A program made the translations under genes and the position numbers. Under the pieces are notes generated by a model. That model did no database searches. It saw only the letters and a program-made list of their open reading frames with translations, and was not told the DNA's origin. 64,000 nt of DNA from assembly GCF_000422485.1 (NCBI RefSeq), contig NZ_AULW01000016.1, positions 124,001-188,000 of the forward strand, read 5' to 3'. Source of the stretch: Paenibacillus pasadenensis DSM 19293 (GTDB lineage Bacteria; Bacillota; Bacilli; Paenibacillales; Paenibacillaceae). Positions 1-64,000 of the stretch are shown piece by piece (the stretch's first letter is position 1; each line of letters starts with the position of its first letter).

Positions 1-513
1 GCCGGCAAGGGCTTCGTCGTCGTCGCCGGCGAGGTGCGGGAGCTGGCGGATCAGTCCAAGGCTTCCATCCAGCAGGTCGAAGCCATTCTCGCCGCGCTTC
101 AGGCCGAGGTGGGCGAAACGGTCGAGACGCTGGCGACGGCTCGCCCGGCATTCCGGCAGCAGCTCGATTCCGTGCAGGAGGCGGGCAGCCTGTTCCTCCA
201 GGCGCAGTCCCGGATGGCGCTGCTCGGGGAGAGCCTGGCGCGCGTCGACGAGGCGATCGTCGAGCTCGGCGCTACGCAGCTGCAGATCGGCCAGGCGATG
301 TCCGGCGTGAGCTCGGTCTCGGAGCAGTCGGCCGCCGCCTCCCAGCAGGTCGCTTCGCTGAGCAGCGAGCAGCTCGGCGTGAGCGACAGCCTGGTCGGCT
401 TGTCCGCCCGCCTGGAGGAAGTCGCCTCGTCGCTGCGCGCTTCGCTGGGGCATTTCCGGCTGGAGGAGGAAGCAAGCCCATCCTTCGGCAAGGACGGACC
501 CGCCGCCGGATAG
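1..513 (+). CDS. Methyl-accepting chemotaxis protein, C-terminal part (5' end outside window)
   Basis: Open from base 1 in frame, 170 residues before the stop. It begins with the conserved hairpin-tip segment of chemoreceptors (GKGFVVVAGEVRELADQS, close to the usual GxGFAVVAxEVRxLAxxS), followed by alanine-, glutamine- and serine-rich heptads typical of the antiparallel coiled coil that docks CheA/CheW. Only the signalling domain is visible; any sensor or membrane segments lie upstream of the window. A strong hairpin terminator follows 20 bases after the stop. The tip has G where D is usual (VAGEVR), a minor variation. Family assignment is secure; the ligand cannot be inferred. Confidence 0.9.
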   Translation, partial: AGKGFVVVAGEVRELADQSKASIQQVEAILAALQAEVGETVETLATARPAFRQQLDSVQEAGSLFLQAQSRMALLGESLARVDEAIVELGATQLQIGQAMSGVSSVSEQSAAASQQVASLSSEQLGVSDSLVGLSARLEEVASSLRASLGHFRLEEEASPSFGKDGPAAG

Positions 514-532
514 GTGGGATAAAGCAGGCAAA

Positions 533-575
533 GGGCCGCATCCGCTGTCGTCATGACAGCGGATGCGGCCCTTTT
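533..575. terminator. Bidirectional intrinsic terminator
   Basis: A perfect 17-bp stem (533-549 with 555-571), 5-base loop GTCAT, then TTTT. It lies between two convergent genes, the chemoreceptor (+) and the AI-2E-family gene (-), and can serve both. Confidence 0.9.
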
Positions 576-601
576 GGGCTTGGCGCGAGGCAGGAACGGC
601 G

Positions 602-1708
602 TCAGCCCTTCTCCGCCAGCTCGACGTCGTACTCGTCCTTGGGAGGAGTGATCCAGCGGCGGAAATAGCCCTGGTCGTACAGCGCCTTGACGAGAATGAC
701 GAGCACCGGAGAGAGGATGACGCCGGCGACGCCGAACAAGGACAGCGAGATGACCATGAACGCGAGCATCGTGAAGGCGGAGACGCCGAGCGTGTCGCCG
801 GTGATGAGCGGCTCGAGAATTTGCCGGGCGGCGACGATGACGAGGAACAGGATGCCGAGCCAGATCGCCAGGTTGTAGTCGCCGACGACGAGCAGGTAGG
901 CGATCCACGGGACGAACACGGTGCCGACGCCGAGCAGCGGCAGCACGTCGAACACGGCGGCGATGGCGGAGATCGTCAGCGCGTTGTCGACGCCGAGCGC
1001 CAGCAGCGAGACGAAGATGACGATGAAGGTGATCGAGATGAGCTTCATCTGGGCTTTCAGATAGCCGACGATGCCCGAGAAGACGTTTTCGCGCAGGAAG
1101 ACGAAGGCTTTCTTGAACGTGCGGGGCGTCTTGCTCGCGGCGATCCGTTTCCAGTCGGCGATCTCGATGCTCAGGAAGTACGCCAGGATGACGCCGAGCA
1201 CGAAGTTGAACATGAACGTGGAGACCGAGTTCAGGTAGCCGGCGGCCTTCAGCAGGAAGCCTTCCGCGACCTTTTGCCCCCAGCGGGTCAGAGCGTCGAT
1301 GTAGTCCTGGATCTTGTCCACCGTATCGGGCGGCAGCGCGCTCGTCTTGTCCTTGAGCCAGGTGGACCCTTGGGCGAGCTGCTCCTGCAGGATCGCCTGG
1401 TATTGAGGCAGCTTGTGGGCGATCGAGTTCGCTTCCCGCACCATGATGTAGCCCGCGCCGAAGAAGATGCCGAGCACGATCGCGGAGAAGAGCAGGATCG
1501 AAAGCGCCGAGGCGATCGACTTCTTGAGGCCGAGCCGGTGGAGCAGCCTCGCGAGCGGCTCGATGACGGCGAAGATGAGCAGGGAGAGGAAGATCGGAGC
1601 GGCGATGGAGTAAAGGAAGCTGAACGCGAGCATAATGAGGTACACGGTCAGAGCGATGAGAGCGATATCGAATGCGGTGCGCCAATATTTGCGGTAAAAC
1701 ATCAGCAT
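602..1708 (-). CDS. AI-2E family transporter / YtvI-type integral membrane protein
   Basis: Predicted 368-residue polytopic protein of the AI-2E exporter (UPF0118/PerM) family. Two closely spaced hydrophobic helices lie at the N-terminus (IALIALTVYLIMLAFSFLY, then a second ending IFAVIEPLARLL), then an amphipathic middle region, then several hydrophobic helices with the family's LPLLGVGTVFVPW-like turn and a C-terminal ILEPLITGDTLGVSAF segment. Length matches the family (about 350-370). The ATG at 1708 was chosen over a TTG at 1738 because AAAGGAG lies 13 bases upstream of it. Bacillus YtvI is a sporulation-associated member; whether this one is that orthologue is not certain. The transported substrate is unknown. 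Confidence 0.85.
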   Translation of the reverse strand: MLMFYRKYWRTAFDIALIALTVYLIMLAFSFLYSIAAPIFLSLLIFAVIEPLARLLHRLGLKKSIASALSILLFSAIVLGIFFGAGYIMVREANSIAHKLPQYQAILQEQLAQGSTWLKDKTSALPPDTVDKIQDYIDALTRWGQKVAEGFLLKAAGYLNSVSTFMFNFVLGVILAYFLSIEIADWKRIAASKTPRTFKKAFVFLRENVFSGIVGYLKAQMKLISITFIVIFVSLLALGVDNALTISAIAAVFDVLPLLGVGTVFVPWIAYLLVVGDYNLAIWLGILFLVIVAARQILEPLITGDTLGVSAFTMLAFMVISLSLFGVAGVILSPVLVILVKALYDQGYFRRWITPPKDEYDVELAEKG

Positions 1709-1864
1709 GAGGGAAATCCGGCTCCTTTGCAGCGTCAATTGGAAATCGATTCATATTTCCGCTTTGATTGTACTATAGATTTTAAAGATGCAGGCGGTTT
1801 TTTGAAACTCGTTTATGCTACAATGGGTGGTAGACTTCTAGAGAATATGGTGGGGAACAGAAAC

Positions 1865-3280
1865 ATGGAGAATTTGCTCGTCTGGGGATTCTACTTCCTA
1901 TCGCTCTATGCGTTTATCCCGGGACTGATCAGCCGCCTGTTCGGCTTCCGCGTGTTCAAGCGCGGACTCGCGGACAAGGAGATCGCGCTTACCTTCGACG
2001 ACGGCCCGGATCCCGTCTACACGCCCATGCTGCTCGATCTGCTCGCCAGGCATCGCGCCAAGGCGACTTTTTTTGTCGTCGGGTCCCATGCGGAGCAGCA
2101 TCCGGAGCTGCTTCGGCGGATGAGGGACGAGGGGCATACGGTCGGCATCCACAATTACGTGCACAAGAGCAACTGGATCATGCGGCCGAAAACCGTCAAG
2201 CGGCAGATTGCCCTGACGAGCGCGGTCATCGAGCAGGCGATCGGGGAGACGCCCGTTTATTACCGACCGCCCTGGGGAATCGTCAACCTGTTCGATTTCT
2301 CCAAGAAGGGCCAGTACAAGATCGTGCTCTGGTCGGGCATTTTCGGCGATTGGAAGGCTCATGAAACGTCCGACAGGCTGAAAAGGCGCCTGCTCAAGAA
2401 GCTTCGTCCCGGCGAGGTGATGCTGCTGCATGACTGCGGCCGCACGCTCGGAGCGGACGAGGACGCGCCGGCCCAGATGCTGGAGGCGCTGGAGGTGTAT
2501 TTGGAGGAGGGCGGCCGCAAGGGCTTCCGCTTCGTCGGCGTGCCGACGCTCATGGAGCTGACCGAGAAAAACAAGGCGAAGCGTCCGACGGCGTTCAACC
2601 GTCTGCTGGCGGGCGCCTGGCTGCAATACGAGAAGCTGTTCCATCTCGTGTTCCGCTTGAAGCCGGTCGCCAGCGAGAAGGGCGGCAGGCCGGTCTTTCA
2701 CTATCGCAAAGTCGCCTACAACGGTCCGCCGATCGAGCTGAGCGAAGGCGAGCGCATCGTCAAGGGAGATCCGCTCGCCGAGATCCATCTCGACAATGAG
2801 ATGCTCCGCCAGGCGGCGGTCCGCTCCTCCTCTCCGCTCGCGGTCATCATCCGCCTCCTGCGCGAGATGGAGTCGGCTCTCCCGGCCCTGTCCGCCGCGG
2901 TGCTGAACGATCCTGCGATGGACAAGGTCAAGGCGCTCTACGGAGTGACGATGATCCACAACGGAACCGACAAGCTCGGCTTCCAGGTGTTTGACCTGCC
3001 GGAGAACCTGTTCGCCAAGGCATCCCGCATTTATTTGAAGATCCTTTTCCGAATTCTATCCGCCAAACCGCGCGCCAAGTCCCGCAAGCCTCGCGGAGCG
3101 CAACCGCGCGGCGAGGCCAAGCCGATGTATCCGCGCATGCTGTTCCTCTCCCGCAGAGACATGGAAAGCTATACGAGCACTTCCGCCCCGGCTCCGCGCC
3201 AGCCTGTCGCGGCCAAGCCGGAAGCCGCTTTGGCCGCTCTGGCGAGCGAGCCTGCGGCTGCTCCGGGCATGCTGTCCTGA
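1865..3280 (+). CDS. Polysaccharide deacetylase (NodB domain) with YkoP-like C-terminal domain
   Basis: 471 residues. An N-terminal hydrophobic segment (VWGFYFLSLYAFIPGLISRLF) may anchor it in the membrane. The NodB metal-dependent deacetylase domain follows: TFDDGPDP (catalytic Asp and metal Asp), HNYVHKS as the metal-ligand motif, RPPWG, and LLHDCG near the end. Such enzymes remove acetyl groups from N-acetylglucosamine polymers such as peptidoglycan. The C-terminal half (from about residue 255) resembles the YkoP-type domain that accompanies some Bacillales deacetylases (moderate confidence). Start: ATG 1865 with GGTGGGG 9 bases upstream; the open frame extends far upstream, but that part lies antisense to the AI-2E-family gene. 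The last 50 residues are basic and proline/alanine-rich, probably disordered. Confidence 0.88.
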   Translation: MENLLVWGFYFLSLYAFIPGLISRLFGFRVFKRGLADKEIALTFDDGPDPVYTPMLLDLLARHRAKATFFVVGSHAEQHPELLRRMRDEGHTVGIHNYVHKSNWIMRPKTVKRQIALTSAVIEQAIGETPVYYRPPWGIVNLFDFSKKGQYKIVLWSGIFGDWKAHETSDRLKRRLLKKLRPGEVMLLHDCGRTLGADEDAPAQMLEALEVYLEEGGRKGFRFVGVPTLMELTEKNKAKRPTAFNRLLAGAWLQYEKLFHLVFRLKPVASEKGGRPVFHYRKVAYNGPPIELSEGERIVKGDPLAEIHLDNEMLRQAAVRSSSPLAVIIRLLREMESALPALSAAVLNDPAMDKVKALYGVTMIHNGTDKLGFQVFDLPENLFAKASRIYLKILFRILSAKPRAKSRKPRGAQPRGEAKPMYPRMLFLSRRDMESYTSTSAPAPRQPVAAKPEAALAALASEPAAAPGMLS

Positions 3281-3288
3281 CCTTGCCG

Positions 3289-3324
3289 GCCGGTCCCCTT
3301 ACGGGAGGACCGGCTTTTGTTTTT
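3289..3324 (+). terminator. Intrinsic terminator after deacetylase gene
   Basis: GCCGGTCC (3289-3296) pairs with GGACCGGC (3307-3314), followed by TTTTGTTTTT. It starts 8 bases after the deacetylase stop codon. Confidence 0.85.
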
Positions 3325-3383
3325 GCGGCGGATTGGACTTTTATCCCCTAGGGGATATGATAGATAGGAAGGGAGAGGAACAC

Positions 3384-3959
3384 ATGACCGAGGCAGACTG
3401 GGAGGAGCATCTGATGCTTCAGATCGCCTCCCGGAGCAGCGATGCGCTGGAGAAGCTATACGATCGCTACGAGAAGCCGTTGTACTCGTTCGTCTACCGA
3501 ATCGTGAAGGACAGCATGGCGGCGGAAGAGATCGTTCAGGAGCTGTTCCTCAAGCTCTGGAACCATGCCGAGGCGTATGTATCGAACGGCCGCTCCGGGA
3601 AGGTCAGCACCTGGATCTTCACGATGGCGCGCAACGGCGCGATCGACTGGCTGCGCAAGCGCGACCGCCGGCCGGCCGCCGGCGGCCAGGACGGCATGGA
3701 TGAGCTGCGCGACCCGGTCACGACGGAGCTTACCGTCGAGAACCGGATGCTGGCGGAGCAGATGAGGCAAGCTCTGTCCGGACTCAGCCAGGAACAGCAG
3801 CAGGTGATCGAGTGGGTTTATTTCGGCGGGTATACCCAGCAGGAAATCGCGGACAGGCATGACATCCCGCTAGGCACGGTCAAAAGTCGGATCCGCCTCG
3901 GTCTTCGCCAGCTGCGCAGTCAGCTGGGCGAATCGTGGAGGGGGGAGGTTCGATCATGA
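3384..3959 (+). CDS. ECF-type RNA polymerase sigma factor
   Basis: 191 residues. Region 2 is clear (LEKLYDRYEKPLYSFVYRIVKD, then AEEIVQELFLKLW and WIFTMARNGAIDWLRKR), a short linker follows, then region 4 with helix-turn-helix YTQQEIADRHDIPLGTVKSR. Length and layout fit SigK/RskA-type ECF sigma factors of actinobacteria and Paenibacillaceae. Start ATG 3384 has GGGAGAGG 5 bases upstream; an earlier ATG at 3333 lacks a site. It overlaps the anti-sigma gene by ATGA, so the pair is translationally coupled. The regulon is unknown; such pairs usually autoregulate. Confidence 0.92.
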   Translation: MTEADWEEHLMLQIASRSSDALEKLYDRYEKPLYSFVYRIVKDSMAAEEIVQELFLKLWNHAEAYVSNGRSGKVSTWIFTMARNGAIDWLRKRDRRPAAGGQDGMDELRDPVTTELTVENRMLAEQMRQALSGLSQEQQQVIEWVYFGGYTQQEIADRHDIPLGTVKSRIRLGLRQLRSQLGESWRGEVRS

Positions 3960-4942
3960 GGGAAGGACATGAGGAGGAAAATCGCAAGCCATGCTCGGAC
4001 ATCGATCTGTATGCGATGGGCTTGCTGGAAGGCGAAGAACGAGAGCGCATGGAGCGGCATATCGCAGGCTGTAGCGATTGCCGTGAGGAGCTGGCCCGGA
4101 TCGAGGAGCTGCTCGGCCTGCTGCCGCTAGCCGCCGAGCCGGCCGAGCCGCCGCAGGGAATGCGCGAGCGCGTGCTGGGCCAGGTGCTGGGCCGTCCTCA
4201 GGCGGACCGCCTGGAGGAGGACGCGGCCGAGCGCTCCGAGCCGGCGCTGCCTCCGGACGTTTTTGCGCTTCGCCAAGACGAGGACGGAACGGACGCGAGG
4301 CAGCAGCTCGCGGACCGCAACGAGCGTTCGTCGGCCGCGCCGCTCTCCGGAGCGGACCGGACCGAGCGCCCGGCCGAGCGCGCAAAGGAAGCGCCAGCCG
4401 CGGAGGGGACCGGGAGGAGTAGGCGGCTCGCGGTCGGAGCGCTGGCCGGTGCGGCAGCGGTCATGCTGCTCGTGACCGGAGTGCTGGCCCAGCGCATGGA
4501 CAGTCTCGGGCGCGAGAACAAGCGGCTCTCGGCCGAGCTGCAGGCGTCGACGCAGACGCTGGACAGCACGATCGAGCAGCTGCGCAAGACGGAGCAGCCT
4601 TTTGCCGGCGCGATGGTCAGCCAGATCGTCTCGCTCAAGCCGGTCAAAGATCTCGTCGCCAGAGGGCAGGCCTATCTCGTCGTGGACGATCGCGGCACCC
4701 ATCTGATCGTGCAGGCGAGCCGGCTTCCGGAGCTGAAGGACGAGCAGGCGTTCCAGGTGTGGCTGATCAAGGGCGACAAGCCGGTCAATGCCGGCACGTT
4801 CATGCCGACGGGCAACGCCGGCGCGGTCACGTTTACGTTCCCCGGCGGCTCGTACGACCAGGTCGCCATCACGCTGGAGCCGGACGCCTTCGGCCAGGAG
4901 CCGCGAGGCAGCATCGTGCTCGCCGGAGCTCTCAAGACATAG
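3956..4942 (+). CDS. Membrane anti-sigma factor with zinc-finger and RskA-like C-terminal domain
   Basis: 328 residues. The N-terminus carries the zinc-binding anti-sigma motif H-x3-C-x2-C (HIAGCSDC, about residues 36-43), the part that holds the ECF sigma factor. A disordered Arg/Glu/Ala-rich linker leads to one transmembrane helix (LAVGALAGAAAVMLLVTGVL), a short coiled coil, and an extracellular RskA-type domain of about 100 residues (AFQVWLIKGDKPVNAGTF). Release of the sigma factor would be by regulated proteolysis, as known for RskA. The ATG overlaps the sigma stop codon by 4 bases. The linker is longer than usual. A bidirectional terminator follows. Confidence 0.88.
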   Translation: MREGHEEENRKPCSDIDLYAMGLLEGEERERMERHIAGCSDCREELARIEELLGLLPLAAEPAEPPQGMRERVLGQVLGRPQADRLEEDAAERSEPALPPDVFALRQDEDGTDARQQLADRNERSSAAPLSGADRTERPAERAKEAPAAEGTGRSRRLAVGALAGAAAVMLLVTGVLAQRMDSLGRENKRLSAELQASTQTLDSTIEQLRKTEQPFAGAMVSQIVSLKPVKDLVARGQAYLVVDDRGTHLIVQASRLPELKDEQAFQVWLIKGDKPVNAGTFMPTGNAGAVTFTFPGGSYDQVAITLEPDAFGQEPRGSIVLAGALKT

Positions 4943-4976
4943 ATGGACAGCACGGCGACAATTCAACCTGTAAACC

Positions 4977-5014
4977 AAAAGCTCCCCGGCGCTTCGAGCG
5001 CCGGGGAGCTTTTT
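4977..5014. terminator. Bidirectional terminator between anti-sigma gene and ilvD
   Basis: Twelve-base GC-rich arms (4981-4992 with 4998-5009), loop TTCGA, flanked by AAAA and TTTTT. Serves the convergent ends of both genes. Confidence 0.92.
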
Positions 5015-5024
5015 GGGTAAGGAA

Positions 5025-6710
5025 TCAGATCTTCATGACGCCGCCGGTGCTGGCGGAGGTGACGAGATGAGCGTAGCGGGCGAGGTAGCCGCGCTTGATC
5101 TTGAGCTCGAAGCCGGTCCATTCGGCGCGGCGCTTGGCCATCTCCTCGTCGCTGATCTCGAGCTGGATCGTGCGGTTGTTCATGTCCAGCTCGATGATGT
5201 CGCCGTCGTGGACGAACGCGAGCGGACCGCCGTCCGCCGCCTCCGGCGAGATATGGCCGATGCTGATGCCGCGCGAGGCGCCCGAGAAGCGGCCGTCGGT
5301 GATGAGGCCGACCTTGGCGCCGAGGCCCATGCCGACGATCTGCGACGTCGGAGCGAGCATCTCCGGCATGCCGGGGCCGCCCTTCGGCCCTTCGTAGCGG
5401 ATGACGACGACATGGCCTTCCTTGACGAGGCCTTTGCTCAAGCCTTCCAGCACGGCGTCCTGCGAGTCGAAGCAGATCGCCGGGCCGCGGTGGTAGCCGC
5501 CCACGGACTTGTCTACGGCGCCGACCTTGATGATCGCTCCGTCCGGAGCCAGGTTGCCGAACAGGACGGCGAGGCCGCCGCGCTCGGAGTGCGGATCGTC
5601 GATCGGGCGCACGACGTCGCGCCGCTTGATTTCCGTATTTTCAACGTTCTCGCGGATCGTCTTGCCGGTGACGGTCATGCATTCGGTATGCAGGGCGCCC
5701 GGCTTGTTGAGCAGCTCGCGCAGCACGGCGCTGACGCCGCCGGCCTCATGCACGTCCTCCATGTGAAGGTCGGACGCCGGAGCCAGCTTGGACAGATGCG
5801 GCACGCGGTTGGCGACTTCGTTGATGCGGGCGATCGGGTACTCGATGCCGGCTTCATGCGCGATCGCGAGCGTATGGAGGACGGTGTTGGTCGATCCGCC
5901 CATTGCCATGTCGAGCGCGAACGCGTTGTCGATCGCCTCCGCCGTGACGATGTCGCGCGGACGCAGGTCCATCTCGATCAGCTTCATGAGCTGGCGGGCG
6001 GACTCCTTGACGAATTCCTTGCGCTCCTCCGCTACGGCGAGGATGGAGCCGTTGCCCGGAAGGGCGATGCCGAGCGCCTCGGCGAGGCAGTTCATCGAGT
6101 TGGCGGTGAACATGCCGGAGCAGGAGCCGCAGGTCGGACAGCCGAACTGCTCGAGCTCGGTCAGGCCGACCTCGTCGATCTTGCCGGCCATGAACTGGCC
6201 GACGCCCTCGAACACGCTCGTCAGCGAGATCGCGCGTCCGTCGCTCGTGCGGCCGGCCTTCATCGGGCCGCCGCTCACCATGATGGACGGGATGTTGACG
6301 CGCAGCATGCCCATCATCATGCCGGGAGTGATCTTGTCGCAGTTGGGGATGCACACCATGCCGTCGAACCAGTGCGCGTTGACGACCGTCTCGACGGAGT
6401 CGGCGATGATCTCGCGGCTCGCCAGCGAGTAGCGCATGCCGATGTGGCCCATCGCGATGCCGTCGTCGACGCCGATCGTATTGAACTCGAACGGCACGCC
6501 GCCCGCTTCGCGGATCGCTTCCTTGACGACCTTGCCGAATTCCTGCAGGTGGACGTGGCCGGGGATGATATCGATATAGGAATTGCAGACGGCAATGAAC
6601 GGCTTGTCGAAGTCTTCTTCCTTGACGCCGGCAGCGCGCAGCAGGCTGCGGTGCGGGGCTCGGTCGAAGCCTTTTTTGATCATGTCAGAACGCATCTTCT
6701 TCGGTGCCAT
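5025..6710 (-). CDS. ilvD: Dihydroxy-acid dehydratase
   Basis: 561 residues, the full family length. Converts 2,3-dihydroxy-isovalerate and -methylvalerate to the 2-oxo acids in valine and isoleucine synthesis, in the cytosol, with an Fe-S cluster. Signatures: [45 protein letters not shown] (cluster cysteines), GGSTNTVLH, and the C-terminal [14 protein letters not shown]. Start ATG 6708-6710 with GGGAGGG 7 bases upstream; an upstream ATG at 6737 is also in frame but lacks a site. It stands alone, not in an ilv operon, and the short leader has no T-box. Assignment is secure. Confidence 0.97.
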
Positions 6711-6744
6711 GCTTGTCCCTCCCAGGATTAACATCATTCCAATT

Positions 6745-6773
6745 AGTGTACCATATGTGCCCTGGATTGACTA
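6745..6773 (-). promoter_or_regulatory. Candidate sigma-A promoter for ilvD
   Basis: On the minus strand TAGTCA, 17 bases, TACACT (each 4/6 to consensus), with the -10 box 35 bases before the ilvD start. Weak but correctly placed. Confidence 0.35.
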
Positions 6774-6903
6774 CCGATTGCCGCATTCCTGCATTAAAGT
6801 GGAATGAATCCTATCGGCATCGCAACTTCTTGATATCGTCAGCGTTTAAGTCGTTCGGGAAGCGGTTTAATGAGAATCAAATCCGCTCCGAGGAGGCATG
6901 TTC

Positions 6904-7356
6904 ATGAGTACATATCGAAGCAAGAAAGCGGCCGGCCTGCTGCTGGCCGGCATCCTGATCGCCGGCGCGGCCGCGCCGGCCGCAGAAGCCGCCAAGGAGG
7001 CGCCGAAGGTGCTGGTCAACGGCGTGAATTACGCGCTCGACAAGGAGCCGCTGGTCAAGGACGGACGCACGCTCGTGCCGCTGCGCGGCATCTTCGAGGC
7101 GCTCGGAGCGACGGTCGACTGGAACCAGTACGAGCAGACGATCACGGCGACGCGCGGCAAGAACGAGATCTTCCTGCAGGTGAACAAGACCAAGGCCAAG
7201 GTCAACGACATGGAGATCGAGCTGTCGGTGCCGGCGCAGAACATGAGCGGCACGACGATGGTGCCGCTGCGCTTCATCGCCGAGGCGCTGGGCACGTACT
7301 GCGTCTACTATGCCGACCAGAACCTCATCACGATCACCGATCGCGTGGAAAGCTAG
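6904..7356 (+). CDS. Secreted stalk/copper amine oxidase N-terminal-like domain protein
   Basis: 150 residues. A Sec signal peptide (KKAAGLLLAGILIAGAAAPAAEA, probable cut before AKEAP) is followed by two copies of the copper amine oxidase N-like repeat common in Paenibacillaceae surface proteins: a VLVNGVNY strand, then GRTLVPLRGIFEALGATVDW, and again a TTMVPLRFIAEALG segment. Despite the name such domains are not oxidases; they act as cell-surface structural modules. Start ATG 6904 chosen because AGGAGG (6891-6896) gives 7-base spacing; the ATG at 6898 would be 1 base away. It lies between two transcription units and has its own terminator. Confidence 0.88.
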   Translation: MSTYRSKKAAGLLLAGILIAGAAAPAAEAAKEAPKVLVNGVNYALDKEPLVKDGRTLVPLRGIFEALGATVDWNQYEQTITATRGKNEIFLQVNKTKAKVNDMEIELSVPAQNMSGTTMVPLRFIAEALGTYCVYYADQNLITITDRVES

Positions 7357-7378
7357 CTTTCCCGCAAGAAACGGCGCT

Positions 7379-7406
7379 GCCCCCTTCCAGCCGGAAGGGG
7401 GCTTTT
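7379..7406 (+). terminator. Intrinsic terminator
   Basis: GCCCCCTTCC (7379-7388), loop AGCC, GGAAGGGGGC (7393-7402), TTTT. It ends the surface-protein gene. Confidence 0.9.
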
Positions 7407-7449
7407 CGCGCCTCCGGCTTCGGAAAAAGCCGGTCCGGCGCCGGCTTTC

Positions 7450-7476
7450 CTGAAGAAAGCCTGAAGATTCCTTAAA
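7450..7476 (+). promoter_or_regulatory. Direct repeats upstream of response regulator (candidate operator)
   Basis: CTGAAG at 7450, CTGAAG at 7461 and CTTAAA at 7471, about one helical turn apart, as in OmpR-family binding sites. About 77-100 bases before the regulator start. A similar pair follows the kinase gene at 9356-9372. The regulator assignment is inferred. Confidence 0.35.
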
Positions 7477-7552
7477 CGGCCCTTTCGATCGGGCGCGCGC
7501 GCTTCCAAGGCCGGCGGCCGTGCGGTATAGTGGCTGTAAGGAGTGGTAATCG

Positions 7553-8257
7553 GTGAAAAAGCTGCTGATCGTAGACGACGACCGCGAGATCGCGGAGCTG
7601 ATCCAGATCTATCTGGCCAACGAGGGCTATGCGACCGTGCTCGCCCATGACGGGGAGGAGGCGCTCGCCATGGCCGCCGCGGAGCCGTTCCATTTGATCG
7701 TGCTCGACATCATGATGCCCAAGGCGGACGGGCTTGAAGTATGCCGGCAGCTGCGCCGCGAGGGATCGGCCCAGGTGCCGATCCTCATGCTGAGCGCCAA
7801 GGCGGCGGACATGGACAAGATCATGGGGCTGATGACCGGAGCGGACGACTATATGGTCAAGCCGTTCAACCCGCTGGAGCTCGTCGCCCGCGTCAAGTCG
7901 CTGCTGCGGCGGGCCTACCAGTTCCCCAAGGCGGGCGGCGGGTCCGACGCCGGCGGGGCGGTGGAGCTCGGGCCGATCGTCATCGACAAGTCGACCCATA
8001 CGGTCACCTGCCGCCAGGACGGGCGGCAGCTGCATCTGACGAGCACGGAGTTCGGCATCCTCCATCTGCTCGCCTCGCATCCGGGCAAGGTGTTCAGCGC
8101 GGAGGACATTTTCCAGCAAGTGTGGAAAGAAAAATTTTACGAATCGAACAATACCGTCATGGTGCATATCAGCAAGCTGCGGGACAAGCTGGAGCAGGAG
8201 ACGGGAGACAAGTTCATCGTGACGGTGTGGGGGGTCGGCTACAAAATTGAAGGATGA
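7553..8257 (+). CDS. OmpR/VanR-family response regulator
   Basis: 234 residues. Receiver domain with acidic DDD cluster (IVDDDRE), phosphoacceptor Asp in VLDIMMPKADG and the conserved Lys in DDYMVKPFNP. A glycine-rich linker leads to an OmpR-type winged helix (LTSTEFGILHLLASHPGKVFS through VWGVGYKIEG). Closest in style to VanR-like regulators paired with small kinases. Start GTG 7553 with TAAGGAG 9 bases upstream. The kinase gene overlaps its 3' end by 11 bases, so they are one operon. Target genes are unknown; 11-bp-spaced direct repeats before the gene may be an autoregulatory site. Confidence 0.93.
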   Translation: MKKLLIVDDDREIAELIQIYLANEGYATVLAHDGEEALAMAAAEPFHLIVLDIMMPKADGLEVCRQLRREGSAQVPILMLSAKAADMDKIMGLMTGADDYMVKPFNPLELVARVKSLLRRAYQFPKAGGGSDAGGAVELGPIVIDKSTHTVTCRQDGRQLHLTSTEFGILHLLASHPGKVFSAEDIFQQVWKEKFYESNNTVMVHISKLRDKLEQETGDKFIVTVWGVGYKIEG

Positions 8258-9350
8258 CAACGTCGTCAAGGACATGACGTTCCGCCTGCTGCTCCATCTC
8301 GCGCTGAGCGCCGCGCTCTCGGTCATCTCGTCGGTGCTGCTCGTCGTCGTCGCGGAGCGGCTGGCGAGCGAGCTGCCCGCGCTGCGCTGGATCGCGCATC
8401 TGCTGATCGACCAGTTCGGCGACTTCACGCTCGTCATTCTCGCGATCGGGCTGTTCCTCGTCTTCCTGCTGCTGCTCCAGCAGCGCCAGTTTCGCTATTT
8501 CCGCGACGTCAGCCGCAGCGTGCGGTACATCGCCGACGGCAACTTCGACTACCAGGTGCCGGTGCGGCAAAAAAACGAGCTCGGCGATCTCGCCGCCTAC
8601 ATCAATTATCTCGTGCACAAGCTGCAGCTGTCGCTCGACGACGAGCGGCGGGCCGAGCAGACCAAGAGCGAGCTCATCACGAACGTCTCGCATGACCTGA
8701 GGACGCCGCTCACCTCGATCATCGGCTATCTCGGCCTGATCGAGCAGGACCGCTGCCGCGACGAGGTGGAGGTGCGCCAGTACGTGCATATCGCTTATGA
8801 GAAGTCGAAGCGGCTCAACGTGCTGATCAACGACCTGTTCGACTATACGAAAATGCGGTACGAGACGTCTCCGCAGCGCATCCATACGTTCAATCTGACC
8901 GAGCTGCTGCGCCAGCTGCTCATTCAATACCGGGTGCCGCTCGAGGAGGCGGGACTCGTCGGCGCGCTCCATGCCCCGTCCGGCAAGCTCGCCGTCACCG
9001 GCGATCCGGACAAGCTCGTGCGCGTGTTCGAGAACCTGCTCGCCAATGCGATCCATTACGGCAAGGACGGCGGCAAGGTCGATCTCCATGCCTCGGCGGA
9101 AGGCGAGGAGGCGGTCGTGGAGGTCGTCAATTACGGCGAGATGATTCCGTCGGTCGACCTGCCGCATCTGTTCGACCGGTTCTACCGCGTCGACAAGGCG
9201 CGCGGCCTCGACAGCGGCGGCTCCGGCCTCGGCCTGGCGATCGCCAAGAGCATCGTCGAGCAGCACGGGGGCGGCATCTCGGCCGCGAGCGATCCGTATC
9301 TGACTTCGTTCCAGGTGAGGCTGCCGCTGGCGCAGGATCACGATCTTTAG
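8247..9350 (+). CDS. VanS-like membrane sensor histidine kinase
   Basis: 367 residues. Two transmembrane helices (about residues 14-36 and 60-77) enclose a very short external loop, as in intramembrane-sensing kinases. A HAMP linker (DVSRSVRYIADGNFDYQVPV) follows, then the H-box NVSHDLRTPLTSIIGYL, the N-box FENLLANAIHYG and the G-boxes GSGLGLAIAKSIVEQHGG. The TTG at 8247 overlaps the regulator stop, consistent with translational coupling; an ATG at 8274 lacks good spacing. Its signal is unknown; the short sensor suggests membrane or cell-envelope stress. Confidence 0.92.
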   Translation: MKDDNVVKDMTFRLLLHLALSAALSVISSVLLVVVAERLASELPALRWIAHLLIDQFGDFTLVILAIGLFLVFLLLLQQRQFRYFRDVSRSVRYIADGNFDYQVPVRQKNELGDLAAYINYLVHKLQLSLDDERRAEQTKSELITNVSHDLRTPLTSIIGYLGLIEQDRCRDEVEVRQYVHIAYEKSKRLNVLINDLFDYTKMRYETSPQRIHTFNLTELLRQLLIQYRVPLEEAGLVGALHAPSGKLAVTGDPDKLVRVFENLLANAIHYGKDGGKVDLHASAEGEEAVVEVVNYGEMIPSVDLPHLFDRFYRVDKARGLDSGGSGLGLAIAKSIVEQHGGGISAASDPYLTSFQVRLPLAQDHDL

Positions 9351-9355
9351 ACTTT

Positions 9356-9372
9356 CTTAAGGTTTTTTTAGG
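9356..9372 (+). promoter_or_regulatory. Direct-repeat pair upstream of small membrane gene (candidate OmpR-type site)
   Basis: CTTAAG (9356) and TTTAGG (9367) have an 11-bp period, matching the style of the repeats at 7450-7476. They lie 77-93 bases before the small membrane protein start. If real, that gene is a target of the neighbouring two-component system. Confidence 0.3.
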
Positions 9373-9448
9373 ATTGCTTTACGGCATGAACGATCCGTCC
9401 TGCGGTACAATGATCCTATCGAAACCAAGCGGAAGCGGAGGGACGTCC

Positions 9449-9568
9449 ATGAGATACCTGTGGATGATGGTCATGGCATGCGCAGTGATGCTGATGGCCG
9501 TCTTGCTGATCGGCAGCCAGGAAGGGGAGTCCGCCGGACTCGTCGACCTGCTGCTGCGCATCTGGTAG
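9449..9568 (+). CDS. Small single-pass membrane protein (39 aa)
   Basis: Start ATG 9449 with GGAGGG 7 bases upstream. The product begins MRYLWMM and has one hydrophobic helix (WMMVMACAVMLMAVLLI) followed by a short acidic tail ending VDLLLRIW. A strong terminator touches the stop codon, which supports a real transcript. It is not recognised. Its place directly after the two-component operon, behind a repeat resembling the one before the regulator gene, suggests an accessory or target of that system. Confidence is moderate because of the length. Confidence 0.6.
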   Translation: MRYLWMMVMACAVMLMAVLLIGSQEGESAGLVDLLLRIW

Positions 9569-9591
9569 CGCCGGCTGCCGGCGCCCTTTTT
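9568..9591 (+). terminator. Intrinsic terminator of small membrane gene
   Basis: GCGCCGG (9568-9574), loop CTG, CCGGCGC (9578-9584), then CCTTTTT. Overlaps the stop codon by one base. Confidence 0.85.
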
Positions 9592-9615
9592 CCCGGACCC
9601 TGTTCCGACTCGCCT

Positions 9616-9649
9616 GCCCCGTCGTCCTTCTGGACGGCGGGGCTTTTTT
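9616..9649 (+). terminator. Second intrinsic terminator upstream of urease operon
   Basis: Twelve-base arms (9616-9627 and 9632-9643, one G-T pair), loop TTCT, six T. It insulates the urease promoter from upstream transcription. Confidence 0.85.
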
Positions 9650-9693
9650 CGCGCTTCCCGGTTGCTTTATGTCAGATAATCTCACATAACTCA

Positions 9694-9723
9694 TTTACTT
9701 TCCTGCGGCAGCGCGCCTATAAT
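9694..9723 (+). promoter_or_regulatory. Candidate sigma-A promoter of the urease operon
   Basis: TTTACT (9694-9699), 18 bases, perfect TATAAT (9718-9723), 29 bases before ureA. Confidence 0.55.
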
Positions 9724-9752
9724 GGAGCTATTCCGGAGAAGAGGTGAAGGGC

Positions 9753-10058
9753 ATGCAGTTGACCGAGCGCGAGAAAGAAAAGCTGCTCATCACGGTGGCG
9801 GCCGACGTCGCCCGCCGCAGGCTGAACCGAGGCGTGAAGCTCAATTATCCCGAGAGCATCGCGCTGATCACGTCCGAAATCATGGAGGGCGCGCGCGACG
9901 GACAGACCGTCGCCCGCCTGATGGAATACGGCACGCGCATCCTGACCCGCGACCAGGTGATGGAGGGCGTGCCGGAGATGATCCACGAGGTGCAGGTGGA
10001 AGCGACCTTCCCCGACGGCACGAAGCTCGTGACGGTGCATCATCCGATCGGCGGCTAG
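9753..10058 (+). CDS. ureA: Urease subunit gamma
   Basis: 101 residues beginning [13 protein letters not shown] and ending TVHHPIGG, the standard UreA length and ends. It is the smallest of three subunits of nickel urease, which hydrolyses urea to ammonia and carbamate in the cytosol. Start ATG 9753 with GAGGTG 6 bases upstream; a GTG at 9744 is in frame but falls inside that site. First gene of ureABCFGD. Confidence 0.97.
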
Positions 10059-10098
10059 AGAGAACAGGCCGTTCGGCGGCCATGAGGGAGGAACAGTC

Positions 10099-10467
10099 AT
10101 GATACCGGGGGAATACCGCACGGCTCAGGGGAGCATCGTGCTCAATGAAGGACGCCGCACGGCGGAGCTGATCGTCGTCAACGGAGGAGACCGGCCGGTG
10201 CAGGTCGGCTCGCATTACCATTTCTTCGAGGTGAACCGCGGCCTCAGGTTCGATCGGGAATCGGCCTTCGGCATGCGGCTGGACATCCCGGCCGGCACGG
10301 CGGTCCGCTTCGAGCCCGGCGAGGAGAAGCCGGTCCAGCTCGTCGAGCTCGGCGGCAGCCGGCTCGGCTACGGCCTCAGCGGGCTGACGAGCGGCCCGGC
10401 TCCGGCCGGCGCGATGCCGGACGACGTGCGGCGCAGGCTGGAGCAGTGGGAGGGCGGCCGATCATGA
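10099..10467 (+). CDS. ureB: Urease subunit beta
   Basis: 122 residues beginning [16 protein letters not shown], with the UreB core [16 protein letters not shown] and [19 protein letters not shown]. Structural subunit of urease. RBS GGGAGGAA before ATG 10099. Its stop overlaps the ureC start (ATGA), so subunits are coupled at translation. The C-terminal 20 residues after LSGLTSG are slightly extended compared with short UreB proteins. Confidence 0.97.
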
Positions 10468-12179
10468 GAGAGATGGATCGGAGCAGCTACGCCGGCATGT
10501 TCGGCCCGACGACGGGCGACGCGGTGCGGCTGGCGGATACCGAGCTGTGGGCCGTCATCGAGCGCGACCACACGGTGTACGGCGACGAGTGCAAGTTCGG
10601 CGGAGGCAAGGTCATCCGCGACGGCATGGGCCAGTCGAGCTCGGCGCTGCGCAGCGACGGCGTGCTGGACACGCTCATCACGAATGCCGTCGTCATCGAC
10701 CACTGGGGCATCGTCAAAGGCGACATCGGCATCCGCGACGGGCGCATCGTCGCCATCGGCAAGGCGGGCAATCCCGACATCATGGACGGCGTGACGCCGG
10801 GCATGGTCGTCGGCGCGAGCACGGAGGTGATCGCGGCCGAGGGCAAGATCGTCACGGCGGGCGGCATCGACGCGCATATCCACTACATTTGCCCGCAGCA
10901 GATCGAGACCGCGCTCTCGTCGGGCGTGACGACGATGATCGGCGGCGGCACGGGCCCGGCGACGGGAACGAACGCGACGACCTGCACGCCGGGCGCCTGG
11001 CATATGCGGCGCATGCTGGAGGCGGCGGAGGCGTTCCCGATGAACCTCGGCTTCACCGGCAAAGGCAACGCCAGCTTCATGGAGCCGCTGATCGAGCAGA
11101 TCGAGGCGGGGGCGATCGGCCTCAAGCTGCATGAGGACTGGGGCACGACGCCGGCGGCGATCGACGCCTGCCTGCAGGCGGCCGACCGGTACGACGTGCA
11201 GGTCGCCATCCATACCGACACGCTCAACGAATCGGGCTTTCTCGAGGATACGCTGGCCGCGATCGGCGGCCGCACGATCCACACCTACCATACCGAGGGC
11301 GCCGGCGGCGGCCACGCGCCGGACATCATCCGCGCGGCGGGCGAGCTGAACGTGCTGCCGAGCTCGACGAATCCGACGCGTCCGTTTACGGTGAACACGA
11401 TCGAGGAGCATCTGGACATGCTCATGGTCTGTCATCATCTGGACTCGCGGATTCCGGAGGACGTCGCGTTCGCCGACTCGCGCATCCGGCCGGAGACGAT
11501 CGCCGCCGAGGACATCCTGCACGACATGGGCGTGTTCAGCATGCTGAGCTCCGACTCGCAGGCGATGGGACGCGTCGGCGAGGTCATCCTGCGCACATGG
11601 CAGACCGCGGACAAGATGAAGCGGCAGCGCGGCCCGCTCGCGCCGGACACGGAGGGCGGCGACAATTTCCGCATCAAGCGCTACATCGCCAAGTACACGA
11701 TCAATCCGGCGATCACGCACGGCGTCTCCCATCTCGTCGGCTCGATCGAGCCGGGCAAGCTCGCCGACCTCGTCGTCTGGAGCCCGATGTTCTTCGGCGT
11801 CAAGCCGGAGCTCGTGCTCAAGGGCGGCATGATCGCCTACGCCCAGATGGGCGATCCGAACGCTTCGATTCCGACGCCGCAGCCGGTGTTCGGCCGTCCG
11901 ATGTTCGGCGCGTTCGGCAAGGCGATGCAGCGCACGAGCATCACCTTCGTCTCCCAGGCGGCGTACGAGGGCGGCATCGCCGAGCGGCTCGGGCTGCAAA
12001 AATGGGTCGAGCCGGTCAAGGGCTGCCGCTCCGTCACGAAAAAGGACATGATCCTCAATGACGCGACGCCGGAAATCGTCGTCGATCCGGAGACGTACCG
12101 GGTGACGGTCGACGGCGAGCCGGCCGTCTGCGAGCCGGCCGAGGTCGTGCCGATGGCGCAGCGGTACTTCCTGTTTTGA
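10464..12179 (+). CDS. ureC: Urease subunit alpha (catalytic)
   Basis: 571 residues, full length. Nickel-centre motifs are present: [14 protein letters not shown] (two His ligands), GLKLHEDWG (the Lys that is carbamylated to bridge the two Ni ions), [13 protein letters not shown], and the mobile flap [22 protein letters not shown] with its Cys-His pair. The N-terminus reads [19 protein letters not shown] as in other UreC. Start overlaps ureB by 4 bases. Confidence 0.98.
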
Positions 12180-12895
12180 CGGGGGCGATGCCGCCGCGGG
12201 GCGGGGCGCCGCTCGTGCCGTGGCTCGTGCTGCAGCAGCTGCTCGACTCGGCGCTGCCGATCGGCGGCTTCTCGCATTCGTTCGGCCTCGAGACGCTCGT
12301 CCAGGAAGGCGACATCGCCCGTCCCGACGAGCTGGAGGCGTACTTGCGGGCGATGCTGCGGCAGAGCTGGACGACGACCGACGCGCTCGTCGTCCGCGCC
12401 GTCTACCGAGACGCGCCCGTAGAGGCGTGGGAGCGGCTGTGGGCGGCCGAGCGGCTCGTGCATGTCGGCCGCATGAGCGCCGAGACCCGCTCCGGGATGG
12501 AAAAGATGGGCCGCCGCCTGCTCAAGCTCGCGGGCAGCAGCTATCCGGAGCTCAACCTTGCCCGGCTCGAGGCGGCTTATCGGAGCGGCGACTGCCTGCT
12601 GACCCATCCGCTCGTGTTCGGCTGGATCTGCTGGCAAGCCGGCATCGGCGAGGAGCAGGCGCTTCAGGGCTGGCTGTACGGCTGCCTGAGCAATGCCGTG
12701 AACAGCGCGCTGCGCCTGATGGCGATCGGCCAGACCGAGGCGCAGCGGCTGCTGGCGCTGCTGTCGGGCGAGACGGTCCCGGCCGCGCGCGCGGCGCTGG
12801 CGATGGAGCCGGAGGACGCCTGGAGCGACATGCCGGGCTCGGAGCTCGGCATGATCCGCCACGAGACGCTTTACTCCCGGCTGTTCATGTCCTGA
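12176..12895 (+). CDS. ureF: Urease accessory protein UreF
   Basis: 239 residues. UreF core [22 protein letters not shown] near the N-terminus, a helical middle, and [22 protein letters not shown]. UreF with UreD and UreG loads nickel and CO2 onto the urease apoenzyme. Start uncertain: a TTG at 12176 overlaps the ureC stop (TTGA) and would couple translation; an ATG at 12188 has GGGGG only 2 bases upstream. ureE is missing between ureC and ureF, where many clusters carry it. Confidence 0.92.
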
Positions 12896-12927
12896 TCGAA
12901 TTCATTTATTCCAAGGAGGAATTCCCC

Positions 12928-13680
12928 ATGTGCCAAGGCCAAGGACATACCCATATCGAGTGGAACACGAATCCGATCCCGCAAGGACGTCCGGTGCGCA
13001 TCGGCATCGGCGGCCCGGTCGGCTCCGGCAAGACGAAGCTGGTCGAGACGCTGTCCCGCGAGCTGAAGGACCGCTGGAGCCTCGCCGTCATCACCAACGA
13101 CATCTATACGAAGGAGGATGCCCGCATCCTCGCGGCGACCGGCGTGCTGCCGGAGGAGCGCATCATCGGCGTGGAGACGGGCGGCTGTCCGCATACGGCG
13201 ATCCGCGAGGACGCCTCGATGAACTTCGAGGCGATCGAGGAGCTGGAGGAGCGCTTCTCGCCGCTTGACCTGATCTTCATCGAGAGCGGCGGAGACAATC
13301 TGGCGGCGGCGTTCAGCCCGGAGCTGGTGGACCGCTTCATCTATATCATCGACGTGGCCCAAGGGGAAAAGATTCCGCGCAAGGGCGGCCCGGGCATCAT
13401 GCGCTCCGACCTGCTCGTCATCAACAAGATCGACCTCGCGCCGCATGTCGGAGCCAGCCTTGCGGTCATGGAGGAGGACTCGCGCCGGATGCGCGGCGAT
13501 CGGCCGTTCGTCTTCACCAATCTGTTCGGCGGGAACGGGGTGGCGGAGATGGTCGACTGGATCGAGCATGAGCTCGCCCATGCCAAAGGGATCTCGCATG
13601 GCCACGGAGCGGATGCTGCCGCGCTGAGCCCGACCTTGACGCCGCTCCGAATGGCCGGTTCGGGCGGCGCGCTCGCTTGA
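12928..13680 (+). CDS. ureG: Urease accessory GTPase UreG
   Basis: 250 residues. SIMIBI GTPase: P-loop [15 protein letters not shown], switch region [13 protein letters not shown], the metal-binding Cys-Pro-His ([15 protein letters not shown]), ESGGDNLAA and the guanine motif NKIDLA. Drives nickel insertion into urease by GTP hydrolysis. AAGGAGGA 7 bases before ATG. The C-terminal 40 residues ([11 protein letters not shown] onward) extend beyond the usual end and are low-complexity; one HGH might help metal binding, but this is a guess. Confidence 0.96.
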
Positions 13681-14690
13681 GCCGCACCGCCCGGGCCGGC
13701 GGCGGTGCGGGCGCGTCTGCGGGCGCATCTGCGGACGCAGCGGAGAGGAGCTCGCTCGGAGGCGTGTCCGCTGAGCGCGCCTTCTCCCACGGGGGCGCGG
13801 AGCATGCGAAGGCGCGAGCCTTCTCCGCCGGCGAGCTGACCGGCGCCGAGACGGCGGCGCGCGGAGCGTCCGTCCTGCAGGCGCGCTTCGAGGAGCGCGG
13901 CGGCCTGACCCGGCTCGTCTCGCGCTACCACACGTCGCCGATCAAAATCGCCAAGGCGTTCCCGCTCGGCTCCGGCGCCGGCGTGCTCGTCATGGACGTC
14001 TCTCCGGGCATGCTGAGCGGCGACCGCTACGAGCTCGACTGGAGCCTCGGCGCCGGCGCTTCGGTGCAGATCTCCAACCAGAGCTTTCTCAAGGTCCATC
14101 CTTGCGAAGAGGAGGGAGGCGCGTCGCTGCGCCAGCGCTTCGCGCTGGAGAACGGCGCCGTATGCGAGCATCTGCCGGAACCGGTCATGCTGTACGAGGA
14201 CGCTTCGCTGCTGGCGGACACCGAGGTGCGGCTCGCTCCGGGCGCCGTCTGGATGCAGACGGAGGTGCTGTGCCCGGGACGCACGCTGCGCGGAGAAGTG
14301 TTCCGCTATCGCCGGCTCGACAACCGGCTGACGGTGTACGCCGACGGCGAGCTGATCTTCCGCCAGCGCCAGCGGGTCGAGCCGCGCGCGCAGCAGCTCG
14401 CGGCTCCCGGCAGCTGGCATCGGTTCACGCATTGGGGCACGTTCTGCCTGTTCGGGCGCGGCGCGGACGCGGAGCTGGAGCAGCGGCTGCGCCAGCTGCT
14501 GGACCGGCTGCCGCAGGTGCCTGGCCGGGAGGTGCGGACGGGCGTGTCGCGCACATGGCGGAGCGGCATCGTCGTGCAGGCGGCCGGCCATGCGGCATGG
14601 ACGGTGCAGCGCGTGCTGGAGGAAGTCCGGCTCGAGTCGCGCAAGGCGCTTTGGAGCGAGCCGCCGCCGCCTTTCGTCAAGTCTGTCTGA
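13677..14690 (+). CDS. ureD: Urease accessory protein UreD (UreH)
   Basis: 337 residues in the open frame. The UreD fold is visible from about residue 62 ([60 protein letters not shown]). UreD is the scaffold joining urease to UreF-UreG. The first 60 residues are Gly/Ala/Ser-rich and unlike the family, so the TTG at 13677 (overlapping the ureG stop) may be too early; true start may lie around residues 30-60, but no better ribosome site is obvious. Last gene of the operon. Confidence 0.9.
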
Positions 14691-14700
14691 ATAAAAAATG

Positions 14701-14790
14701 AAACCCGATCCCTGCCTCCGGCGTAGGAAGCCTCTAAGGATGCTTCCGTCATGCGCGGAGCTGCCCGAGGATCGGGTTTTTGTCTTTTTT
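14701..14790 (+). terminator. Long branched hairpin terminator after urease operon
   Basis: AAACCCGATCC (14701-14711) pairs with GGATCGGGTTT (14769-14779), followed by TTGTCTTTTTTT. The 57-base interior contains its own pairs (GGAAGC with GCTTCC, and CTCCG with CGGAG). It is larger than a normal terminator; read as terminator because of position and T-tract. Confidence 0.65.
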
Positions 14791-14808
14791 TGCTTTACCT
14801 ACAAGAAG

Positions 14809-14823
14809 TTGACCTTATAAGGT
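14809..14823 (+). promoter_or_regulatory. Candidate -35 box and palindromic operator of the marR-type gene
   Basis: TTGACC (14809-14814) overlaps the perfect 12-bp palindrome ACCTTATAAGGT (14812-14823), 45 bases before the gene start. Overlap of palindrome and -35 is typical for autorepressing MarR proteins. No clear -10 box was found. Confidence 0.4.
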
Positions 14824-14867
14824 TATCCTACATCAAGATTGCGAGAGAAGAAGCAGGAGGCGAAAGC

Positions 14868-15311
14868 ATGGTACAGGATGGGGCATTGGAAGAGCTGACC
14901 AAGCAGCTGGATGACCGGTTCCGGCTGGTGCGCAAGCTGATCACATCGGAATGGAACCGGGACAACGAGCACGGGCTCGGCCTTACGCATGCCCGCATAC
15001 TGACCTTGCTGGCCACGGAAGGGCCGCAAAAAGCGTCGGTGCTCGCGGACAAGCTGCTCATCACGTCGGGAGCGGTGACCGGTCTCGCGGACCGGCTCGT
15101 CGAGCTCGGCTATATCGCGCGAGAGCGCGGGGAGTCGGATCGGCGCGTCGTGGTGCTGAGCATCGACAAGAAAGGCCTCAAGCTGCTCAAGCAGATCGAC
15201 GAGACTCGGCATGCGCTCATGCTGAAGCTGTATCGCGGCATGGAGAAGCAGGAGATGGATATGATGCTCAAGCTGTTCGACCGCATGATCGCCAATCTGC
15301 AGAAAGAGTAG
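14868..15311 (+). CDS. MarR-family transcriptional regulator
   Basis: 147 residues. Dimerising N- and C-terminal helices surround a winged helix: LTHARILTLLATEGPQKASVLADKLLITSGAVTGLADRLVELGYIARE followed by the wing RGESDRRVVVLSIDKKGL, with the family's DxRxxxLxLT-like signature. Start ATG 14868 with AGGAGG 7 bases upstream. It has its own terminator, so it is monocistronic. Targets are not shown; the nitroreductase gene next to it has a separate strong promoter. MarR repressors often control redox enzymes, so a link is possible but unproven. Confidence 0.9.
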   Translation: MVQDGALEELTKQLDDRFRLVRKLITSEWNRDNEHGLGLTHARILTLLATEGPQKASVLADKLLITSGAVTGLADRLVELGYIARERGESDRRVVVLSIDKKGLKLLKQIDETRHALMLKLYRGMEKQEMDMMLKLFDRMIANLQKE

Positions 15312-15393
15312 GCCGAAGCTGCAAGGGCGGTCTGCGGGAAGTGCCGGGCGTGATGCGCGGCATGAAGCGGACGGGAGCTATGGGAGCCGAGGA

Positions 15394-15431
15394 AGCGTTC
15401 AGACCCGCAGGCGGGCTTGGACGCTTTTTTT
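15394..15431 (+). terminator. Intrinsic terminator after marR-type gene
   Basis: Imperfect 14-base stem (AGCGTTC... with ...GACGCT, small mismatches) around a short loop, followed by seven T. Confidence 0.7.
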
Positions 15432-15480
15432 GTCCGCAGCGCCAAGGTTTAGGCGAGCCGCAGCCGCAGCCGCCCTGCGG

Positions 15481-15509
15481 TTGACAAGCCCTGGCCGATT
15501 GCCTATTCT
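15481..15509 (+). promoter_or_regulatory. Strong sigma-A promoter of nitroreductase gene
   Basis: Perfect TTGACA (15481-15486), 17-base spacer, TATTCT (15504-15509). It lies 39 bases before the start codon. Confidence 0.75.
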
Positions 15510-15548
15510 AGGCACGAATGGAATCGAGGAGGAACGGGAGGGTTCGCG

Positions 15549-16322
15549 ATGAACGAAAGCAAGAAGGAGCGGCCGGACGCGCTGCGCATGGAGGAGACGC
15601 TGTCGCTGCTGGAGCGCCACCGCTCGATCCGCCGCTATGCGGACAAGCCGGTGACGGCCGAGCAGCTGGACCGGATTCTCGGATGCGCGCAGATGGCCTC
15701 GTCGTCGAGCCATATGCAGGCTTACAGCGTCATCGGCATTACCGATCCGGAGCTGCGCGGACGGCTCGCAGAGCTGGCCGGAGGCCAGCGCCATGTGCGC
15801 GAGGCGCCGACCTTCCTCGTCTGGTGCGCCGATTTGAGCCGCTTCGCGGAAGCGGCGGGCATGCACGGCGCGCAGCTGCAGACGTCGACGGAGTATTTCC
15901 TCGTCGCGACCGTGGATGCGGCGCTGGCGGCGCAAAATGCGGCGATCGCCGCCGAGGCGCAGGGACTCGGCATCGTCTATATCGGAGGCATCCGCAACGA
16001 CATGCGCGCCGTCTCGGAGCTGCTGGAGCTGCCGCCGCTCGTCTACCCGGTGTTCGGCATGTGCATCGGCGTGCCGGCCGAGGAGCCGGACCTCCGGCCG
16101 CGGCTGCCGCGCTCGGCGGTTTATGCGGAAAACCGCTATCCGGCGGGCAGCCGTGCCGAGCAGCTTGAGGCATACGACGACGAATACCGCGGCTACATCC
16201 GCGGCCGCTCCGGCGGCGGCCGCGATACGACGTGGACGCAGGAGATGAGCGGGCGGACGGCGTATCCGCCGCGCACGTTCACCGGGCTGCTGCGCGAGAA
16301 GGGGTTCCGGCTGGAGGATTGA
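15549..16322 (+). CDS. NfsA/NfrA-type NADPH-dependent FMN nitroreductase
   Basis: 257 residues. Oxygen-insensitive nitroreductase fold: HRSIRRYADKPV near the N-terminus (FMN phosphate contact), ASSSSHMQAYSVIGI, the middle ALAAQNAAIAAEAQGLGIVYIGGIRND, and PVFGMCIGVPAE, then the C-terminal extension YDDEYRGYIRGR that marks the NfsA/NfrA group. It reduces nitro compounds, quinones or flavins in the cytosol. The RBS is GGGAGGG. It sits behind a near-consensus promoter and next to a MarR regulator. Confidence 0.92.
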   Translation: MNESKKERPDALRMEETLSLLERHRSIRRYADKPVTAEQLDRILGCAQMASSSSHMQAYSVIGITDPELRGRLAELAGGQRHVREAPTFLVWCADLSRFAEAAGMHGAQLQTSTEYFLVATVDAALAAQNAAIAAEAQGLGIVYIGGIRNDMRAVSELLELPPLVYPVFGMCIGVPAEEPDLRPRLPRSAVYAENRYPAGSRAEQLEAYDDEYRGYIRGRSGGGRDTTWTQEMSGRTAYPPRTFTGLLREKGFRLED

Positions 16323-16352
16323 CGCTGCCGCGGGCGGCGGGGCGAGGCGGTG

Positions 16353-16543
16353 GAACGAGGAATCGGAGCGCCGCAGCTGGTGAACCGAGGGAACAAGGGA
16401 AGAAGCTCCCTTGTTGGAGCGCCGCAGCACGCGAAGCCGTGGAACAAGGGAAGAAGCTCCCTTGCTGAAGCCCCGCAGCTGGAGAACCGAGGGAACAAGG
16501 GAAGAAGCCCCCTTGTCCCCTCGGCAGCATTCCGCAGCGAACC
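16353..16543. repeat. 51-bp tandem hairpin repeat, about 3.5 units
   Basis: Unit starts at 16391, 16442 and 16493, exactly 51 bp apart; a partial unit lies at 16353. Each full unit opens with GAACAAGGGAAGAAGCTCCC and contains the self-complementary CAAGGGA-N6-TCCCTTG, so each copy can fold as a hairpin. The 51-bp length is a multiple of three, so open frames run through on both strands; these lack ribosome sites and are not called genes. Repeats fill almost the whole intergenic region between the nitroreductase and the minus-strand acidic protein gene. Function unknown. Confidence 0.85.
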
Positions 16544-16577
16544 AAAAAAGGGACGGAGCCGAAGCTTCGTCCCTTTT
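16544..16577. terminator. Bidirectional terminator after repeat array
   Basis: AAAAGGGACGGAGC pairs with GCTTCGTCCCTTTT around loop CGAA. Placed between convergent transcription units. Confidence 0.85.
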
Positions 16578-16621
16578 GCAACAAATCAATCCGCGCCGCG
16601 CATGGCGTTGCGGCCTGCTTG

Positions 16622-17116
16622 CTAGCGGCTTTCCTCCTGCGGAGCGGAGCCGACGCCGTTCAGCAGGTCGGTGCCATGGAATTCGTCGGGCGGCGCGACC
16701 GGATCGACCGGCGTGCCTTCCGTCAGGTCGAGCTCGGCGTCGGAGCTCGGCCTGGCCGCCGCCCGGCCCGGCTCGGAGTCCGCCTCGACGCTTGTCGGCG
16801 CGGGCGCCGGCGACTCTCCTACCGGCGTCTCTACGGCATAGTCGCCGCCTTCGCGCTGGCGGGCATAGTCTCCCGGGTCGGGGCCTTCCGCATAGGCGAT
16901 ATCGTCCGCGAGGCGCTCGTTCGCCTCGGCGGAAGCGATCGTGTAGCGGTCGACCTGCACGCCGCCGTAGGTGCCTTCTCCGGACGGATACGTGCGGAGA
17001 AGCTCCTCCTCGGCGCTGGGGACGCGGCTGCCCTCCGCCTGATCCTCGAACAGGCCGTGCCGCGGATCGATGTCCTTTTCCGTCGAGAGTCCGTGATCGT
17101 TGTCGTTGCGCTTCAT
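16622..17116 (-). CDS. Acidic, hydrophilic hypothetical protein (probably disordered)
   Basis: 164 residues beginning MKRNDNDHGLSTEKDIDP. No membrane segment or signal peptide. It is rich in Asp, Glu, Gly and Pro, with a Pro/Ala stretch (GESPAPAPTS) and an acidic C-terminus. Start ATG 17116 with GAGGAGG 8 bases upstream; the open frame extends further but without a site. Not recognised as an enzyme; the composition recalls small spore or stress-associated hydrophilic proteins of Paenibacillaceae, which is only an impression. Confidence 0.65.
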   Translation of the reverse strand: MKRNDNDHGLSTEKDIDPRHGLFEDQAEGSRVPSAEEELLRTYPSGEGTYGGVQVDRYTIASAEANERLADDIAYAEGPDPGDYARQREGGDYAVETPVGESPAPAPTSVEADSEPGRAAARPSSDAELDLTEGTPVDPVAPPDEFHGTDLLNGVGSAPQEESR

Positions 17117-17296
17117 GAAGATTCCTCCTCCGTCGAATCGAGCTTGGCTACTCGGATACGTTGATCTTACCCTCCTGCAAGGGTTTCCAATCGCAGGCGC
17201 GTCCATACGCCGGCAGGGGAGCAGGACGATTATCCGTGCGCAGCCAAATCGAGTATAATAGGTTCATTATGGTTATACCGGAAGGAGCTTTCACGC

Positions 17297-18253
17297 ATGA
17301 CCCTGATCAGCACGCTGACCGACAAGCAAGAGGTGACCGGATTCTTTCTCGTCAAGGAGCTGGATGTCAAGCAGACGAACGCGACTCCGCCGAAGGATTA
17401 CTGGGATCTCGTGCTTGCCGATTCAAGCGGCCAGATTACGGCCAAATACTGGGACCTGAAGCCGGCCGAGAAGGAGTCGCTGCAGTCGCTGCAGGTCGCC
17501 AAGGTGCACGGCATCGTGCAGCTGTACCGCGACCGGCTCCAGCTGAAGATCATCCGCATCCGCCCGACGAGCCCGGAGGACGGCGTGCAGCTGACCGACT
17601 ACATCCGCGCCGCGCCGGTCGAGGCCAAGGAGCTCGTCGCGCAGATCCGCGCCAAGGTCGACAGCATCGGCGACGCCGATATCCGCAACATCGCCGCTTA
17701 TTGCGTCGTCAAGGCCGGCGACCGGCTGGAGCATTACCCCGCCGCCAAGAGCCATCATCATGCCTACTATGCCGGTCTCGCCTATCACACCGTTCGCATG
17801 CTGGAGATCGGCGAGTTCCTGTGCGCGCAGCGTCCGTTCCTGAACCGCGACGCGCTCATCGCCGGCATCGTCCTGCATGACCTGGCCAAGCCCGAGGAGA
17901 TGAACGCGCAGCTCGGCATCGTATCCGAATACAGCGACCGCGGCCGCCTGATCGGCCATCTGGCGCTCATCTCGGGCTGGATCGTCGAGGCGGCGCTCAA
18001 GCTGGGCGTGCCCGCCGACTCGCCGAAGGTGACCGTGCTGCAGCATCTCGTGCTGTCGCATCATAATCTCGGCGAATGGGGCAGTCCCGTGCAGCCGCAG
18101 ATGGCGGAGGCGGTGGCGCTTCATTATATCGACTCGCTGGACGCCAAGCTGCAGATGGTCGAGGACGCGCTCGGCTCCATCCCGGAGCAGGAGGCTTGGA
18201 CGCCGATGATCCGCGGCCTTGAAAACAAGGCCGTCTATCGGACGAGGCTCTAG
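17297..18253 (+). CDS. yhaM: 3'-5' exoribonuclease YhaM family
   Basis: 318 residues, typical length. An N-terminal OB-fold (VTGFFLVKELDVKQT, YWDLVLADSSGQITAKYWD) binds nucleic acid. The HD phosphohydrolase domain has HHAYYAGLAYHTVRM, the HD pair in GIVLHDLAKPEE, and VLQHLVLSHHNLGEWGSPVQP. Degrades RNA (and ssDNA) from the 3' end in the cytosol. RBS GAAGGAGC; a TATAAT at 17254-17259 probably serves as its -10 box, though no good -35 was found. Confidence 0.93.
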   Translation: MTLISTLTDKQEVTGFFLVKELDVKQTNATPPKDYWDLVLADSSGQITAKYWDLKPAEKESLQSLQVAKVHGIVQLYRDRLQLKIIRIRPTSPEDGVQLTDYIRAAPVEAKELVAQIRAKVDSIGDADIRNIAAYCVVKAGDRLEHYPAAKSHHHAYYAGLAYHTVRMLEIGEFLCAQRPFLNRDALIAGIVLHDLAKPEEMNAQLGIVSEYSDRGRLIGHLALISGWIVEAALKLGVPADSPKVTVLQHLVLSHHNLGEWGSPVQPQMAEAVALHYIDSLDAKLQMVEDALGSIPEQEAWTPMIRGLENKAVYRTRL

Positions 18254-18364
18254 AGCGGACAAGGACGAGCCGTCCTCCGACGAGCGGCGCGGCCGCGCCG
18301 GCTTGCCGGAGCAAGCTGTTCCAGCCGAGGCATCATCTACCCTGACTAGAGGAGAGTGGCGGCC

Positions 18365-19087
18365 ATGACGGGTCCAGACTATCGCGAGGCGATCGGCCGC
18401 AGCCGGCGCATCGTCTTTTTCGGCGGCGCCGGAACCTCGACCGAAAGCGGAATTCCCGACTTCCGCTCGGCCGGCGGCCTGTACGAGCAGCGCACGAGCA
18501 AGATGTACGCGCCGGAAGAGATTTTGAGCCGGGACTTCTTTTTCGACCATCCCGGCGACTTCTATGCGTTCTATCGGGAGCATATGCTGCATCCGCAGGC
18601 GCTGCCGAACGCGGCGCATCTCAAGCTCGCCGAGCTGGAGCGGGAAGGCCGGCTGAAGGCGGTCGTCACGCAGAACATCGACGGGCTGCACCAGCGCGCG
18701 GGCAGCGTCAACGTGCTGGAGCTGCACGGCTCGGTGCATCGCAACCGCTGCCTCGACTGCGGCCTGTTCCATCCGCTGACGGCGGTGACGGGAGATCCGC
18801 GGCCGGTGCCGCTCTGCTCGGAATGCGGCGGCATCATCAAGCCGGATGTCGTGCTGTACCAGGAAAACCTCGACTTCGAGCTGCTCGAGCGCGCCGCCGA
18901 GCAGATTCGGCAAGCGGACACGCTGCTCGTGGCGGGCACCTCGCTGACCGTGCAGCCGGCGGCGGGCCTCGTCTCGCTGTTCCGCGGCGACAGCCTCGTC
19001 ATCATCAACCGCACGGCGACGCCGCTGGACCGCATGGCGACGCATCTCGTGCGCGGCAGCATCGGCGAGGCGCTCGGGTCGCTGTAG
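18365..19087 (+). CDS. Sir2-family NAD-dependent protein deacylase
   Basis: 240 residues. Rossmann NAD motif FFGGAGTSTESGIPDFRS, TQNIDGLHQRAG, the catalytic His in ELHGSVH, two zinc Cys pairs (CLDC and CSEC) and GTSLTVQPAAGL. Removes acetyl or other acyl groups from lysines using NAD. ATG 18365 preferred over GTG 18356, since AGGAGA directly abuts the GTG. A strong terminator lies about 110 bases downstream. Confidence 0.94.
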   Translation: MTGPDYREAIGRSRRIVFFGGAGTSTESGIPDFRSAGGLYEQRTSKMYAPEEILSRDFFFDHPGDFYAFYREHMLHPQALPNAAHLKLAELEREGRLKAVVTQNIDGLHQRAGSVNVLELHGSVHRNRCLDCGLFHPLTAVTGDPRPVPLCSECGGIIKPDVVLYQENLDFELLERAAEQIRQADTLLVAGTSLTVQPAAGLVSLFRGDSLVIINRTATPLDRMATHLVRGSIGEALGSL

Positions 19088-19195
19088 CCGACCTGGGCCG
19101 CCCTTGGATCGTGAGGACGGACGAAGGCGCTTCACGACAAAAGGCCGGCCGATTCGGGTCCGTCCAAATGGAGGCGCAGGAACAGATCCCAAACG

Positions 19196-19235
19196 AGCCG
19201 CCTCGCCAGTCCAACGACTGGCGAGGCGGCTTTTT
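19196..19235 (+). terminator. Intrinsic terminator after sirtuin gene
   Basis: Perfect 16-base stem (19196-19211 with 19216-19231), loop CAAC, five T. Confidence 0.92.
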
Positions 19236-19385
19236 GCGCGCTTGGCAGGAAGGATCGCGGCCGAGCGGGCGGTTTTTTTGTCCATGCAAAAGGGGCAATG
19301 CTCTCCATAGCCTCGCCGGCGCAGGCACGGTTATGCTAGGACATGCGGGCGGCAAGCCGCTCCGCAGCTTGAGACGGAGGTAGCC

Positions 19386-19943
19386 ATGGAACTGAACGAA
19401 CTGATTCGCGGACGGCGCAGCGTGCATGTATTCGAGGATCGCGAGGTCGATCCGCAGCTCGTCTCCGACCTGCTCGATACGGCGGTGTGGGCGCCCAACC
19501 ATCGCATGACCCAGCCGTGGCGGTTCATCGTCGCCGCAGGCGAAGGACGCCGCAAGATCGCCGACGCCTGCCGCGCGATGAACGAGCGCTGGGAGCGGGA
19601 TCCGGCCAAAAAGCAGGAGACCGGCCAGAAATATTACCGCAAGATCATGAGCAATCCGCTGATCGTCACGGTCGTCATGAAGGAAAATCCTTACCTGCAG
19701 GTGAGGGAGGAGGATTATGCCGCGACGGCGACGGTCATCCACAACTTCAGCCTGCTCGCCTGGGAACAGGGAATCGGCATGGTATGGGAAACGTACGAGT
19801 GGCTGCACGAAGACGTCTTCCGCGAGGCGGTCGGCATCCGGCCCGGCGAGCGGGCCGTCGGCAACCTGCATGTCGGCTATCCGAAAGCGATCCCGAAGGC
19901 CGAGCTGAGAATCCCGGCCGCGCAGCTCATCACCTGGCTGTAG
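19386..19943 (+). CDS. Nitroreductase family protein, short YdjA-like form
   Basis: 185 residues. Nitroreductase features: IRGRRSVHVFEDREVD (FMN contacts), WAPNHRMTQPWRFIV, and ATATVIHNFSLLAWEQGIGMVW. The compact length and the APNHRxTxPWxF motif fit the YdjA-like group. GGAGG lies 7 bases before the ATG. It is a single-gene unit just after a terminator; the next gene is convergent. Substrate unknown. Confidence 0.9.
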   Translation: MELNELIRGRRSVHVFEDREVDPQLVSDLLDTAVWAPNHRMTQPWRFIVAAGEGRRKIADACRAMNERWERDPAKKQETGQKYYRKIMSNPLIVTVVMKENPYLQVREEDYAATATVIHNFSLLAWEQGIGMVWETYEWLHEDVFREAVGIRPGERAVGNLHVGYPKAIPKAELRIPAAQLITWL

Positions 19944-19979
19944 CCGGCGGAGGCGGCCAGGCGCGAGGCTCGAGCCGGA

Positions 19980-21611
19980 TCAGCGCACGCGCGCGGCTCC
20001 GCGGGGCATGCCGCTGAAGTAGCGGGCGCAGTCGTAGATGGCGAACTCCCGCCCCGAAGGTCCCCATGGATCCCATTCGCGGCTGTCAGGCACATGCAGC
20101 CGGCCTTCGCGGACGGCGCGCAGCTCCCTCCAGGCCGGGTGGGCGCGCAGCCGGGCCAGCTCGCGCGCGTCGCTCCATACGACGAGGATGCTGTCCGGAT
20201 CCATCGACAGCAGCTCCTCGAACGCATGGCTGCGGTAGAAGCCGTGGCGGATGCGGCTGTGCGGGCAAAAGCCGAGCGCTCGATAGAACAGATCGCTGAA
20301 GGCATGGCCGTCGGCGCCGAAAAGGCGGAAGTCGCCCGGCAGCACGCGCACGATCGCCAGCTCTCCGGCCGCTGCGGCGGCGGAGGCGAGCTGGCCGCGA
20401 TACGCGAGCTCGATGCCTTGCACGCGGCTTACGGCGGCTTCCGCCTCGGCTTCCCGGCCGAGCATGGCGCCGAGCGATTCGAGGTAGGCCTGCCAGACGC
20501 CGAAGCCGTCCATGCAGACGGTGTTCGGCATGCCGCGCCACGGGCCGTCGGTCGGATTGCCGCCGAAATCCATCTTGATGATGAGGTCGGGCGACAGGCT
20601 CTGCACGTCGCGCGGGAGGATGGAGGTCTCGGCGTTGAGCGGCTTCGTGCCCTCCAGCTGCGGCTGCAGATAGTCCGGGAATCCCGAGGGCGTGCGATAG
20701 ACGCTCGGAAAGGCGGGCGCGGCGACCGGCTTGATGCCGAGCGCCAGCAGATGATCCTGCAGGAACAGATGGCTGACGATCGCGACGCGCGTTGCGCTGC
20801 GTCCGGCGAAGGCGCTGGGCGAGACGCCGGCCGTCTTTTTGAACAGCCGGCTGAAATACAGCTCGTCCGCGTAGCCGACGCTGGCGGCGATGTCGCGCAG
20901 CGTCGGCCGTCCCGGCTGCCGCAGCAGCTCCTTAGCCTGGCGCATGCGCAGCTCCGTCAAATAGGCGGTCGGCGACTGCCCCGTCGCTTTTTTGAACGAG
21001 CGGCAGTAGGCGCTCGGCGTCAGGCTGGCCATCCGCGGCAGCTCCCCGACCTGGATCGGCTCCATATAGTGCGTCTCCAAATAACGGATCGTGCGCTGGA
21101 CCGCTTCCTGAGCGCCGTTCTCCTCCTCGCCCGGCATGAGGCTGACCCGGTGCAGCAGCTCGTAAAGCAGCGCCTGCCGCCGGAAAAAGGCCGAGGGCGT
21201 CCGGCTGCGGCCGAGCTCGAGCATGCCGCCGAGCAGCGTCAGCACGGAGCTCGGGGCGGCGATGCGGACGCTGCGTCCCGGCAACTCGGGAGCGCCCGGC
21301 CGAGGCTTGGCCGCGGCGCATAGAGGGAGCACGGACGGCCCGCTGCCGTCGTACTCCAGCACATAGGCGTCGAGCGGCCGATCCGGCTGCAGCTCCGCCT
21401 TGATCCAGGTGCCGGGAGCGAGCGCCCAGCAGCTTTCGGGCTCGAGCGGGCAAGGCTGTCCGTTGAGCTCGAGCCGGCCGGAGCCGTCGAAGAGGAAGAT
21501 GAGGGCATGGCGGAGCAGGCGGAACGGCTGGACCGGCGATCCGCCCTCGAGACGATGGCGTTTCAAGGAGACGAACGTATAAGAAGAAGCGCGCTTCGTG
21601 ACGCTGGGCAT
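19980..21611 (-). CDS. Btr-like AraC regulator fused to a siderophore-binding domain
   Basis: 543 residues, close to Bacillus Btr. N-terminal cupin-like region, then an AraC DNA-binding domain at about 185-285 (IRYLETHYMEPIQVGEL, SAYCRSFKKATGQSPTAYL, GYADELYFSRLFKKTAGVSPSAF), then a periplasmic-binding-protein-like domain (RVAIVSHLFLQDHLLALGIKPVA, LSPDLIIKMDFGG, FEELLSMDPDSILVV). No signal peptide, so it senses its ligand in the cytosol. Btr activates siderophore uptake when loaded with ferri-siderophore. Here it diverges from the asb operon across a Fur box, so it probably senses the asb product and activates asb. RBS AAGGAGC before the ATG. Confidence 0.9.
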   Translation of the reverse strand: MPSVTKRASSYTFVSLKRHRLEGGSPVQPFRLLRHALIFLFDGSGRLELNGQPCPLEPESCWALAPGTWIKAELQPDRPLDAYVLEYDGSGPSVLPLCAAAKPRPGAPELPGRSVRIAAPSSVLTLLGGMLELGRSRTPSAFFRRQALLYELLHRVSLMPGEEENGAQEAVQRTIRYLETHYMEPIQVGELPRMASLTPSAYCRSFKKATGQSPTAYLTELRMRQAKELLRQPGRPTLRDIAASVGYADELYFSRLFKKTAGVSPSAFAGRSATRVAIVSHLFLQDHLLALGIKPVAAPAFPSVYRTPSGFPDYLQPQLEGTKPLNAETSILPRDVQSLSPDLIIKMDFGGNPTDGPWRGMPNTVCMDGFGVWQAYLESLGAMLGREAEAEAAVSRVQGIELAYRGQLASAAAAAGELAIVRVLPGDFRLFGADGHAFSDLFYRALGFCPHSRIRHGFYRSHAFEELLSMDPDSILVVWSDARELARLRAHPAWRELRAVREGRLHVPDSREWDPWGPSGREFAIYDCARYFSGMPRGAARVR

Positions 21612-21640
21612 GGAAAGCTCCTTTTTTTTGTGGATTTAAT

Positions 21641-21659
21641 GAGAATGATTATCATTATT
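21641..21659. promoter_or_regulatory. Fur box between Btr-like gene and asb operon
   Basis: GAGAATGATTATCATTATT matches 17 of 19 positions of the consensus GATAATGATTATCATTATC. A TATAAT at 21659-21664 touches its right edge, so Fur binding would block the asb promoter; it also lies about 30 bases before the divergent regulator gene. Iron repression of both units is the expected result. Confidence 0.92.
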
Positions 21660-21736
21660 ATAATCGTTCCTTCCTGATCCTGGCAAGCCGCCCGACCAAA
21701 GCGGATGCCTGAATAAGTTGAACAAGGGGGTCTATT

Positions 21737-23584
21737 ATGAACGAGGCCAAATCGGTCGCGGAGCGGACAGCTCTGCAGGCGATGGTCAACTGTTATGCCC
21801 GCGAGGCGGGAGCGGACGCCGAGCTGCGGCTGCCGCAGGAAACGCCGGCCGGCGCGCAGCCGGGCCGGGCCGGCATGCTGGAGCTGCGGCTGAGCGCGCA
21901 AGGCATCGTGCTGTGGGTCGGGCTGGACTACCATTCGCCGACCGGCCGGCATGCGGCCAGCGGCAAGGCCTGGTACCGGCCGGAGCTCGGCGGCGCGCTG
22001 GCGGAGGCCGACTACATCACGGCGTCGGCGCTGCTCGTGCAGGAGCTGGCGCTGACGAGGCCGGGCCTCGCGCGACGCGACGAGCTGCTGCTGCGCATCA
22101 TCCAGAGCTGCCGCAACGTGGAGGAGATCGTCGCCGCCGCGCTCGCCCGGCCGGAGCCGGAGTCCGGCGGGAACGACTTCCTGTCCGCCGAGCAGTCGCT
22201 CGTCTTCGGCCACGGCTTCCATCCGACGCCGAAAAGCCGCCAAGGCATGAGCGGCGCGGAAGCGGGCGTCTACTGCCCCGAGCTCGGCGGGCGCTTCCGG
22301 CTGCATTATTTTCAGGCGCATCGGTCGATCGTCAAGGAGCGGTCGGCTGCCGGCAGCCCGGCCTCGGAGCTGCTGCGCGGCGAGCTGCTGGCCGATCCCG
22401 AGGCCGCGCCGGAGCTCAAGAAGCGCTGCGCCGAAGCCGGCTGGACGATGCTGCCGGTGCATCCGCTGCAGGCGCGCTGGCTGCTGGAGCAGCCGCGCAC
22501 GCAGGACTGGCTGGAGCGCGGGCTGCTGCGGAGCCTGGGGCCGGGGGGCAGAGAGTATTTTCCGACCTCCTCCGTCCGCACGGTGTATCATCCGGATGCC
22601 GCCTACATGCTGAAGTTCTCGCTGCGGGTGAAGCTGACCAACTCGCTGCGGGTGATGAAGATCAACGAGCTGGAAAGCGGCATCGAGATTCGGCGGCTGC
22701 TCGATACGCGCATCGGCGAGGCTTGCCGGGCGTACCCCGGCTTCGCGGTCATGACGGATCCGGCCTACGCGACGCTCGGGGAGGAAGAGGGGCCGGCGAG
22801 CGGCTTCGAGGTCGTGCTGCGGGACAATCCGTTCCGCAGCGGCGGCTCCTGCCGCGCCGTCACGCTCGCCGCGCTCGCCCAGGAGGCGCTGCCGGGCCGG
22901 CGCTCGCCGCTCGGCCGCCTGATCGGCCGGCTCGCCGAGCGGACGGGCCTCGCCGAGGCCGAGGCGTCGAGGCGCTGGTTCCGCCGCTATCTCGAGCTGT
23001 CGCTGCGGCCGCTCGTCCGGCTGCATCTCGCGTACGGCATCGCGCTCGAAGCCCATATGCAGAACAGCCTCGTCGAGCTGGACGGCGACGGCTGGCCGGT
23101 GCGGTACTGGTTCCGCGACAACCAGGGCTATTATTTCAGCCGCTCCATGCTCGGCGCGCTCGAGCGCGAGCTGCCGGGCATCGGCAGCAAGAGCGGCGAC
23201 GTGTACGCCGACGAGGTGACGGACGAGCATCTGATCTACTATTTGATGGTCAACCATCTGTTCGGCCTCGTCGGCGCGTTCGGCGTCGAGGGCTTGGCGA
23301 AGGAGGAGGAGCTGCTGCTGGACATCCGGCGGGAGCTGGAAGCGTTCCGTCCGCTGGACCGGGAGGGCTCGCGCTTCCTCGAGCGGCTGCTGCAGGCGGA
23401 GGAGCTGCCGTGCAAAGGCAATCTGCTGACGCGGCTCCATGACATGGACGAGCTGGAGCTGCCGCTGGAGCGGCAGTCGGTCTATGTGCCGATCCCCAAT
23501 CCGCTGCTCGCCGCGGCAGGGCTCGGACGAAGGAGCGGCGGGCGCCGGGCGCTCGCCGAAGCGATGGGAGGAGGAGCTTCATGA
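21737..23584 (+). CDS. asbA: Siderophore synthetase, IucA/IucC family (AsbA-like)
   Basis: 615 residues. NIS synthetase: VFGHGFHPTPKSRQG (ATP/citrate site), LPVHPLQARWLL, FPTSSVRTVYHP, KFSLRVKLTNSLRVMK, and EAHMQNSLVELDGDG with YYFSRSML. AsbA condenses citrate with spermidine in petrobactin synthesis. AAGGGGG precedes the ATG. It heads six overlapping genes whose order matches asbABCDEF, which is the main reason for choosing the petrobactin names; the amine actually used could differ. Confidence 0.9.
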   Translation: MNEAKSVAERTALQAMVNCYAREAGADAELRLPQETPAGAQPGRAGMLELRLSAQGIVLWVGLDYHSPTGRHAASGKAWYRPELGGALAEADYITASALLVQELALTRPGLARRDELLLRIIQSCRNVEEIVAAALARPEPESGGNDFLSAEQSLVFGHGFHPTPKSRQGMSGAEAGVYCPELGGRFRLHYFQAHRSIVKERSAAGSPASELLRGELLADPEAAPELKKRCAEAGWTMLPVHPLQARWLLEQPRTQDWLERGLLRSLGPGGREYFPTSSVRTVYHPDAAYMLKFSLRVKLTNSLRVMKINELESGIEIRRLLDTRIGEACRAYPGFAVMTDPAYATLGEEEGPASGFEVVLRDNPFRSGGSCRAVTLAALAQEALPGRRSPLGRLIGRLAERTGLAEAEASRRWFRRYLELSLRPLVRLHLAYGIALEAHMQNSLVELDGDGWPVRYWFRDNQGYYFSRSMLGALERELPGIGSKSGDVYADEVTDEHLIYYLMVNHLFGLVGAFGVEGLAKEEELLLDIRRELEAFRPLDREGSRFLERLLQAEELPCKGNLLTRLHDMDELELPLERQSVYVPIPNPLLAAAGLGRRSGGRRALAEAMGGGAS

Positions 23585-25599
23585 GGCCGGACAGGCGGGA
23601 GGAAAGAACGCGGCAGGACGAGCTCGTGCGGAAGAACGAACGATCGACGCAGGACGAGCCGTCCGGGCAGGGCGAGCTCGTGCAGAAGGACGAACGATCG
23701 ACGCAGGACGAGCCGATGCCGCAGGACGAGCTCGTGCAGCGGGCGCTGCGCTCCGCCGCTTACGACGAGGTCGGCGAGCGGATGCGCCGCCAGCTGGTCG
23801 AGTCGATGCTGTTCGAGCGGCTCGTGCCGTTCGAGGAGCTGGAGGCGGCAGGACATGCGGAAGGAGAAGGCGCGGCAGGACGCGGGCGGCTAAGGTTCGC
23901 GCTGCGGGCAGCGGACCGGGACGGCGCCCCCGTCCGCTATGAAGCGGAGGGGCGGCGGACGGCGACGTTCGGCCGCATCCGGCTGGACGGGCCGGTGCGC
24001 CGCAGATCGGCCGGCGGCACGGCGGAGGGAACGCCGCTCGGCATGATGATGGCGGAGCTGCTGCGCGGCACGGAGGTCGAGCCGGACAGCCTCGCCGCGT
24101 TCATCCGCGAGCTGGAGGAGACGCGCCTCAAGGACGCCGTCTATCGCTGCCTGCATCCTTCGCCGGTCGCCGAGCTCCGCGAGCTGCCGTACGGCGAGCT
24201 GGAGACGGCGCTCGGCGAGGGCCATCCTTATCATCCCTCGTACAAGTCGCGGGTCGGCTTCGACTACGCCGACAACTTCCGCTACGGGCCGGAATATCGC
24301 CCGCAGCTGCGGCTGCTGTGGGCGGCGGTGCGGGACGACGGCTGGCTGCATCTTGCCTGCGCGCCGGAGCGGACGCTGGAGAGCCTCGCCCGCGAGGAGC
24401 TGGGGGAGGAGACGCTGGAGGCGTTCCGCTCCAAGCTGCGCGGGCTCGGGCATGATCCGGACGCCTACGCGCTGCTGCCGGTCCATCCTTGGCAATGGCG
24501 GCGTCAGATCGCGCGGGCGCTGGCGGACTGCATCCGCGAGGGCACGGTCGTGCTGCTGGGCGAGGGCGGAGACCTCTATGCGCCGCAGCAGTCGATCCGC
24601 ACGATGACGAACCGGTCCCGGCCCGAAAGGCCGTACGCCAAGCTGGCGATGAGCCTCGTCAACACGTCGGCCTCGCGCTATCTCAGTCCGCATTCGGTGG
24701 CGAGCGCGCCGCAGACGTCGCGCTGGCTGAGCGGCATGATCGGGCGGGACGCCTATCTGCGCGACGAGGCGAGGCTCGTGCTGCTGGAGGAATTCGCCGG
24801 CGTCGTCTACGATCCGCCGCCGGCGGACGAGAGCGTCGAGCCGGACATCTACGGCGTGCTCGCCTGCCTCTGGCGCGAGTCGCTGGAGCCGAAGCTGGAG
24901 GAGGGCGAGCAGGCCGCGCCGTTCAACGCTTTGTTCGCGGAGGATGCGCGCGGCACGTTCGTCGGCCCCTGGCTGGAGCGCTACGGCGCCGAGCGCTGGG
25001 TGCGCCGGCTGCTGGAGGTGTCGCTGCTGCCGGCCGCGCATCTGCTCGTCGTCCATGGCGTCGCGCTGGAATCGCACGGCCAGAACATGGCGCTGCTGCA
25101 TCGCGGCGGCTGGCCGGAGCGAGCCGCGCTCAAGGACGTGCACGAAGGCTTCTACTACCATCCGCCGCTGCTGGCCGAGCCGCAGACGGTTCCAGACTAC
25201 CGCTCGATCCACGAGAACTTCCGCCTCGCCGCGCCGAACGCGCTGTTCGAGCAGGACGATCCGGCGGCTGTGCGCGATACGCTGCTGGACGCGCTGCTGC
25301 TGTTCAACCTCGGCGAGCTGAGCTGGATGCTGGAGCGCCGCCACGGCTTCGCGGAGGAGGCGTTCTGGGAGCTGGCGGCAGAGCTGCTGGACGCGCATTT
25401 CGAGCGCTTCCCGCAGCCTGCGGAGCGGATGGAGGCGTTCAGCCTGTTCCGTCCGCTCTGCCAGGTCGAGGCGCTGACCAAGGGCCGCCTGTTCCCCGAT
25501 CCGACGGTGACCTACTGCCACGAGGCTCCGAACCCGCTGCTGGCCGCCCGCAGCCGAATTCAGGAAAGGAAGGCGATGCTCCATGTCCAGCCGATTTGA
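23581..25599 (+). CDS. asbB: Siderophore synthetase, IucA/IucC family (AsbB-like) with repeat extension
   Basis: 672 residues. The NIS synthetase body starts near residue 50: GHPYHPSYKSRVGF, LPVHPWQWRR, PQQSIRTMTNRSRPERPYAKLAMSL split across the ATP site, and ESHGQNMALLHRGG. AsbB adds the second spermidine/dihydroxybenzoyl arm in petrobactin assembly. The N-terminal 50 residues are unusual: 18-residue repeats (ERSTQDEP, DELVQ) encoded by a 54-bp tandem duplication, making the protein longer than usual. ATGA overlap with asbA. A start after the repeats is possible. Confidence 0.88.
   Translation: MRPDRREERTRQDELVRKNERSTQDEPSGQGELVQKDERSTQDEPMPQDELVQRALRSAAYDEVGERMRRQLVESMLFERLVPFEELEAAGHAEGEGAAGRGRLRFALRAADRDGAPVRYEAEGRRTATFGRIRLDGPVRRRSAGGTAEGTPLGMMMAELLRGTEVEPDSLAAFIRELEETRLKDAVYRCLHPSPVAELRELPYGELETALGEGHPYHPSYKSRVGFDYADNFRYGPEYRPQLRLLWAAVRDDGWLHLACAPERTLESLAREELGEETLEAFRSKLRGLGHDPDAYALLPVHPWQWRRQIARALADCIREGTVVLLGEGGDLYAPQQSIRTMTNRSRPERPYAKLAMSLVNTSASRYLSPHSVASAPQTSRWLSGMIGRDAYLRDEARLVLLEEFAGVVYDPPPADESVEPDIYGVLACLWRESLEPKLEEGEQAAPFNALFAEDARGTFVGPWLERYGAERWVRRLLEVSLLPAAHLLVVHGVALESHGQNMALLHRGGWPERAALKDVHEGFYYHPPLLAEPQTVPDYRSIHENFRLAAPNALFEQDDPAAVRDTLLDALLLFNLGELSWMLERRHGFAEEAFWELAAELLDAHFERFPQPAERMEAFSLFRPLCQVEALTKGRLFPDPTVTYCHEAPNPLLAARSRIQERKAMLHVQPI
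23620..23737 (+). repeat. 54-bp tandem repeat inside the 5' end of asbB
   Basis: GAGCTCGTGC recurs at 23620, 23674 and 23728, exactly 54 bp apart, and GAACGATCGACGCAGGACGA recurs with the same period. In-frame, giving 18-residue charged repeats ahead of the enzyme domain. Confidence 0.85.
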
Positions 25600-26977
25600 A
25601 TCGCATTGGTCCGGCTTCCGCCGGCTGCCGCATCTCGCGCGGCCGTCGGGGAGGCTGTACGCGCTATGCCTCGAAAGCCGCGAGGAAACGGCCGCGCTCG
25701 CGCTCTATTTGCGGGAGGAAGGCGGGTCCGCGCTGCTGCTGAGCGAGGACATGCCGCTGGACGCGGCGTTCGAGACCTCGCTCGAGAGCGGCTGCTGCGG
25801 CCTCGTCTACGGCCGCGCGGAGCAGTTCCTGGCCGGTCCGCAGCCGCAGGAGCGGACGCCCTGGGAGCCGTCGCTGCTCCAGCACTCGTCCGGCACGACC
25901 GGCCGCTCCAAGCTGCTGCGGCGGACATGGGCCGAGATCGCCGAGGAGACGGCCGACTACAACCGGGCGCTCGAGCAGGCCGGCGCGGGGGCGGACAGCG
26001 GCCTGACAACGGTCGTGCTCGCGCCGGTGTCGCATTCGTTCGGGCTGCTGTGCGGCGTCGTCGCCACGCTGGCGCGGGGAGCCGAGCCGGTGCTCGCTCC
26101 GGCCCGCAATCCGAAGGCGATGCTGGCCGCGCTGCGCGAGCATCCGCGCCATCTCGTCTACGGCGTGCCGCTGCTGTTCCATCTGATTTCGTCGCTCGCG
26201 GGAGAGGGCATGCGCTTCCACAGGCTGCTCTCCTCCGGCGCGCCGATGACGGAGCCGCTGTTCAAGCGGCTGCAAGCCCAGGCGGATACGCTGATGCAGC
26301 AGTACGGCTGCACCGAGCTCGGCTGCGTCTCGCTGTCGGCCCGCATGGCCGGCGTGCAGGACATCGGGACCGAGCTCGGCCGCTTCGAGGCGCGGGCGGG
26401 CGGCGGCCCGGACGAGCCGGCGGAGCTGACGCTGCGCCGCCGGGGGCCGCTTGCCGCGAGCTCCGGCGAATACGGGCGCGGGGTCGGCGCATCCTGGCGG
26501 CCGCTGTCTGCGGCGGAGAAGAGAAGCGGCGAGCGTCGTCCGGACGGGATCGTGCTTCCGGATCCGGGAGGACGCCTCCCGGAGCGCGGAGCTGCCGCCG
26601 CGCAAGCGGAGTTCCGCACCGGCGATCTGGCCTACCGCGCCGAAGACGGCGGGCTGCGGCTCGTCGCCCGCGCCGACGACGTCATCAACATCGGCGGACG
26701 CAAGGTGTATCCGGCCGCGGTCGAGCGGGCGCTGCTGCAGGTGGCCGGCGTGCGCGAGGCGGTCGTCTACGGCAGCCGTCATCCGGTCATGGGCGAGCGC
26801 GTGAGCGCGCGCGTCGTCGCCGACGGCAGCGTCGGCGAGGAGGCGATCCGCGAGGCTTGCCGCAGGCTTTTGCCCGCCTACCAGGTGCCGGCCGCGATCG
26901 CGCTCGTCTCCAGCCTGCCCGCGCTGCCCTCGGGCAAGATCAGCCGCGCGCGACTGCGCCGGGAGGAGGAATCATGA
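25583..26977 (+). CDS. asbC: 3,4-dihydroxybenzoate-AMP ligase (AsbC-like)
   Basis: 464 residues. Adenylate-forming enzyme: P-loop-like HSSGTTGRSKLLRR, LSSGAPM, QQYGCTELG, FRTGDLAY, and the C-terminal subdomain DDVINIGGRKVYPAAVE ending PSGKISRARL with the catalytic Lys. AsbC activates 3,4-dihydroxybenzoate and loads it on the carrier AsbD. A 50-residue Arg/Gly/Ser-rich insert (after the TELTLRR region) makes it longer than other members. Overlaps asbB by 17 bases. Confidence 0.87.
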   Translation: MSSRFESHWSGFRRLPHLARPSGRLYALCLESREETAALALYLREEGGSALLLSEDMPLDAAFETSLESGCCGLVYGRAEQFLAGPQPQERTPWEPSLLQHSSGTTGRSKLLRRTWAEIAEETADYNRALEQAGAGADSGLTTVVLAPVSHSFGLLCGVVATLARGAEPVLAPARNPKAMLAALREHPRHLVYGVPLLFHLISSLAGEGMRFHRLLSSGAPMTEPLFKRLQAQADTLMQQYGCTELGCVSLSARMAGVQDIGTELGRFEARAGGGPDEPAELTLRRRGPLAASSGEYGRGVGASWRPLSAAEKRSGERRPDGIVLPDPGGRLPERGAAAAQAEFRTGDLAYRAEDGGLRLVARADDVINIGGRKVYPAAVERALLQVAGVREAVVYGSRHPVMGERVSARVVADGSVGEEAIREACRRLLPAYQVPAAIALVSSLPALPSGKISRARLRREEES

Positions 26978-27252
26978 TGCCGAGAGAAGCGAGAAGGAGC
27001 GGGCTGCGCGGCCTGATGGAGCAGGACCTCGGCCTCGGACAGCTGCCGGAGCGGCTGGACGACGGGCTGCGGCTCGCCGAGGACCTGGGGCTGGACTCCA
27101 TCCTCGTCATGCAGCTGATCGTCTGGATCGAGGTGCGGCTCGGGCTGGCGGTGCCGGATGCGGAGGTCGATCCGCGCGCGCTGGCGACGGTCGGATCGGT
27201 GCTGGACTTCATGGGGGAGCTGCGCCCGCTCGCAGCGGAAGGGAAGGGTTGA
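26974..27252 (+). CDS. asbD: Aryl carrier protein (AsbD-like)
   Basis: 92 residues. Acyl-carrier fold with the phosphopantetheine Ser in DLGLDSILVMQLIV (about residue 42). It receives the dihydroxybenzoyl group from AsbC and hands it to AsbE. The start overlaps the asbC stop (ATGA) behind GGGAGGAGGA. Short, but the motif, length and operon position agree. Confidence 0.87.
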   Translation: MMPREARRSGLRGLMEQDLGLGQLPERLDDGLRLAEDLGLDSILVMQLIVWIEVRLGLAVPDAEVDPRALATVGSVLDFMGELRPLAAEGKG

Positions 27253-27253
27253 C

Positions 27254-28261
27254 ATGAGCATCAAGATCCATTGCCTGATGAGCTGCCTGTGCGAGATCGT
27301 GAAAAGGCGCGGAGAGGCCGACCACCGGCCGTTTTATTTCGGCGTGTGGGATGCGGAGTTCGACGTGACGGACGACGGCCGCCTCGCCTATCATTCCGAA
27401 AGGCTGTCGCATCAGCGGCGGTTCGACGACTTCGAGCGGCTGTTCGGCCTGCGCGCGCAGCGCTGGCATGACCCCGGCCTCTCGCCGGAGCGCAACGTGG
27501 AGCGGCTGCTGGAGCTGATGGAGGAGCAGCCGGAGCATCGCTACCTGCTCGTCATGCTCGACATGAGCCGGCTGCCGGACCGCGAGACGAAGGCGAGCAT
27601 GAGCCCGTTTCCTCATTATCTGATGGTGTCGAAGACGGATCGCGACGATAGGTGGTTCGTGTTCGACCCGGACTTCCGCTGGGAGGGCGAGGCCAAAAAG
27701 GACGACGTCGTGGCGGCCATCCTGGCGATGGGCGAGGACGGGGCCGGCTACTCGATCGATGCGCAGGCCGTGGGCGCGCCGAGCCTGGAGCTCGTGGACG
27801 CGTACTTCCGCGAGACGTTCCGGCCGGAGCGCAACGAGCTGACGGAGCAGGTGCGCGCCATCGTGGCGAGAGCGGCCGGAGCCGGCACGCCGGAGGCGCT
27901 CGCCCATCTGCTGCCGGCGCTGAAGCAGCTGAAGGTGCTCGCGATCCGCAAGTACGGCTACGAGTACGCCTTGATGTATTTCCAGGATACGCTCGGCTAC
28001 TCGCGCGACCGCTTCCTGAAGTGGGCGAACCAGATCGAGGACCTGTGCCAGACGTACTCGACCGCCCACTACTTGTCCGTGAAGATCGCCATGACCGGAA
28101 AAAAAGCGCTCGTCGAGACGCTGCTCGAAAGCCTCGACGAAGCCGACGCGATCGAACGCGGCATCAAGGAGGAGATCTGGCGCCAGTACGACGGCTGGCG
28201 GCAGGCGGCGCTCGGCGAGCCGGCCCCGCCGCTGCGGGGGCAGGCGGAGGTGCCGGCATGA
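27254..28261 (+). CDS. asbE: Petrobactin synthesis protein AsbE-like (dihydroxybenzoyl transfer)
   Basis: 335 residues beginning MSIKIHCLMSCLCEIVKRRG. It has DHRPFYFGVWDAEF, a FPHYLMVSK segment and YEYALMYFQDTLGYSRDRFL. Called AsbE by operon order and by the DUF6005-like cysteine-containing N-terminus of that family; AsbE transfers the catecholate from AsbD to the polyamine. ATG follows the asbD stop by 1 base and GGAAGGG precedes it. No other catalytic motif could be identified by eye. Confidence 0.8.
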   Translation: MSIKIHCLMSCLCEIVKRRGEADHRPFYFGVWDAEFDVTDDGRLAYHSERLSHQRRFDDFERLFGLRAQRWHDPGLSPERNVERLLELMEEQPEHRYLLVMLDMSRLPDRETKASMSPFPHYLMVSKTDRDDRWFVFDPDFRWEGEAKKDDVVAAILAMGEDGAGYSIDAQAVGAPSLELVDAYFRETFRPERNELTEQVRAIVARAAGAGTPEALAHLLPALKQLKVLAIRKYGYEYALMYFQDTLGYSRDRFLKWANQIEDLCQTYSTAHYLSVKIAMTGKKALVETLLESLDEADAIERGIKEEIWRQYDGWRQAALGEPAPPLRGQAEVPA

Positions 28262-29130
28262 AAACGGCGCTGTGCACGATCTCGTTCCGCCACCAGCTCG
28301 TCTCGTTCCGCGAGCTGGCGGAGCTGGCTGCCCGGCTCGGCTATGACGGCATCGAGCTGTGGGGCGCCCACGCCGCCCAGCTCCATGAGCTGAACCGCCG
28401 GCAGGCGGAGGAGGATCTCGCGCGGCTGCGCGCGCACGGCCTCGGCATCTCGATGGTGAGCCATTATGTCGACATCTCGCCGGAGGCCGACTTCGCCGCG
28501 AGTTGCGACAGCTGCCAGCGGCTGATCGAGCGCGCCCTTTGGTGCGGGGCTCCGCGGCTGCGCATCTTCGCCGGCAGCCGCGGCAGCGCCGAGCTGGACG
28601 GCGGCGAGCGCCGCGTCGTCATCGAGCAGGCCTGCGAGCTCGGGGCGCTCTGCCGCGAGGCGGGCGTGCAGCTGCTGCTGGAGACGCATCCGGCGACGCT
28701 GCTCGACACGCCGGCGATGGCGGCGGAGATGATGCGGCTGGCCGATGCGCTGCGGCCGGGAGCGGCGCTGCTCAACTTCGACGCCCTCCATCTGTGGGAG
28801 GCGGGAGGCGAGCCGTCCGCCTGCTGGCGGGCGCTGAAGCCGTGGATCGGCTATGTGCATCTCAAGAACATCGACCGGCTGGAGCATGTCGGCGTATTCC
28901 GGCCGGACATCGTTTATGCGGCCGGCGGCAGCCGCGAGGGCATGGTCGCGCTCGGCGACGGCGCGATCGACTACGAGCCGCTGCTGGAGCTCGCCGCGGG
29001 CGAGCCGGAGCTGTACGGCTCGGTCGAATGGTTCGGCGGAGACCCCGCCGGCATGCTCGCCCGCGAGAGCGTCTGGCTGCGCGGCCGAATCGCGCGGGCG
29101 CAAGCGACGGCCGCAGGCGCTCTGCGCTGA
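28258..29130 (+). CDS. asbF: 3-dehydroshikimate dehydratase (AsbF-like)
   Basis: 290 residues. Xylose-isomerase-like TIM barrel: CTISFRHQLVSFRELAELAARLGYDGIELWG, metal-site Glu in LLLETHPATLLDTP, NFDALHLWEAG, YVHLKNIDR, and VEWFGGDP. AsbF converts 3-dehydroshikimate to 3,4-dihydroxybenzoate, the catecholate of petrobactin. ATGA overlap with asbE; a terminator follows. No siderophore exporter or uptake gene is next to it. Confidence 0.9.
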   Translation: MKTALCTISFRHQLVSFRELAELAARLGYDGIELWGAHAAQLHELNRRQAEEDLARLRAHGLGISMVSHYVDISPEADFAASCDSCQRLIERALWCGAPRLRIFAGSRGSAELDGGERRVVIEQACELGALCREAGVQLLLETHPATLLDTPAMAAEMMRLADALRPGAALLNFDALHLWEAGGEPSACWRALKPWIGYVHLKNIDRLEHVGVFRPDIVYAAGGSREGMVALGDGAIDYEPLLELAAGEPELYGSVEWFGGDPAGMLARESVWLRGRIARAQATAAGALR

Positions 29131-29145
29131 GGCTTTCTTTAGGGT

Positions 29146-29196
29146 AAAAAAAAGCTGCTCCGCCAAGTCCGTCGACTTGGCAGGGCAGCTTTTTTG
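29146..29196. terminator. Terminator at the end of the asb operon
   Basis: AAAAAGCTGC and GCAGCTTTTTT enclose a second stem GCCAAGTC/GACTTGGC. It can also serve the convergent small membrane gene. Confidence 0.9.
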
Positions 29197-29199
29197 CGG

Positions 29200-29475
29200 C
29201 TAGCTTCCGCTCGCTACGATCAGCGCGCTCAGCATGGAAATGGCGAGTCCGACGCCGATCAGGATCAGGAAAAGCAGCAGGTAGGCGCGGCTCAGGTTGC
29301 GCTTGTTGACGTTGGCATTCTCGCCGAACGCCCATACGAAGAGCAGGATGAGGCCGACGATCGGAATCGCCAGGAGCAGCTGGGTGACGAACCAGTTGCC
29401 GGTCGTCATGACCGAGCTGGGGCCGCCCCCGTGATACGGATCGCGAGCCGAGCCGGAATAAGGCTGTGCATTCAT
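29200..29475 (-). CDS. Small two-helix membrane protein, paralogue 1
   Basis: 91 residues. A hydrophilic Pro/Tyr/Gly-rich head is followed by helix one (LLLAIPIVGLILLFVWAF), the conserved loop GENANVNKRNLSRAYLL and helix two. It shares the loop and the spacing with the next gene, so the two arose by duplication. The RBS is AGGAGGA. Unknown function; such proteins are common in Firmicutes. Confidence 0.75.
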   Translation of the reverse strand: MNAQPYSGSARDPYHGGGPSSVMTTGNWFVTQLLLAIPIVGLILLFVWAFGENANVNKRNLSRAYLLLFLILIGVGLAISMLSALIVASGS

Positions 29476-29490
29476 GTCGAAATTCCTCCT

Positions 29491-29793
29491 TTAGACCGGC
29501 ATTTCGCTCAACGCGCTGATCATGACAGCGCCGAAGATCGCGAATAGGACGAAGTAGAATGCAATGCCGATGAGCGCCCAGAGCAGATAGGCGCGCGAGA
29601 AATGCTTGCGGTTGAGATTGGCGCTGTCGCCGAACGCCCAGACGAACAGCATGACGATGTTCACGATCGGAATCATCAGGATGACGAGCGTGATCAGCCA
29701 GGATTTGACGCTGACGGGCTCGTCGCTGCGATAAGGCGCGTAAGGATTCGGGCCGGACGGGCTTCCGTCAAGCGGTTGGATGGTCGTTTCCAT
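29491..29793 (-). CDS. Small two-helix membrane protein, paralogue 2
   Basis: 100 residues. Same plan as its neighbour: head with PNPYAPYRSDEP, helix LITLVILMIPIVNIVMLFVWAF, loop GDSANLNRKHFSRAYLL, helix two. It lies 15 bases upstream of paralogue 1 on the same strand and is probably co-transcribed. The RBS is GGGGAGAG. Function unknown; the pair may form a heteromer, which is inference. Confidence 0.75.
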   Translation of the reverse strand: METTIQPLDGSPSGPNPYAPYRSDEPVSVKSWLITLVILMIPIVNIVMLFVWAFGDSANLNRKHFSRAYLLWALIGIAFYFVLFAIFGAVMISALSEMPV

Positions 29794-29916
29794 CGGTGGA
29801 CTCTCCCCTTGTCTATAATCGAACCCAAAGATTATCGGCAGGAAGACATGGGAAGTTGAGTGTTTTTTATGAAAAGGATGGAAATGCGAGGATCGACGTG
29901 TTCGTGCCGTGACCGG

Positions 29917-30813
29917 TCATTCCGGCCCGGTCTCTCCGCCCGAGCCGCCCGGGTTGCCGGAGCCAACCGGTCCGCCCGAGCTGGCCGAGCCGTCCGAACC
30001 AACCGGCCCGCTCGAGCCTCGCTCGTAGTGCAGCGAACGGTACTCCAGCGGCGAAAGCCCGAAATGCGTCCGGAAGACGCGGTGGAAATAAGAATAGCTG
30101 GCGAAGCCGCATGCTTTCGCGATCCGCTCGAGCTTCAGCTCGCCGTATTTGATCTGCTCGACGGCCGCCTGCAGCCGGATCTCGATGGCGTACTGGATCA
30201 TCGTCTTGCCGAACTGCTCCTTGAACAGCCTCACCGCTCGGGAGAGGCTCAGTCCGGCATGCCGCGCGGCTTCCTCGAGCTTGAAGGTGGAGAAGGCCCG
30301 CTCCTCGATGAACCGCTTGATCTTGAGCGCCGCCGTTCCCGGCGTCCCGCTCGGCGCGCTTTCGGCGATCGCCCGGTCGATATACAGGCAGAGGCTGCGC
30401 AGGAGCGCGTCCTTCAGCTCCGCATCCTCGTCGAGGGCATGGCGGCGCTTCTCCAGCAGAAGGCTGCGCCAAAGCGTGATGAGCTGCTCGTCGGCTCCGA
30501 CGCGGCTGACCGTCGGGCGCTCTTTGCGGCTCCACCAGGCGTCGATCCAGGGACCATGGCAGAACAGATAATAGTCCCCGCTCGACAGCCGTCCCTTCCT
30601 GGCCGGCTCGCTCACGCTCAGATGATAGTCGTCGCCGGGCCGCAGCAGGAGCAGGTCTCCTCCCGCAAGCCTGTAGGAGACGCCGCCCGAGGCGACCTCG
30701 CAGGTGCCTTCGGCCTGCAGGCGAAATAGGTAATGCTGCAGGCCGCTCCTCACATCATGGAGAAACGGCTTGTAATGGCTGGAATAATCGCAGATCAGCA
30801 GGGAAGTTTCCAC
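29917..30813 (-). CDS. AraC-family regulator of the adjacent sugar genes
   Basis: 298 residues. N-terminal cupin-like sensor domain (YRLAGGDLLLLRPGDDYHL), C-terminal AraC domain (FKLEEAARHAGLSLSRAVRLFKEQFGK, then CGFASYSYFHRVFRTHFGLSPLEYRS). The last 33 residues are a Gly/Ser/Pro tail encoded by GGTTCC-like repeats, absent from most relatives. It is transcribed away from an isomerase/oxidoreductase operon, which it probably activates in response to a sugar. An inverted repeat lies between them. Confidence 0.87.
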   Translation of the reverse strand: METSLLICDYSSHYKPFLHDVRSGLQHYLFRLQAEGTCEVASGGVSYRLAGGDLLLLRPGDDYHLSVSEPARKGRLSSGDYYLFCHGPWIDAWWSRKERPTVSRVGADEQLITLWRSLLLEKRRHALDEDAELKDALLRSLCLYIDRAIAESAPSGTPGTAALKIKRFIEERAFSTFKLEEAARHAGLSLSRAVRLFKEQFGKTMIQYAIEIRLQAAVEQIKYGELKLERIAKACGFASYSYFHRVFRTHFGLSPLEYRSLHYERGSSGPVGSDGSASSGGPVGSGNPGGSGGETGPE

Positions 30814-30877
30814 CGGGAACGGCCTCCGTCTTCAGATTTCCAAGCAAATCGTTCATGTTTTGCCGGAATTGTATATG

Positions 30878-30908
30878 TTCATTCTAGAGGGGAATCGCCT
30901 AGAATGAA
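30878..30908. promoter_or_regulatory. Inverted-repeat operator between AraC gene and sugar operon
   Basis: TTCATTCTAG (30878-30887) and CTAGAATGAA (30899-30908), perfect 10-bp arms with an 11-bp spacer. GTTCAT also occurs at 30851 and 30877, giving direct half-sites 26 bp apart. Likely binding site of the AraC regulator (inference from position). Confidence 0.5.
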
Positions 30909-30950
30909 ACCTGAGCCTAAAATCCTTTCCGCAGAGGAGATTGACTACCA

Positions 30951-31724
30951 ATGACCAAGATCAGCATCGGCCTGCAGCTGTTTACGCTGCGCGAGGAGAC
31001 CGCGTCCGACTTCAAGGGCACGCTGCGCAAAGCGGCGGCGCTCGGCTATCAAGGCGTCGAGTTCGCAGGATACGGAGACCTCTCCGCCGAAGAAATGAAA
31101 GCGACGCTGGACGAGCTGGGGCTGAAGGGCTTCAGCAGCCACGTCTCGCTGCACGCGCTGCGCCAGAACCTGCAGAAGGAAATCGACTATCTGAAGACGA
31201 TCGGCGCGACCTACATGATCTGCCCTTATCTGATGGAGGAGGACCGGCCGCAGACGGGCGAGGGCTGGACCGCTCTGTTCGCCGAGCTGCAGGCGATCGG
31301 CGCCGAGGCGGCCAAGCAGGGACTGGTCTTCGGCTATCACAACCATGACTTCGAGTTTCACGGTCAGGTCGGCGAGGAGAATGCTTTCGACGCCATGTTC
31401 CAAGCGACGGCGCCGGAAGCGGTCCAGGTCGAGATGGACGTCTGCTGGGTGCAGTTCGCCGGACGGGATCCGGTGGCGTACATCGGCAAGTATGCCGGCC
31501 GGCTGCCGCTCCTTCATCTCAAGGACTTCGCCCTCGACGAGCAGGGCGGCATGAAGACGCTGGAGCTCGGACAAGGCGGCGTGGACCTGCCGGCCGTCAT
31601 CGAGGCGGCCGAGGCAGCGGGCGTGCAGTGGCTGATCGTGGAGCAGGACCATTGCCAAAATCCGCCGCTCGAGAGCGTAGCGAACAGCTACGCCTGGGTG
31701 CAGCGCCATTATTTGAACGCTTGA
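30951..31724 (+). CDS. Sugar phosphate isomerase/epimerase family protein
   Basis: 257 residues. Xylose-isomerase-like TIM barrel: IGLQLFTLREE, LGYQGVEFAGY, YHNHDFEF (metal His/Glu region), VEMDVCWVQFAG, PLLHLKDF and WLIVEQDHC. Such proteins interconvert sugars or inositol derivatives. It is followed 28 bases later by a Gfo/Idh/MocA oxidoreductase, a frequent pair in Paenibacillus sugar use. Substrate cannot be inferred. Confidence 0.88.
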   Translation: MTKISIGLQLFTLREETASDFKGTLRKAAALGYQGVEFAGYGDLSAEEMKATLDELGLKGFSSHVSLHALRQNLQKEIDYLKTIGATYMICPYLMEEDRPQTGEGWTALFAELQAIGAEAAKQGLVFGYHNHDFEFHGQVGEENAFDAMFQATAPEAVQVEMDVCWVQFAGRDPVAYIGKYAGRLPLLHLKDFALDEQGGMKTLELGQGGVDLPAVIEAAEAAGVQWLIVEQDHCQNPPLESVANSYAWVQRHYLNA

Positions 31725-31752
31725 TTCCAATTCCGAAGGGAGAACCGATCCG

Positions 31753-32772
31753 ATGAGCAAAATCAAAATCGCGGTCTTCGGCTGCGGCGCGATCGCCCAG
31801 CGCAGACATATTCCCGAGTATGCCGAGAATGAGCTGGCGGAGCTGGTCGCCTTTGCCGATCCGATCCTGGAGCGGGCGCAGGCGATGGCGGACCAATACG
31901 GCGGCAAGGCTTACGCCAGCTACGAGGAGCTGCTCGCGAGCGAGGACGTCGATGCCGTGAGCGTGTGCACGCCGAACCATCTGCATGCCTCGATGGCGAT
32001 ATTCGCCGCGAACGCGGGCAAGCATGTGCTGGTAGAAAAGCCGATGGCTGCCACGGCAGAGGAAGGCGAGCAGATGATCGAGGCGGCGCGCAGGAACGGC
32101 GTTTTCCTCATGGTCGGCCACAATCAGCGGCTGATGCCTCCGCATGTCAAGGCCAAGGAGATTCTCGACTCCGGCGAGCTCGGCCGCGTGCTGACGTTCC
32201 GCACGTCGTTCGGCCATCCCGGTCCCGAGGGCTGGAGCGTCGACGGCGCGGGCAGCTGGTTTTTCCGCAAGGACGAGGCCGTCATGGGCGCGATGGGCGA
32301 CCTCGGCGTGCACAAGTCGGACTTCATCCGCTATCTGCTGAACGATGAGGTGGCGGAGGTCGCCGGCTTCATCGGCACGGTGGACAAGAAGGATACGGAC
32401 GTGGACGACAACGCCGCCTGCCTGCTGCGCATGAAGAGCGGCGCGATCGGCACGCTCGTCGCCAGCTGGACGCAGTACAAGGGCGGGGACAACAGCACGG
32501 TGCTCTGGTGCGAGCGCGGCGTCATGAAGATCGGCACCGTCGACGGCGACGAGGTCATCGTCGAGCCGACCGAGGGCCTCACCCAGACGTACAAGGTCGG
32601 CGCCATGGCGACCAACGAGAAGCAAGTGCCGAGCGGCGTCATCGACGCGTTCCTGGAATCCGTCTCGACCGGCACGCCGCCGGCGATCTCCGGCGAGGAA
32701 GGCTTGAAGTCGCTGAAGGTCATCCTCGCGGCGTTCGAGTCCCAGCGGACCGGGCAGTTCGTCAAGCTGTAA
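31753..32772 (+). CDS. Gfo/Idh/MocA-family oxidoreductase
   Basis: 339 residues. Rossmann dinucleotide site VFGCGAIAQRRHIPEY, then AVSVCTPNHLHA, HVLVEKPMAATAEEG (catalytic Lys of EKP) and GDLGVHKSDFIRYLL with the active-site His. It oxidises or reduces a sugar derivative with NAD(P). AAGGGAG precedes the ATG. It forms an operon with the upstream isomerase under the divergent AraC regulator; a terminator lies about 70 bases after the stop. Confidence 0.9.
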   Translation: MSKIKIAVFGCGAIAQRRHIPEYAENELAELVAFADPILERAQAMADQYGGKAYASYEELLASEDVDAVSVCTPNHLHASMAIFAANAGKHVLVEKPMAATAEEGEQMIEAARRNGVFLMVGHNQRLMPPHVKAKEILDSGELGRVLTFRTSFGHPGPEGWSVDGAGSWFFRKDEAVMGAMGDLGVHKSDFIRYLLNDEVAEVAGFIGTVDKKDTDVDDNAACLLRMKSGAIGTLVASWTQYKGGDNSTVLWCERGVMKIGTVDGDEVIVEPTEGLTQTYKVGAMATNEKQVPSGVIDAFLESVSTGTPPAISGEEGLKSLKVILAAFESQRTGQFVKL

Positions 32773-32844
32773 GAGGCTGCCTGCAAGAAGCTGCCGATTG
32801 CGGCGGCAGGCTGGGGGGAGAGTCGAAGGCTCGCCGACAGCGGC

Positions 32845-32879
32845 AAGGAGCGAAGCGATCGACGCTTCGCTCCTTTTTT
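32845..32879 (+). terminator. Terminator after oxidoreductase gene
   Basis: Thirteen-base stem (32845-32857 with 32863-32875), loop ATCGA, T-tract. The remaining 190 bases up to sigK hold no gene; only weak sigma-E-like boxes were seen there. Confidence 0.9.
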
Positions 32880-33071
32880 AGGTTCAGGCAGGCGGGAGTG
32901 CCATCGGCTCCCCTTATCCGGATCGAATGAAACCGCGCGCCGAATGTCTAATTTTGCGGCTCGATGGCGGAGTACAGGCACTTCTGGGCGGCCGCCCACA
33001 TAAACTAACCGTACATCTGCACCGCCTGCCCCTGGCAGAGACGGTAGTACCGCATGGGGGTGGCCTCCGAA

Positions 33072-33425
33072 ATGCCTGGACTTTTTGCCGCAATCGCCCT
33101 GTTCATCAAGCAGCTCAGCCTGCTTGTGTCCTATGTCAAAAACAATGCGTTTCCGCAGCCGTTGCAGGAGGAGGATGAGCTCCGCCATCTGAAGCTGATG
33201 GCCGAGGGCAACCAGCAGTCGCGCAATCTGCTCATCGAGCACAATCTGAGGCTCGTCGCGCACATCGTCAAAAAATTCGACAATACAGGCGAGGACGCGG
33301 AGGATCTCATCTCGATCGGCACGATCGGGCTCATCAAGGCGATCGAAAGCTTCCAGACCGGCAAGGGCACGAAGCTGGCGACATTCGCCGCCCGCTGCAT
33401 CGAGAACGAGATTCTAATGTCATAA
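33072..33425 (+). pseudogene. sigK: sigK 5' part, interrupted by inserted element
   Basis: The N-terminal half of pro-sigma-K, the late mother-cell sporulation sigma factor. The membrane-bound pro-sequence ([20 protein letters not shown]) leads into [37 protein letters not shown], and [34 protein letters not shown]. Homology stops there at base 33419; one Ser codon and a stop follow from foreign DNA. Region 4 is missing. Start ATG 33072 was preferred over 33054, since it matches the Bacillus start and has GGGGGTGG 8 bases upstream. As in Bacillus spoIVCB, excision of the element would rejoin the gene during sporulation; not decay but a regulated split is the likely reading. Confidence 0.92.
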
Positions 33426-33458
33426 GTGTTGCATTAAAGAAAGGCTTATTACTTATGA

Positions 33459-33484
33459 AGCCACATCAGAGCATGTGGCTTTTT
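33459..33484 (+). terminator. Terminator just inside the element
   Basis: AGCCACAT, loop CAGAGC, ATGTGGCT, TTTT. It lies 34 bases after the false sigK stop codon and would end transcripts from the sigK promoter. Confidence 0.8.
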
Positions 33485-33517
33485 GAATACTTGTGGGTAC
33501 GGAAAGGGTTGCGGAAA

Positions 33518-33991
33518 ATGAAAGATGAGAAATCAAAAAGTGAAATGTACAAGCATTATTTCATGGGTGTTATTGAAGAACTAAAAAAGATGGATTACTC
33601 TGAGGCAGAGGCAAGAATGATGTTCGATGGACTTTCAAACGATATCTTAGAAATATGGGGTTTTTATTTAAATACTTTTGACTTTGCTAAAGAAATCGTT
33701 GAGTTACATAAGGCAGTTCAAAGAGAGTTTGATCCCAAAAACCCTGATCACACTAATTTAGACGATATGGGTGATTGTACTCAGAAAAATGAACCATCGA
33801 GAACAGCGATAACATTTTCAATAAGTGAAGAAATCATGAAAAGTATTAATCAATGGGACCAATGTAAAGCAGTTGACGTAAGCGGGGCTAAATTCGCTTT
33901 TACTTTTATCCCCTCGGGCTTAGGCACATATCTAATTGTTAAATGTGATGTGTGTCAACGTGAATTACATATTTCTGATGACATGGAGTAA
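33518..33991 (+). CDS. Hypothetical protein, first gene of the element
   Basis: 157 residues beginning MKDEKSKSEMYKHYF. Mainly helical N-terminal half; the C-terminal half has a FTFIPSGLGTYLIVKCDVC strand region ending in a single CxxC. No signal or membrane segment. Start ATG 33518 with GGAAAGGG 9 bases upstream; the open frame from 33455 begins inside the terminator. The gene is AT-rich like its right neighbours and unlike sigK. Not recognised; it sits between the attachment site and darTG. Confidence 0.65.
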   Translation: MKDEKSKSEMYKHYFMGVIEELKKMDYSEAEARMMFDGLSNDILEIWGFYLNTFDFAKEIVELHKAVQREFDPKNPDHTNLDDMGDCTQKNEPSRTAITFSISEEIMKSINQWDQCKAVDVSGAKFAFTFIPSGLGTYLIVKCDVCQRELHISDDME

Positions 33992-34030
33992 TTCCGAGTT
34001 AAATTCTTTGAATAACATCATCAGTAACTT

Positions 34031-34059
34031 TTGACTTGATTAAATCATTCGAATATAAT
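34031..34059 (+). promoter_or_regulatory. Near-consensus sigma-A promoter of darTG
   Basis: TTGACT (34031-34036), 17-base spacer, perfect TATAAT (34054-34059). Transcription should start near 34066. Confidence 0.8.
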
Positions 34060-34064
34060 AAATA

Positions 34065-34078
34065 CGAACATATATTCT
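34065..34078 (+). promoter_or_regulatory. LexA/DinR-like box at the darTG transcription start
   Basis: CGAACATATATTCT fits the Bacillus SOS consensus CGAAC-RNRY-GTTYG-like core with one change (ATTC for GTTC), the same variant found in the boxes at 40057 and 56316. It begins 5 bases after the -10 box, where a repressor would block initiation. Confidence 0.55.
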
Positions 34079-34091
34079 GTTGCTACCTGGG

Positions 34092-34107
34092 AGGAAATTC
34101 ATTTCCT
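34092..34107 (+). promoter_or_regulatory. Perfect palindrome in darTG leader
   Basis: AGGAAAT-TC-ATTTCCT, 7-2-7. It lies 46 bases before darT, in the predicted untranslated leader. Candidate operator or RNA hairpin for autoregulation. Confidence 0.4.
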
Positions 34108-34153
34108 TTGTCGAAATAACACTCTAACGTGATTAGACATGGAGTGTAGCTAA

Positions 34154-34789
34154 ATGGTGCCGAATCCAACATTTATTTATCATATAACGAGTATTGGGAA
34201 TTTACATTCGATCCTTAACAATAATGGTCTCGTTTGTATAAACCAATTACACGAGCACGAAAGCTCTTTCGTGAATATTGCTTATGAGCAAATTCAATCT
34301 AGACGCTCGGAAAAACAAGTTCCAATACATCCATACGGTAATCTACATGATTATGTTCCTTTTTACTTTGCGCCGCGGTCACCAATGTTGTATACAATTA
34401 ATCAAGGAAATGTGCCACAGTATCAAGGTGGTCAAAATCAAATTATATATTTGGTATCAACGGTACAACAAGTGTTATCAGAGAAAATCCCATTCGTGTT
34501 TACAGATGGACATGCGATCATGAGTTATTCCGAATTTTACAATGACCCGGTTGATTTAGAGCAAATTGACTGGGGAATAATGAGATCCCAATATTGGTAT
34601 GATACTACTGAATATCCTGACAGAAAACGGAAACGGCAGGCGGAGTTCTTGGCTTTTGAGTTTTTTCCCATTGACTCTATACTTGAAATTGGTGTAATTA
34701 ATGAAACTTACAAGGGTGAGGCACTTAAAATTTTGCGTAATAACTCGATTAATATACCTGTTGAGGTACGCAGAGAATGGTATTACTAA
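34154..34789 (+). CDS. darT: DarT-type DNA ADP-ribosyltransferase toxin
   Basis: 211 residues. DarT features: FIYHITSIGNLHSIL with GLVCIN at the N-terminus (NAD site), YVPFYFAPRSPMLYTI, and the catalytic Glu in RQAEFLAFEFFP (E164). The family attaches ADP-ribose to thymidine (or guanosine) in single-stranded DNA and blocks replication, inducing SOS; some protect against phage. Followed after 12 bases by its macrodomain antitoxin DarG, the standard order. AT-rich. GGAGTG precedes the ATG. All key motifs present, so probably active. Confidence 0.92.
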   Translation: MVPNPTFIYHITSIGNLHSILNNNGLVCINQLHEHESSFVNIAYEQIQSRRSEKQVPIHPYGNLHDYVPFYFAPRSPMLYTINQGNVPQYQGGQNQIIYLVSTVQQVLSEKIPFVFTDGHAIMSYSEFYNDPVDLEQIDWGIMRSQYWYDTTEYPDRKRKRQAEFLAFEFFPIDSILEIGVINETYKGEALKILRNNSINIPVEVRREWYY

Positions 34790-34801
34790 GGTGGTGAGTT
34801 T

Positions 34802-35833
34802 GTGATTGAGTATAAGAAAGGTAACTTGTTGGAATCCGAGGCCGAGGCTTTAGTAAACACGGTGAATTGTGTAGGAGTAATGGGTAAGGGGATAGCACTT
34901 CAATTTAAACAGGCTTATCCTGATAATTTTAAAGAGTACGAAAAAGCATGCAAAAATAATATGGTTATGCCAGGTAAAATGTTTGTTGTTGATACAGGGT
35001 CTATGTTTAATCCTCGATACATCATTAACTTTCCAACAAAGCGTCATTGGAAAGGAAAGTCAAAGATTGAAGACATACAGTCTGGATTAATTGATTTTAT
35101 TGAGATAATTCGGGAGTATGGAATTAGATCAGTAGCAATCCCTCCATTAGGCTGCGGTAATGGTGGTTTGAACTGGGAAGACGTTCGGCCACTAATTGAG
35201 GAAGCGGCATTGAAAGTTCCTGAGGTTTTATTTATGGTTTACCCGCCAATTGGAAGTCCTGAGCCTGATAAAATGCGTGTTGGAACCGAAAAGCCGAAGT
35301 TAACTCGTGCTAGAGCCTTACTTATAATGCTAATGAATCTCTATGCTGCACCGGGCTACAAACTGTCAATGTTGGAAATACAGAAACTTGCTTACTTTTT
35401 GCAAGAGAGTGGAGAGGATTTAAAGCTAAGATTTGTTAAAGCTCAGTTTGGACCGTATGCTGACAATTTAAATCATGTTCTTCAAAGACTTGAAGGGCAT
35501 TATATACGGGGATATGGAGATCGAAATCGGGATGCGGAGATTTATCTTTTACCTGAAGTAACAAGGGAAGCTGAAGGCTTTCTGAGTCAATTAAATGATG
35601 GGAGCACGGAAATAAGGCTTCAGCATACCAAACAAATAATTGAAGGTTACGAAACCCCATACGGACTTGAATTGCTAGCTACGACCGATTGGATTATTAA
35701 GCATTTTCCTGATTCCAGAGATAATGTGAAGATTGCGATTGATCATTTTAAAGCCTGGAATGAAAGGAAGAAGAATGTCTTTAAAGATACACATATCGAG
35801 ATGGCTTGGAGACATTTAACTGCCATAGATTAA
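34802..35833 (+). CDS. darG: DarG antitoxin: macrodomain ADP-ribosylglycohydrolase
   Basis: 343 residues. The N-terminal macrodomain (about 1-150) has NTVNCVGVMGKGIALQFKQAYP and the catalytic-loop PPLGCGNGGLNWEDV; it removes the ADP-ribose that DarT adds to DNA. The C-terminal domain (about 175-340: LEIQKLAYFLQES, FGPYADNLNHVLQRLEGHY) is the DarT-binding half of DarG. GTG start at 34802 behind AAGGTGGTGAG. A shared terminator separates it from the convergent recombinases. Confidence 0.93.
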   Translation: MIEYKKGNLLESEAEALVNTVNCVGVMGKGIALQFKQAYPDNFKEYEKACKNNMVMPGKMFVVDTGSMFNPRYIINFPTKRHWKGKSKIEDIQSGLIDFIEIIREYGIRSVAIPPLGCGNGGLNWEDVRPLIEEAALKVPEVLFMVYPPIGSPEPDKMRVGTEKPKLTRARALLIMLMNLYAAPGYKLSMLEIQKLAYFLQESGEDLKLRFVKAQFGPYADNLNHVLQRLEGHYIRGYGDRNRDAEIYLLPEVTREAEGFLSQLNDGSTEIRLQHTKQIIEGYETPYGLELLATTDWIIKHFPDSRDNVKIAIDHFKAWNERKKNVFKDTHIEMAWRHLTAID

Positions 35834-35849
35834 TCCTACAAACGATATG

Positions 35850-35888
35850 AATGCCCTGTCCAATTCAGCATTGGAAGGGCATTTTTTT
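35850..35888. terminator. Bidirectional terminator between darG and recombinase trio
   Basis: AATGCCCT-TCCAAT pairs with ATTGGA-AGGGCATT around TCAGC, followed by seven T; it touches the stop codon of the third recombinase. Confidence 0.9.
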
Positions 35889-36813
35889 AATCCTCGTCTA
35901 ATATCAAACTAACCGAAATGGGGAGGTACTCCAACGTGGTACCTAACAACTCATGCCTTAATTGTTGTTGAATTGCTCTCAAGTTTGCACCACTTTTAAG
36001 CATCAGAAATCCGGTAGTTCTTCTGAGATCATGGGGAATGACCCTTCTATTAATCCCGGCTTTTTCTGATATAGATCTGACTATAGATACCATTTGATTA
36101 TTATAGAGTTTACGTTTTTTTCTTGAGAATACATATGGACTAAAATCTTCTTCAATGGTCTCCTTATATTGTCTGAAGTGTTTCAGTTCGTTTGCTAGGA
36201 ACCCAGGAATGGCGACCCCCTTAGCATTTGTTTTTTGACCTTTGTTAACTATCACCATATTATTTTGAAAGTTGATCTGCTCAAATGAAAGGCAACATAT
36301 TTCATTGTTTCTAAGTCCGGTTGTAATGGCTGTCCAAATCAACAGATAGTAATATTTGGAGAAGGGCTCCTCTAGAAGGGCTGCTTTCAGGAGGTCTTTA
36401 CACTCAACCTCAGTCAAGAAATTAATATTTATATTTCGTTCATAATATTTGTTTGTATAATGGGCCATGGGGTTGTGGCTTATCATATTTACTCGATCAA
36501 GAAAGTTGAAAAAGCTCTTTAATGAACTAATTTTATTGTAAATGGTTTTATTTGAAAGCCCTGGATTTGATGATATAAGATACTGAACAAATTGATCAAT
36601 GAACGATTTGTTAATCGGTTCAAAATCATTTGATTCAACATAATATGTGAATCGGTCAAAATCTAGATTGCCTTCGAAACCGTTCTCCAAAAGAAATTCC
36701 TGAAGTGTGGCGAGAACCTTTTTGGTTGCTGAGCATGCTGGTTTCTTTAAGCCAGAGTGTTCACTCCAAGTTTTAAAATAAATAGAGTCGAATACAATTC
36801 CAGAGGGCGTCAT
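35887..36813 (-). CDS. Tyrosine recombinase, third of a trio
   Basis: 308 residues. Catalytic residues: first Arg in TTGLRNNEICCL, the HxxR box HDLRRTTGFLM, and a Tyr in LLGTTLEYLPI. The N-terminal SAM-like core-binding domain (FIDQFVQYLISSNPGLSNKTIYNKISSL) is present. It follows the second recombinase by 12 bases in the same operon. The HxxR box carries an extra Arg (DLRRT) and the LGH-type box is degenerate (RHELLG), so activity may depend on the partners. Confidence 0.88.
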   Translation of the reverse strand: MTPSGIVFDSIYFKTWSEHSGLKKPACSATKKVLATLQEFLLENGFEGNLDFDRFTYYVESNDFEPINKSFIDQFVQYLISSNPGLSNKTIYNKISSLKSFFNFLDRVNMISHNPMAHYTNKYYERNININFLTEVECKDLLKAALLEEPFSKYYYLLIWTAITTGLRNNEICCLSFEQINFQNNMVIVNKGQKTNAKGVAIPGFLANELKHFRQYKETIEEDFSPYVFSRKKRKLYNNQMVSIVRSISEKAGINRRVIPHDLRRTTGFLMLKSGANLRAIQQQLRHELLGTTLEYLPISVSLILDED

Positions 36814-36825
36814 TCCGTCTCCACC

Positions 36826-37920
36826 TCAATCAAATAAATTTGCCGCTAACGAGCGAGCGAAAGGATGTTTTTCGATTGCCTGTAGAAGCATGCTGTTAAA
36901 GAGTTGCAAATAAATGGTTGTTGTTTTTAATGATTTATGGCCAAGGAGTTTCGAAATACTGACAAGATCCACGCCCTCTTCTAAAGCGAACAATGCGAAA
37001 GAATGACGTAAAGAATGGACAGATAATCGCTCTTTCTCATCTGGAGAAATGGTCTGTGCCTCAGAAATTAACCCATCTAACATCTTTTGGACTGTACTAT
37101 CACTGATAGGGGTAACTCCCTTATCCGTTGAAAAAACATACAAATCAGTATAATTAGGCTGACTCTTAAGTGACCCGTATTTAAAACTTACATATTTTCT
37201 AAGAAGCTCTAATGATGTAGCTGTAATCCGCCGAGGAACTTTTTGAAGCTTTTTCCCCTTAACACGAACTTTTATATTCTGAGAATTATAGCAAATATCC
37301 CCGATTTGAAGTTGAGTCAACTCGTTAAGGCGAATACCGCTGCCAAGAAAAGTCCATAAGATGACAAAGTTTCTAAAACCATCGTTGGTCAGCCGCGATA
37401 AGTTTATAATTTCCTCTACTTGTTCTTTCGTAAAAGCCTTTGGAAGATCTTCATCAAACTCAACGTCAACTATCAAGGTTTCCTTGATCTTTTTAATATC
37501 TATTTCAAAGAATCGTGTGAAGGTAACAGTGAAAAAGTCCCTTAAAAATGAAGCTTTTTTTGATCGCGTATTTTGGGTTTTAACTGGCTTAAGGTAATCA
37601 AGTAGTACTTTGGGATTCTTCTCAAATGAAAGCAAAGATGGAGTTTCCGGCAGCGAATCGACATATGAAACAAACTGGTTCAATTCAGAACGATATGTCT
37701 TTTGAGTAGCTTCACTCTTTCGTCCGAATTCAGAGCTTTGTAAGTACCAATTTACGGCTTCCTCAAACGTTACATCTTTCCGTTCCTTTGGTTCTTCAAC
37801 GAAAATAAGATTGCTTCTTTCTAAAGCTTGTCTCATATGATCATGACTGTTGGTCGCAGCAAGTTTCTGCAAGTGGACCATCAGATTAGCGACAGGTGAG
37901 TTACCTTCTACCTTGAACAT
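36826..37920 (-). CDS. Tyrosine recombinase, second of a trio
   Basis: 364 residues. Core-binding domain (TFEEAVNWYLQSSEF, YRSELNQFVSYV), then the catalytic domain with GSGIRLNELTQLQ, VHSLRHSFALFALEEGV, LLGHKSLKTTTIYLQL: all of Arg, HxxR, H and Tyr are intact. ATG 37920 with GGAGATG 6 bases upstream; the longer frame to 38007 overlaps the preceding gene. It lies 4 bases after the first recombinase, so the genes are co-translated. Confidence 0.92.
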   Translation of the reverse strand: MFKVEGNSPVANLMVHLQKLAATNSHDHMRQALERSNLIFVEEPKERKDVTFEEAVNWYLQSSEFGRKSEATQKTYRSELNQFVSYVDSLPETPSLLSFEKNPKVLLDYLKPVKTQNTRSKKASFLRDFFTVTFTRFFEIDIKKIKETLIVDVEFDEDLPKAFTKEQVEEIINLSRLTNDGFRNFVILWTFLGSGIRLNELTQLQIGDICYNSQNIKVRVKGKKLQKVPRRITATSLELLRKYVSFKYGSLKSQPNYTDLYVFSTDKGVTPISDSTVQKMLDGLISEAQTISPDEKERLSVHSLRHSFALFALEEGVDLVSISKLLGHKSLKTTTIYLQLFNSMLLQAIEKHPFARSLAANLFD

Positions 37921-37924
37921 GAAA

Positions 37925-39454
37925 TCATCTCCATATAGAATCGATTTTTTGCATTGCATCATTAAGTTCTTGATTTTGCCTATGTAAATACTTTGAGGTC
38001 GTGTCAAGTCTGGTATGTCGAGCTAGACGTTTGATGATTTGCGGATGTACGTTTTTTCTAAGACTCAGTTTGGTGATAAATGTGTGCCTGAACAAATGAA
38101 GACCTCCGGGGAATGTCCAACCGGATATCAAAGAGTATAACTTGTATTTATCTAACATTTTTCCGTATAAAACTTTTTTAGATTGTCTTCCCTTAAAGAC
38201 AGATTTCTCGTCCGTACGAACTTTATATAGGGATTCTAAATATTGATAAAGTTTTTTCGGCAAGTGTAAGGGTACAGGTTTCCCAGCTTTGCCCTTACCC
38301 CGGATTTTGATTATCCTTGCTTGAAAATTAATATCTTCCCAATTTAGACGCTCGGCTTCACAGAATCGTAGTCCGAGATGCAGCAAGGATCCAAAAAAAG
38401 CTGTATCATACTCAGGATCATCCGAGTATCTAGCTATAGTATTGAAGAAATCTGATAATTGATCTTTATTGGGGATATCACGATGAAGATACCTCTGTGC
38501 TGATATTCCTCTTATTGAACCGATATTCTTTGGGATAATTCTGTTGTCATACAGATACTTAAAGAACGAAATCACACAGTAGAATTTATTGCTAACCGTT
38601 ATTTCGCTGTAAAGGCCTTTTGAATGGCAACGTTTAAGGTAATTTTCAAACTCTAAAATATGGTCTCTTTCGATTAACCAAACAGGTATTGCATTCGGTG
38701 AGAAATCATTGAAACTAGCGTAATTGTTAACAAGCCAGTTTAAAAACAACATTACGTCGCGGTTAATATCTTTTATATATCCTCCGGAACGACCTTCTGA
38801 TTGAATTTGGTCATTGAAGTTTTTCAAATAGGGATGCAGTTCATGATCGGCTAGTTTAGAGAGGATCCTTTTGTTTTGCTTGACAATATTGAATCTTCTT
38901 CCTGGGAAGTACAATTTAGCGATTTGGTTGAGCAAGAATTTCTTTATGTCTGAATTGACGTTTTTCAGACAATACTGAAAGTTTATTTCTGTAATATCAA
39001 GATCGTTAAGCTGCCAAATCGGCTTTTTAATGTATGTAGAGATCTGTTGTTGAAATTCCAGTGCTTCCTCGTAGAAGCCGTAAAGTTCGATCGGTGCCTT
39101 TGATGTCTGAATCCGTTTAAAATAATTTTTCACTTTGTCCAATTTGATACTTGGCTGAACTCTGTTTTCCCACAACCAATCAGCGATGTTCCCTTTAGTG
39201 TGGGGCAGATCAGTGGAGTTGTCATAACCTTCATAATTAAATAATGTATCCATAATGTTCCTCACTTTGCTCTTACTAACGTCCCATACGGCGTCAGTTG
39301 TAAGATGCACATCGTGAGGATTTTTTATTCCATTTATAAATTCTTCTGTGGAAGAAGCATTCCACAGAAATAATTCTGTTCCTTTCCACAGTTCGTTTTG
39401 TGGCTTCTGGTTGCTAATTAATTCATTAATTGCGTTTTTGGAATCTTTATCCAT
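37925..39454 (-). CDS. Tyrosine recombinase, first and largest of a trio
   Basis: 509 residues. The C-terminal catalytic domain has LHLGLRFCEAERLNWEDI, LHLFRHTFITKLSLRKNV and LARHTRLDTTSKYLHRQ (R, HxxR, H, Y complete). The N-terminal 240 residues are an extra, mostly helical region not typical of phage integrases. GGAGGTC before the ATG. Three tandem tyrosine recombinases on one strand are the hallmark of RIT (recombinase in trio) elements; here they may move only themselves or the whole sigK element. Confidence 0.92.
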   Translation of the reverse strand: MDKDSKNAINELISNQKPQNELWKGTELFLWNASSTEEFINGIKNPHDVHLTTDAVWDVSKSKVRNIMDTLFNYEGYDNSTDLPHTKGNIADWLWENRVQPSIKLDKVKNYFKRIQTSKAPIELYGFYEEALEFQQQISTYIKKPIWQLNDLDITEINFQYCLKNVNSDIKKFLLNQIAKLYFPGRRFNIVKQNKRILSKLADHELHPYLKNFNDQIQSEGRSGGYIKDINRDVMLFLNWLVNNYASFNDFSPNAIPVWLIERDHILEFENYLKRCHSKGLYSEITVSNKFYCVISFFKYLYDNRIIPKNIGSIRGISAQRYLHRDIPNKDQLSDFFNTIARYSDDPEYDTAFFGSLLHLGLRFCEAERLNWEDINFQARIIKIRGKGKAGKPVPLHLPKKLYQYLESLYKVRTDEKSVFKGRQSKKVLYGKMLDKYKLYSLISGWTFPGGLHLFRHTFITKLSLRKNVHPQIIKRLARHTRLDTTSKYLHRQNQELNDAMQKIDSIWR

Positions 39455-39485
39455 GTCGGGACCTCCTTAATTTGATTTCAAAAAG

Positions 39486-39514
39486 CTAATAAGACTGAGG
39501 TGAGAAAGTGGCAA
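39486..39514 (-). promoter_or_regulatory. Promoter of the recombinase trio
   Basis: On the minus strand TTGCCA (39509-39514), 17-base spacer, TATTAG (39486-39491). It overlaps the start of the divergent 53-residue ORF, so the two transcripts may interfere. Confidence 0.5.
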
Positions 39515-39669
39515 AGGTAGTACCAACCAAAATTAGAGTCATTTATGGGGATAATCATAAACAGTCACTCTTGTCAGCAATTGAAATTTTGAAGTCGAAA
39601 GCTACTGTCGAGATTACCGCTTCGAAAATGGGTAACAACAGTGCTATTAACGTTTTGAAGCATGATTAA
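39508..39669 (+). CDS. Small ORF divergent from recombinases (53 aa)
   Basis: GTG start with GAGGTGAG 4 bases upstream. The product begins MAKVVPTKIRVIYGDNHKQS and ends NNSAINVLKHD; basic and soluble, with no membrane segment. Its position back-to-back with the trio operon, overlapping that promoter, suggests a recombination accessory or regulator. Not recognised. The good ribosome site and normal codon use favour a real gene. Confidence 0.5.
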   Translation: MAKVVPTKIRVIYGDNHKQSLLSAIEILKSKATVEITASKMGNNSAINVLKHD

Positions 39670-39799
39670 CTTTTGAAGTATTCATTCCACTTGTTTTTGA
39701 TTCTTTACTTGCAGCAAGAGCCCGAATTGCAGATTGAACATTATGTTGAAAATGATTGCCTTTAAAACACTTGATTACCTTAGGTGAAACAAGCCCCAT
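39647..39799 (-). CDS. Possible small basic protein (50 aa)
   Basis: ATG 39799 with AGAGGT 8 bases upstream. Begins MGLVSPKVIKCFKGNHF and ends KVNHASKR; rich in Lys, His and Ser. Its 3' end overlaps the end of the plus-strand small ORF by 23 bases. Both may be real, but overlap and low complexity make this one doubtful. Confidence 0.25.
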   Translation of the reverse strand: MGLVSPKVIKCFKGNHFQHNVQSAIRALAASKESKTSGMNTSKVNHASKR

Positions 39800-39832
39800 A
39801 AACATTACCTCTTTCAAAAAGGCATAGAAAAA

Positions 39833-39884
39833 CAAAAAAGGGACCCAAAATACCACAGTTACCTGTGGAAAAATTGGATCCCTT
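39833..39884. repeat. Long imperfect inverted repeat
   Basis: AAAAGGGACCCAAAATACCACAG faces its near-complement ending GATCCCTTT, with a short central TTACC region. It can fold as a large hairpin with T-rich ends on the minus strand. Possible terminator, or a recombinase-recognised end of the trio module. The region 39,800-40,122 holds only this and the operator at 40,057. Confidence 0.55.
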
Positions 39885-40056
39885 TCGCGTATGCCAGAAA
39901 CTTATATTCATTAACAGTTGAACTATTAAGAATTCAGCAGAGGAACTTTCCGCATCCCGCATAACAGGGGAAAATTCTGCCTATGACTCTGCCTATGTTT
40001 CATACTATAAAAGATAGTAGGACTTGTTGTCAATGCCCCCACGTTAAAAAAAATTA

Positions 40057-40086
40057 GAACGTACATTCGCTGACAATCTCTTGTCT
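40057..40086 (+). promoter_or_regulatory. Composite operator 1: LexA-like box plus GACAA-N4-TTGTC palindrome
   Basis: GAACGTACATTC (40057-40068, LexA-like with one change) is followed by GACAATCTCTTGTC (40072-40085, perfect palindrome of 5-bp arms). The 30 bases match those at 56316-56345 at 26 positions. Placed 37 bases before the probable start of the HIRAN gene. The palindrome is the best candidate binding site of the WYL regulator encoded next door (inference). TGACA inside it may double as a -35 box. Confidence 0.7.
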
Positions 40087-40122
40087 CTTTGATTCGTCAT
40101 AATGGAGGAAAGACATACGGGA

Positions 40123-40500
40123 GTGAGTACAGTGGACCAAATGATCTATGTCGCCGTTACGGGCACGCAGCACTATTACGGAGCTGATTTCCTAAAGCCG
40201 GGTCAAATCGTTCACTTAATCAAAGACCCGGATAATCCGCATGACCATGAAGCAATAAAGGTGGATATGATCCCATTGGGCAAAATCGGTTATGTCGCCA
40301 ACAGTCCGCATACCGTACCGAAAGGATGCCGGAGTGCCGGACGGATTTATGATCGATTTGAACAACATGTTTGCGGTATGGTGCGATTTGTCGTGAAGGA
40401 TACAGCCATTGTTGAACTTACACCGGGCATAGAGGAAATGTACATCATCAAAACGACAGAGGACGTTGTGTTTTCTCCTTGTCTAGGCAGGAAGAACTAG
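40123..40500 (+). CDS. Stand-alone HIRAN-domain protein
   Basis: About 125 residues. HIRAN signature: VAVTGTQHYYGADFLKPGQIVHLIKDPDNPHDHEAIKV split across the domain, then GKIGYVANSPHTV. HIRAN domains bind DNA ends, especially the 3'-OH of single strands, and appear as single proteins in prophage and defence loci. Start unclear: GTG 40123 (10 bases after GGAGGAAAG) is preferred; ATG 40102 lies on top of that site; ATG 40141 is also possible. First gene of the defence operon, 64 bases before the WYL gene. Confidence 0.82.
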   Translation: MSTVDQMIYVAVTGTQHYYGADFLKPGQIVHLIKDPDNPHDHEAIKVDMIPLGKIGYVANSPHTVPKGCRSAGRIYDRFEQHVCGMVRFVVKDTAIVELTPGIEEMYIIKTTEDVVFSPCLGRKN

Positions 40501-40564
40501 GTAAAAAGTAGAATCCCAATATGATAACCATTTACATTCCATATGCCACGATGGGAGCTATAAT

Positions 40565-41518
40565 ATGACGGATAAAGTGATACGACTCTTTAAAATGCTA
40601 CTTGCCATTCAAGCCAATCCGGGGATTTCAGCCAAAGAGCTGGCAGATAAATGTGAGACAACGGATCGAACGATTTACAGAGACTTGAGGATATTGGATT
40701 TAATCGCACCGATCACGAACGAGGGGTATGGGAAAGGGTACCGTTTTGTCGGTAATTTCGCCATGTATCCGCTGAATTTCACGGAACAGGAAGCGTTGGT
40801 ATTTTCTGTCCTGCCTTCCGTGTTGGACACCAGCAAACTGCCTCCAGGCTTTGAATCCGCCTACGACAAGGTGATGGCTACGCATGTGAAAGAAACCCGG
40901 AAGCGGTACGATACATTGGAAAATGTCGCGGACATGATCCAAATGGGCACCCCGGCTTATCGGGAGAACAATGCCAACTTTTTGCTGCCCATCATGGAAG
41001 CGATTATCGCCTGCAAGACGATCAGGGCTGTTTATCATACCCAGAGCCGGAATGAATTGACGGAGCGCGAAATTGATCCGTACTACCTGGTTCCAAGGGA
41101 TCAGCGGTTTTATTTGATCGGTTATTGTCGTGCCAAGCGGGAGATTCGCACATTTCGCGCCAGCCGTTTCCGGCATGTAGAGCTGACAGGAAATCATTTT
41201 GACAAGGGCGATTTCAGCATCGCGCAGTACATGAAACACACCTGGTCTATTGAACGCGGGGATTCCTTAATCACCTTCAAGATTAAATTCCATCCGGATG
41301 TCGCCCGCTATGTAAAGGAAGAAGAATTGTTCGTGAGACCGAAGATGACCGATCTGCCAGACGGCAGCTTATTATTCGAAGTAACCGTCAACCACGAGCG
41401 CGAATTTATGAATTGGGTGGTTCAGTACGGACCTTCGGCGGAGATCCTAGAACCTGCATCTGTGCGGGAAAAGTTTAAGGAACAGCTGCAACGTTGGGGA
41501 CAGTTGTATGGGCAGTAA
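40565..41518 (+). CDS. WYL-domain transcriptional regulator (YafY type)
   Basis: 317 residues. N-terminal winged helix IRLFKMLLAIQANPGISAKELADKCETTDRTIYRDLRIL; central WYL domain with IREIDPYYLVPRDQRFYLIGYCRAKREIRTFRASRF-type core and the C-terminal WCX domain (FKIKFHPDVARYV, EFMNWVVQYGPSAEILEP). WYL proteins act as ligand-controlled repressors in BREX, CBASS and CRISPR loci. The RBS is GGGAG. Probably controls this operon and the YprA operon through the shared palindromes. Confidence 0.93.
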   Translation: MTDKVIRLFKMLLAIQANPGISAKELADKCETTDRTIYRDLRILDLIAPITNEGYGKGYRFVGNFAMYPLNFTEQEALVFSVLPSVLDTSKLPPGFESAYDKVMATHVKETRKRYDTLENVADMIQMGTPAYRENNANFLLPIMEAIIACKTIRAVYHTQSRNELTEREIDPYYLVPRDQRFYLIGYCRAKREIRTFRASRFRHVELTGNHFDKGDFSIAQYMKHTWSIERGDSLITFKIKFHPDVARYVKEEELFVRPKMTDLPDGSLLFEVTVNHEREFMNWVVQYGPSAEILEPASVREKFKEQLQRWGQLYGQ

Positions 41519-41556
41519 GTGCAAATGTGCGTTTAACCGAAAGGAAGGTGTCCCTT

Positions 41557-44520
41557 GTGAAAGTAGAAGGTACATTTCTAGAACGTTTATATGATGCAAT
41601 CCGTAAAGAGCCTTTTCGCCGCAAAATTGTTATTGCTCCTTCCTACGTCGAAGGACAGTCCTGGCTTATGCGAATATGCCGGGAATTAGGGCCGGTTATG
41701 AACGTGGAGGTCCAAACGGTTCAATCCTTTGTAAGAAGTCAGGTTCAGTTCTTCCTGTATAAACAAGGGATGACATTAATCGGGGAGCAGCGTTCATTCT
41801 GGATTATCCATGATGTCATGGAACAAATGGCTTCCGAGCCGGATTCCTACATCTCCATGGATCAAGTAAAGCCCGGTATTGCCATGCATGTTCACCAAGC
41901 CATTATGGATTTACGCCGTGCCGGGGTGAAAGCAGAAGAACTGCGAAGCGATCAATTTTTGAGCCAGCAAAAAGGCATCTATGTCAGAAAGGTGCTGTCA
42001 GCGTATGAGCGCTTTCTGAATCAGCGGAGCTGGACCGATTTCCCCGGCCTTTTGTCGCATTTACCAACCCAATTGCCGGAAAACGTGGAGCTTATTCTGC
42101 CAGACCCTATGCCGCTTTCACCGGTTTCCGCTCGAATGTTGGAGCGGTTGTCAAACGGACGGATGACGAGGATTATAGCGGTTTCTTCCTTCACTGACGT
42201 CCAATCCACAATGCCGTTCGGAGAGGTTCAGTTCTATCATGCGACCGGAAGGCTGGCGGAGGTTCGCGAAGCATTGAGACGAATCATTCAGTGTAGGATT
42301 CCATTGGATGAAGTAGAGATGATCGTCCCGGATGAAGAATATGCGTTGGTTATTTCGACCATGTGTGCTTCTTTCGGTCTTCCCTCTTCCTTTGCAGACG
42401 GGCTGCCTGTGATTACATCCGGAATGGGAAGAGCCGCACATTTTCTGCTGAACTGGTTGGAGTCCGGTTATCAGGTGCGGCAGCTCGTATTGATGCTGCA
42501 GCAGCAATTGATCACGTTCTCCGATCGTGACCAAAGAATAACGAATGCAGATTGTATTCGAGCCCTGGAGAAAAGCGGAATCGGCTGGGGGAAAGAACGG
42601 TATATCAAGTTGCTGGTGGCAGGGCATGTTCGGTCCCAAGGGGATTCAGATGAAAAACCCGAAGAATGGGAGCGGACGGAACAACAACAGCGGGATGACG
42701 AGATCAAGAAGCATCTGACAAACCTCCTGGGAGAATTGTTTCCTGACGAAGCGGCGCTCTCCTCTCCTAAGGGAATCTGGGGATGGCTAGTTAACATCTT
42801 GGATCGATTTGGTGTATGCGGAACGGAAGAGGATGCGATCGTCCTGCAAGAAATGAAAGGTATCGCTAAAGAACTGCAGGAATGTCCTGTTCCGGACTCG
42901 ATGCCGTTTCAGCAAATGTTCTTGTATGCCCGAGACATGCTGCAGGAACTTCGAGTCGGGGTGCAACGGTTACCCAAGCCCGGATTCCTGTACATATCGA
43001 GTTTGTCGAACGGGGGGAACAGCGGGAGAAAACAGACGTTTCTTCTCGGGATGGATGAACATTCGTGGTCCGGGAATATCAGGCAAAATCCCATGCTTCT
43101 CGATGAAGAGTGCAGACGGATCGGTGCCGGGCTTCAAACAGCCGTGCAGAGACAAAGAGATCGGCAACGCCTTCGTGATGGTCGGCTTGGGATGATAAGC
43201 GGCAATATCACATTTAGCTTCTCGTCGTATGACTTGGCAGAAGGAGCGACAGCAAGCCCGGCTTTTCAACTTCTTCAGGTATTCCGAAAAGTATCCGGAG
43301 AAACGAATGCGGACTATGAGATGTTGCACCGAAGCTTAGGCGAACCTGTCGGGTATTTGGATGTAGAACAGCCATCCTCTACTGAGCTAAATGGACTGCC
43401 ATTAGACGGCTCTCATTATGTCTTCCGACAAATCCATGCGAATGTAAACCTTATGAGGGACCGGCAATCCTTCATCGAATCGGTCTATCCTTCGCTTCGT
43501 CAAGGCAGACTTGCACTCGAGGCGCGTGGCAGCTCGCAAGTGACGGAGCATGACGGATATATAGCGGGGGATGAATGGACTGATTATTGGAAAGGCCGAG
43601 ACGAACGGACGCTTAGCGCAAGTCAATTGGAGAAGTACGCGGAATGTCCGATGCGGTACTTTTTCCAATATGTGCTCAGGATTCGCGTGAAAGATCAGGT
43701 GACTTTTGATCGTACCTCCTGGCTGAAGCCGAATGAAAGAGGCTCGCTGCTGCACGAGGTTTATCGTCGTTATATGACGGAAGTCAGCGCAAGTAAAGTC
43801 ATGCCTATTACACACGATCATGCCCGTTTGCTTCGTATTGCTGAGGAGACGATTCTCTTGTATGCCGAGCGGATTCCGGCACCGAGCCCTCATGTGTTTG
43901 AGAGGGAACGGCAAGCGATGCTCCGGGATGTTGAAGTATTCTATCGCATGGAAGTGCAGGCTAAGACGGCTCCCCGGTTTTTCGAACAAGAGCTCATCGT
44001 GGACGGCCAGCCGTTGCACCTTGAGCTTGGCGAGGACATGGCGATTACGCTGCGCGGGATCGTCGACCGGATCGATCAAGTTGCGCCGCATCAATATCGA
44101 ATTATCGACTATAAGACCGGCAGTCCTCGGCCTTACAAGGAAAATGGCATGTTCGCAGGCGGCACGCAGCTGCAACATGCGCTTTACGCAATGGGGACGG
44201 AGCTTTGGATTCGGCAAACGGGTGTGGATTCTGATGCAAAAGTGCTTGAAGCGTCTTACGTCTTTCCAAGCGAACGGGGGCACGGGCAAGTGATTGCACG
44301 TTCGCAAACCGAACGGAATCGAGTCACCGCGGTGATCCGAGGAATCCTTTCGTCGATGGAACAGGGATTGTTTATTCCCGCTTCAAATCCTGCGGTCTGC
44401 CGATATTGCGACTATGCGGCTGTATGCGGAGAGCACGCAGAGATGATGGCCCATAAGCGAAAGGATGAAGCAAATTCGGAGCTGTTGCACACGCTGCTGG
44501 AGGTGGAGAACATTGAATGA
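41557..44520 (+). CDS. AddB-like PD-(D/E)XK nuclease/inactivated helicase
   Basis: 987 residues. It resembles AddB: a helicase-like body without a good Walker A, then a C-terminal RecB-type nuclease with LSASQLEKYAECPMRYFFQY, GSLLHEVYRRY, the catalytic set GIVDRIDQVAPHQYRIIDYKTG, and the cysteines CRYCDYAAVC, which with ECP form an AddB-type 4Fe-4S site. GTG 41557 behind AAGGAAGG. It is shorter than housekeeping AddB (about 1160) and is joined to an AddA-like gene and to a WYL regulator, so it is a defence paralogue, not the chromosomal recombination enzyme. Confidence 0.87.
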   Translation: MKVEGTFLERLYDAIRKEPFRRKIVIAPSYVEGQSWLMRICRELGPVMNVEVQTVQSFVRSQVQFFLYKQGMTLIGEQRSFWIIHDVMEQMASEPDSYISMDQVKPGIAMHVHQAIMDLRRAGVKAEELRSDQFLSQQKGIYVRKVLSAYERFLNQRSWTDFPGLLSHLPTQLPENVELILPDPMPLSPVSARMLERLSNGRMTRIIAVSSFTDVQSTMPFGEVQFYHATGRLAEVREALRRIIQCRIPLDEVEMIVPDEEYALVISTMCASFGLPSSFADGLPVITSGMGRAAHFLLNWLESGYQVRQLVLMLQQQLITFSDRDQRITNADCIRALEKSGIGWGKERYIKLLVAGHVRSQGDSDEKPEEWERTEQQQRDDEIKKHLTNLLGELFPDEAALSSPKGIWGWLVNILDRFGVCGTEEDAIVLQEMKGIAKELQECPVPDSMPFQQMFLYARDMLQELRVGVQRLPKPGFLYISSLSNGGNSGRKQTFLLGMDEHSWSGNIRQNPMLLDEECRRIGAGLQTAVQRQRDRQRLRDGRLGMISGNITFSFSSYDLAEGATASPAFQLLQVFRKVSGETNADYEMLHRSLGEPVGYLDVEQPSSTELNGLPLDGSHYVFRQIHANVNLMRDRQSFIESVYPSLRQGRLALEARGSSQVTEHDGYIAGDEWTDYWKGRDERTLSASQLEKYAECPMRYFFQYVLRIRVKDQVTFDRTSWLKPNERGSLLHEVYRRYMTEVSASKVMPITHDHARLLRIAEETILLYAERIPAPSPHVFERERQAMLRDVEVFYRMEVQAKTAPRFFEQELIVDGQPLHLELGEDMAITLRGIVDRIDQVAPHQYRIIDYKTGSPRPYKENGMFAGGTQLQHALYAMGTELWIRQTGVDSDAKVLEASYVFPSERGHGQVIARSQTERNRVTAVIRGILSSMEQGLFIPASNPAVCRYCDYAAVCGEHAEMMAHKRKDEANSELLHTLLEVENIE

Positions 44521-47500
44521 ACCATCCGATCAACAAGCTAGAAAGAGGATATTGGAGGAGCTGAACACGACCTTTCTGGTAGAAGCCGGTGCAGGCTCGG
44601 GAAAGACAACCAGCTTGGTCGGCAGATTGCTGGCACTCATCGAGTCCGGAACGGCGAAGATGGAGCATATTGCGGCGATCACCTTTACGAATAAAGCGGC
44701 GGATGAGATGAAGGAGCGTTTCCGCATTGCTTTAGAGCAGAAAACGGCTGATGTTGAAGGAGAAACTAGAGAACGAACGGAAGAAGCGTTGGCCAATCTG
44801 GACCAAATCTTCATTGGAACGATCCATGCGTTCTGTTCCTCCATGCTTCGCGAGCGACCGATTGAGGCCGGATTGGACCCTTCTTTCGAAGAAATGGATG
44901 ATGAAATGAATCGCGCGTTCCACGATCAATGCTGGGATGAATATCTGATTCAGCTGCAGGAGGAAGATAGTGAAGCACTTGCCTCCTTTGCCGAGGTGGG
45001 AATCGACGTCAGCATCCTGAAGAATGTCTATGATCGGGTATCCCTTTTTACGGATCTCCAAATCCCTTGCGAACCGGTTCATCGTCCTGATTTCAATCTC
45101 ATCCGGCTCTCCCTGCTTCCTATGATCGAAGAAGCCAACAGGTTTCTACCGACAGTTGAACCGGAAAAAGGGTGGGATAATCTTCAGGCAAAACTGCGAA
45201 CTGCTACTCGCATGCTGCGATTGACGGATGGACAGGACGATATGTTGATACTAACGCTTGCGAAGATGTTTGACTTCAAGCTGGATGTGAAGCAGTACAA
45301 ATGGACGGAAAAGAAGCAAGCCAAAGCCACCTCCGAACGTTTTCACGATTGGCAAATCACGGTCCTGTTCCCCTTCCTTCAATCGTGGCGGGAATATCTG
45401 TATCCCAAGGTCATTCAATTTGTCCTGCCTGCATTGGAGTATTGCAAAGAACGGCGATTGCAGGCAGGGAAGCTGAACTTTCAAGATCTTCTGATGTATG
45501 CATGCCGTCTGCTGCGTGATTACCCGGAGGTTCGCGCGTTTTTCGCCGGGCGCTACCAACGGCTAATGGTCGACGAATTTCAGGACACCGACCCGGTCCA
45601 AGCGGAAATGATGTTTCTCTTAACGGGTGCCGGCGATGATCCGAATGAACGGAATTGGCGGAAGCTTACGCCAAAGCCTGGCTCCTTGTTCGTCGTGGGC
45701 GACCCGAAACAGTCCATCTATCGTTTCCGCCGCGCGGATATTTCCATCTATAACGAGGTTAAATCGCGGATTCAAGCATGTGGAGATGTGCTTCACTTGA
45801 CCAGCAATTTCCGGTCCGTCGATGCGATCGGCGATTTTGTGAACGGGCAATTTGTCGGCAAGCTTCCCGTTCGGGAGACCGATGTTCAAGCCGCTTATGT
45901 CCGGATGGAAACGAATATACCGAATCCAAAGGGGAATAAGCGCGCGGGTCACGGGGTTTATGCACTCACTTACCCGAAAATTCCCGGAGGCAAGGAGGAA
46001 GTAGCGGCGGTTGACGCACGGCGTATTGCCGCATACATCGAGTGGGCTTGCCGTGATGGAAATTTGCACATTCAGGAGCGAGATGGTACATCTTGGGTAC
46101 TCAGAGAGGCACAGCCCAGCGATTTTCTTATATTGACAAGAACGAGACATTATTTGCATCTATACGCGGAAGAGCTGGAGAAAAGGGGCGTTGCCGCGGA
46201 AACCGTCGGAAGCTCCGCTCTATATCCCGAACTTCATACGCTGGGACAATTGGTCCTCTACCTGGCCGATCCGTTCGATCAAGTAGCGATGCTGAGTGTA
46301 TTGCGCGGACCACTATTCGGTGTTAGCGACAAGGAGCTGATTGCGTATCGTGCTCTAGGGAATGCGTGGTCGATCTATCGGCTGCCAGAGGAGTCATCCG
46401 AACAAGAGAATCGAGTTGCATCTGCATGCCGGAAACTTCGGGAATATGTTGGCTGGGTGAAAGAATTGCCTGCATGGGCAGCCTTGTACCGCCTTTTGGA
46501 GGATACCGGTCTCTTGCCTTATTCCACGATACAAGAGGCAGGGGCAAATCGATCGGGAACACTGCTTAAGATGTTGGAGCGATTGCAGCGTGACGCCATG
46601 CTCGCATCGGATTGGCATGAACTGGCGCATGCGATTTCGGCCATTCGGGAGAGCCAAGGTATGGAAAACGCCAGTCTCTACACAGGCAAAGGGCAATCGG
46701 TACGGATCATGAACGTGCATAAGGCAAAAGGGCTTGAAGCGCCAATCGTATTTCTAGCTTGTCCCTGTGGCGAAAAGGATCATAACGCTGACCAGTTTGT
46801 TGATCGTTCGGAGACAGAGGCCGCGGGCTATTTCCTGATCCAACAATCGAAAGGGTTTCAGAAAGAAACGATTGCCCAGCCGGTCGGCTGGGAAGCGATG
46901 AGCGTGCGGGAACGAGCCTTCATGCATGCGGAGCGGGATCGTCTTCTCTATGTCGCGGCGACAAGAGCAAAACAAATGTTGGTTGTCAGCCTCTACCCTG
47001 AGCAGCCGGCGAAATGCCCGTGGAGCTCGCTAATGGAGGGGATGGATCAAATCCGGGAGCTAGATGTTCCGGAAACGGATGTAGGGACTGAAGAGTGTGA
47101 TGAGGAGATGGAGCGAGATATCTCATCTATTGATTTGGGAGCATACTTGGCTCAGAGGGAGCAGGTGTTCCATCAGCTGCGCCAGCCTACTTACGCGGAA
47201 GCAACCGTTACCGGGCTGACGAAGAACTTGGCCGACACGCCGGAGTGGTCAGCCATTGGGAGGGGCCAATCATTCGGCAGTGTAATCCATAAGGGACTTG
47301 AGGCGGTCGGAAAAGGCCTTCCGATGAGTGAATTGCCTGCGTACGTTCAATATCTCTGCCAGTTCGAAGGGGTTGCAGAGGAGGATGCGGGAGATGCTCT
47401 GCCAACACTCCGGGAAGTGCTGGAAAGTGGACTCTGGCAACGTAGTCAGCAAGCTAAGCAACGGTTGTTTGAGATCCCGACCATGATGCATCAGAGAAAT

Positions 47501-47830
47501 GGGGAGGCAACGCCTTATCCCGCAACCGAGCAAAAGATGTTCGAAACAGCCGCCGCGGCATTGACGCAACAATCCAATAACGGCTTAAATCTCTTGGTGA
47601 AAGGTGTAATAGATTTCACCTTTGAAGAAGAGGATGGCTGGGTGATCGTCGACTTCAAGACCGATCAGCTTGACGAAGGCAAATTGCAGCAGTTTGTCCA
47701 TTTCTATGCGCCTCAAGTTCAGGCGTATGCTTTGGCTTGGTCTGAGACGTTCGGATATCGGGTGAAGGAAGCAGGATTATATTTTGTTAGTCTGCAGAAA
47801 TATGTCACATTAGGGCAGTCTGTTGTATAA
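44513..47830 (+). CDS. AddA-like UvrD-family helicase/nuclease
   Basis: 1105 residues. SF1A helicase: GAGSGKT at 26-32, TFTNKAADEMKER, GTIHAFCSSML, VDEFQDTDPVQ, GDPKQSIYRFRRAD, NVHKAKGLEAPIVFL and LLYVAATRAK; then a C-terminal nuclease GSVIHKGLE ... GVIDFTFEEEDGWVIVDFKTD. With its AddB-like partner it should unwind and cut linear DNA ends. TTG start 44513 overlaps the previous stop and follows GGAGGTGGAG. Ends 33 bases before hsdM; a TATAAT at its very end may start a separate hsd transcript. Confidence 0.9.
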   Translation: MNEPSDQQARKRILEELNTTFLVEAGAGSGKTTSLVGRLLALIESGTAKMEHIAAITFTNKAADEMKERFRIALEQKTADVEGETRERTEEALANLDQIFIGTIHAFCSSMLRERPIEAGLDPSFEEMDDEMNRAFHDQCWDEYLIQLQEEDSEALASFAEVGIDVSILKNVYDRVSLFTDLQIPCEPVHRPDFNLIRLSLLPMIEEANRFLPTVEPEKGWDNLQAKLRTATRMLRLTDGQDDMLILTLAKMFDFKLDVKQYKWTEKKQAKATSERFHDWQITVLFPFLQSWREYLYPKVIQFVLPALEYCKERRLQAGKLNFQDLLMYACRLLRDYPEVRAFFAGRYQRLMVDEFQDTDPVQAEMMFLLTGAGDDPNERNWRKLTPKPGSLFVVGDPKQSIYRFRRADISIYNEVKSRIQACGDVLHLTSNFRSVDAIGDFVNGQFVGKLPVRETDVQAAYVRMETNIPNPKGNKRAGHGVYALTYPKIPGGKEEVAAVDARRIAAYIEWACRDGNLHIQERDGTSWVLREAQPSDFLILTRTRHYLHLYAEELEKRGVAAETVGSSALYPELHTLGQLVLYLADPFDQVAMLSVLRGPLFGVSDKELIAYRALGNAWSIYRLPEESSEQENRVASACRKLREYVGWVKELPAWAALYRLLEDTGLLPYSTIQEAGANRSGTLLKMLERLQRDAMLASDWHELAHAISAIRESQGMENASLYTGKGQSVRIMNVHKAKGLEAPIVFLACPCGEKDHNADQFVDRSETEAAGYFLIQQSKGFQKETIAQPVGWEAMSVRERAFMHAERDRLLYVAATRAKQMLVVSLYPEQPAKCPWSSLMEGMDQIRELDVPETDVGTEECDEEMERDISSIDLGAYLAQREQVFHQLRQPTYAEATVTGLTKNLADTPEWSAIGRGQSFGSVIHKGLEAVGKGLPMSELPAYVQYLCQFEGVAEEDAGDALPTLREVLESGLWQRSQQAKQRLFEIPTMMHQRNGEATPYPATEQKMFETAAAALTQQSNNGLNLLVKGVIDFTFEEEDGWVIVDFKTDQLDEGKLQQFVHFYAPQVQAYALAWSETFGYRVKEAGLYFVSLQKYVTLGQSVV

Positions 47831-47863
47831 TTAGACAAGAATCTACATACAGAGGAGAACGTT

Positions 47864-49318
47864 ATGATTACAGGTGAATTAAGGCAAAAAGTAGACCGGA
47901 TTTGGGAGACATTTTGGACCGGCGGAATCACTAACCCATTAAGTGTGATCGAACAGTTTACATATTTGTTGTTCATTAAAGGACTGGACGAAGCGGAAAC
48001 GCGTAAGGAAAATGAATCCGTGCTGCTGTCGTTACCTTTTACCGAATTATTTCCAAGTGACAAGCAACACTTACGCTGGAGTCAATTTAAATTGTTCGAT
48101 CCTCAGCGGATGTATGATGTTGTCTCGAACGAAGTGTTTCCTTTCATCAAGACGCTTCACGGAGATAAGGATTCAGCCTATGCCAAATACATGGGTGATG
48201 CCATCTTTATGATCCCGACTCCGAATATGCTTGTACGCATTGTCGAAGGCATCGATACGATTGACATGAAGGATAGAGATACTAACGGGGATTTGTATGA
48301 GTATCTGCTATCCAAGGTAGCTACAGCTGGAACGAACGGACAGTTCCGGACTCCGAGACACATTATCGAAATGATGGTTGCTTTGATGAAGCCGACTCCG
48401 GAAGATATCATTTGTGACCCGGCAGCAGGATCGGCGGGTTTTCTGGTTGCTGCAGGAGAATACTTGCGTGACCATCATGCCGATCTATTTCTGATTCAGG
48501 GTTTGAAGGAGCATTTCAACAATCATATGTTCTACGGTTTCGATATGGACCGTACGATGTTGCGCATCGGGGCCATGAATATGCTGCTTCATGGAGTGGA
48601 TAACCCGAATATCGAATATCGCGATTCCCTGAATGAAAATAATACCGACAAAGACAAATATACGCTAATTTTAGCCAATCCGCCGTTTAAAGGGTCGCTT
48701 GATGCGGATGCGGTAGCAGCGGACTTATTGCGTGTGACCCGCACAAAAAAGACGGAGTTGCTGTTCCTTGCTCTGTTCCTACGTATGCTCAAAGTTGGGG
48801 GACGCTGCGCTTCCATTGTACCGGACGGTGTTTTATTCGGGAACAGTACGGCTCATAAAGATATTCGTAAGGAAATTGTTGAGAATCACAAACTTGAAGC
48901 AATTATTTCAATGCCAAGCGGGGTTTTCAAGCCGTATGCTGGGGTTTCGACAGCTATTATGATCTTTACCAAAACAGGTGCAGGCGGGACAGATCACGTT
49001 TGGTTCTATGACATGAAGGCGGATGGTTACTCGCTAGATGATAAGCGGAATCCGATTGAGGCGAATGATATCCCCGATATTGTTGGGCGTTTTGGTAATT
49101 GGGATGCAGAGAAAGAGCGTAAACGCACGGAGAAATCGTTCCTGGTTCCGGTCGATGAGATTCGCTCCAATGCCTATGATCTCAGTATTAATCGCTACAA
49201 GGCAACAGAGTATGAGGAAGTTCAGTACGAGGACCCGAAAGCTATTCTGGCTTCGATCAAGCAACTAGAGGAAGAAATCGTTGAAGGTCTCGAGGAACTG
49301 GAGGCGCTGCTAGGGTGA
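47864..49318 (+). CDS. hsdM: Type I restriction-modification DNA methyltransferase
   Basis: 484 residues. HsdM N-terminal helical domain, then the N6-adenine methyltransferase: GQFRTPRHIIEMMV, SAM site DPAAGSAGFLVAAGEYL, FYGFDMDRTMLRIGAMNML, and the catalytic ANPPF (about residues 269-273). Methylates adenine in the target set by HsdS. GAGGAGA precedes the ATG. The stop overlaps the hsdS start (GTGA). Confidence 0.96.
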   Translation: MITGELRQKVDRIWETFWTGGITNPLSVIEQFTYLLFIKGLDEAETRKENESVLLSLPFTELFPSDKQHLRWSQFKLFDPQRMYDVVSNEVFPFIKTLHGDKDSAYAKYMGDAIFMIPTPNMLVRIVEGIDTIDMKDRDTNGDLYEYLLSKVATAGTNGQFRTPRHIIEMMVALMKPTPEDIICDPAAGSAGFLVAAGEYLRDHHADLFLIQGLKEHFNNHMFYGFDMDRTMLRIGAMNMLLHGVDNPNIEYRDSLNENNTDKDKYTLILANPPFKGSLDADAVAADLLRVTRTKKTELLFLALFLRMLKVGGRCASIVPDGVLFGNSTAHKDIRKEIVENHKLEAIISMPSGVFKPYAGVSTAIMIFTKTGAGGTDHVWFYDMKADGYSLDDKRNPIEANDIPDIVGRFGNWDAEKERKRTEKSFLVPVDEIRSNAYDLSINRYKATEYEEVQYEDPKAILASIKQLEEEIVEGLEELEALLG

Positions 49319-50481
49319 GAGTTAGAAGGATTGGAGATTTATTTACAATTGCTAAAGGAAAAAAATATGAAGATACTCAAGCAAATGCTGCGAACGAGAT
49401 GGTTCGTTATATACAGATTGAAGACCTACGAAATGACAACAACATTAAAATGGTAAACAAAATTGATAATGGCGTATACGTAACAAGTAATGATGTATTG
49501 ATTGCATGGGACGGCGCCAATGCGGGAACAGTTGGCTATAATCTCACGGGAATTATAGGCAGTACATTAGCTGTATTAAGACCACGGGATTCCGATAATT
49601 ATATTCCATATATAGCAATGTTTCTTCGATCAAAGAGTTCTTATCTAAGAGATAATTGCACTGGGGCAACAATTCCGCATATTCATAAGAAAGTTTTAGA
49701 AGATATTGAAGTCCCGTTACCTTCGTATGATCGACAAAAAGAAATTGCATATTTACTAGATAAAGCCCAAGCTTTAATCGACAAACGCAAACAAGCAATA
49801 GCCAAGTTTGACGAATTGGTTCAAGCTGTGTTTTTGGATATGTTTGGTGATCCAACAATAAATCAAATGGGTTATCCAATAGGTATAATAAGAGACTTAA
49901 TTATTGAAGCTAAGTACGGAACTAGTAAAAAAGCTAATGAAGGTACGGGTCAATTTCCGTACTTGCGTATGAATAACATTACTTATCAAGGTTATATGGA
50001 CTATAGTAATCTTAAATATATTGATTTGGACGATAAAGAACAGGAAAAGTATCTGGTACAAAGAGGCGATCTACTGTTTAACCGTACAAATAGTAAAGAA
50101 TTAGTTGGAAAAACGGCCGTTTTTGATAGTGATGAAAAAATGGCTATAGCCGGTTATATAGTTCGAGTAAAGACAAATGACGCAGGCAATCCTTACTTTA
50201 TTTCAGGTTACTTAAATTCAAAGCATGGTAAGAAAGTGTTACAAGAAATGTGTAAAAATATCATTGGGATGGCCAATATTAACGCGCAGGAATTGCAGAA
50301 CATCACTATTTTAATTCCGCCAAGGGAACTGCAAGATAGTTATGAAAGAAAGGTTAAAGCAATCCTTGAAGAAAAGAAAAAACACCTTACGCAACTCCAA
50401 CACCTAGAATCCAACTTCCAAGCACTACTTCAAAAAGCTTTTAAGGGCGAATTGAAAGTGAAGGACGGTGTAGAGGTCTAG
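49315..50481 (+). CDS. hsdS: Type I restriction specificity subunit
   Basis: 388 residues. Two target-recognition domains with conserved helical spacers: RRIGDLFTIAKG to VPLPSYDRQKEIAYLLDKAQALIDKR, and IIRDLIIEAKYGTS to IPPRELQDSYERKVKAILEE. The first domain is short. Sequence is more AT-rich than hsdM and hsdR, common for specificity genes that are exchanged. GTG start overlapping hsdM. Confidence 0.93.
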   Translation: MRVRRIGDLFTIAKGKKYEDTQANAANEMVRYIQIEDLRNDNNIKMVNKIDNGVYVTSNDVLIAWDGANAGTVGYNLTGIIGSTLAVLRPRDSDNYIPYIAMFLRSKSSYLRDNCTGATIPHIHKKVLEDIEVPLPSYDRQKEIAYLLDKAQALIDKRKQAIAKFDELVQAVFLDMFGDPTINQMGYPIGIIRDLIIEAKYGTSKKANEGTGQFPYLRMNNITYQGYMDYSNLKYIDLDDKEQEKYLVQRGDLLFNRTNSKELVGKTAVFDSDEKMAIAGYIVRVKTNDAGNPYFISGYLNSKHGKKVLQEMCKNIIGMANINAQELQNITILIPPRELQDSYERKVKAILEEKKKHLTQLQHLESNFQALLQKAFKGELKVKDGVEV

Positions 50482-53400
50482 ATGAGCGATGTACAATTAT
50501 CAAATTTTGGATTTCTCAGTGCAAATAAAACATATGCCAGCTTTGCAGGTGCATGTGTAGAGGCGGAGAAAGCATTGGTTGTCAGTCCGGCGACCAGTGC
50601 TATCCTGTGCAGACGGGCTTTGGAGCTTGCTGTAAAATGGCTGTTTACCTATGATAGCGACTTGAAGGTTCCCTATCAAGACAATCTGTCAAGCTTGATT
50701 CACGATGTAACTTTTCTCCGCGTAATCGATCAATCCATGTTACCTCAGCTGAAATATATCACGAAGCTAGGCAATGCCGCTGTACATTCGAATGCGACGA
50801 TCAGCCGCGGCGAAGCAATTCTGTCACTTCGTAACCTGCATAACTTTATCTGCTGGATTGATTATTGCTATTCGGTCGAGTATACCGCGAGAAGCTTTGA
50901 TGAACAACTCCTGTTGGAAGAGAACAAGCGCCAAGAGAAAGTGAGACCTCAGGAACTCCAGGACTTATACGACCGTTTAGGTTCAAAGGACCGTAAGCTG
51001 GAAGATCTGATTAAAGAAAACGAAGAGCTTCGGAAGCTGCTGACAGAACGCAAAGCACAGAATACCCTTGAGTATGACTTTGCGCCGGATCAAATCAGTG
51101 AATATGAGACCCGCAAACGTTATATTGATCTCGAGCTAAAGCTTGCAGGATGGACATTCCGGCAAAATGTATTGGAAGAGTTTGAAGTCCAAGGTATGCC
51201 AAACGGACAAGGGATCGGTTATGCCGACTATGTGTTATTCGGTGAGAACGGGAAGCCCCTTGCCGTTGTGGAAGCGAAACGAACAAGTTCTGATCCCAAT
51301 ATAGGTAAGCAGCAAGCAAAGCTTTATGCGGATTGTTTGGAGCAAAGGTACGGACAGCGTCCGGTCATTTATTATACGAACGGTTTTATAACGAACTTCT
51401 GGGATGATCTTTACTATGCCAGTCGGCAAGTATCCGGGTTCGCCAGTCAGGATGAGCTGCAGCTTCTCGTGAACCGGCGCTCGATCCGAAGGCCGCTGCA
51501 GGATGTACAAATCAACAACTCCATTGTAAATCGTCCTTATCAGCATGAAGCAGTCCTCTCGGTTTGTGATGCATTAAACAAAGGACAGAGGACCGCTTTA
51601 CTTGTCATGGCGACAGGCAGCGGTAAAACACGTACCGCGAGTGCTATTGTTGATGTGCTTAGCCGATATAACTGGGTGAAGAATGTGTTGTTTCTTGCTG
51701 ATCGTACAACGCTTGTTCGTCAAGCCAAAAACAGCTTCAGCCAGTATTTGCCCGATATGACACTATGCAACTTGCTGGACAGCAAGGATAATCCGGAAAC
51801 GGCGAGAATTGTTTTCTCTACGTACCCGACGATGATGAACGCAATCGATGAGGCCAAGCGAAAGGACGGCAAAAAGCTGTTTACGGTTGGTCATTTTGAC
51901 TTGATTATCATCGATGAATCGCATCGAAGCGTCTATAAGAAATATAAGGCCATATTCGATTACTTTGATGCCATACTCTTAGGGTTGACAGCAACTCCTA
52001 AAGATGAAGTTGACAAAAATACATACGACGTGTTCCGTCTGGAAAATGGTGTTCCGACTTTTGCCTACGAACTAGAGCAAGCAGTCAAGGAAGGACATTT
52101 GGTGGATTACCGTACCGTGGAAACAACGACCAAGATTATGGACGATGGCATCCGCTACGATGATCTGTCCGATGAGGAAAAAGAGCAATACGAAGAATTG
52201 CTTTTGGAGGATGAAGAAGAGGAACCGCGGGATATTGACAGTGCAGCGATCAATGAGTGGTTGTTCAACCAGGATACCATAGACCGGGTGCTGCAGTTAG
52301 TTATGGAGCGGGGTCTGAAGGTTGAAGGCGGAGACAAGCTGGGCAAGACCATCATTTTTGCCAAAAACCACCGGCACGCTGTTGCGATCGTGGAGCGATT
52401 CGATAGCCTGTATCCGACATTGAAGGGGCATTTTGCACGGGTCATTGATATCAAAACGAATTATTATCAATCCTTGATTGATGATTTTTCCATATGGAGC
52501 AAGCTTCCTCAAATTGCTGTTTCTGTAGATATGCTGGATACGGGCGTAGACATCCCTGAGGTTGTCAATTTGGTATTTTTCAAGAAAGTACGCTCGAAGT
52601 CAAAGTTTTGGCAGATGGTTGGTCGTGGGACACGGTTATGTAAAGATCTTCATGGTATTGGTGAGGACAAAAGGGAATTCTTGATCTTTGATTTTTGTCG
52701 CAACTTTGAGTTTTTTCGGGCAAATCCAAAAGGGAAGGATACCAATATTACCGAGACTTTATCGGAGAAATTGTTCAATGTTCGTACCCAGATTGTACGT
52801 GAACTTCAGCAACTGCGTTATCAAGAACCGGAGTATATCGCCCATCGCACGGACTTGGTGAATCGGCTGAAGAATAGCGTGAACGCGTTGAATGAAGAAC
52901 ATTTTCGCATCAGGCAGCATATCCAATATGTCCATAAATATAAACAAGACGCTGCATGGCTTTCCCTAACCGATACCGATATGGGAGATTTGAAAGAGTA
53001 CATAGCTCCTCTTGTCGTTTCTATAGAGAATGACGAATTAGCAAAACGGTTTGACTATATGATGCTGATCATCGAATTGGCTAAGCTTCAGGGAACACAA
53101 TCGGTGAAACCAATTCGTAAAGTCATGGAAACGGCAGAAAAACTCTCCAAGTTGGGTACGATTCCTCAAATCGTCGCTCAGCGAGATGTAATAGAGAAAA
53201 TCCAAACGGCAGAGTTCTGGGAAGAAGCGGACATCTTCGAAATGGAGAAAGTACGTGAAGCTTTACGGGATCTTATTAAGTTCCTGGAACGGGAAACGCA
53301 GCAAATTTACTATACGAATTTCAAAGATGAATGGCTTGCTGTAGAGGAGAGCCGCGGCTTTTATAACACCAATGACCTGCAAAATTACCGCAAGAAGGTT

Positions 53401-53847
53401 AGCCAATATTTGCAAACCAATAAGGATCAACTAGCAATCTATAAACTGCGCAACAACAAGCCGATCACGAAACAGGATTTGGAGACGCTCGAACATATAC
53501 TGTGGGGAGAACTCGGAACCAAAGAGGATTATGAGCGGGAATATAAAGATTTACCAGTAACTAAGCTTGTGCGAACGGTCGTGGGGCTTGATCAGGAGGC
53601 TGCGAATGAAGCATTTGTGGTATTCTTGCAAGAAAACCGATTGAATGTCAATCAACTTCGGTTTGTAAAGCTGATTATCGATTATGTAGTTAAAAACGGT
53701 ATCATTGAAAAATCCGTACTCCAAGAGGAGCCGTTCCGCTCGGTTGGCAGTATAACGGAACTGTTCAGTAATAATCTGGACGATGCACGAGCAATTATCG
53801 GTGTTATTGATACGATTAATAAGAACGCTGAGGTTGTTGGGGCTTAG
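50482..53847 (+). CDS. hsdR: Type I restriction endonuclease subunit with N-terminal DUF4145-like domain
   Basis: 1121 residues. An extra N-terminal region of about 150 residues (ACVEAEKALVVSPATSAILCRRALELAVKWL) resembles DUF4145, a HEPN-like domain seen in some HsdR. A coiled coil follows, then the nuclease (GYADYVLFGENGKPLAVVEAKRT, about 241-265), Walker A MATGSGKTRTA (about 377), DESH and GRGTRLCKDL motor motifs. Starts right after the hsdS stop with no gap; a strong terminator follows. Restricts unmethylated DNA by translocation. Confidence 0.95.
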   Translation: MSDVQLSNFGFLSANKTYASFAGACVEAEKALVVSPATSAILCRRALELAVKWLFTYDSDLKVPYQDNLSSLIHDVTFLRVIDQSMLPQLKYITKLGNAAVHSNATISRGEAILSLRNLHNFICWIDYCYSVEYTARSFDEQLLLEENKRQEKVRPQELQDLYDRLGSKDRKLEDLIKENEELRKLLTERKAQNTLEYDFAPDQISEYETRKRYIDLELKLAGWTFRQNVLEEFEVQGMPNGQGIGYADYVLFGENGKPLAVVEAKRTSSDPNIGKQQAKLYADCLEQRYGQRPVIYYTNGFITNFWDDLYYASRQVSGFASQDELQLLVNRRSIRRPLQDVQINNSIVNRPYQHEAVLSVCDALNKGQRTALLVMATGSGKTRTASAIVDVLSRYNWVKNVLFLADRTTLVRQAKNSFSQYLPDMTLCNLLDSKDNPETARIVFSTYPTMMNAIDEAKRKDGKKLFTVGHFDLIIIDESHRSVYKKYKAIFDYFDAILLGLTATPKDEVDKNTYDVFRLENGVPTFAYELEQAVKEGHLVDYRTVETTTKIMDDGIRYDDLSDEEKEQYEELLLEDEEEEPRDIDSAAINEWLFNQDTIDRVLQLVMERGLKVEGGDKLGKTIIFAKNHRHAVAIVERFDSLYPTLKGHFARVIDIKTNYYQSLIDDFSIWSKLPQIAVSVDMLDTGVDIPEVVNLVFFKKVRSKSKFWQMVGRGTRLCKDLHGIGEDKREFLIFDFCRNFEFFRANPKGKDTNITETLSEKLFNVRTQIVRELQQLRYQEPEYIAHRTDLVNRLKNSVNALNEEHFRIRQHIQYVHKYKQDAAWLSLTDTDMGDLKEYIAPLVVSIENDELAKRFDYMMLIIELAKLQGTQSVKPIRKVMETAEKLSKLGTIPQIVAQRDVIEKIQTAEFWEEADIFEMEKVREALRDLIKFLERETQQIYYTNFKDEWLAVEESRGFYNTNDLQNYRKKVSQYLQTNKDQLAIYKLRNNKPITKQDLETLEHILWGELGTKEDYEREYKDLPVTKLVRTVVGLDQEAANEAFVVFLQENRLNVNQLRFVKLIIDYVVKNGIIEKSVLQEEPFRSVGSITELFSNNLDDARAIIGVIDTINKNAEVVGA

Positions 53848-53891
53848 TTTTTACGGATTATAGACACTTCAAATTTAATTACTTGCATCTG

Positions 53892-53933
53892 GGCGTAACT
53901 AAAATGGACATCTATTTTAGTTACGCCTTTTTT
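53892..53933 (+). terminator. Terminator after hsdR
   Basis: GGCGTAACTAAAAT pairs with ATTTTAGTTACGCC, loop of 8 bases, six T. It closes the HIRAN-to-hsdR block and separates it from the RloC-like gene. Confidence 0.92.
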
Positions 53934-53960
53934 AATTAACGTTTACGGGGTGAAAAAGTA

Positions 53961-56177
53961 ATGATTAAAGAAATTTCCATTAAGAAGATAGCGACTTATA
54001 ATAATTCAGGTGTTATCTTTAGTGGATTAAAGAAAATTAATTTTTTCTACGGTTCTAATGGAAGTGGGAAAACTACATTGTCGAATGCTATGAAAAATAT
54101 TGAAAACTTCACGGATTGTAATATTGATTGGGCATCACAGCCATTAAAAACATTGGTATACAACCAGAAATTTGTGGAGGAAAATTTCCATCAGGATTCG
54201 AACATCAAGGGTATATTCACCTTAGGTAAGGAGTCAACTGAAATAAAAAATGAAATTACTGAAAAGAAGAGGCTTGTTGATAAGTTTGACGAAGAGATTC
54301 GTAGAATGCGCACTAACTTGTCCAATAAAGAAGAGGAATATAACGCGAATGAAAATGAATTTATAGATGATTGCTGGGAATTAAAAAGGAAATATGATAA
54401 TGAGTTTTTACAAGCTTTTTCAGGAGTGAGAAATAATAAAATAAACTTTATGAATAAATGTAAACAGTCGCATTCACTTGAAGTTCAGCAATGTGATTTT
54501 GAGGATTTACGTGTTCGTTCAAATAAATTATTTAATGGAAGTTTAGTGAAAATCCAAACGCTTCAATCGATAAAAAATGATGAACTGAACGCTGCTTGTT
54601 CAAGCGAGATATTCCAAAAACAAATTGTTGGTAAGCAGGAGGTCGATATCGCAGCTCTCATTTCTAGACTGGCTTTAAGCGATTGGGTAAAAAAAGGATA
54701 TGACCATGTACATAATTCAGATGGAATGTGCCCTTTTTGTCAACAGTCATTGCCGGATGGTTTTATACATCAATTAGAAGAATATTTTAATGAAACTTAT
54801 GAAAATGAAATGAAGGAACTAGCAAATAATGTTGATCAATACATGGAAACTTATAGCAATCTCGAAACTTCAATCCAGGACCTATTGTTAAATGAATTAC
54901 CGTATATCGATAAGGAGAAGATTAGTCAACAATTTGAACTAATCAGATCGAAAAATGAAATCAATCTCGAATTAATTGAACAAAAACGAAAAGAGCCGAG
55001 TAAGGGAATTGTTTTAGTTCCTGTTCATGAGTTTATAAAAAATATAAATCTGGAAATCGAGAGAATAAATCAGGAGATCCAAGCACATAACAGGTTGGTT
55101 GATAACCGAGCCCAGGAAGAACAACTACTAAAGGATGAGGTATGGAGATTCATAGCAAATGAAAATCTGCATAATCACGAAAAATATGTACGAAAAGAAT
55201 TTAGTATCAAGAATGCAATAACCGGGATAAAAGATGGTATCACGTCAAAAACATCTGAGAAAAATAGATTAATTTCCGAAATCGAAGGTTTAGAGGCACA
55301 AATCACAAGTGTAACTCCATCCATAAATGAAATGAATCGTCTGTTAAAGGCGTATAATTTTACAAATTTCAAATTTGCACATACTCAAAATCAGGGGAAT
55401 TATCGTTTGATACGATCTACTGGAGAAGATGTAAATCAGACTTTAAGTGAAGGAGAAAAAACATTCGTAACATTCCTATATTTTATGCATCTGTTGAATG
55501 GAAGCAATAACAGAGATCTTATTACAGAGAATAAAGTAGTTGTGATTGATGATCCAATTTCTAGCTTGGATAGTAATGTACTATTTATCGTTAGCAATCT
55601 CATTTTGAAACTTATTGATGATATTAGGAACAATAGAAACAATGTCGTTCAATTATTTGTTTTAACCCATAATGTTTACTTTCATAAGGAAGTAACCTTT
55701 GATAAAAAGCGATCAAAAGGCGGAAAATTACACGATGAAACCTTCTGGATTATTAGAAAAGTTAATAATGTTACAGATGCTCAGCCCTATGATACAAATC
55801 CAATAAAAACTTCATATGAATTAATGTGGCAAGAACTTAGATCCGCAGCACAGAGCAGTTCCACAACAACGGTTCAAAACTTGATTCGTAGAATTATAGA
55901 AAACTATTTTAAAGTATTTGGTAATATTAGTGAAGCTGATATTCTGAAAAAATTCGAAGAAGAAGAAAAGGTATTATGTAAATCGCTTTTATCCTGGGCA
56001 AATGATGGGTCCCATTTTGCAAGCGATGATATATATATTGAACATCCGCTAGATACAAATGCAAGGTACCTTAATATATTCGAGAAGATATTCAAGGTTA
56101 CAAACCATCATGCACATTACAAAATGATGATGGGTATTGAGGAAGCGAATGAGATTCCTCAAGCGCAGGTATCATAA
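53961..56177 (+). CDS. RloC/PrrC-like ABC ATPase, probable anticodon nuclease
   Basis: 738 residues. AAA_13 type: Walker A GSNGSGKTTL (31-40), long coiled coils with a central Rad50-like zinc hook CPFC (C257, C260), signature LSEGEKTF (about 494), Walker B VVVIDDPISSLDS and a switch His in LTHNVYFH. The C-terminal part has RRIIENYF (about 644) and NDGSHF (about 680), fitting the HEPN-type nuclease of RloC/PrrC that cuts tRNA anticodons. RloC is known to sit beside type I hsd genes, as here. Very AT-rich compared with both neighbours, with its own terminator, so it was inserted as a separate piece. The tRNA target is unknown. Confidence 0.82.
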   Translation: MIKEISIKKIATYNNSGVIFSGLKKINFFYGSNGSGKTTLSNAMKNIENFTDCNIDWASQPLKTLVYNQKFVEENFHQDSNIKGIFTLGKESTEIKNEITEKKRLVDKFDEEIRRMRTNLSNKEEEYNANENEFIDDCWELKRKYDNEFLQAFSGVRNNKINFMNKCKQSHSLEVQQCDFEDLRVRSNKLFNGSLVKIQTLQSIKNDELNAACSSEIFQKQIVGKQEVDIAALISRLALSDWVKKGYDHVHNSDGMCPFCQQSLPDGFIHQLEEYFNETYENEMKELANNVDQYMETYSNLETSIQDLLLNELPYIDKEKISQQFELIRSKNEINLELIEQKRKEPSKGIVLVPVHEFIKNINLEIERINQEIQAHNRLVDNRAQEEQLLKDEVWRFIANENLHNHEKYVRKEFSIKNAITGIKDGITSKTSEKNRLISEIEGLEAQITSVTPSINEMNRLLKAYNFTNFKFAHTQNQGNYRLIRSTGEDVNQTLSEGEKTFVTFLYFMHLLNGSNNRDLITENKVVVIDDPISSLDSNVLFIVSNLILKLIDDIRNNRNNVVQLFVLTHNVYFHKEVTFDKKRSKGGKLHDETFWIIRKVNNVTDAQPYDTNPIKTSYELMWQELRSAAQSSSTTTVQNLIRRIIENYFKVFGNISEADILKKFEEEEKVLCKSLLSWANDGSHFASDDIYIEHPLDTNARYLNIFEKIFKVTNHHAHYKMMMGIEEANEIPQAQVS

Positions 56178-56215
56178 TCACTTTAGTTTTTTTAAAAATA
56201 TATACAATGAAACTT

Positions 56216-56252
56216 ACCCAAACAAAGCGGGTTGCTTTGTTTGGGTTTTTTT
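56216..56252 (+). terminator. Terminator after RloC-like gene
   Basis: Thirteen-base arms (56216-56228 with 56234-56246), loop GGGTT, seven T. Confidence 0.92.
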
Positions 56253-56315
56253 GTATTTCCACAGGACTTATTGCCTATATTGTCGAATTATCAATAAAGG
56301 GATTTTATTCCACAG

Positions 56316-56345
56316 GAACGTATATTCGATGACAACCTATTGTCT
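56316..56345 (+). promoter_or_regulatory. Composite operator 2: LexA-like box plus GACAA-N4-TTGTC palindrome
   Basis: GAACGTATATTC (56316-56327) followed by GACAACCTATTGTC (56331-56344). It differs from operator 1 at only 4 of 30 bases although the genes lie 16 kb apart. ATGACA (56329-56334), 17 bases and TATGTT (56352-56357) could be the promoter, so the palindrome would cover the -35 region. 54 bases before the first YprA gene. Confidence 0.7.
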
Positions 56346-56398
56346 AATCATTATGTTTAAATAGGATCAACAGACATTAGCGATGGAGGGATTAGGTA

Positions 56399-59083
56399 AT
56401 GGCATTTCTGAAATGCTCGGAATGCACCAATATGCTAAAGGCAATTCAAATTTCCAATAAAATCAGCCAAGTTGGGGAGCAACGATTACTTGAATATTCG
56501 CCAACCGGGATTAAATGCTCAGACTGGACTCCCGTAATTGAAAACCTCCGAGGATTCGCAGAAGGAATTTACTGTCCGTCTTGTTTTGCTATCGTTCCTC
56601 TAGAGAAAGAAGAATTTGTACTATGTGAGGATAACCGAATTCCTGGCGTCGTAAGTCATGAATTTTCATCAGAAGATGTACTGGATAAGCTGAAGAAGTT
56701 GGGCGAGGAAGAGGCCGCTGAGATTTATGTACATACACTTCCTGCCAAAGAGGCAACTTTTGCAAATATTCCTGAATCTACACCGGAGCCCATTAAGGAC
56801 GCCTTATATCGAATGGGAATTAAGCAGTTATATTCACACCAAGCAGAAACGGCCGATGCAGTCCATTCTGGTTCTAATGTTGTCTTGGTCACTTCAACGT
56901 CATCCGGAAAGACGTTGTCCTATAACCTGCCGATTCTTAGTCGTTTATATAACCATCCCGAAGAACGTGCGTTATACATATTTCCAACAAAAGCGTTAGC
57001 AAATGATCAGTTAGATCAAATTAGGCGTTTTGGCTTACAACAGGCGGAGAATCCTTCTTCCCTGGATGAGTGGTTTGAGACCCAGTTGCATTTGGGAGAT
57101 CGTCTGATTCATATTGGCCGGCTGGATGGGGATACCGAGAATGGGCCGCGGCAGCGAATCATGGAAAAAGCACAGGTATGGATGACGAATCCGGATATGA
57201 TTCATTACTCCATTCTCGGGCAAGTTCAGAAGGTGAAGTATGCGACCGCGCACCACATTCGAAATTATCTGCGGAACCTCAAATTTATCGTGCTTGATGA
57301 GATGCATATGTACCGAGGTACATTCGGAAGTCATGTCGCATTGGTACTCAGACGCCTGCTTAAGGTTTGTCGAGAACTTGGTAATACTCACAACATCCAG
57401 ATTATTACGAGCTCAGCAACGATTGAAAATCCTATTAGATTAGCAGAGGATCTTACAGGTCTTAGCGGATTCACCCTCATCAATACAGATGGTTCCGCCC
57501 ATCAGAAAAAGGGGATCGTCCTCTGGAATCCCGGTATGTCAGCCGATGAACAAGTCCGCCGCGCGCCTTCTACCGATGCCATTACGATGGCGAAACAGAT
57601 CATGACTGTTGATCAGAAAGTGATTAAGAGCATCATTTTTCAACCTTCTCGCAGTCAGACTATGGTATTTACCCGTTATATCAAAGACGTCTTGCGCCAG
57701 CCTCTCCGACTACCAAAAGAGAAAGTGGAAGGAGAAAAACTCGCGGCATTTTATACCGGAATACTGCCGAATGATACTCGGAAACGGATTATTGAGAGAC
57801 TCAAGTCCCACGACATTCATGTCATTATTACTACCAATGCCCTTGAAGTCGGGATTGATATCGGTGATTTGAGTCTTGCCGTTCTTGTTGGTTATCCCGG
57901 ATCGAAAGCGGCTTTCTCCCAACAGATCGGACGTGTTGGCCGCAAAGGCGAGGGTGTTGCCATACTGATCTGGCAGGATGAACCGCTTCAGCAGTATTAC
58001 ATGCGTAACCCGCTTGAATTTATCCATAAAGCTCCCGAGGTAGTTAGGATTAATCCAACAAATTACAAGTTGTTAGCCATGCACATCCCGTTACTAAGAG
58101 AAGAGCTCGGGAGAGAAGTCACGAAGGAAGACTTGCAGGACATGTTTCCTGGATTACTCGAAGATTATATTGAGACTGTACTGCAAGTAGCTGCAACAGC
58201 TAACGATGAGGCGACCGTTGATGACAAGTTTAGTCTTCGATCAATGTCTGGTAAAAATTACAGCGTAACCATTCGGGGACAAAATCAAACGATAGTAGAC
58301 AGTTTGGATGAGTGGAGTGCTCTTCGTGATTTTTATGAAGGCGCGATCTATTGGACTCCTGGAGAGAAAGGCTATCGAGTAGACTCTATCAATCGCAGAA
58401 AAGGTGAAATTATTGTATTGCCTATTCAGGAACTAACCTATTACACTCAATCTACTTATCGCGATATCATCGATATTATGCAGACTTATCAGAAGCAACA
58501 CATCGAAGGAATCGATATGGCTTATGGTGAACTGGAGATTAAGCGGAGTGTCTTCGGTTATAAAAAAGTTTACTTCGGACAGAAGCATGAGTCTGAGCAG
58601 GTTCAATTGGATCATCCGTCCGTCACCCGATTCACTCCGGAAGGAATGTGGGTTACACTAACGGATTCTCAATGGAGCCAATTGAAAAATGGCATTCAGG
58701 AGTTAGCGGATGAGGGCAGATCCATCGACTTATTGGCTGAAGCTTCCCTTCACGCTGCAGGTCACGCTATGACTTCGGTTATTCCTGACCTCATTATCTG
58801 CGACGCTAATGATTTTACAGGGTTTTCGGCGAGCGGGATGACGGCTTTTGCCAATAGACCTGTTATCGGCTTCTATGGCGAGAACGGGTCCGGTCTCGGG
58901 ACCATCGAAGCGATCTATGAGAAACTTCCGCAAGTGCTTCGAAAGGCTCTTGAACTTATTGAGAGCTGCCCTTGTGCCGAAGGATGTCCTAGCTGCGTGC
59001 AGCTCCCAGGTAAAGGGAATATTGAATTGTTCAAACCTGGAGCCAAAATGCTGCTGAAGATTTTGATAGAAGGGAACGATTAA
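56399..59083 (+). CDS. YprA/MrfA-family DEAD-box helicase, first of two
   Basis: 894 residues. N-terminal Cys pairs (CSEC and CPSC) may form a zinc site. The SF2 helicase has HQAETADAV (Q motif), TSTSSGKT (about 167), DEMH (about 299), SSATI, TTNALEVGIDIGDL and QQIGRVGRKG (about 509). The C-terminal DUF1998-type region ends in the four-Cys motif CPCAEGCPSC of MrfA-like enzymes. Members unwind 3'-5' and form the core of DISARM, Dpd and Druantia defence systems and of MrfAB repair. The RBS is GGAGGG. It lies 2 bases before its paralogue. Confidence 0.9.
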   Translation: MAFLKCSECTNMLKAIQISNKISQVGEQRLLEYSPTGIKCSDWTPVIENLRGFAEGIYCPSCFAIVPLEKEEFVLCEDNRIPGVVSHEFSSEDVLDKLKKLGEEEAAEIYVHTLPAKEATFANIPESTPEPIKDALYRMGIKQLYSHQAETADAVHSGSNVVLVTSTSSGKTLSYNLPILSRLYNHPEERALYIFPTKALANDQLDQIRRFGLQQAENPSSLDEWFETQLHLGDRLIHIGRLDGDTENGPRQRIMEKAQVWMTNPDMIHYSILGQVQKVKYATAHHIRNYLRNLKFIVLDEMHMYRGTFGSHVALVLRRLLKVCRELGNTHNIQIITSSATIENPIRLAEDLTGLSGFTLINTDGSAHQKKGIVLWNPGMSADEQVRRAPSTDAITMAKQIMTVDQKVIKSIIFQPSRSQTMVFTRYIKDVLRQPLRLPKEKVEGEKLAAFYTGILPNDTRKRIIERLKSHDIHVIITTNALEVGIDIGDLSLAVLVGYPGSKAAFSQQIGRVGRKGEGVAILIWQDEPLQQYYMRNPLEFIHKAPEVVRINPTNYKLLAMHIPLLREELGREVTKEDLQDMFPGLLEDYIETVLQVAATANDEATVDDKFSLRSMSGKNYSVTIRGQNQTIVDSLDEWSALRDFYEGAIYWTPGEKGYRVDSINRRKGEIIVLPIQELTYYTQSTYRDIIDIMQTYQKQHIEGIDMAYGELEIKRSVFGYKKVYFGQKHESEQVQLDHPSVTRFTPEGMWVTLTDSQWSQLKNGIQELADEGRSIDLLAEASLHAAGHAMTSVIPDLIICDANDFTGFSASGMTAFANRPVIGFYGENGSGLGTIEAIYEKLPQVLRKALELIESCPCAEGCPSCVQLPGKGNIELFKPGAKMLLKILIEGND

Positions 59084-59085
59084 GA

Positions 59086-61836
59086 ATGCCTGTAATCTGT
59101 TCCGCTTGCGGAGGCCAAAGACCTTACGGGGACTTCATTCAAATCAGCTATAAGGCGGATCCAAAGGGCTATTACCGTAAGATCCATCAACGGGCAAACG
59201 GGATTCGAGTTTCAGAATGGCGCTCCCTTGAACCCGATACGGAGTCCTATATAAACAAACCATCCGGCGTTTATTGTTCACATGATAGACATTCAATCTT
59301 GGACGACATGCTGACACCGGAAGAAATGGAATTGCTCACAGACCGAAGACTTCCTGTTCAACATGTATTCGATAGTGAAAAACTCGTCCAGAATTTGCTC
59401 GAACTCGGAACTCGTATTCGAAGTGACGTCCACGTGCATCAAATTGACGCCAACCAAGGCGCTTATGCTGACCAAATCCTTATGCCCAGTTGGCTGCAGC
59501 GGAAGCTTCATTCTCTGGGGATTAATAAACTGTATGAGCATCAAGGGGAAGCTATACAGAACATCCGTGAAGGCAGAAATGTCGTTCTCTGCACGAAAAC
59601 CGCATCTGGAAAATCATTGGCGTACAATGTTCCCATCATCGAAAAATTGGTTGCTGATCCGAATGCCTGTGCGCTTTATTTGGCCCCGTTCAAGGCATTA
59701 GTCGAGGACCAGTACGCTCACTTGAAAAAATGGGCTGATGATGTAGAAGAGCAGGGGAATCAAATCTCGCTTAATGGATTTTCTCGATTCTCTGTTAATG
59801 GACAGCAATTATCCGTTGGGGTTCTCCACGGGCAACGTAACGTTCCAGAGCATATGAGAAAAGATCAGGCATCTAGCTTCGTGTTCTCTGAGGGGCGCTA
59901 TTGGCTGACCAACGTACACTATCTGCATTTAATTCTTCAAGGTGCAGGTTCGCCTAAGGGAAAAGGCCCCCAACTGTTGCGCTTTCTGCAAAATCTTCGG
60001 TTTGTCGTCATTGATGAGCTGCATCAATACTCAGGCTTGTTAGGTTCAAAGGTTTCTTTGGTCCTTCGCAGATTAAGAATGTTATGTGACAGGTTGGGAA
60101 ATAAAAACGTCCAGTTTATTGCCTGCTCGGCTACAATTGCTAATCCAAAGTATCTAGCTGAAGAATTAACAGGAATGCGTGGAATGAAAGGATTTCATGA
60201 AATATCGGGAGTACAAGCGCCAGTAAAGAAGAAAGCGATTTTGATGTGGAATCCGGGCTTATCAGACGTTGAGCAAAAGAAAAGGGCCGTTGTTTCCGAT
60301 CTCTATGAGATTCTGCGCACGATCTACAAGGATGGAAGATGGCCGAGAAGTATCATTTTCACAAGCAACCGCCAGCAAGCCCAGCTTTTAAGTCGTGAAA
60401 TAAACATGATACTGCGCAGCCACCTTCATGATCATGGCGGGCTTTCGGCAGACGAACCACATGAGTTTTTTCTGCCGTACCATGCATACCTCACGCAAGA
60501 AGTTAAAGAACGAACCATACAAAAACTTGAGCAAGGCGAGATCCTTGGAGTGGTCACTACTAGCGCCCTAGAGGTCGGAATTGATGTGAAGTGTCTGGAT
60601 GTATGTATCTTACTCGGATACCCTGGCTCCCAGGCTTCCTTTTGGCAGCAGGCTGGACGAGTGGGACGCAGCAGAGACGGTGTGGTGATTATGATGCTTC
60701 AGGAAGAGCCATTGCAGCAATACTTTGCCCGCAACCCTGAAGAATTCTTTACGCTTTCGCCTGAATCTGCGGCGATCAATACAACGAATCCCAAGCTATT
60801 AAAGGAGCATCTCGCATACGCGGCTCACGAACTGGGAGGGACGTTGACGAATGCTATGAATTATGTTCGCTCTTCGGCGCTTCGCAAGGTGGTTGCGGAA
60901 GCAAGCGACCAGTGGCAGCAGATTGAAGGGAAACTACACTATCAAGGAGAAACACCCCGGTATCAAACTTTGTTCACTATGGGCGATACCTATACGGTTG
61001 TAACCAAGAACGGGTGGAATGAGGACATCCTATTTCAAAGTGTGGACGGACGTTCCTTGATTCGAGATTATCATGTAGACGCCGTATTTCTGGGACCTGA
61101 CAATCGTACCTTCTATAAGGTCAAGTGGGTCAATAACAAGCAACGCAAAGTGGTTGTAGAGCCAGTAAGAACGGATTATCATACTCGCGGAATTGTTCGT
61201 GATAGCATTGAAATCCATGATGTTACCAATCCTCTGATAAGTGACGCGGCGATCAAATCCAATCTTGGAAGCATCATCGTAAAACGAAGCACATTTGGCT
61301 ACAAAAAAATCTATAATCACGGCGCAATGCCTCTCGAAACCGTACAATTAACAAACACATACCCTGTCAGTTTCCAAACAGAGGCATTTTGGCTGATGTG
61401 GGACCACCAAGGAAGGAATGAACTTAGAGGTCTGCTCAAGGATGTGCAGAATCGCGAATCCATTGACTTGGAGACCCTGGTTGAGGGAAGCCTTCATGCC
61501 GTTGAACATGCCATAGCATCTGCGATACCGGCTGTTGTAAGGTGTAGTATGGCTGATTTTCAGCACACCTCTTTTTATTCTGGCTCGGCCTTGTTTGGAA
61601 TGCCCGGGATGTTCTTCTACGACAGCCAAGCAGGAGGCGGTTCGGGTATCGTCGAGGTTGTTGCGGAAAAGTTCGGGGTTCTCTTGGATAAAGCCCAACA
61701 GATCATTAGCAGCTGTGGTTGTTCAGACGGCTGTCCATCGTGCATTCAGTTATTTCATTGTGAAAAACAGAATGAGCCGCTGCATAAGGTTGGGGCTTTG
61801 TTGGTAATCAACCATTTACGAAAATCTTTCGGATAA
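59086..61836 (+). CDS. YprA/MrfA-family DEAD-box helicase, second of two
   Basis: 916 residues, same plan as the preceding gene: N-terminal CSACG, Q motif HQGEAIQNI, Walker A TKTASGKS (about 174), DELHQY (about 309), TTSALEVGIDVKCL, QQAGRVGRSRDG (about 521), and the C-terminal CGCSDGCPSC. Walker A ends in GKS rather than GKT. The two proteins align throughout, so they arose by duplication or form a heteromeric pair. Two such helicases in a row are rarely seen. Confidence 0.9.
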   Translation: MPVICSACGGQRPYGDFIQISYKADPKGYYRKIHQRANGIRVSEWRSLEPDTESYINKPSGVYCSHDRHSILDDMLTPEEMELLTDRRLPVQHVFDSEKLVQNLLELGTRIRSDVHVHQIDANQGAYADQILMPSWLQRKLHSLGINKLYEHQGEAIQNIREGRNVVLCTKTASGKSLAYNVPIIEKLVADPNACALYLAPFKALVEDQYAHLKKWADDVEEQGNQISLNGFSRFSVNGQQLSVGVLHGQRNVPEHMRKDQASSFVFSEGRYWLTNVHYLHLILQGAGSPKGKGPQLLRFLQNLRFVVIDELHQYSGLLGSKVSLVLRRLRMLCDRLGNKNVQFIACSATIANPKYLAEELTGMRGMKGFHEISGVQAPVKKKAILMWNPGLSDVEQKKRAVVSDLYEILRTIYKDGRWPRSIIFTSNRQQAQLLSREINMILRSHLHDHGGLSADEPHEFFLPYHAYLTQEVKERTIQKLEQGEILGVVTTSALEVGIDVKCLDVCILLGYPGSQASFWQQAGRVGRSRDGVVIMMLQEEPLQQYFARNPEEFFTLSPESAAINTTNPKLLKEHLAYAAHELGGTLTNAMNYVRSSALRKVVAEASDQWQQIEGKLHYQGETPRYQTLFTMGDTYTVVTKNGWNEDILFQSVDGRSLIRDYHVDAVFLGPDNRTFYKVKWVNNKQRKVVVEPVRTDYHTRGIVRDSIEIHDVTNPLISDAAIKSNLGSIIVKRSTFGYKKIYNHGAMPLETVQLTNTYPVSFQTEAFWLMWDHQGRNELRGLLKDVQNRESIDLETLVEGSLHAVEHAIASAIPAVVRCSMADFQHTSFYSGSALFGMPGMFFYDSQAGGGSGIVEVVAEKFGVLLDKAQQIISSCGCSDGCPSCIQLFHCEKQNEPLHKVGALLVINHLRKSFG

Positions 61837-61890
61837 AGGGAGCTTAAAGCCATCTTAGTCGCGGCACATTAACCCCAAGGAGTGAGGAAT

Positions 61891-62556
61891 ATGGATAAAT
61901 TCCGGGCTTATGGCCAGTTTCTCAAAAGAGGTGAACATATATATCGTACATCCGCCCATCTTCAGTGGGGAGACTCAACGAAATCTTTAGGATGTTGTGT
62001 ACTACTTAACCCGGGGTCAGCCACGTTGGAAAAAGTCGCTCCTGAAGTATACTCTCGTTTATTAGCAGATGGAAAGGCACATGGCCAAGTTATTCCTGAT
62101 CCAACCATGATTCAATTGGCCACGTTATTGGAACGAATTTTTGGACAATCCCTAGAGGGGCAGTTTCAGATATATAATTTGTTCTGGCTGCAAAATACAG
62201 ACGATCAAGATGCAATAGAGCAATACGTGGAACTTGTTGCAAGAGAGGAATTTCAATTCGATGAGTCATTGATTGAATTGGTCGAGCTGAAACAACATCC
62301 ATGGGTTCTCCTAGGTTGGGGAGTGAAAAAGCACAAAAGACATTGGCATCCTTTTGTCCAAATTAAAGACAAATGGGTCTCATTAATTCAGACCTCGGGC
62401 GTCCCTTGCTTTGGAAAGGAGCACCCCAAACAAAAGTCAGGATATTACTACTATCATCCGTGCCCTCAGATTCCAACCCACCGGCCACAGATTATAAATG
62501 ATTTGGAAGAGATATATTATCGCGATGTATGGCATTTATTTAAAAATCAACAATAG
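61891..62556 (+). CDS. DUF1643-like protein
   Basis: 221 residues. Pattern of the DUF1643 family: CCVLLNPGSA, DPTMIQLATLLER, IYNLFWLQNTDD, and VLLGWGVKKHKR. The family is found next to mobile and defence genes, and its chemistry is unknown. Unlike short members, it has a C-terminal extension with aromatic GYYYYHPCPQ. ATG 61891 with AAGGAG 8 bases upstream. It lies between the second helicase and the McrB-like gene, 14 bases from the latter, so it is part of the operon. Confidence 0.65.
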   Translation: MDKFRAYGQFLKRGEHIYRTSAHLQWGDSTKSLGCCVLLNPGSATLEKVAPEVYSRLLADGKAHGQVIPDPTMIQLATLLERIFGQSLEGQFQIYNLFWLQNTDDQDAIEQYVELVAREEFQFDESLIELVELKQHPWVLLGWGVKKHKRHWHPFVQIKDKWVSLIQTSGVPCFGKEHPKQKSGYYYYHPCPQIPTHRPQIINDLEEIYYRDVWHLFKNQQ

Positions 62557-62570
62557 TGAGGATGAAATTC

Positions 62571-64000
62571 ATGGCACAATTTAAAGAATGGGATACCACC
62601 GCCGTTTATCGGTATGCAGATCAATGGAAAGGGAAGAGTCTCATTGATGGCACATCATTGCTTTGGCCGTCTGAGCAAATTTGGACCACAGCGAATTTGA
62701 ATGCATTTAAAGCTTGCTTTATAGAGAATGTAGATGAATCATCAGAGATCTTTGAGAACAAACTGCAAGGGCAACTGAAGGGTCAGAAGCAAGAGGTTGT
62801 TCAGCTTGCATGCGAACTCGTCTATCTCTACTTGCTGTTTCCCTCCACGATTACATTTCGAAGAAAAAAAGAACTTCTGAATACGATTGCATCATTTGCC
62901 GGACTTACATTGGACGATCAGAATGAGGCGCTGACAGCATTGGAGCCTGGCATAGGCGGACCGGGTATCGCCTACAATACAAGACGTTATTATGAAATAC
63001 GTTATATAGCTATGTTCGCAGATGCGGTTCTGCAGAAACCTGAAAATGACCGGATTATGTTTTTATCCGACCATATCAAGGTACGAAATATGCTCGATAC
63101 TATAAAGGAGGACACGAACCCGCTATCCCGACATATTATTTTGCACCTCCTATACCCTGATCAATATGAAAGAATGGCGAGTCAGGGTCATAAGCAACAG
63201 ATTGTTGAGGCCTTCCTGGAAATTCTGGATGAAGACTCCGTGCCTGAAGATATTGATGATCGCATCCTGGCTATTAGAACAAAGCTCGAAGACATTCTTG
63301 GAGAAAAGGATCTTGATTTCTATCGAAGTCCACTCGTTGAATGTTGGGATTATAGTGACCATGATTCGGAGGTTCTACCCATTCAAGGGCTGCAAATCAA
63401 GAAGCAGATTGTTTTGTATGGACCTCCGGGAACCGGGAAAACTCATGAAGCAAAGCAATTAGCCGGACAGTTTATTCGCCAAGAGACTTTACGCCTGTGG
63501 GGAGCGGGGGAATTCTTTAAAAAGCAAGAGGATGTGAACAAGCTAGTAGAGCGGAGGATTCGCCGTGTACAATTCCATCCGGGCTATGGATACGAAGATT
63601 TTATACGGGGGATGCAGCTTGAACAGAATCGGACCGTTTATAAAAAAGGCGTGTTACTACAGGTCTTAGAGGAAATTGAAGCAGCGGAAGCCGGAATCGG
63701 TAAAGGCTTGCCTTATGTCCTCATTCTCGATGAAATGAACCGTGCGGATCTCAGCAAGGTGTTGGGAGAGTGCTTTTCCTTAATGGAGGATCGTGAAAGT
63801 GCTGTGCTGCTTGCCGGTCAAGATGGCCAACCATATGCGCTAACTGTACCTGAGAATCTATATATTATTGGAACTATGAATTTGATTGACCAATCGCTGG
63901 AACAAGTCGATTTTGCGCTTCGCCGTAGATTTCTCTGGTTTTTCCGAGGATTCGATCGTAATGATCTAGTCACTCTACTGAAGGGAAAATGGGAACGTTG
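62571..64000 (+). CDS. McrB-like AAA+ GTPase, partial (3' end outside window)
   Basis: At least 476 residues, open to the window end. The N-terminal 270 residues are a helical domain of unknown type (specificity domain in McrB relatives). The AAA+ domain follows: Walker A GPPGTGKT (284-291), HPGYGYEDFIRG, Walker B LILDEMNRADLSKVLGE (about 386), the McrB signature IIGTMNLIDQSLEQVD and FALRRRFLWF. McrB with McrC cleaves modified DNA; an McrC-like nuclease is expected next, beyond the window. Same operon as the YprA helicases. Confidence 0.88.
   Translation, partial: MAQFKEWDTTAVYRYADQWKGKSLIDGTSLLWPSEQIWTTANLNAFKACFIENVDESSEIFENKLQGQLKGQKQEVVQLACELVYLYLLFPSTITFRRKKELLNTIASFAGLTLDDQNEALTALEPGIGGPGIAYNTRRYYEIRYIAMFADAVLQKPENDRIMFLSDHIKVRNMLDTIKEDTNPLSRHIILHLLYPDQYERMASQGHKQQIVEAFLEILDEDSVPEDIDDRILAIRTKLEDILGEKDLDFYRSPLVECWDYSDHDSEVLPIQGLQIKKQIVLYGPPGTGKTHEAKQLAGQFIRQETLRLWGAGEFFKKQEDVNKLVERRIRRVQFHPGYGYEDFIRGMQLEQNRTVYKKGVLLQVLEEIEAAEAGIGKGLPYVLILDEMNRADLSKVLGECFSLMEDRESAVLLAGQDGQPYALTVPENLYIIGTMNLIDQSLEQVDFALRRRFLWFFRGFDRNDLVTLLKGKWER

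Follow-up and report, generated by a model that had tools for sequence, protein, structure and literature searches.

The Y1 and Y2 genes and their products

The window, which is the whole stretch of 64,000 nucleotides of Paenibacillus pasadenensis DSM 19293 analysed here, contains two adjacent genes for SF2 helicases of the YprA/MrfA family. The first gene, Y1 (56399..59083), encodes 894 amino acids and the second, its paralogue Y2 (59086..61836), encodes 916; both genes, their domains and the elements of their leader are located on the forward strand. Both reading frames are intact and separated by 2 bp. Pfam assigned DEAD, Helicase_C and MrfA Zn-binding (MZB) domains to each protein, and the structure of MrfA from B. 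subtilis (6ZNP) could be aligned nearly full-length with both (E 2e-105 for Y1 and 2e-93 for Y2). Two full-length YprA/MrfA helicases two bases apart at 56399-61836, as a preliminary description of this DNA had reported, are therefore present, and as each of them is complete a split-gene artefact is ruled out. Both combine the SF2 DEAD/Helicase_C part and the C-terminal four-cysteine MZB domain in one chain, which is the hallmark of the YprA/MrfA family, and they share about 34% identity.

The MZB (DUF1998) domains were located by Pfam and by orthologue alignment at 58760..58999 in Y1 and at 61501..61746 in Y2, and contain the motif CxCxxGCPSC as CPCAEGCPSC and CGCSDGCPSC, respectively. In line with the preliminary description, both proteins of all 20 complete orthologue pairs retain this motif as well as helicase motifs I, II, III, V and VI. 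Motif I reads GKT in Y1 and GKS in Y2, motif II DEMH and DELH, motif III SAT and motif V LEVGID; motif VI (QQxGRxGR) is QQIGRVGR in Y1 and QQAGRVGR or a near variant in Y2. The previously noted difference in Walker A (SSGKT against ASGKS) was confirmed as TSTSSGKT in Y1 (56891..56914) and TKTASGKS in Y2 (59593..59616), each invariant in the 20 orthologues. Since both sequences fit the GK[T/S] consensus, the difference carries no functional weight and does not indicate that either motor is dead. No nuclease domain was found in Y1 or Y2. AlphaFold2 predictions from alignments of 13 rows reached a mean pLDDT of 41 for Y1 and 40 for Y2, and these models and the fold searches with them were set aside.

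Relative to MrfA, the first approximately 120 residues of both proteins are extra. The Zn-ribbon-type domain of Y1 (residues 1-118, 56399..56752) is homologous to the N-terminal domain of Y2 (residues 1-124, 59086..59457), with an hhalign probability of 97.9% and 31% identity. N-terminal cysteine pairs had been described for both proteins. This is correct for Y1, which has the two pairs C6/C9 and C59/C62, and for the pair C5/C8 of Y2; the second pair of Y2 is reduced to C64, with an invariant aspartate (D67) at the position of the fourth cysteine according to the orthologue alignment. Outside the pair no ORF of about 110 other loci matched this domain at E < 1. Because the domain is private to Y1 and Y2, the sequences support its presence in a common ancestor before one duplication event gave rise to both genes.

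Upstream of Y1 a hairpin scan identified a terminator-like structure with a 14-bp stem and a T run (56216..56246), which would close the upstream transcription unit; BREX-type loci show a different hairpin in the leader alignment. It is followed by a leader of about 150 bp (56248..56398), which according to the identity between loci is kept whatever system is located upstream. In loci with different upstream genes the identity drops to background at about -150 to -200, and at the other end it is at background beyond the stop codon of Y2; the conserved unit consists of the leader, Y1 and Y2. The leader alignment revealed a conserved element GGACTTATTGCCTATATTGTCGAA (GGACTT..tgCCTATaTTGTCGAA; 56264..56287), and the similar sequence GGACTTGTTGTCAA precedes the HIRAN operon mentioned below. 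An operator resembling a LexA/SOS box, GAACGTATATTC (56316..56327), follows the pattern GAAC[AG]TA[CT][AG]TTC and is present in 20 of 20 leaders. Scan and alignment placed a promoter-like sequence directly next to it (56329..56357; -35 ATGACA, 17-nt spacer, -10 TATGTT).

The consensus of the LexA box in B. subtilis is GAACN4GTTC (PMC4234289). All 20 leaders share at least 7 of its 8 specified bases, as expected for this type of operator; the match is exact in two of them and the others have one deviation, mostly ATTC for GTTC in the second half-site. Among the promoters of the genome itself, lexA has two GAACN4GTTC boxes and sbcD has one. Two sites in the 5.7 Mb genome match the 19-base pattern GAACRTAYRTTCNNTGACA exactly, whereas we would expect about 0.005 when calculating from its fixed positions, and both are located in the same island: one in the Y1 leader and one 16 kb upstream, before the HIRAN operon. 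The presence of the box in 20/20 leaders, the rarity of the 19-mer and the boxes of lexA and sbcD make a control of the module by LexA likely; as most boxes carry ATTC in the second half-site, a regulator other than LexA is conceivable. The second 19-mer, GAACGTACATTCGCTGACA at 40057-40075, precedes a HIRAN-WYL-AddB-like-AddA-like operon (40102-47830). Judged from this site, the operon is possibly a second damage-inducible unit of the island that is co-regulated with the pair. A further box, GAACATATATTC, was observed upstream of darT.

Distribution, evolution and genomic surroundings

A Y2 orthologue was found in 15 of 295 genomes of the same family, in 15 of 15 cases with Y1 directly upstream. 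Searches at the level of the order and the class revealed five further carriers, every one with a Y1-Y2 pair. Paenibacillus cookii, P. filicis, P. sediminis and P. oryzae are carriers known by name, three of them representing contigs already included among the loci. In all 21 distinct loci, which stem from related bacteria (Bacilli), include many near-copies and provide 20 complete orthologue pairs, the order is Y1-Y2 with a gap of 2 or 3 bp, and one gene never occurs alone. This recurrence argues against a pairing by chance. The orthologues are 74-99% (Y1) and 66-97% (Y2) identical to the proteins of the window.

In the tree, Y1 and Y2 form two ancient clades with 100% SH-aLRT support each, which are joined at 100% and match in their inner order. 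The pairwise distances of both proteins are correlated (Mantel r 0.97, reached in 0 of 2000 permutations), and dN/dS values of 0.04-0.13 for Y1 and Y2 alike indicate strong purifying selection. The preliminary description had proposed phylogeny as a check and had named a recent duplication limited to this strain as the contrary outcome; such a local event is ruled out by the two separate sister clades. Its suggestion of an obligate pairing is strongly supported by the 21 loci, the sister clades and the correlated distances.

The best NCBIfam model for both proteins was the MrfA-like TIGR03817 with 437 and 380 bits, which is under the model cut-off of 874. The models for DruE, DrmA and DpdJ all scored below TIGR03817, DruE1 with 117-130 bits and in a fragmentary manner. 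Since the DruE3 and DrmA profiles had no match at strict cut-offs in 250 Bacilli, ARMADA-type plasmid loci were used as references for the defence branch. These contain a YprA helicase, a BrxHII-like helicase and an N6-methylase, or the reversed order, and one from E. coli is type II-like; they were assigned to ARMADA by the gene order given in PMC12458937, and DISARM and Dpd were left out of the tree. A branch with 100% support separates six ARMADA-type helicases from Y1 and Y2, which appear to belong to the MrfA side of the family; the tree is small, was calculated in quick mode with SH-aLRT as the sole support measure and contains some long branches, which makes this deep placement less sure than the Y1 and Y2 clades. 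Two other arrangements do not group with the pair in the tree: two YprA genes with a 4 bp overlap (915 and 777 aa) in a Chthonomonas bin (L079:1946-7023), and YprA, an RNase H-like protein of the MrfB type and YprA in succession on a Haloplanus plasmid (L163:5572-12310).

The canonical mrfA-mrfB genes are located on another contig of the genome, which rejects Y1 or Y2 as the housekeeping MrfA. In the window and in the neighbour clusters identified, no DEDDh exonuclease of the MrfB type (RNase_H_2) was detected beside the pair; an MrfAB repair system, characterized by an adjacent MrfB gene, is thus not what is encoded here. Phage records gave no match to Y1, viral contigs contained only relatives with about 27% identity, and relatives on plasmids reached about 31% or less. 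One genome with a full pair has in addition a second Y2 fragment (G254:C2:52343-52702; residues 1-120, 98% identical).

The island around the pair has a GC content of 45% compared with 66% in the neighbourhood. Its left part contains DarTG, three tyrosine recombinases, the HIRAN-WYL-AddB-like-AddA-like operon, a Type I RM system and an AAA_13 ATPase, followed by the pair. To the right are a 224-aa ORF starting 45 bp behind Y2, McrB, McrC, Mokosh MkoA/MkoB, two ORFs without a match, a gene for an Hsp70-like protein and finally a serine recombinase. DarTG consists of the DarT ADP-ribosyltransferase and a macro-domain partner (34066-35833), and the row of tyrosine recombinases, a trio-type element, marks the left end (35887-39454, reverse strand); a similar-looking trio is located right of the pair in L039, L046, L075, L181 and L182. 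In L007 (8673-11171) ORFs of 679 and 144 aa between Mokosh MkoA/MkoB and the Hsp70-like gene had no Pfam or PADLOC match. An ORF with an HD_4 domain (about 305 aa), often shortened or broken, adjoins the pair or its McrBC neighbour in L040, L041, L042, L044, L046, L047, L075, L181, L182 and L184.

The upstream system varies from locus to locus and is Type I RM, BREX (PglX, PglZ, BrxL) together with DRT2, or Type III RM. Downstream, an McrBC-like gene pair was found in 17 of 21 loci, including L050, which was counted solely on a weak PADLOC match. It belongs to one of three types, of which two are variants of McrB/McrC and the third is a DUF2357/PD-(D/E)XK relative. McrC of the PF10117 type is located downstream in 12/21 loci and occurs anywhere in 20/152 genomes of the family; the nominal p of 9e-7 treats related loci as independent and is indicative only.

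Interpretation of the Y1-Y2 module

Considering its defined limits, the obligate pairing, the great age of both clades, the intact motors and the conserved operator-like site, Y1-Y2 may represent a self-contained, probably SOS-inducible and movable pair of helicases for defence or DNA processing, which is carried in swappable islands; to this reading we give about even chances. The module would be carried in swappable defence islands of the Paenibacillales and some other Bacilli, and binding of LexA to the operator at its own promoter would probably keep it silent until the SOS response. DNA damage, for instance by phage replication or restriction, would act as the trigger. The two adjacent genes, probably coupled in translation, would then be expressed jointly. 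Each subunit has a complete ATP-driven SF2 motor with the OB/connector/Zn canopy of MrfA; in MrfA, which unwinds in 3'-5' direction, this canopy is stabilised by Zn and covers the motor (summarised from the literature in PMC12458937). The 3'-tailed ends, gaps or forks of phage DNA or cleaved DNA would be the joint substrate of the two proteins, which would most likely form a heterodimer or pass one strand between them. The unwound DNA would be exposed to nucleases encoded nearby (McrBC, RM) or elsewhere, and the outcome may be antiphage.

A physical heterodimer is plausible. DruE, a defence helicase of the YprA family, is dimeric and a long 3' ssDNA tail reaches the second protomer (PMC13192584). 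A heteromeric DruE-like machine fits two complete, co-produced and co-evolving motors with a private N-terminal domain; against this, dimerisation of two motors is not a necessity, as MrfA and SftH work singly or together with an exonuclease. The flanking defence systems (BREX PglX/PglZ/BrxL, DRT2, Type I/III RM, McrBC and Mokosh) provide a supporting context, but defence islands also carry repair genes and the position alone is no proof of an antiphage function.

The pair could alternatively be an SOS-induced repair module, in which two MrfA-like helicases mend adducts or ends, including self-inflicted McrBC or RM cuts. Among relatives of solved structure the closest is MrfA, a helicase that acts in mitomycin repair (PMC11194089), in the tree the pair is found on the side of MrfA and apart from ARMADA, and the leader contains a LexA-type box. 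Restriction enzymes are also consistently encoded nearby, and mending of their cuts would select the pair to sit beside McrBC and RM. However, the presence in 15/295 genomes is patchy, near-identical copies occur across different families in low-GC islands flanked by recombinases, no MrfB-like exonuclease is located beside the pair, and the canonical mrfAB is retained elsewhere in the genome. We consider a repair function instead of defence less likely than the reading above.

The frequent McrBC-like neighbours, the enrichment of PF10117 McrC and the distance of just 45 bp between Y2 and the next ORF in the window would agree with Y1-Y2 as an accessory subunit of the downstream McrBC-like system, without a function alone. 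In contrast, four loci have no McrBC-like neighbour in the stretch read, the three McrBC-like types are not close homologues, the conservation ends at the Y2 stop codon and the p value is affected by the relatedness of the loci, so that this explanation is improbable. The division into one motor and one recognition subunit, also suggested in the preliminary description, would mean that one of the two proteins no longer unwinds DNA and serves for its recognition alone. This is very improbable because the motifs of both are conserved in 20 orthologue pairs under strong purifying selection, although the evolution of Y2 is faster and an aspartate has replaced one cysteine among its N-terminal Zn ligands.

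Comparison with known systems

The helicase pair favoured here as a mobile defence or DNA-processing module shares with MrfA/YprA of B. subtilis (6ZNP) the domain order RecA1, RecA2, OB/connector and MZB and the helicase motifs. In contrast to MrfA, Y1 and Y2 are 140-165 aa longer, have the private N-terminal Zn-type domain and are tandem paralogues; in contrast to MrfA/MrfB, they have no MrfB beside them, reside in defence islands and possess a leader with a LexA-type box. The helicases of ARMADA and Druantia (DruE) are likewise members of the YprA family in defence islands, but with 1700-2100 aa, large insertions and often nuclease domains, which Y1 and Y2 lack. With 894 and 916 aa, the latter also differ from the helicase that typifies Druantia, a YprA protein of about 1500-2100 aa to which DruE profiles align over the entire length. 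BREX PglX is located upstream in only 6/21 loci, behind a terminator-like hairpin.

DISARM DrmA/DrmB and the DISARM-like cassettes noted earlier beside McrBC (PMC11090510) likewise combine a pair of helicase-family genes with nearby McrBC. In DISARM, however, one helicase is split over two genes, with the helicase and the DUF1998 part in separate proteins, whereas Y1 and Y2 are each complete and contain both parts.

A recent census of about 52,000 YprA helicases distinguishes a repair branch, which has no conserved context or is tied to MrfB, from a defence branch with DISARM, Dpd, Druantia, ARMADA, BRIGADE and TALON (PMC12458937). Systems with two YprA helicases are described there only for BRIGADE of haloarchaea, which belongs to other helicase clades and has extra genes. 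Like Y1-Y2, BRIGADE has two YprA helicases in one system, but these are ARMADA-like and Dpd-like and accompanied by 7-deazaguanine genes and a PLD or PD-(D/E)XK nuclease according to the same source. The genes annotated around Y1-Y2 in the window include none for 7-deazaguanine biosynthesis, and the hosts of the module are Bacilli. Our literature search, which covered few subscription papers and the census without its supplementary tables, found no description of the Y1-Y2 pair.

The data point to Y1-Y2 as an unrecognised two-gene module in a helicase family of which the closest member studied so far has a role in DNA repair. It provides a clean natural case of a gene duplication turned into an obligate motor pair, and as a sharply bounded unit it can be directly cloned and tested. 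As the pair is on the MrfA side of our small tree, yet has a fixed partner and defence surroundings, the division between repair and defence may be incomplete. It is possible, though short of probable, that Y1-Y2 constitutes a defence class of its own, an obligate heteromeric translocase built from two complete, ancient YprA motors and switched on by SOS. Such a class would have arisen from the MrfA side of the family, which is regarded as repair-only.
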